Below are positions 1 through 21,179 of a stretch of DNA of 21,179 nucleotides, piece by piece. Both the position numbers and the translations under genes were made by a program. The DNA is from an uncultured delta proteobacterium (GTDB lineage: Bacteria > RBG-13-61-14 > DRUE01). The stretch lies in contig CAIYYW010000072.1 in assembly GCA_903930515.1 (NCBI GenBank), positions 1-21,179 of the forward strand, read 5' to 3'. A model generated the notes under the pieces. The model worked only from the letters and a program-made list of their open reading frames with translations. It had not been told where the DNA came from and did not search any database. The first letter of the stretch is position 1. Each line of letters begins with the position of its first letter.

Positions 1-383
1 CTTTTACTTATTATTATTTTATCTTCAATGATGTTAATGGGGACGGACTGTTCACCGACCTGGACGGCAACCCCCTCTACCAATGCGAGATAATTGTGGG
101 GGCTTGCACCATCGCGGGCGAGGATCCGATCGTGGGCCAGATTTACACGCTGGACCCCAGGAACTTTTTTGATCAGATCTTCGGCACCACCCTGAACTCA
201 ACAACGCCGCTCTCGGTCGTGTTCGGCATGCTCGGAGACGCCAACCACGGTGGAGATGTTATTGTCCAGAGCAATATGTTATTTGACATAGCACAGAATA
301 CCTCTTACGCGGGAAGAGCCCGGCTGACTCAGTCCACCGGAAGCAGCGCCATCGTGCCGCCCACGCTCACGCCTCATCCCTGA
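1..383 (+). CDS. C-terminal part of an unidentified, probably exported protein (5' end outside window)
   Basis: The reading frame is open from base 3 to a TGA at 381-383, so 126 codons are visible and the start lies to the left. A GTG at 96 exists, but the frame upstream of it is open and protein-like, so it is not taken as the start. Residues 10-21 form a DxNxDGxxxDxD loop typical of EF-hand or dockerin calcium sites. Two cysteines follow at about 28 and 33. The rest is polar, rich in Thr/Ser/Gly/Asn, with no membrane segment at the C-terminus, which suits a secreted or surface domain. The pattern near the end (VQSN-LFDIAQN) recalls the last strand of TasA/CalY-type secreted proteins, but this is a weak resemblance. 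The gene converges on engB, with only 2 nt between the stops. I do not recognise the family. Confidence 0.6.
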   Translation, partial: FTYYYFIFNDVNGDGLFTDLDGNPLYQCEIIVGACTIAGEDPIVGQIYTLDPRNFFDQIFGTTLNSTTPLSVVFGMLGDANHGGDVIVQSNMLFDIAQNTSYAGRARLTQSTGSSAIVPPTLTPHP

Positions 384-385
384 GC

Positions 386-1000
386 TTACGGTTGCGGTTG
401 GATGATCTTCCGGCCCGCTTGCTCCGCGGCGTGGAGCATCCGCGCCCAGAGCCGGTCGCGGCCTTCGCCGCTTCGCGCGGAAAACAACTCGACTTCCATC
501 CCCAGGGTCCGCGCCCGGCTTCTTATCTTTTCCAGGTTCCCCCGCCGTTCGCCCGCTTTCAATTTGTCCGACTTGGTCGCGACCATCAGCGCCTGGATCC
601 CCCGCTCCTTGAGCCACCACAACAAATCCAGATCGTCATCCTCCAGCCCCCGGCGCAAATCAACGATCACGATCACCAGTTTCAGTTGATCCCGTTTCTC
701 CAGGTATTCCTCCACCATCCCCTTCCAGCTTTGGCGCATCTCTTGGGAAACCTTGGCGTAGCCGTATCCGGGAAGGTCGGCGAGAGAAATCCCTCCGTTC
801 ACCAGGTAAAAATTAATCAGTTGGGTCCGGCCCGGAGTAACGCTGATGCGCGCCAGATTATGTCTTTGCATCAGGCAATTGATCATTGAACTCTTCCCCA
901 CATTGCTCCTGCCGCTGAACGCGATCTCGGGGAAAATCCCGCCGGGATACCCGTCAAAATCGCGGGCGCTGGTGAGGAAGACCGCTTCCTTGATTTTCAT
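386..1000 (-). CDS. engB: Ribosome biogenesis GTPase EngB (YihA/YsxC family)
   Basis: A 204-residue TRAFAC-class GTPase that in other bacteria acts in assembly of the large ribosomal subunit. All the G motifs can be read: G1 GRSNVGKS at 30-37, the TPGRTQ switch I signature at 55-60 (G2), G3 DLPG at 75-78 followed by the family-typical YGYA, G4 TKSD at 142-145 and G5 SAR at 174-176. The length is normal for the family. The frame is open upstream to 1072, but the start at 1000 is chosen because an AAGGAGGG site lies just upstream and because the ATG overlaps the TGA of the preceding YfhO gene (ATGA), which suggests translational coupling. EngB is a housekeeping gene and is an unexpected final member of a glycan operon. 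Family assignment is secure. Confidence 0.95.
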   Translation of the reverse strand: MKIKEAVFLTSARDFDGYPGGIFPEIAFSGRSNVGKSSMINCLMQRHNLARISVTPGRTQLINFYLVNGGISLADLPGYGYAKVSQEMRQSWKGMVEEYLEKRDQLKLVIVIVDLRRGLEDDDLDLLWWLKERGIQALMVATKSDKLKAGERRGNLEKIRSRARTLGMEVELFSARSGEGRDRLWARMLHAAEQAGRKIIQPQP

Positions 1001-3720
1001 CGTCCGGATTCCCTCCTTAAGCCCGGGATCAATAATAATGCCAGGCTCAGCAAAGTCCCTATTGCGGCCCAAAGCCCGACCTGGAAGGAGACCGGCTCAT
1101 ACCTGAACCTGACCCGGTGTTCCCCGGCCGGAATAAAAATCGCCCGCAGTGCCAGGTCCGCCCGGTAAATCCTGGTTGGTCTCCCGTCAACTTGCGCGGT
1201 CCAGCCTGGGAAATACTGGTCCGATCCCGCCAGGAAACAGGCCTGGGGGGTTCGTAATTCCAACTCCGTTAATACCGGATCATTCCGGACCGATTTCACC
1301 CAGCTTGATCCGCCCAGGTTTTTCCGCTCGTAGTCAAATTTGATCGCCTCCCCCAAAATCGCCTGGCTCCGGAAATATCCCGGCTGAACCGAATTCAAAT
1401 GCCGGAATAATTTCAGTTCCTCTTCCAAGTTCCGGACCGGCGCGATCCCGGCGTCCCGGACCAGGAAATACCTGGGAAAACCTTTCGCGAAATGATTGAG
1501 ACTCAATTCCCCTTTTTCCGTCAGGTTCTGCGCCCCGGCCGGCTCGTATCTCGGCGAATAGAACCTGAGACCGGCCCATGCCAGAAGGTCTCCCGAATTC
1601 CTCCCTTTGGGACCGCCTAAGCTCGCCAACGAAAGAGGCTGCCGCTCCCCGGCAAACCCCGGCTTGATCCGAACCGGCTTCCAGCCCCGGTCCGCCAGAC
1701 GCGATCCTGGATTCAAATACCGCGAATAGATCAGCCGCGATCCCTCCGGCCCGGAAATAAATATCTGAAACTGCGCCCCGTCTCCTTCCCATCTTCCCTC
1801 CCGGTCCAAAATCCCCGCGTCAAATAATATTTCCGCCGGACCCGGCTTGATGGAAAGTTCCGCCTGAATTTTGCCGTTGGAATAAGTCATCAGGGATTTT
1901 TTATCCTCTCCCGCGATCCCCACCGCTTGCTCCCTTGCCCAGCCCGCGAAATCCCCGGTCTCAATTCCCTCCTTGAGGATCGCCTCCGCAATCGGCCGGG
2001 TGTTGAGGGGGTAATTCGCGGAATAGAGCATCAGGTTCAGGACCGGGGCGAGGGCGGAATTTAAATGCTCGCGGTCAAGCTGGAACAGTTTATGCTCATT
2101 ATAGTGTTTGCTGATCTCGGCCTCATTCTTGAGATCATTGATGCTCGCCATCAAATACACATAAGTTTTCGGATAGAGCGGATCATAACTGCGCAGGTCG
2201 TCAACCTCGAGCGGCAATAACAGGTTCGGGAACAAAATGTCTCCCTCCGCGGAATAGCGGTACGGTTCGGGAAATAAATTTTGCGCCTGCCGGGCCTGGT
2301 CGGTCTGTTCAAATAAATATTCCGAAAGCTCCATCCCCCTGTTCATCCGATAGTCAAAATAGCCGGAACCGCATAAAGCCAGAATTACCAAAACCATTCC
2401 AAAATTCCGGAGCGATCCGAACCTCCCCAAAACCAAAACCGAAAGCAAAACCAGCGCCGCCAAAAACAGCCGGGCCATTTCCAGCTTGGCGCCGTAGCCG
2501 TAGAACGGCTGGAACCCGTTCCCGAGCGCGATCGCCAGGTTGACCCCGGCCCAAATCCAGGCGATGGCGATCGCTGAAAAATCCAGGCCCTTTCTCCCTT
2601 CCCGGAAAAATGCCGCCATCCCGAACCCGGACAGGACCGATACGCACAAGCTCAATACCGGGATCGCGTACTTGAAGTTATAGGTCAGGCTGATCGGATA
2701 TATCTTCCCCAGCCAACTGAAAGGCGGGATCCCGTAAATCAGCCCGAGCAGGACCGCGGACGCGCACACCCAGAAACCGATCCGGCTTAGGCTGGAGCCG
2801 ATCCCCATAAGCGCGCGCAGGCAAAATATTATCGTGATCACCCCCAGGCCCGGCATCAGGAACGGGATCAGCGTGCCCTCTGAATTCTTGCCGAAAAACC
2901 AAGGCAATAACATTGAAACCGCATACGCCAAATCCAGATGCCTGATCCCGGAATCCCCCTGGTGATAGGTCCAGGCCTGGCCCAGGTATTCATAAAAGGG
3001 AAGCCACTGGACGCTCGCGAGTAAAAAGCCGAAGGCCAGCGTCGAGCCTAGCAGCGCGAGCTTCCTGCCGTAACCAAGCGCGCCTTGCTTGCTGAACATA
3101 AAATAAAAACCGCTGAACCCGATCGCGTAAAGACTTGCTTCCGGAAATCCGCCGATGATCAAAAGATAGATCCCGAGTCCGGATAAAATCCAGAAGATCA
3201 ATTTCCTTTGCCCGGCCAGCTTGAAATATAAAAGCAACTGCAGCGGGATCAGACATTCCACATTCAGATGCGACATATAAACATACCTGAGAAAATATCC
3301 GCACAGAGCATAGCTCAACCCCGCAAAAAGTCCCGTGATAAAATCCAGCTTCAGCGCCGACCTGGCGAACAGGTAAAGAAAAAAGCCCGCCGCCCAGAGC
3401 CGGATAATCAACACCCAGTCAATCACCTTCCAGAACCCGAATAAATATTTCAGCCAGTTAAGCGGATAAAAAACCGCGCTCTGCATATTCGCCAGGTGCG
3501 GAACCCCTAAACCGTTGTGAGAATTCCAGAGCGGGAAAAAGCCCCCCCGCAATTGCTCGGCGGAAAACTGGTCCCACGGATAAAACCCGTAAACATTGGT
3601 GATGTCCTGGATCACCTCGGTGAAGATATAGCCCGACCCGAACAGCTTGTCCGAATATACCCCGATCAATACCAGCAACAGCGCCAGTCCCGCGCTGAAA
3701 TGTTCAATCCTTTTTGACAT
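997..3720 (-). CDS. YfhO-like multi-spanning membrane glycosyltransferase (GT-C type) with a carbohydrate-binding-like insert
   Basis: A 907-residue integral membrane protein of the YfhO family. In Firmicutes YfhO proteins are thought to transfer sugars from polyprenyl phosphate to cell-surface polymers such as teichoic acids. Residues 10-450 hold roughly a dozen hydrophobic spans. The first outer loop carries family-typical sequence: an acidic residue near 39, PLWN at 63-66, then GxPHLANxQ and FYPLN at 71-88. Residues 450-870 are mainly soluble. About 615-725 has the look of a beta-sandwich (FDAGILD, W-GDG-FQIFI, RYLNPG, W-G-RFYSPR), a pattern seen in carbohydrate-binding-like domains. The family C-terminal domain follows with YFPGW at 836-840, IYRA and the IPAGEH-VRFRY turn, then a last membrane helix at about 880-900. 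It overlaps the preceding paralog by 17 nt, and a GAGGA site precedes the ATG. The donor and acceptor are unknown. Confidence 0.85.
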   Translation of the reverse strand: MSKRIEHFSAGLALLLVLIGVYSDKLFGSGYIFTEVIQDITNVYGFYPWDQFSAEQLRGGFFPLWNSHNGLGVPHLANMQSAVFYPLNWLKYLFGFWKVIDWVLIIRLWAAGFFLYLFARSALKLDFITGLFAGLSYALCGYFLRYVYMSHLNVECLIPLQLLLYFKLAGQRKLIFWILSGLGIYLLIIGGFPEASLYAIGFSGFYFMFSKQGALGYGRKLALLGSTLAFGFLLASVQWLPFYEYLGQAWTYHQGDSGIRHLDLAYAVSMLLPWFFGKNSEGTLIPFLMPGLGVITIIFCLRALMGIGSSLSRIGFWVCASAVLLGLIYGIPPFSWLGKIYPISLTYNFKYAIPVLSLCVSVLSGFGMAAFFREGRKGLDFSAIAIAWIWAGVNLAIALGNGFQPFYGYGAKLEMARLFLAALVLLSVLVLGRFGSLRNFGMVLVILALCGSGYFDYRMNRGMELSEYLFEQTDQARQAQNLFPEPYRYSAEGDILFPNLLLPLEVDDLRSYDPLYPKTYVYLMASINDLKNEAEISKHYNEHKLFQLDREHLNSALAPVLNLMLYSANYPLNTRPIAEAILKEGIETGDFAGWAREQAVGIAGEDKKSLMTYSNGKIQAELSIKPGPAEILFDAGILDREGRWEGDGAQFQIFISGPEGSRLIYSRYLNPGSRLADRGWKPVRIKPGFAGERQPLSLASLGGPKGRNSGDLLAWAGLRFYSPRYEPAGAQNLTEKGELSLNHFAKGFPRYFLVRDAGIAPVRNLEEELKLFRHLNSVQPGYFRSQAILGEAIKFDYERKNLGGSSWVKSVRNDPVLTELELRTPQACFLAGSDQYFPGWTAQVDGRPTRIYRADLALRAIFIPAGEHRVRFRYEPVSFQVGLWAAIGTLLSLALLLIPGLRRESGR
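1546..1878 (-). other. Carbohydrate-binding-like beta-sandwich segment within the large YfhO protein
   Basis: This codes for residues of about 615-725 of the YfhO-like protein at 997-3720. The run of short hydrophobic strands, with FDAGILD, W-GDG, a RYLNPG turn and a closing WAGLRFYSP, resembles beta-sandwich domains found attached to other large membrane glycosyltransferases. The neighbouring paralog has no counterpart. Fold assignment is by pattern only. Confidence 0.4.
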
Positions 3721-5566
3721 ATCTTTTCCTCAAAATCCAAAAAGCGCAAAACATTATAAGGCCTGATAGGCTCGCCCACAACCCGACCCGGAAATCGTAA
3801 GCTTCCGACATAAAAATCCTTTTCATATTTCCGGCCGAGCCGTTGACGGTTTCCGGACCGAGACCCGGGGACAGCGAGATGATTTCAAAATCCCCCGCTT
3901 TCTTGATTGAGGCCTGTTGATGGTTGCCGATCAGGGCCGACAATTCCTTTCCCACCAGCCATTTGACTCCGGCCTCGCTGGCCAACCTGCTCAATCGGTC
4001 CGCGGATAGAGAGGCCTCGGTCAGCCTGAAATAATATTGCGGGTAAAAATATGTCAGCAAATCTTTATCCTCAATCTGGTTCAGTTCTTCCATCGTCCGA
4101 ACATAATCCTTCGGGAATAGCGCGTCCGAGCTGGCGATGTCATTCAGCCCATAGATCAGGGCAAGATTGGGAGGCAATGCCGGATCATCTCCGATGACGG
4201 CGATTCGATAGTATTTGCTTTCCGGGTCTCGCTGGATTTCCTTGATCCATTCCTGATGATCCAGGTCTTTCAGACCGAGCTTAAGATATGGCTTGATCTT
4301 GAAGCTTTGAAAATAGAGGCTCAGGAGCAGGGCCGAAAATATCAGGAACGAGATGGTTTTATTTCTTTTGTGGAATCCGCTCAAGCCCAATCCGGTCAAC
4401 AACGAAAGGCAGAAATAGATCTCCGAGAAATAGAACTTGAAATTGGACGCGCTGGAAAACCAGGGCAAAAAAGCCAGCCATCGGAAAGGCGCGAGGCCAT
4501 AGGTGAGTCCGAGCAGGAAAACCAAAACGACGGTGAAGAAGCTGAAATCGGCGCGGGATTTTTTCAGGCGCAGTAAGCCGGCCAAGGCGAGGAGCATAAC
4601 GATCACCCCCGCTCCGGGCATCAACCCGGGGCACGCGGTCCGGGCGTATCCCGCGTTGAAAACATTCGACGCGCCTCCTTTCAGCAACTCCACCAGGATT
4701 TTGCCCGGGCCTCGGTTAATTAAATTATAACCGGGCATGAACAGAGAGAGCACGGTGCTGATGTCAAGATGAAAAAATCCGAACCCGCTACCGTGCAAAC
4801 TCCAACAGCGCGGAAAGTAGTTGAAGAACGGCAGAAGCACGATCAAGGCCAGGCCGAGGGAAAGCGCCCCGGCAAAACCCGCGAGCAAGACCCGGCCCAG
4901 CATTTCCTTGCCGGGAAGATTCCGCGCGGATAATCTGAAAATAAAATAGAGGCCGCCTAAGACAAAACTGTTGAAAATAGGCTCGGGATGGCCGCCGAGG
5001 ATAATCAACCAGCCGATCAGCGCAAGGAGCAGGAAAGATTTCAGTCGCGGTCTTTCCGAGAGGTTGTGACACCCGATCAGAAATAGCGGCAGCAGGATTT
5101 GAGAATTAAGGTCCACCAGTTGCATAAACCATAATCCATAACCGCCCAGGGGCCAGACCAATGAGCCGGCCAGGCTCGGCAAAATTTCCAGCCGGAGCTT
5201 GCGCAAAAACAGGTAGAGAAAAAAAGCACCCAGCCAGAGCCTGGAAAAAAGCCAGAGCTGATATCCGAAATTCGGGCCCAGAATGTAAACGATGAAGTTA
5301 AGGGGATAGAAAACCGCGGTCTGCAGGTTGGCCAGATGCGGCTGTCCGAACCCGGTGGAAGGGTTCCAGAGCGGGAAGATCCCCTGCTTCAACTGTTCGC
5401 CGTTGAAAAACATCCAGGGCCGTTGCTGGAGCAATCCGGCCGGATCAATCAGGATGGCCTGATCCAGCGGCCCGAGCCGATGCCTCAGGGCGAGGAAAAA
5501 TATTCCCGCCACAAAAAATTGAATCAGGGCGATGGCGATCAGTTCTTTTTTTCCGGAATGGCTCAT
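3704..5566 (-). CDS. Second YfhO-like GT-C membrane protein, lacking the usual C-terminal domain
   Basis: A 620-residue paralog of the next gene. Its N-terminal two thirds align by eye: PLWN at 65-68, GFGQPHLANLQ and FYPLN at 72-90, a GGHPEP loop near 191-196 matching GGFPEA in the partner, and about a dozen hydrophobic spans to about 420. The outer soluble region is short (about 425-590). It runs straight into the last helix (RVGLWASLSGL at 593-603, matching QVGLWAAIGTL in the partner). The beta-sandwich and the YFPGW/IYRA/AGEH block of the larger paralog are absent. No frameshift is visible, so this is an intact shorter form, not a broken gene. It starts 10 nt after the DUF2304 stop with no obvious Shine-Dalgarno, suggesting reliance on upstream translation. 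Transferase function is inferred from the family. Confidence 0.8.
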   Translation of the reverse strand: MSHSGKKELIAIALIQFFVAGIFFLALRHRLGPLDQAILIDPAGLLQQRPWMFFNGEQLKQGIFPLWNPSTGFGQPHLANLQTAVFYPLNFIVYILGPNFGYQLWLFSRLWLGAFFLYLFLRKLRLEILPSLAGSLVWPLGGYGLWFMQLVDLNSQILLPLFLIGCHNLSERPRLKSFLLLALIGWLIILGGHPEPIFNSFVLGGLYFIFRLSARNLPGKEMLGRVLLAGFAGALSLGLALIVLLPFFNYFPRCWSLHGSGFGFFHLDISTVLSLFMPGYNLINRGPGKILVELLKGGASNVFNAGYARTACPGLMPGAGVIVMLLALAGLLRLKKSRADFSFFTVVLVFLLGLTYGLAPFRWLAFLPWFSSASNFKFYFSEIYFCLSLLTGLGLSGFHKRNKTISFLIFSALLLSLYFQSFKIKPYLKLGLKDLDHQEWIKEIQRDPESKYYRIAVIGDDPALPPNLALIYGLNDIASSDALFPKDYVRTMEELNQIEDKDLLTYFYPQYYFRLTEASLSADRLSRLASEAGVKWLVGKELSALIGNHQQASIKKAGDFEIISLSPGLGPETVNGSAGNMKRIFMSEAYDFRVGLWASLSGLIMFCAFWILRKRYVKKD

Positions 5567-5576
5567 TGATTTTTAT

Positions 5577-5939
5577 TCAGCCGGATCCGTTGGCCTTTTT
5601 CAGTTCTTCCAATTCCTTGCGCAAGAACGACATCTCGGTGATCACGCTCTGGATCTGGTCGGATAGCAGGGTGAACTTGACCGAGAAGTGGATGCTGATC
5701 AGCACGATGAAGAGCAGCGCGAACAGGAACAAGGTGGTGGTGGGAGTGACCGCTCCGATCATTTTGGAGACCTCGAGCAGGAGCGGATATCCGATCACCA
5801 GAATCAGCATCCCGATCCCGGTCGCCAGCCACAACAGCGCGTATTCCTCCCGGAGCTTGCGCCGCTTGATCAGAACCGCGACCAGCACAATCAGGGCCGC
5901 GCAGGCCGCGATCGCGAATATTTTTTGTTTAATCAGCAC
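5577..5939 (-). CDS. DUF2304 small membrane protein, likely partner of the adjacent GT2
   Basis: A 120-residue protein with three hydrophobic helices at about 6-24, 35-52 and 66-84. After the first comes the basic RRKLREEYALLW stretch typical of DUF2304, and the C-terminus (about 92-116) is a charged, heptad-like coiled coil. DUF2304 proteins are usually encoded beside DPM1-like glycosyltransferases. From memory, GacJ of the streptococcal group A carbohydrate pathway is of this kind and stimulates the Und-P-GlcNAc synthase GacI. The start is a GTG at 5939, chosen because an AAAGGAGGG site lies 10 nt upstream, inside the 3' end of the GT2 gene. The two genes overlap by 11 nt. Probable role: membrane anchor or activator of the upstream GT2. 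Confidence 0.85.
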   Translation of the reverse strand: MLIKQKIFAIAACAALIVLVAVLIKRRKLREEYALLWLATGIGMLILVIGYPLLLEVSKMIGAVTPTTTLFLFALLFIVLISIHFSVKFTLLSDQIQSVITEMSFLRKELEELKKANGSG

Positions 5940-6666
5940 TTTCCATCTCCCTCCTTTTCTGCTTCAAATCCAAACGCAAAGCGAAATGAACCATACTCAC
6001 GCTCATCTTGGCCAAATAATAAGCGGGCTTTAGGACGCCGGAATGCATTGACCCGGGCCGCCGGGCCGGCCTCATCCTGACCGGCATTTCCTGGATCCGG
6101 TATCCCATCCGGCTCAGCATAATCACCACATCCGCGTCCGGGAAATCGAGCGGGAATAATTTGCTCGTGAAAACTTTGGCGATCTTCCGGGTCAGGCCGA
6201 GCATCCCGCTGGTGGGATCGGTGATCCTCTGGCCGATCAGGGCGCTGGTGGCGACGCTGAAAATTTTGCTCCCGATTTTTCGCGCCGCGGGAGCCGAGGA
6301 ATCGTCGCTCATCAAAAACCTGGACCCGATCAGATAGTCGCTCTCATTTTTCCGGAGCGGGTTCATCAGCGGTTCCAGGAAAGCGGGATCGTGCTGTCCG
6401 TCCGCGTCAAAAGTCAGGAAAAAAGAAACCTTGGAATATCGCAGGCCGTAGCTGAACCCGGTCTTGAGCGCGGCGCCATAACCGAGGTTGGCGGAATGCC
6501 TCAGCGTTTCCGCGCCGGCCTCCCTGGCCCTCAAGCCGGTGTCATCCTGAGACCCGTCATCAATGACCAGGATCCGGGAGGCAAACTTTTTCAACTCGGC
6601 CAAAGTATCCCCGATCACCGCGGCCTCGTTGAACGCGGGGATGATCACCAGCGCGTCTTCAATCAT
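5929..6666 (-). CDS. DPM1-like GT2 glycosyltransferase without membrane anchor
   Basis: A 245-residue GT-A fold enzyme of family GT2, similar to polyprenyl/dolichyl-phosphate sugar synthases. Seen in the sequence: PAFNE at 10-14, DDGS at 36-39, the DADGQHD metal-binding block at 87-93 and SGxLGLT near 153-159. There is no C-terminal pair of membrane helices, unlike the other two DPM1-like GT2s in this operon. That fits use of the neighbouring DUF2304 protein as membrane partner. The frame is open to 6741, but the start at 6666 is chosen because its ATG overlaps the TGA of the preceding GT4 (ATGA) and AGGAG lies upstream. The likely reaction is transfer of one sugar from a nucleotide sugar to polyprenyl phosphate on the cytoplasmic face. 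The sugar cannot be told. Confidence 0.85.
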   Translation of the reverse strand: MIEDALVIIPAFNEAAVIGDTLAELKKFASRILVIDDGSQDDTGLRAREAGAETLRHSANLGYGAALKTGFSYGLRYSKVSFFLTFDADGQHDPAFLEPLMNPLRKNESDYLIGSRFLMSDDSSAPAARKIGSKIFSVATSALIGQRITDPTSGMLGLTRKIAKVFTSKLFPLDFPDADVVIMLSRMGYRIQEMPVRMRPARRPGSMHSGVLKPAYYLAKMSVSMVHFALRLDLKQKRREMESAD

Positions 6667-7811
6667 TTCCCGACCAGCTCCTGATAAATTTCCTTGACCT
6701 GCTCCGCGACCCTTTGCCAGCTTAAATTCTTCCGGATCCAATCTTGAGCGCTCCTGATCTCATCTTTCATTTTCTCCCGGTCCAGCCTGAGCGCGATGTT
6801 CGCGATCTCCTCCGCGTCCGCATAAGGAACCACGAATCCGCCTTGGCTTTTTTTGATCCATTCCCCGGCCCCGCAATCGTCCGCCACGATCGCGGGAGTG
6901 CCGCACAAAATGGACTCGAACTGGACCAATCCGAAAATCTCGTATTCGCCCGCGTAAACCGTGACCAGGGCCTCGCGATAAGCCGCTTCTTTCCAGGGCG
7001 AGTTGAGCAGGCCGGTGAAGACCACGCGCCCGGTCACTCCGAGCCTTTTGGCCAGCGCTTTCAATTTCGGCATCATCCCCATATCATTCCCAGCGATCAC
7101 GGCCTGAATTTTATGGTCCGTCAAAAATGTGAGCGCCTCAATCACATACTCAATCCCTTTGCGCGGAGTGAGCTTGCCCAGGTAAAGGATATAATCGCCC
7201 TTGATCCCGAACTGCTCCTTGAAATTCACGCCCGGGTCCGGGTTCTCTACCAAAACCCCGTTGGGAACCACCCGGATTTTTTCTCCGCTGATCCCCAGTT
7301 CCAGGAACTGCCTCTTCTCCGCCTCGCTCACCGCGATCAAGACCGAGGCCTGGGCGACTTCTCTCCTCCCGGACCAGAGATCGTAAACGGACTTAAGCCC
7401 CTGTCTCCTTTCAATATTGACCAGCGTGCCGTTGGGCTGGAGCAGGATCGGAACTTTTGCCTCGCCGGCCCAGCGGTTGATCCGGCGGTTGAGCAGATTG
7501 CGGTGGCCGTGAATATGGACCAGGTCAAAATTTTTGATTCCGGCTTTTTCCTTCGCGATCCCGCGCGGGAAAAAGAATTGCCGGTCATAGGCAAGCCGGT
7601 TGCTTAAATTTTTATAAGCGCGAACCGCGATGCCGTCAATGTTGAAATTTAAATCCGCGCTCCGGCTCTCCCGGTCAAAGGCGTCGGTGGTCACCGCTTC
7701 CACGGAAACGCCGAGCTTGACCAGGTTGGCGCAGAGGTGATAGCTCAAGCGGGGGATCCCGCCGTAAGCCCAAGCCGGATAAAAATAGGGCGCTGAATGC
7801 AAAACTCGCAT
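6663..7811 (-). CDS. GT4 family glycosyltransferase
   Basis: A 382-residue GT-B fold retaining glycosyltransferase. The N-terminal domain opens with PYFYPAWAYGGIPRL (about 8-22), the acceptor-side glycine loop of GT4. HIHGHRN at 99-105, VPNGV at 182-186 and GKLTPRKGIEYVIEAL at 212-227 (start of the nucleotide-sugar domain) are typical. The EX7E catalytic pair is intact (E291 and E299 in EIFGLVQFE), followed by CGTPAI. It shares one base with the preceding gene (TGATG), so the two are probably translationally coupled. It would add a sugar to a lipid-linked glycan in the cytoplasm. Donor specificity cannot be read. Confidence 0.9.
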   Translation of the reverse strand: MRVLHSAPYFYPAWAYGGIPRLSYHLCANLVKLGVSVEAVTTDAFDRESRSADLNFNIDGIAVRAYKNLSNRLAYDRQFFFPRGIAKEKAGIKNFDLVHIHGHRNLLNRRINRWAGEAKVPILLQPNGTLVNIERRQGLKSVYDLWSGRREVAQASVLIAVSEAEKRQFLELGISGEKIRVVPNGVLVENPDPGVNFKEQFGIKGDYILYLGKLTPRKGIEYVIEALTFLTDHKIQAVIAGNDMGMMPKLKALAKRLGVTGRVVFTGLLNSPWKEAAYREALVTVYAGEYEIFGLVQFESILCGTPAIVADDCGAGEWIKKSQGGFVVPYADAEEIANIALRLDREKMKDEIRSAQDWIRKNLSWQRVAEQVKEIYQELVGK

Positions 7812-9007
7812 CAGCCTTTAACCACCTCCGCGTAAAAATTCGCCACTTCCGGCCAACTATATTTTTTTACTTTTTCCCCATCTACCTTGAGTCCCTCTCG
7901 CAACACTTTTTTCACAGCCCTTGCGATCGCTTCCGGGCTGGATTCGCCGATCTCGAAAAAACCCGCCTGCTTCAGTTCCGAAGGGACCGAGCAATAAACC
8001 GTCCCGATCACGGGCTTGCCCGCGGCCAATCCTTCCAGAACCACCACCGGCATCCCCTCGCTCTCGCCGTAGCGGTCCGGGATAGATGGCACAACCACCG
8101 CGTCCGCCAGATGATAAAGCAAAACCGCGGTTTGATGCGGAACCGCGCCGAGGAATTTTACCTGATGGCTCAATCCCGAATTTCGCGCTTGCTGTTCCAG
8201 GCCGGGCAGGAGCAAGCCTTTGCCCGCGATCAGCAGCTTCAATTTCGGAAATTCCCGCAGGAGCAAACCGAGCGCTTCAATCAGGTTGCTTACCCCTTTC
8301 TTCTCCGTGAGCTTCCCGATGAACAAGAGCACCGGATGATCTTCCAGCGCGAGTTCTTTCCTCATTTTTCCCAGTTCGCCCTGATCGGGATGTTGAAATT
8401 TTTCCGGCTCAAACCCCATCGGCATTATAAACAGGTTCGCCCCGGCCCGGATCTTTTTGATACCGTCGGCCATTGTTTGGTTCACCGGGATCAATGCTTT
8501 GGACCATCCCGCGATCAGCCGGATCATAAATTTCCCGGCCGGCATCCGGGAGAGCTGGAAATAATCCGCGGCGTGGACCGTGGCAATATGAGGGATCCGG
8601 CGCGGCCGGCATAAAATCGAGAAGATCAGACCGCTCGGGATCAGCCAGTGGCTGTTGACCGCGTCAAATCCGCGCTTGCGTAAAATCCTAAGCCCGGCAA
8701 AAAATTCCGCGAGCAAAAACGAGATCAGGGCGGCCCAGGCGGATTTCCTCTGCCGGAGATGGTTCTGAAGGCCCTGGCCGTCGGCGAGGAATTCCCATTT
8801 TTCCGGCAGATACCGGAACCGGAAAATTTCCATCCCGTTCCAGACCTCGTGCCGGGCCGAACCGGGAAAGTGCGGAGCCAGAACCGTGACCTCAAAATAT
8901 TTCTGGAGATGGTCGGCCAGATCAAACACGAACGGGGCCGGGCCGGGGTCGTTCTCCCAGCGCGGGAAAGTGGTGGATACGATCAACAGCCGGGGCCTGA
9001 TTCCCAT
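7811..9007 (-). CDS. GT4 family glycosyltransferase
   Basis: A 398-residue GT-B enzyme of family GT4. Near the N-terminus STTFPRWENDPGPAPFV is a usual opening of this subgroup. HAADY (about 145-149) lies in the acceptor domain, and FIGKLTEKKGVSNLIEAL (about 229-246) opens the donor domain. GESEGMPVVVLEGLAAGKPVI carries an intact EX7E pair (E317 and E325). The frame allows a start at 9025, but ATG at 9007 is preferred because AGAGGA lies about 7 nt upstream of it. This is the first gene after the only sizeable gap in the operon, and a promoter-like pair lies just upstream. A role in glycan assembly is inferred from family and context. Confidence 0.9.
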   Translation of the reverse strand: MGIRPRLLIVSTTFPRWENDPGPAPFVFDLADHLQKYFEVTVLAPHFPGSARHEVWNGMEIFRFRYLPEKWEFLADGQGLQNHLRQRKSAWAALISFLLAEFFAGLRILRKRGFDAVNSHWLIPSGLIFSILCRPRRIPHIATVHAADYFQLSRMPAGKFMIRLIAGWSKALIPVNQTMADGIKKIRAGANLFIMPMGFEPEKFQHPDQGELGKMRKELALEDHPVLLFIGKLTEKKGVSNLIEALGLLLREFPKLKLLIAGKGLLLPGLEQQARNSGLSHQVKFLGAVPHQTAVLLYHLADAVVVPSIPDRYGESEGMPVVVLEGLAAGKPVIGTVYCSVPSELKQAGFFEIGESSPEAIARAVKKVLREGLKVDGEKVKKYSWPEVANFYAEVVKG

Positions 9008-9105
9008 TCTTTTTCCTCTTTCCATTCTACCCCAACTCGCAGATCAGGCCAAAGATCTGGAAAAGGAATTTTCGCTTTTGGTCACGCAAAGAGGCGGGCT
9101 GTAAT
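9008..9105. other. Only sizeable gap in the operon (98 nt)
   Basis: The gap separates the GT2 at 9106-10068 from the GT4 ending at 9007. It holds a promoter-like pair on the minus strand (see separate entry) and a weak 6-bp inverted repeat, CAGATC at 9040-9045 with GATCTG at 9054-9059. There is no T-tract, so it is not a convincing terminator. No minus-strand gene fits. Confidence 0.5.
9024..9052 (-). promoter_or_regulatory. Possible internal promoter
   Basis: On the minus strand, TTGGCC (9052-9047, 4 of 6 to TTGACA) is followed after exactly 17 nt by TAGAAT (9029-9024, 5 of 6 to TATAAT). A start about 7 nt on would give a very short leader that still contains the GGA before ATG 9007. It lies in the only gap of the operon, which adds weight. 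It could let the second half of the cluster, including engB, be expressed on its own. Confidence 0.35.
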
Positions 9106-10068
9106 TTATTTTTGGGACTGATCTTGTTCTCCGGCTTCCAGCTTCCGCACCCGGTAAACCAGCTCTTCCAGCATCTTGCGGTTGCCGGCGATCAAGTCCG
9201 CGAGCAGGCCGATCAACATGGTCTGGAACCCGATGGTCAGGAGCGCCGCGGCCAGGATCAATATCTGGATATGACCCTTGCCCCCGACGGTGAAGAAATA
9301 ATAAAGGAACCAGATTCCGATCCCGAAACCGCCGAGAAAAATCACGCTTCCGATGGCGAGAAAAATTCTCAGCGGCTCATACCGCGAAAAAGTTCTGAGC
9401 ATAGCTTCCAAACTCCTTGTTAAATATTGACCCGAATTCCGATAGAGCCGGCTGGTCCGGCCCGGCTGGGGGTTTACCGGAACCGATACCCAGGCGGTTT
9501 TGATTTGATTCCGGCCCGCCTCAATCAGGGTTTCCATGGTGTAAGAAAATTTCCCCAACACATTGAGCTTGAGGCCGGCCTCCCGGGAAAAGGCGCGGAA
9601 ACCGCTGGCCGCGTCCCTGACCTCCACCCCGGCCAGGATTCCCACGAAGGCGCTCCCGATTTTCTGGAGAAAAAGTTTGAAGGATGAATATCCGGGAATT
9701 TCCTTCAGCCTCCTCTCCCCGACCACCATCCCGGCCTGGGATTTTAGTATCGGCTCAATCAGGCGCGGGATCTCGGATCCCGGATATTGATGATCGCCGT
9801 CGGTGTTGACAATGATGTCCGCTCCCCTTTTCAGGCCGGCCTCCATCCCGATCCGGAAGGAATTGGCCAAACCGGTTTTCTTGCCGGTCTGAATAATTTG
9901 ATCGGCGCCGGCTTTGCCGGCAAATTCCGCGGTCCGGTCCTCGCTGCCGTCGTCAATCACGATCACTTCCACCCGGTCAATCCCGGGAATCCGGCGCGGT
10001 ATTTCCTGGATGGTCTGCGTGATGCTGTCCTGTTCGTTGTGGCAGGGGATCTGGACCACCAGTTTCAT
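9106..10068 (-). CDS. Polyprenyl-phosphate GT2 glycosyltransferase with two C-terminal membrane helices
   Basis: A 320-residue protein with a GT2 catalytic domain: QIPCHNE at 6-12, DDGS at 39-42, and TDGDHQY at 89-95 supplying the DxD metal site. Two long hydrophobic helices follow at about 235-260 and 267-293, then a charged helical tail that is probably cytoplasmic. This is the architecture of DPM1/GtrB-like enzymes that load a sugar onto polyprenyl phosphate. The frame extends to 10110, but the ATG at 10068 is chosen: it lies 2 nt after the epimerase stop, and MKLVVQIPCHNE is a normal N-terminus. The residues before it look non-homologous. It follows the epimerase directly, so the epimerised sugar may be its substrate (inference). 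It is the last gene before the 98-nt gap. Confidence 0.88.
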   Translation of the reverse strand: MKLVVQIPCHNEQDSITQTIQEIPRRIPGIDRVEVIVIDDGSEDRTAEFAGKAGADQIIQTGKKTGLANSFRIGMEAGLKRGADIIVNTDGDHQYPGSEIPRLIEPILKSQAGMVVGERRLKEIPGYSSFKLFLQKIGSAFVGILAGVEVRDAASGFRAFSREAGLKLNVLGKFSYTMETLIEAGRNQIKTAWVSVPVNPQPGRTSRLYRNSGQYLTRSLEAMLRTFSRYEPLRIFLAIGSVIFLGGFGIGIWFLYYFFTVGGKGHIQILILAAALLTIGFQTMLIGLLADLIAGNRKMLEELVYRVRKLEAGEQDQSQK

Positions 10069-10070
10069 TC

Positions 10071-11195
10071 TTATTTGACCAGCCCCTTTGATTTGAGTTC
10101 GCCCAGGCACTTGTCCGCCAAATCCAAAACTCCCTCTTCTTCTTTGGCCCAGTCCAAAAATTCCGGCAGGCCCTCTTCAAATTTTATTTTCGCCTCGAAG
10201 CCGATAATCTCTTTCGCGCGCCGCGGATCCGAGTAGCAATGCCTGATGTCTCCGACCCGGAAATTGCCGGTGATCATCGGCGCTTCCTTCCCGCCCAATC
10301 CCCTGCTCACGGCATTGACCACCTCCAGCACGCTCAAGGCCCGGCCGGATCCGACATTGAGCACGAGCTGGTCTTTGCCCTGCCACTTGAGCGCGGCCAG
10401 GTTCGCCCGCGCGATATCCTTGACATTGACAAAGTCGCGGGTCTGTTTGCCGTCCTCGAAAATGATCGGAGGCTTTTGGTTGAGCACGCGGCTGGCCGTG
10501 ATCGCGAGCAGGCCGGTGTAGGGATTGCTCAGGGCCTGGCGCGGCCCGTAAACATTGAAATACCGGAAGGCCACGGTCGGGATTTTATAAGCGGCGCCGA
10601 CGACCAGGAACAACTCCTCGGTGGTTTTTTTGGTGATCGCGTAAATGGATTCGCAGATGGTTCGCTTGTCCTCGTCCGTGGGCGCCGGGTTCAGGACCGA
10701 CCCGCAATTACCGCATTCCATTTCCCACCGCCTGGCGTTGAGCTGGGCCTCGCTCCGGGTCTTGGGCGCGACCGGCCCGCATTTCGGGCAGAGATACCGC
10801 CCTTCTCCGTAAATGGACATTGAACTCGCGGTCACCAGTTTCCGGATCCGGTCCCGATGTTCAACCACCGACTGGAGCAACACCGCGGAAGCGCCGTCAT
10901 TGTTCAGCACATAGCGGTCAACCTGGTACATTGACTGGCCCACCCCGACCAGGGCGGCCTCGTGAACCACCGCGTCCACCCGGCTCATTACGCTGTCCAC
11001 CAGCTTCTTGTCCCGGACATCTCCGTAAATAAATTCCGCCTTGCGGTTGAAATATTCCGGCGCGGTTTTCCCGCCCCCATGAACCTGGGGATCCAGGTTG
11101 TCAATCACCACCACCTGGCAGCCGCTCTCCACCAGCAGGTCCACGATATGCGACCCGATGAATCCGGCGCCCCCGGTGACCAACACTTTCTCCAT
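10071..11195 (-). CDS. NAD-dependent sugar epimerase (extended SDR) with zinc-ribbon insert; possibly dTDP-L-rhamnose 4-epimerase
   Basis: About 374 residues. The Rossmann motif TGGAGFIGSHI lies at 8-18 (numbered from the upstream ATG), Asp33 in VIDNLD suggests NAD binding, SSMSIYG at 125-131 holds the catalytic Ser, and Tyr186/Lys190 (YAITK) complete the triad. An insert of about 45 residues carries two Cys pairs, CPKC at 137-140 and CGNC at 162-165, forming a probable zinc ribbon. From memory, such inserts mark a subgroup annotated as dTDP-L-rhamnose 4-epimerase (WbiB-like), which makes dTDP-6-deoxy-L-talose. No rhamnose pathway genes lie in this window, so the substrate is uncertain. Two tandem ATGs are possible. 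AGGAGG is 2 nt before the first (11198) and 5 nt before the second (11195), so the second is preferred. It is 9 nt from the preceding gene. Confidence 0.88.
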   Translation of the reverse strand: MEKVLVTGGAGFIGSHIVDLLVESGCQVVVIDNLDPQVHGGGKTAPEYFNRKAEFIYGDVRDKKLVDSVMSRVDAVVHEAALVGVGQSMYQVDRYVLNNDGASAVLLQSVVEHRDRIRKLVTASSMSIYGEGRYLCPKCGPVAPKTRSEAQLNARRWEMECGNCGSVLNPAPTDEDKRTICESIYAITKKTTEELFLVVGAAYKIPTVAFRYFNVYGPRQALSNPYTGLLAITASRVLNQKPPIIFEDGKQTRDFVNVKDIARANLAALKWQGKDQLVLNVGSGRALSVLEVVNAVSRGLGGKEAPMITGNFRVGDIRHCYSDPRRAKEIIGFEAKIKFEEGLPEFLDWAKEEEGVLDLADKCLGELKSKGLVK

Positions 11196-11197
11196 CA

Positions 11198-11206
11198 TAT
11201 CCTCCT
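11198..11206 (-). promoter_or_regulatory. Strong ribosome binding site that decides the epimerase start
   Basis: AGGAGG occupies 11201-11206 on the minus strand and overlaps the TAG stop of the preceding GT4. It is followed by ATATGATG. Only the second ATG (11195) has normal spacing of 5 nt. The first (11198) is only 2 nt away. It is the best Shine-Dalgarno match in the operon and may raise epimerase output relative to the poorly led genes upstream. Confidence 0.6.
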
Positions 11207-12356
11207 AATCCTGACAAAATTTCTCTTTCAGCTTTGACAAAATCGCCATCCCGATGCTTTGCCAGGCGCATTTTTCCTGAAACAGCCGACGCCCGTTTTC
11301 AGCGATGCCCTTCCGGAGCGCGGGATTATTTTTCAGCAATAATATTTTTTCCGCCAAGGCCCTGCCGTCTCCCATCGGGCTGAGCAGGCAATGTCTGCCG
11401 TTTTCAAGCAGCTCCCTCGCGGCCGGGCTGTCTCCGGTGATCAGGGGCCGGGCCAGGGCCAGCGCCTCGTAAGCCTTGTACGGGATCACCCGGCCGGCTT
11501 TTTCCGTGACGCCGAAAATCCCCAGCAGCAGATCCGCGGCCGCGGCCTTTTGCACCAGGTCCTGATGCCTGAGCCATTCAATGAACCGGACATTGGCAAG
11601 CCCGAGCTGTTCCGCCCGCGCCTTGATCTCGGGATAGAGCTGGCCCTTGCCGATCAGGGTGAAGCGGACGCCGGAATCATCCCGCAGGATTTCCGCGGCC
11701 TGAAGGATCACTTCCAGGCCGTGGAGCGGGATGTAGGAGCTGTAATTAACCACTTCCAGAATCCCGTCATCTTCCGGGGCGGGGCGCGGATAAAAATTAT
11801 CCTGGTCCACCCCGAGCGGCACCGACAGGAACCGCTCCGGAGCGAGTCCGAACTCCCGGCAAAAATATTTGATATGCTCATCGGTGTCCAGCAAACACAG
11901 GTCCGAGCATTTCACGCTCCAGCGGTCAATCAGCCTTAAGATAAACGCCATCAAAGAGCCATCGGCATAAAGCCCGCGATCCTTGACCATTGTATCATAA
12001 AGCGAATAAAAGGCATCAAAAACGATCGGGCGGCGATGAAATATTTTGAGGATCCGCGCGAGGAACACATCCAATTGCCCGATGTATCCGACGATCATAA
12101 AATCAAACGGTTGGGCCTTGCGGTATTGTTTGAGCAGATGTAAATATGCCCGGAGCAGCGCGAGCAGGTTCGCGGACACCCCCCGCTTGACCGCTCCCAT
12201 CTTGTCCTGGAACCCGGGCCAGAGTTCGGCGTGACACTCTTCCACCTCGGCGCCGACTTCTCTGAGGCCGTTGATCAGGGCGAGGTTCCGGGCGTACTCC
12301 TCGCCCGCGGAGTAGGTTCCGAAGTAAAGTATTTTTATCCGTTTTTCTGAAGCCAT
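11205..12356 (-). CDS. GT4-like glycosyltransferase with an incomplete EX7E motif
   Basis: A 383-residue GT-B protein. The N-terminal domain opens with ILYFGTYSAGEEYARN. VPLGVD (about 199-204) and IGKGQLYP in the donor domain are GT4-like, and a C-terminal helix closes the fold. In the donor loop, GRVIPYKAYEALALARP, the second catalytic glutamate is present but the first position of EX7E is Arg. A Lys or Arg with the IPxKxYEALA form is common in some O-antigen GT4s, so activity is still likely. It overlaps the radical SAM gene by 22 nt. No strong ribosome binding site precedes it, pointing to coupled translation. Specificity is unknown. Confidence 0.85.
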   Translation of the reverse strand: MASEKRIKILYFGTYSAGEEYARNLALINGLREVGAEVEECHAELWPGFQDKMGAVKRGVSANLLALLRAYLHLLKQYRKAQPFDFMIVGYIGQLDVFLARILKIFHRRPIVFDAFYSLYDTMVKDRGLYADGSLMAFILRLIDRWSVKCSDLCLLDTDEHIKYFCREFGLAPERFLSVPLGVDQDNFYPRPAPEDDGILEVVNYSSYIPLHGLEVILQAAEILRDDSGVRFTLIGKGQLYPEIKARAEQLGLANVRFIEWLRHQDLVQKAAAADLLLGIFGVTEKAGRVIPYKAYEALALARPLITGDSPAARELLENGRHCLLSPMGDGRALAEKILLLKNNPALRKGIAENGRRLFQEKCAWQSIGMAILSKLKEKFCQD

Positions 12357-13702
12357 CTGCTCAACCGGAAACCGCTTTTGATTAGATCAATTATTCCCCG
12401 GGGCCGGAGCGCGGAGCGGATCAGATACCCGGGCCGGAAATAAAATTCCCGATATGCCTCTTTCATTATTTCCCGGAGCCGGTCCTCGGTCCAGTAGTCG
12501 GTGATCAGGAGCGGCCTGGTTTCTCCGTATTCTTCCGGGGCCGGCCCGCTCGCTTCTCGGTACCATCCTTTTTCCAGGGCCATTTGATAAAGCCTGCTTC
12601 CCGGGAACGGGCTCAGGCTCCCGAACTGAACATAGTCCAGGCCAAGCTCGATTGCGAATTGAACGGTCCGAATTTCTTCCTGGTATGTTTCAATGGGGAT
12701 GCCGAAGATGAAGTATCCCAGAACCTTGATCCCGGCTTTTTTGGTCAGCGAAACCGCCTGCCGGATCTGGGCCGCGCTCACTCCCTTGTTCAGCCAGTCC
12801 AAGCTCTTCTGATGCGCGCTCTCGATCCCGTAAGCGATGACCTCGCACCCGGCGCGCTTCATCCAGGAAAGCATTTCCGGGTTTTGAATATTTACCCTGC
12901 CCTCGCATTTCCAGTTTATTTTTACGCCGCGCTCCAGGATTAACCGGCATATTTTTATCACCCGCTCGGGGTTGAGCGTGAACAGGTCGTCGTAAAAAAT
13001 TATTTGCCGCACTCCCCATTTCCGGCTCAACTCCGCGATCTCATCCACAACCTTTTCCGGGCTTCGCGAACGGAACCGGGTCCCGCAAACCGACTGGTCG
13101 CAGAAGATACATTGATAGGGACAGCCCCGGCTGGAGATAATGGTCGCGATTTTTTTCCCGGGCAATAACGGGTGTCGGTATTTTTTCATCGGGAGCAAAT
13201 CCCAGGCCGGAAACGGGATCGAGTCCAGGTCGGAAACCGGGACCGGCTCGCAAGAGCGGTTTCGAGAAATCAACCCGGGGAGGTCGGGATTTTTTTCTCC
13301 GGCCAGAAGCAGTTTCACCAACTGCGGAAATTGTTCCTCGCCCTCTCCCCGGAATCCAAAATCCAGCTCCGGACATTCCTCAAAAATTTTTCCCTTAACC
13401 GCGCTCGGGTGCGGCCCGCCCAGGATCAGCCATTTCGCGTCCCGCCGAATTTTTTTCCCGAGCCGGTATGCGGATTTGGAGAGCGGGGTAGTGGAAGTGA
13501 TGCCGACGATTTCAGGTTGGAGGATGGAAACCGCTCGGGCCGCTCCGTCCAGGTCCAGGCCCAGCGCCGGCGCGTCAATGATCTTTACGCTGATCCCCGC
13601 GTTTCTCAAAGCCGAGGCCAGGTAGGCGATCCCCAGGGGCGGAACTTTCAGGGCCGGAGTTGCGCCCGGGATCGGAGGATTGATCAATACCACTTGGCTC
13701 AT
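12335..13702 (-). CDS. Cobalamin-binding-domain radical SAM protein (BchE/class B-like)
   Basis: A 455-residue protein with two parts. Residues 1-130 form a Rossmann-like domain of the B12-binding type (LINPP at 6-10, GITSTTPLS at 67-75, GGPHPS at 95-100). The usual DxHxxG lower-axial histidine is not evident, as in several families of this class. The radical SAM core follows with SSRGCPYQCIFC, whose Cys194, Cys198 and Cys201 bind the 4Fe-4S cluster. YDDLFTLN, the glycine- and glutamate-containing AYGIES segment and GIPIET are typical of the Elp3/MiaB-type core. Related enzymes do methylations, cyclisations and lipid or sugar modifications. Set within a glycan operon, modification of a sugar or lipid carrier is a fair inference, but the substrate is unknown. 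It starts 1 nt after the preceding stop. Confidence 0.88.
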   Translation of the reverse strand: MSQVVLINPPIPGATPALKVPPLGIAYLASALRNAGISVKIIDAPALGLDLDGAARAVSILQPEIVGITSTTPLSKSAYRLGKKIRRDAKWLILGGPHPSAVKGKIFEECPELDFGFRGEGEEQFPQLVKLLLAGEKNPDLPGLISRNRSCEPVPVSDLDSIPFPAWDLLPMKKYRHPLLPGKKIATIISSRGCPYQCIFCDQSVCGTRFRSRSPEKVVDEIAELSRKWGVRQIIFYDDLFTLNPERVIKICRLILERGVKINWKCEGRVNIQNPEMLSWMKRAGCEVIAYGIESAHQKSLDWLNKGVSAAQIRQAVSLTKKAGIKVLGYFIFGIPIETYQEEIRTVQFAIELGLDYVQFGSLSPFPGSRLYQMALEKGWYREASGPAPEEYGETRPLLITDYWTEDRLREIMKEAYREFYFRPGYLIRSALRPRGIIDLIKSGFRLSRWLQKNG

Positions 13703-13703
13703 T

Positions 13704-14717
13704 TCAGTCCAGCCTGGAAACCTCTTTTAAGGGGATATAACGATCCCGGATCAGACGCGAAACCGCCTGTTTGGCCGCGGTTGAATTCATCCATTTTTTC
13801 CGGATTTGCAACTGCCGGGGCAGGCTTAAAAAGGCGTCCCAAAAGGCCTTGAGCAACGCCAGGCCGCCGGAAAGAACAGGTAGAGCTGATGATTCCCGAT
13901 CCGTGCCGGGAAACGCCTGTAAGGCCTGATAAATCAACCGGATCAGGCTGGTTGCGGGGGAGATCAGGATCAGATACAGGGGATAGTAACGGAACAAAAT
14001 CCAGAGCCGGTTCCGCTCCACCTGGTAGAGTTTGAAGGTGCTGTACCCGCTCTTGATCGCGGTGGTTTTTGAATAGCGATGATAGACGATCGCCTTTGGC
14101 TCAAACCGAGATTCCCATCCGGAAAGATGGGCGCGGATTCCCAAATCGGTGTCTTCGCTGTAAATAAAAAAATCAGGGTCAAAGCCTTTAAGCTGGTCAA
14201 GCATTTTTTTCGAGAACATCCCGGCGCACCCGCTCGGGATCAGGGCGGTTTCCCGATCCAATCTCCGGGAATCCCGCTCCCCCCTATGCTTAGCCCGGCT
14301 CAAGCCGTCCAGCCAGAAGCCCACGCCGATCCCGTCCAGTTGTTCCCGGTCATAATGGCGGAGGATCCTGGGAACCACCATCCCCACCTTCCGGCCCGAC
14401 CGGGCGCGCTCCAGCGAATGTTTCAGCCAGAGCGGATCCGCCACCGCATCGTTATTAAGCAGGCATACCCAATCCCCCTGAGCGGCTTCAAATCCCTGGT
14501 TGTTGGCCGGGGAGAATCCGAGGTTGGACTGGTTTTCAATCATCCGGATCCGGCCTTTAAATTCCGCCGCCAGCTTTTCCCGCGAGCCGTCGCTTGATCC
14601 ATTATCAACCACGATCACTTCCAGATCCACCCCGCGCTGGTCAAGCGCGGATTTGATCGCCTCTCGGGTCAGGTCCCCGCCGTTCAGGTTCAGGATCACC
14701 ACACTTACTTCCGGCAT
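13704..14717 (-). CDS. GT2 glycosyltransferase, WbbL/rhamnosyltransferase-like
   Basis: 337 residues. VVILNLNG opens the GT-A fold at 6-13. VVDNGSSDGS is at 36-45, LNNDA at 87-91 takes the place of the DxD site, and GCAGMF at 163-168 with YSEDTDLGIRAHLSGW at 186-201 is the signature of the WbbL/RfbN-like group, which often transfers rhamnose or other deoxysugars. A hydrophobic stretch follows at about 250-275. The epimerase downstream could supply such a deoxysugar (inference). The frame is open far upstream (to 14912), but that extension lies inside the preceding GT4 in another frame. ATG at 14717 overlaps that gene's TGA by one base (TGATG) and is the natural start. Confidence 0.9.
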   Translation of the reverse strand: MPEVSVVILNLNGGDLTREAIKSALDQRGVDLEVIVVDNGSSDGSREKLAAEFKGRIRMIENQSNLGFSPANNQGFEAAQGDWVCLLNNDAVADPLWLKHSLERARSGRKVGMVVPRILRHYDREQLDGIGVGFWLDGLSRAKHRGERDSRRLDRETALIPSGCAGMFSKKMLDQLKGFDPDFFIYSEDTDLGIRAHLSGWESRFEPKAIVYHRYSKTTAIKSGYSTFKLYQVERNRLWILFRYYPLYLILISPATSLIRLIYQALQAFPGTDRESSALPVLSGGLALLKAFWDAFLSLPRQLQIRKKWMNSTAAKQAVSRLIRDRYIPLKEVSRLD

Positions 14718-15874
14718 CAACTCAACCCCTGATATATTTCCAGAATCTTGCGCGCAACTTTTTCCCAACTGAATTTTTCCAGCGCCCGCTCCCGTCCCTT
14801 CTTCCCCAACTCTTTGCCCCGCGCCGGATCCTCCAGAAGCCGCTCCATTGCGACGGCCAGGCCCAGGGCGTTTTTCTCGGAATCCAACCCAAGCCCCGCG
14901 TACTCGGCGCAATCCCCGGCCAGCTCCCGGTCCACCGGCCGGTCAAAACAAACCATCGGCAGGCCCATTGAGAGGTAATTGAGGATTTTTCCGTTCCCCT
15001 CGCTGCTCGCGATCTTGGGAGCGATTGCCAGGTCTCCGAGGGCGAGAAATTTTTCCGCCTGGAAATAATCCACCCGGCCGGTGAACCTGACGGTTTTTTC
15101 CAGACCCATTTTCGCGGCCCTTGCGGGATATTCTCCCAGGGGATATCCCATAATCAGGAATTGCGTTTTCCGTTTTCTTTCCATAAGGATTTGCGCGGAC
15201 CGGAGCAAGAGTTCCACGCCCTGGTAACGGTTGAGCAAGCCCAGATAGACCACCGTCGGCAGGTCCGGATCCAGCCCCATCTTTTGCTTCATCCCCGGCT
15301 CCGGCGGTATCGGGGCAAACCTCTCCGTGTCCACCCCGTCTCCGATCACCGCGGCTTTGCCCTTGGCCTCCATCCCAAGCTCGCTCATCAGCGAGGCGCA
15401 ATTGAGCAGGATCCGGTCGGAGCGGGAATTGATCCGGGATTCCAGGCCGCGGGTGAACGCGGAAATCGGCCAGGGCCGGAACAGGGGCTGATGCTCGCTC
15501 AGTTCGCGGGACAAGCTCCCCTGGTAGTCAAAGACCAGGGGCAGATTTTCTTTTTTAGCCAGCAGACCCAGGAAAGCTCCTTCGTGAAGATGGCAATGGA
15601 TCAGGTCCGGCGGATCCTTTTTTAGCTGAGACCGGAGCCTGAAGAACAGAGACCAATCCGCGAACGGCTTTCGCAGGCTCGGGCCGGCCTCCAGTTTTTG
15701 ATATTGACCGGCTCTCCTGATCTCCAGGCCCGGCAAGTCCTTGCCGGCCCGGTAGGTCAGGATGGTGATATTAACTCCCAGGCGAGAGAGCCAGCGGGCC
15801 TCTTCGTAAATCCGGATATGACAACCCCGGTCGGAAAAAAAGGGAGTGGGGGCCACCAACAAAACCCGCCTCAT
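14717..15874 (-). CDS. GT4 family glycosyltransferase
   Basis: A 385-residue GT-B enzyme. The opening LVAPTPFFSDRGCHIRIYEEARWL is typical of GT4 (SDRG loop at 14-17). CHLHEG at about 94-99, GDGVDTERFAP after the interdomain linker and YLGLLNRYQGVELLLRSA mark the two Rossmann domains. In the donor loop SSEGNGKILNYLSMGLPMV, the first Glu of the EX7E motif is present and the second position is Tyr. This variation occurs in some GT4 subgroups, so it is not taken as proof of inactivity. The start shares one base with the preceding stop (TAATG). A role in building a surface glycan is inferred. Confidence 0.9.
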   Translation of the reverse strand: MRRVLLVAPTPFFSDRGCHIRIYEEARWLSRLGVNITILTYRAGKDLPGLEIRRAGQYQKLEAGPSLRKPFADWSLFFRLRSQLKKDPPDLIHCHLHEGAFLGLLAKKENLPLVFDYQGSLSRELSEHQPLFRPWPISAFTRGLESRINSRSDRILLNCASLMSELGMEAKGKAAVIGDGVDTERFAPIPPEPGMKQKMGLDPDLPTVVYLGLLNRYQGVELLLRSAQILMERKRKTQFLIMGYPLGEYPARAAKMGLEKTVRFTGRVDYFQAEKFLALGDLAIAPKIASSEGNGKILNYLSMGLPMVCFDRPVDRELAGDCAEYAGLGLDSEKNALGLAVAMERLLEDPARGKELGKKGRERALEKFSWEKVARKILEIYQGLS

Positions 15875-16833
15875 TATTCAAAGCCGATTTTTTCCCGGAT
15901 CACATAAGTGGGCTTGTCCTGGCTCTCATAATAGGTTCGGATCCCGATCTCGCCCAGCAGTCCGAGGGCGACGGATTGCATCCCCAGGATCGTCAGCAGG
16001 GTTCCCAGGATCAGGAACGGGTTTCCGGTCATATCAACCTGCTGCAGGACCTTCATCAGGATCATTACCAGGTAGAAGACGGCGCCGATCAGGGAAAGCA
16101 AAACCCCGGCCAGGCCGAAGAAGTGGAGCGGCCTGCGGAAGTATCCCACGAAAAACTTGAGGGTGACCAGGTCAAAGATCACATTGAAAATGCGAAACAA
16201 ATTGTATTTGGATTTTCCGCTCCCGCGCGCCCGGTGGTTGACCGCTATTTCCTTGATCCGCGCCCCTCCCCAGAAGGCCAGGGCCGGGATCATCCTATGC
16301 ATTTCCCCGTAAAGGCGGATGTCCTTGATGATTTCCGAGCGATATACCTTGAGGGTGCATCCGAAATCTTTCAAGCGCAAGCCGGTGAAAAATCCGATCA
16401 TCCAATTGGCGATCCGGCTGGGGAGGATGCGGGATAGGTAACGATCCTTCCGATCTTTCCTCCAGCCGCTGACCAGGTCATATCCCTGCCCCATAATCTC
16501 CAGCATTCCCGGGATATCCGCGGGATCGTTCTGACCGTCTCCGTCCAGGGTTACAATCAACTCTCCCCGGGCCGCGGAAATACCGGCGCTGAGCGCGGAA
16601 GTCTGTCCGAAGTTCCTCCCTAACTTGATCCCGCGAAATTCAGGGTATCGGGCTTGGGCCTGCTTGATCATCTCCCAGCTTTGGTCCGCGCTGCCGTCAT
16701 CCACCACCAAAACTTCAAAATCCAAGCCGGCCCGACGCAGGACTCCTGTCAATTCCTCAAACAAGGGCGCCAGCGCCGATTCTTCATTGTAAACCGGGAT
16801 CACCACAGAAATCTTTTTAGCATATTGGACCAT
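15874..16833 (-). CDS. CsbB/GtrB-type polyprenyl-phosphate glycosyltransferase (two C-terminal membrane helices)
   Basis: A 319-residue protein and the first gene of the operon. The GT2 domain has VIPVYNEE at 11-18, DDGS at 45-48, GRNFGQ at 72-77, and LDGDGQNDP at 96-104 with D97 and D99 as the metal site. HRARGSGKSKY at 200-210 is the conserved loop before the membrane part. Helices are at about 237-262 and 273-297. GtrB and CsbB proteins of this form charge undecaprenyl phosphate with glucose or GlcNAc for later transfer outside the cell. CsbB works with YfhO in Bacillus, and two YfhO-like proteins lie at the far end of this operon. No GtrA flippase is present. No clear Shine-Dalgarno precedes the ATG. 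Confidence 0.92.
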   Translation of the reverse strand: MVQYAKKISVVIPVYNEESALAPLFEELTGVLRRAGLDFEVLVVDDGSADQSWEMIKQAQARYPEFRGIKLGRNFGQTSALSAGISAARGELIVTLDGDGQNDPADIPGMLEIMGQGYDLVSGWRKDRKDRYLSRILPSRIANWMIGFFTGLRLKDFGCTLKVYRSEIIKDIRLYGEMHRMIPALAFWGGARIKEIAVNHRARGSGKSKYNLFRIFNVIFDLVTLKFFVGYFRRPLHFFGLAGVLLSLIGAVFYLVMILMKVLQQVDMTGNPFLILGTLLTILGMQSVALGLLGEIGIRTYYESQDKPTYVIREKIGFE

Positions 16834-16867
16834 CTGTATTTTGGATAACCGGATATAAAATTAGTTT

Positions 16868-16890
16868 CCGGCCCAGACAATTATACCGGA
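16868..16890 (-). promoter_or_regulatory. Likely -10 promoter element of the glycan operon
   Basis: A perfect TATAAT sits at 16885-16880 on the minus strand, about 47 nt before the ATG of the first operon gene. The -35 position falls in the T-tract of the upstream terminator (TTTTTT) and is a poor match. Transcription would begin near 16873, giving a leader of about 40 nt. It is the only good -10 sequence I found in this spacer. Confidence 0.45.
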
Positions 16891-16899
16891 AATCCCCTG

Positions 16900-16937
16900 A
16901 AAAAAAAAGCGCCCCGGGTTTTTGGCCCGGGGCGCTT
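16900..16937 (-). terminator. Strong intrinsic terminator of the giant repeat protein gene
   Basis: On the minus strand a perfect 12-bp stem (AAGCGCCCCGGG paired with CCCGGGGCGCTT, arms at 16937-16926 and 16918-16907) closes a 7-nt loop and is followed by nine Ts (16908-16900; two of them also pair at the stem base). It begins about 18 nt after the TAA at 16956-16958. This is a textbook rho-independent terminator. Confidence 0.93.
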
Positions 16938-16955
16938 CAGGTTCTCGACTACTGG

Positions 16956-19900
16956 TTAGTAGGCGAAGTTATAGTGCGCGTAGAAGGCGTCCTGACTATC
17001 GTAGTTGATGGCGAACTCAGTCTGCCAGAAGTTCTGGTTATTCCAATCCAGAGGTCCGCCAATACCGGCCAAGGTCGTGGAGCTGGAGTTGATATTGATG
17101 ATGCTCGCCATCCACTCAAACTTGGGCTTGAACCAATAGACCTTGTTGAAGTAAGGATTGGCCGTGACTCCATCCCAGAGGTCGGGAATGAATCCGGTAG
17201 TGCCGGTTAAGCCGGTGAAAGGACCGCCGGGGGTCAGTTCCGGGATATGGGCCACAACGCTGGTGGCTCCGGCGGGGAGCGGGCCCATCATCGTCAGGAA
17301 GCTGATGTCTTTGCATCCGCCTCCGCCCTTCTTGGAGGAGTCTCCTCCGAACCACTCGTCAATCAGGCACTCGCCTCGCGCGGTGCCAATCGCCCGGTCA
17401 ATCCAGTATTCGTCATAGGTCAGCACCGTGATATTGGCCATGTTGCAAGCGGCGCTGGTAGTGAACCGGATCGCAGTCTGGCTTTCAATCGCGTTGATCA
17501 CGCAGGGACCCGCGCTGTGAGTGGCGGGGTTTCCTTTGTTAATGTAGAGGGAATCTCCCACGGCCACTCCCCAGCTCTGGAAGCGGGCGTCCAAGTCGGT
17601 CAATCTGGGCGGAGTGACACCGGTATTGATGGTTGCGTCGGTGTCATGTACTCCTCCCTTGAGAGACTTTCCGTTGCCGACGGCGGACAGGGTTAGGTAC
17701 CAGATGTCCGGGGTATCGACTGCGACCGGGACATATCCCGGGACGCTGAACTTCATATATAGCCGGTTGAAGATTCCGGCGTCCAGCCCCCTGGTAAACC
17801 ACTTGTTTCCGGCGATTCCCGGGCTGGCAGTGCTATAAGTGAGCTGCCTCCTGAGTTCGCCGTTGCGGTTAACCTTGTTTCCCCTGCCGAGTTCTGGAGT
17901 TGAGGACCATTGCGGGGCCGGGAAGAAGTAACTATCCGGAAGCGGCTGGACCGCTCTGGGCAGACCTAGGAACCTCTCCGCCCAAAGAACCTTGGTGGAA
18001 TATCCGTTCAAAGTGGCGGTGGTGGCGTAAGTCTCAATCGGGCCGACGTGAGCGATCTTGAGGGAGAGGCCGGGCACACCGTAGGTGCTGGAACCGCTGC
18101 TGTGAGTGCAATCCTCTCCGCTCAGGTCTCCCCAGCCGGCGTTATTGACGGAAGAGGTTAATCTCGGATGGTCTCCCGGTTTGGTAACATACATGCCTCT
18201 ATTCAAAAGGATTAAAGCCGCATAATTGGTCGGACCGCCATTCTCGGTCGCGATCCAGTTGATGGTGGCATCAAGGGCGCCGGTGGTGCTGCGGGCGAAG
18301 GTCACTTCGCGGCCGAAGCGCTCGGTATCGGTTGTGGCGTTGGACCAGTATCTCCAGTTGGAATTACCCATCTTCTGGGCATAAGTTCCTTGGGCCGTGC
18401 TGGACATATATCCGACTTCAAAGGTGGTGAATTCAGCGTCGTCAATTTCCACATTCAATTGCAGACCGAATACCAGGATGGCTTTATCAAACCCGGCAAA
18501 GGCTCCGCTGATGACCGCGCCGCTATTACGCACAAACCGGTCATCCCAACTTCCAGCCTCGCTGGCGGGATAGTAATCGTCGGCGAGCGCTCCCATATAC
18601 TTGGTTTCCAGTTCGTTGTCGGTGTTATTGGGCACATGGTTGCCGGCGGTATACCAGCCACGAGTGTCTCCCACCCCGGCGCTCTGACGGGCCGGGTCAA
18701 TGGGCAGGATCGGCTGAACGCTGACGGTGATTCGCTTATCCCCGCCCGCGCCCACATCGGAATCGTAGCCGACGGCCAGCGTATCCGGGGCCACCCAGAG
18801 TTCGCGCAGGTCGGTTTCCAAGGGGGTGAGTCCCAGGGTGCCCGCGGATACATTAGTATCGGCAATGCTCGGATCCGGCACGGCTACCTGATAGGTTCCC
18901 AAAGCCGTCACATAGATCGGGAAAACGAAAATGTTCAGCCCCCCACCGGTCAGTACTGTAAGGGAGAAATTGCTTATATTCGCGTAAGCTCCCGCGACCA
19001 GTAAAGGCAGGGTTATACCCGGGATGTAATTCCAAACCGTGTACCTATAAATTCCGGGATTAGTGTTCGGCGACGCGCAAGGAGTGGCCCAGGCGCTCCT
19101 GACAAGTTCCGGGGCAACCAGCAGTCCGGGCAAGCCGGTGGAGACGATTAAATCGATTCCGCCACCGCCGGTGCTCATACATATCGATAAGGAGGTTTCG
19201 TCGTCTCCGGCCACCATCAGCCCCTGCACGATTCCCAACAGGGAGTAAACGCTTCTGGTGGTATAGAGGGCCAGCCCGGCTCTGAGCTTGGTGGGCTTGG
19301 CAAACAGGGGCCTAAGCCGATAGGAGCCCGCGTCCGCCCGGTTAATAGGATAGATAAATGTGGAGAAGTTGGCCGGCGGTATGGTGCCGGTTATGGTGGT
19401 CCGGAACCGGCCCTGATGAGTGGCGCTCCAGTTGTTTTTGTATCCCACGGAGTTGGTCTGGATGGTCAGGCGGGCGATGATCTTGTTGGCGTCAACATTT
19501 CTCAGCACAGTGTAGCTGTAGTTCAGGTTGTTATTGGTCCGGGTGTTAAGGTTGCATTTCCTTACACCGCACTTGAAGCCGATGGTCAGTTCGTCAATGG
19601 GCAAGCCTTGTATGGACGGAATATCCAGAATTCCGGTGGCCAAAGTGAAGTATTCATACTTGTTTGTATCCTGGATGATCTGGACATAGGCTTTTCCTCT
19701 GTCTACTCCGCCGACCAGCGGCCCGACCTTCCAGTCACGCTCATCCATATCAACTACCTCAATGTGCACAGCGCCGTTGGCAACCCCGCCAAATCTGCGG
19801 TAAGTTTCACCGCCGACATAGCCTCCGCCAAATCCGCCCACGCCTCCCCAGAGCGGGACCTGGGCGGTGCCGGTCTTAAAGGTCTTGGTGGCGGTGGCCG

Positions 19901-21179
19901 GTGGGGCGGTGGCATTGGTCGCGGTGATCAGGCAGCTATAGCTCATCAGGGCCGCCAGGGGTCCCAGGAGGGGAGTGCAGTCCACATCCGGATAGGCTCC
20001 GGGCAGGGTGCAACTATAATTGATCACCGTCCCGGTAGTGGGTGTGCAGGCGATGGTGATGCTGGTGGGGACATCTCCGGTGGTATCGTAAAACAGGATA
20101 GTGATCCCTTGAGTTGTATGAGCGTTGTTGTAGAACCGGCTGGCAAAGTCAGAGGGGAATACCGAGCCGATTACGGGTGCGGCGCCGCCGCCGACATTGA
20201 CACTCACGGTCTCGAAATCCGCGACCGCGTTATATGCGGTCCAGGTCAGCCGCTCGGTGCAAGGACTGCCTGCGCCGGTATAGATGCAGGTGGCCAAAGC
20301 CAATGTTCCGCATCCGGCCGGATCGGTCCAGGTCCCGTCCGCATTAGCGCACAGGGCTTCGGAGCAGGCATCCGGTCCCCAGGTAACGGTGCTGGGGGTG
20401 GCAAAGTTAATGGTGCCGCCATTAGCGATTGTTTGCGGCCCTTCCGGCTTGACATCCACCGCGGTGATATTGTCATCGTTGGTGCAGGAATAGGTATCGT
20501 CCGGAGATCCGGCAAGCTTGGTAGAATCAAGGTTGCAAGTAGAGCTGGCGCGGTCGCAGTCAAGTTCTGCGCAGGCGCCGGTCACTCCAACCTTGCTGCA
20601 AGCTGGACCCGCGGCACCCTGGGTGACCGCAACATCGGTATCCGCAACATCGGTAAGGTCGTTGCAGTTGCCGCCTTCAGACCAGCCATACAAACAGCCC
20701 AATGCCGCGGAAGCGCCCTCGCCCACCGCGCCGATACTGCAGACCAAGGCTGTAATTGTATCGGCATCGTCCGTGGCGATAAAGGTATCCGTGCCGGCGG
20801 TCTTGGCGGAACCGATGGTGCAGGTGCCGCTGTCATTTCCGCACAACTCTGCCGCGCATCCAAATCCGCCCGCGCCCTTGGAACAGTTAACCGCGCCGAC
20901 TACCGTGGCATCGGTGTTAGCTATATCGGTAGTGTCATCGCAGTTCCCGCTTTCGCTCCAGGAATATAGACATCCCAAAGCCGTGCAGTCCGTGGCCGGA
21001 GCCGCAATCGGACCCTCGGTGTCAGCCGCAATTGTGCAAACGATTCCGGTGATGGTGTCGCCGTCGTCATTGCACAGGAAGGTGTCGGTGCCGGCGGTCT
21101 TGGCGGAACTGATGGTGCAAACCCTGCCGGTATCGTTACCGCAGACCTCGGCGCACGCGCCGGTCACTCCGACCTTGGA
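16956..21179 (-). CDS. Giant cysteine-rich repeat protein, probably secreted or surface-located (N-terminal part outside window)
   Basis: 1407 residues are visible and the frame runs off the right edge. The GTG at 21167 lies inside a repeat, so it is not the true start. The first 250 or so residues hold tandem units of about 95-99 residues, each opening with CSKxG and then AELC/AEVC-GND, CTI-SAKTAGTDTF, an acidic DDxDTIT stretch and GCLYxWSExGNC. About 250-430 looks like Ig-like beta structure with Cys pairs. A glycine-rich hinge (GGVGGFGGGYVGGE) falls near 439. The remaining 960 residues are polar and beta-rich with few Cys. Around 14 N-x-S/T sequons are present. The protein ends in an aromatic-rich YAHYNFAY. 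No catalytic motif or membrane anchor is seen and I do not recognise the family. The composition suits an extracellular disulfide-stabilised protein. The gene has its own strong terminator. Confidence 0.75.
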   Translation of the reverse strand, partial: SKVGVTGACAEVCGNDTGRVCTISSAKTAGTDTFLCNDDGDTITGIVCTIAADTEGPIAAPATDCTALGCLYSWSESGNCDDTTDIANTDATVVGAVNCSKGAGGFGCAAELCGNDSGTCTIGSAKTAGTDTFIATDDADTITALVCSIGAVGEGASAALGCLYGWSEGGNCNDLTDVADTDVAVTQGAAGPACSKVGVTGACAELDCDRASSTCNLDSTKLAGSPDDTYSCTNDDNITAVDVKPEGPQTIANGGTINFATPSTVTWGPDACSEALCANADGTWTDPAGCGTLALATCIYTGAGSPCTERLTWTAYNAVADFETVSVNVGGGAAPVIGSVFPSDFASRFYNNAHTTQGITILFYDTTGDVPTSITIACTPTTGTVINYSCTLPGAYPDVDCTPLLGPLAALMSYSCLITATNATAPPATATKTFKTGTAQVPLWGGVGGFGGGYVGGETYRRFGGVANGAVHIEVVDMDERDWKVGPLVGGVDRGKAYVQIIQDTNKYEYFTLATGILDIPSIQGLPIDELTIGFKCGVRKCNLNTRTNNNLNYSYTVLRNVDANKIIARLTIQTNSVGYKNNWSATHQGRFRTTITGTIPPANFSTFIYPINRADAGSYRLRPLFAKPTKLRAGLALYTTRSVYSLLGIVQGLMVAGDDETSLSICMSTGGGGIDLIVSTGLPGLLVAPELVRSAWATPCASPNTNPGIYRYTVWNYIPGITLPLLVAGAYANISNFSLTVLTGGGLNIFVFPIYVTALGTYQVAVPDPSIADTNVSAGTLGLTPLETDLRELWVAPDTLAVGYDSDVGAGGDKRITVSVQPILPIDPARQSAGVGDTRGWYTAGNHVPNNTDNELETKYMGALADDYYPASEAGSWDDRFVRNSGAVISGAFAGFDKAILVFGLQLNVEIDDAEFTTFEVGYMSSTAQGTYAQKMGNSNWRYWSNATTDTERFGREVTFARSTTGALDATINWIATENGGPTNYAALILLNRGMYVTKPGDHPRLTSSVNNAGWGDLSGEDCTHSSGSSTYGVPGLSLKIAHVGPIETYATTATLNGYSTKVLWAERFLGLPRAVQPLPDSYFFPAPQWSSTPELGRGNKVNRNGELRRQLTYSTASPGIAGNKWFTRGLDAGIFNRLYMKFSVPGYVPVAVDTPDIWYLTLSAVGNGKSLKGGVHDTDATINTGVTPPRLTDLDARFQSWGVAVGDSLYINKGNPATHSAGPCVINAIESQTAIRFTTSAACNMANITVLTYDEYWIDRAIGTARGECLIDEWFGGDSSKKGGGGCKDISFLTMMGPLPAGATSVVAHIPELTPGGPFTGLTGTTGFIPDLWDGVTANPYFNKVYWFKPKFEWMASIININSSSTTLAGIGGPLDWNNQNFWQTEFAINYDSQDAFYAHYNFAY
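20427..20600 (-). repeat. Cysteine-rich repeat unit 3, diverged and shortened
   Basis: It begins CSKVGVTGACAELDC like unit 1 and keeps CNLDSTKLAG and the acidic NDDNITAV part, then fades after VKPEGPQ. The GCLYxWSE half is missing. It marks the end of the repeat array; the right-hand extent of the array is outside the window. Confidence 0.65.
20601..20885 (-). repeat. Cysteine-rich repeat unit 2
   Basis: 95 residues from CSKGAGGFGC to the residues before the next CSKVG. The order CxAELCGND, CTIGSAKTAGTDTF, DDADTIT, VCSIG, GCLYGWSEGGNCNDLTDVADTD matches unit 1 closely. One Cys near the middle of unit 1 (TFLCND) is replaced by Ala here (TFIATD). Confidence 0.85.
20886..21179 (-). repeat. Cysteine-rich repeat unit 1 (first Cys codon cut off by window edge)
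   Basis: This codes for SKVGVTGACAEVCGND onward, 98 visible residues and about 99 when complete. It shares a near-identical DNA core, GCCGGCGGTCTTGGCGGAA, with unit 2 at a distance of 297 nt. Its start resembles that of unit 3 at a distance of 582 nt. It has an insert relative to unit 2 around EGPIAAPATDC. Confidence 0.85.

Follow-up and report, generated by a model that had tools for sequence, protein, structure and literature searches.

A predicted GacI/GacJ-type synthase pair followed by two YfhO-type proteins in a glycan operon of an uncultured delta proteobacterium

Introduction

Do a soluble GT2 glycosyltransferase, a small DUF2304 membrane protein and two large YfhO-type membrane proteins, encoded one behind the other in a glycan operon, form a single pathway, and does the lipid-linked sugar of the first two reach one or both of the others? 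These questions are raised by a contig of 21,179 nucleotides from an uncultured delta proteobacterium, analysed here over its whole length (the window) and belonging to a 3.65 Mb assembly of 401 contigs. An earlier note, made from the letters alone, had likened the four genes to GacI, GacJ and GacL of the streptococcal group A carbohydrate pathway and had proposed a side-chain decoration system in which two tandem YfhO proteins are the transferases.

Results

Gene order and operon

The four genes lie near the end of an operon of 14 minus-strand genes, which runs from position 16833 down to 386, its neighbouring genes overlapping or lying no more than 80 nt apart. In operon order it consists of a GT2 (15874-16833), a GT4, a GT2, a B12-binding radical SAM enzyme, a GT4, a NAD-dependent sugar epimerase/dehydratase (10071-11198; PF01370, 149 bits), a GT2 (9106-10068) and two further GT4s (7811-9025 and 6663-7811, the latter GT4a). 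Next come the GT2 of interest (5929-6666), the DUF2304 gene (5577-5939), YfhO1 (3704-5566) and YfhO2 (997-3720). The operon thereby holds four GT4s and several GT2s besides the one at 5929-6666. Its last gene encodes the GTPase EngB/YsxC (386-1000; PF01926, 65 bits), whose function is probably unrelated to that of its operon neighbours. The radical SAM enzyme (12335-13702, minus strand) has BchE and HpnJ as its nearest models, with scores far below their cut-offs.

The four genes are translationally coupled on the minus strand, as the earlier note had described. The GT2 and DUF2304 genes overlap by exactly 11 nt, and the DUF2304 gene starts with GTG, preceded by a AGGAGGGAG site. YfhO1 follows after 10 nt and overlaps YfhO2 by 17 nt, while overlaps of 4 nt join GT4a to the GT2 at one end and YfhO2 to engB at the other.

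Had this gene order been unique to the contig, it would have spoken against a functional module. That possibility is rejected: L035, the one other genome sampled from the genus, has the same four-gene order. Between these two species the dN/dS ratios of the four genes range from 0.16 to 0.27, and all four are therefore under purifying selection. We do not take the four-gene arrangement to be a product of chance.

A soluble GT2 and its DUF2304 partner

The GT2 (245 aa, ATG start; PF00535, 82 bits) has a DPM1-like GT-A fold with no predicted transmembrane (TM) helix, and its relatives in the PDB are DPMS, ArnC and GtrB, in agreement with its earlier description as an anchor-less DPM1-like enzyme. 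It is predicted to be a polyprenyl-phosphate-sugar synthase of the GacI/WpsA/PpgS type. The DxDxQ metal site is present, with D87, D89 and Q91 invariant in the GT2 alignment. R129 is invariant as well, and we infer that it is the counterpart of WpsA Arg140, the phosphate-binding arginine described for WpsA and DPMS. The best NCBIfam model is PpgS (NF058614); at 120.5 bits against an equivalog cut-off of 370, an assignment to PpgS itself is rejected.

Where most relatives have PE.E, the GT2 reads PDAD, a form that is also found in a clade of relatives. PDAD in place of PEPE or PEVE occurs in the DUF2304-linked GT2s of L035, L042, L046, L065, L066, L068, L069, L071, L099 and the window, and the proposed catalytic glutamate of WpsA may correspond to this position or to one close by. 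In a tree of 106 GT2s the window GT2 falls within a 19-row clade that includes L046, and a special tie between these two is not resolved there.

The 120-residue protein encoded behind it has three TM helices and belongs to DUF2304, as suspected from its sequence (PF10066, 64.5 bits against a cut-off of 25.5). It is of the GacJ/WpsB/Rv3632 type of GT2 partner, and its gene is the sole copy above cut-off in the genome. A sequence search returned no solved DUF2304 structure.

The pair is common across phyla

A scan of named genomes that used GT2 profiles only as query gave 80 loci from many phyla. DUF2304 was directly downstream of the GT2 in 57 of these and fused to it in one. The total of 58 of 80 is a minimum, since the set contains mis-split open reading frames. 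Independent searches for DUF2304 found it above cut-off in 22 of 116 genomes and then in 56 of 386; of the neighbourhoods inspected, 19 among the first 20 and at least 35 among the following 40 had a GT2 either fused to DUF2304 or immediately upstream of it.

In the natural DUF2304-GT2 fusions, DUF2304 forms the N-terminal part. One such fusion from another genome was modelled (pLDDT 86, pTM 0.79), and the model matches ArnC, DPMS and GtrB. At another locus (L043, 6294-7967) a reading frame of 557 aa carries its DUF2304-linked GT2 domain at the C-terminal end. We also compared the presence of DUF2304 with the membrane anchoring of the GT2 itself: it accompanies none of the six GT2s with at least two TM helices of their own and 58 of the remaining 73 (Fisher p = 2e-4, with the cut picked post hoc), whereas with the cut at one TM helix the difference is not significant (p = 0.16).

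Membership of PF10066, the coupling of the two genes across genomes, the natural fusions and the published biochemistry of the same pair (PMC10821137, PMC8327497, PMC9671496) all agree with the GacI/GacJ parallel drawn in the earlier note. By homology, the GT2-DUF2304 half is assigned to the same type of polyprenyl-phosphate-sugar synthase as the published pairs GacI/GacJ, WpsA/WpsB and PpgS/Rv3632, and this assignment is well supported.

Two YfhO-type proteins, one of them short

The two large membrane proteins had been called YfhO-like, and neither reaches the profile cut-off by itself. YfhO2 (907 aa) scores 28.0 bits with PF09586, whose gathering cut-off of 28.5 it misses by 0.5 bit; YfhO1 (620 aa) has no Pfam match. 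Their orthologues in G002, a genome of the same order, pass the cut-off with 37.3 bits (YfhO1) and 37.2 bits (YfhO2), and YfhO1 and YfhO2 align with 30% identity.

The model of YfhO1 (pLDDT 70.6, pTM 0.78) resembles OST, PglB, AftD, ArnT and PMT enzymes (Foldseek best E 1.8e-5; VIA Z 17-25 over 318-474 residues), with Z 24.8 and rmsd 4.2 over 444 residues for yeast STT3 and Z 23.6 for AftD. YfhO1 is thus predicted from its model to have the GT-C fold. Because the G002 orthologues pass PF09586 and the YfhO1 model has this fold, we regard both proteins as YfhO proteins: YfhO2 as a full-length YfhO-type GT-C transferase, and YfhO1 as a short form that is without the C-terminal PGWxAxxDG region. 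A sequence search returned no solved structure for YfhO2. Among NCBIfam families YfhO2 matches PgfM1 and PgfM2 alone, weakly at about 20 bits where the cut-offs are 1400-1500, and an assignment to PgfM is rejected.

The G002 orthologue of YfhO1 is 889 aa long and keeps the C-terminal region (AYPGWRAWVDG), which is also where its PF09586 match falls, so the 620-aa YfhO1 is probably a shortened YfhO. A decaying pseudogene is rejected, since its dN/dS is 0.23 and both genomes of the genus share the short form.

An acidic residue stands in the first outer loop of both proteins, D41 in YfhO1 (E in L035) and D39 in YfhO2. D41 opens the first outer-loop helix of the model, and D or E stands at or near this place in the aligned YfhO sequences that extend over it.

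The transferase slot beside the pair

The slot beside GT2-DUF2304 pairs varies in its occupant, and the neighbours include PMT_2-type proteins, tandem multi-TM proteins bearing TPR repeats, DUF7657/DUF7654 proteins and DUF2142 proteins. YfhO is rare: among about 61 DUF2304 neighbourhoods in a broad sample, it adjoins the pair in the window, in L035 and in two unrelated genomes (L046 and L209), and the same YfhO profile found none beside the pairs of the named-genome set. In L046 (G058; 3891-7235) a YfhO fused to an LPG_synthase_TM domain (PF03706, flippase-like) directly follows GT2-DUF2304, possibly a transferase-flippase fusion; a search for further DUF2304 genomes in the phylum of G058 returned G058 only. 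In L209 (G308) the order is YfhO-GT2-DUF2304, and the YfhO scores 93.9 bits.

The tandem multi-TM proteins with C-terminal TPR repeats stand behind GT2-DUF2304 in L042 (8335-14121), L070 (11067-15429) and L182 (918-6975), with at least three, two and three members respectively, and in L182 a MurJ-family protein is encoded just upstream of the array.

The complete order GT2-DUF2304-YfhO1-YfhO2, whose frequency across genomes the earlier note proposed to survey, was found only in the two genomes of the window's genus and in no other lineage, in a sample that represents the phylum by three genomes. G002 carries a matching array with relatives of GT4c, GT2b, GT4b, GT4a, the GT2 and the DUF2304 gene, among them relatives of the GT4 at 7811-9025 and of the GT2 at 9106-10068 at matching positions. 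The next gene after its syntenic DUF2304 encodes a different polytopic protein, which matches no Pfam model, and the YfhO1-YfhO2 tandem of G002 lies on another contig. The window's own genome encodes about ten YfhO-type proteins (contigs C357, C214, C156, C197, C289, C317, C368, C133 and C169); because most of them have no GT2 alongside, YfhO proteins are independent of the GT2-DUF2304 pair.

These observations would fit a reading in which GT2-DUF2304 is part of the glycan operon proper, with the YfhO tandem as a separate unit that came to lie behind it in this genus, since the tandem is conserved away from the pair in G002 and stand-alone YfhO proteins are many. Against it are the tight overlaps, the order kept within the genus, the independent placing of a YfhO beside the pair in L046 and L209, and the filling of the same place elsewhere by other types of multi-TM transferase, which suggests that the slot is functional. 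We consider mere neighbourhood of this kind quite unlikely.

A proposed pathway

In the scheme that we favour as a whole, and regard as probable, the DUF2304 protein with its three helices would hold and activate the soluble GT2 at the cytoplasmic face, where the enzyme would load polyprenyl phosphate with a sugar taken from a nucleotide-sugar, as expected from the characterised pairs. A flippase not linked to these genes would then invert the lipid-linked sugar. Finally, one or both YfhO proteins, with the modelled GT-C fold and an active site outside, would pass the sugar to an acceptor on the outer side, either the surface glycan that the remaining operon genes make or a protein of the cell surface.

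Several findings sit less easily with this scheme. The window's genes include no recognised flippase, and a search of the genome for GtrA family members gave none; the tandem is apart from the syntenic pair in G002, with a different polytopic protein behind that pair; and YfhO is mostly stand-alone in the genome, with two other lipid-sugar synthases in the same operon. Regarding the flippase, the YfhO-PF03706 fusion of L046 makes the PF03706 family a candidate, and the genome encodes five PF03706 proteins outside the window.

The fold model and the G002 orthologues support the YfhO proteins as GT-C transferases. Both may draw on the product of this GT2, but the operon encodes two more DPM1-type GT2s and the YfhO pair is separate in G002. 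The GT2 at 9106-10068 is AglJ-like, with C-terminal TM helices of its own. The one at 15874-16833, the first operon gene, has three TM helices and is ArnC/PgfS-like (PRK10714, 214 bits; PgfS, 145 bits; both below the cut-offs of those models). Both are candidates for an alternative source of lipid-linked sugar, and one YfhO may use the GT2-DUF2304 product and the other the product of one of these anchored enzymes. The separation of the YfhO pair from GT2-DUF2304 in G002 favours such a split, as does the closeness of the 15874-16833 enzyme to ArnC and to PgfS, which in S. mutans works with two membrane proteins, PgfM1 and PgfM2 (PMC5856776). In both genomes of the genus, however, it is DUF2304 and not one of the other GT2s to which the YfhO genes are directly coupled, and we hold separate donors to be possible rather than likely.

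The surrounding glycosyltransferases also allow for the building of an oligosaccharide. In Lactococcus, WpsA/WpsB primes a repeat unit that cytoplasmic glycosyltransferases extend (PMC10821137). By analogy, the lipid-linked monosaccharide may be a primer extended in the cytoplasm by the GT4 and GT2 enzymes, with the YfhO proteins transferring or finishing the oligosaccharide. Four GT4s and several further GT2s do accompany the pair in the 14-gene operon, and the GT4s that adjoin it are kept in the same genus and the same order. However, neither a Wzy-type polymerase nor a Wzx-type flippase was recognised in the window, and we treat this reading as tenable but doubtful.

Within the favoured scheme of transfer outside the membrane, YfhO1 and the full-length YfhO2 probably work either in sequence, each adding a residue, or jointly. 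A stricter version would unite them as obligate subunits of one transferase that a single GT2-DUF2304 pair supplies, with YfhO1, its C-terminal outer region lost, and YfhO2 dividing catalysis and acceptor recognition between them. A 2021 review speculated on catalysing and acceptor-recognising subunits for small GT-C enzymes (PMC8035078); for the present pair we think this unlikely.

The acceptor proposed in the earlier note, a polysaccharide that receives side chains, is one option only, and a protein acceptor fits equally. Just upstream of the operon, an open-ended reading frame (16956-21179, minus strand) encodes a G/T/A-rich protein of at least 1407 aa with internal repeats, 17.7% Ser+Thr and no Pfam match. 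It may be a surface protein and the acceptor of glycosylation. Its place next to the operon recalls cnm-pgfS of S. mutans (PMC5856776), a resemblance only.

Discussion

The GacI/GacJ-type synthase emerges from this survey as a widespread plug-in unit, present in Omnitrophota, Nitrospirota, Chloroflexota, Bacillota, Actinomycetota and some archaea. Its outer-face partner is exchangeable (PMT-like, TPR-bearing tandem membrane proteins, DUF7657, DUF2142 or YfhO), and the window adds YfhO pairs to this list. The partner swap behind a syntenic synthase within one order offers a natural case for asking what sets the choice of donor and acceptor.

The synthase half, YfhO working with a GT2, and two membrane proteins in one pathway are all already known. 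The combination of GT2-DUF2304 with two YfhO proteins is a lineage-specific variant, of which we found no description in the literature searched.

Comparison with known systems

The GacI-GacJ(-GacK-GacL) system of the S. pyogenes group A carbohydrate side chain shares with the window an adjacent soluble GT2 and three-helix DUF2304 protein as well as a GT-C transferase. GacJ enhances GacI, and DUF2304 has been named as typical of GacJ-like proteins (PMC8327497). GacL is a single protein annotated as PMT-2 (PMC8035078), whereas the window has two YfhO proteins and no recognised Wzx (GacK) gene.

The same GT2-DUF2304 pair is found in WpsA/WpsB of L. lactis and EpaI/EpaJ of E. faecalis, there in the context of a rhamnan backbone. 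WpsA/WpsB makes GlcNAc-P-C55; an artificial WpsB-WpsA fusion is active and the reverse WpsA-WpsB fusion inactive, natural GacJ-GacI fusions have been reported, and an AlphaFold2 model of the WpsA/WpsB complex is published (PMC10821137). For EpaI/J there are two candidate membrane proteins, EpaP and EpaQ (PMC8327497).

PpgS, the mycobacterial polyprenyl-phospho-GalNAc synthase, is assisted by Rv3632 (PMC9671496) and with Rv3779 serves the galactosamine of M. tuberculosis arabinogalactan. PpgS is the best-scoring named family for the window GT2, and the small membrane helper and separate transferase are also alike (PMC9671496, PMC3485146). The differences are the score of the window GT2, far below the PpgS cut-off, and the transferase Rv3779, encoded away from the pair by locus number.

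In CsbB/GtcA/YfhO of B. subtilis, S. aureus and Listeria, which glycosylate lipoteichoic acid, a GT2 makes the lipid-sugar and YfhO transfers it outside (PMC8035078), as proposed here; unlike the window, this system has a membrane-bound CsbB, the GtrA-type flippase GtcA, no DUF2304 and one YfhO. PgfS-PgfM1-PgfE-PgfM2 of S. mutans protein glycosylation likewise joins one GT2 to two large membrane proteins, both required (PMC5856776), but PgfS is membrane-bound, no DUF2304 is described, and YfhO2 scores far below the PgfM cut-offs. Given CsbB/YfhO (PMC8035078), PgfM1/PgfM2 (PMC5856776) and EpaP/EpaQ (PMC8327497), the YfhO tandem of the window is not unprecedented.
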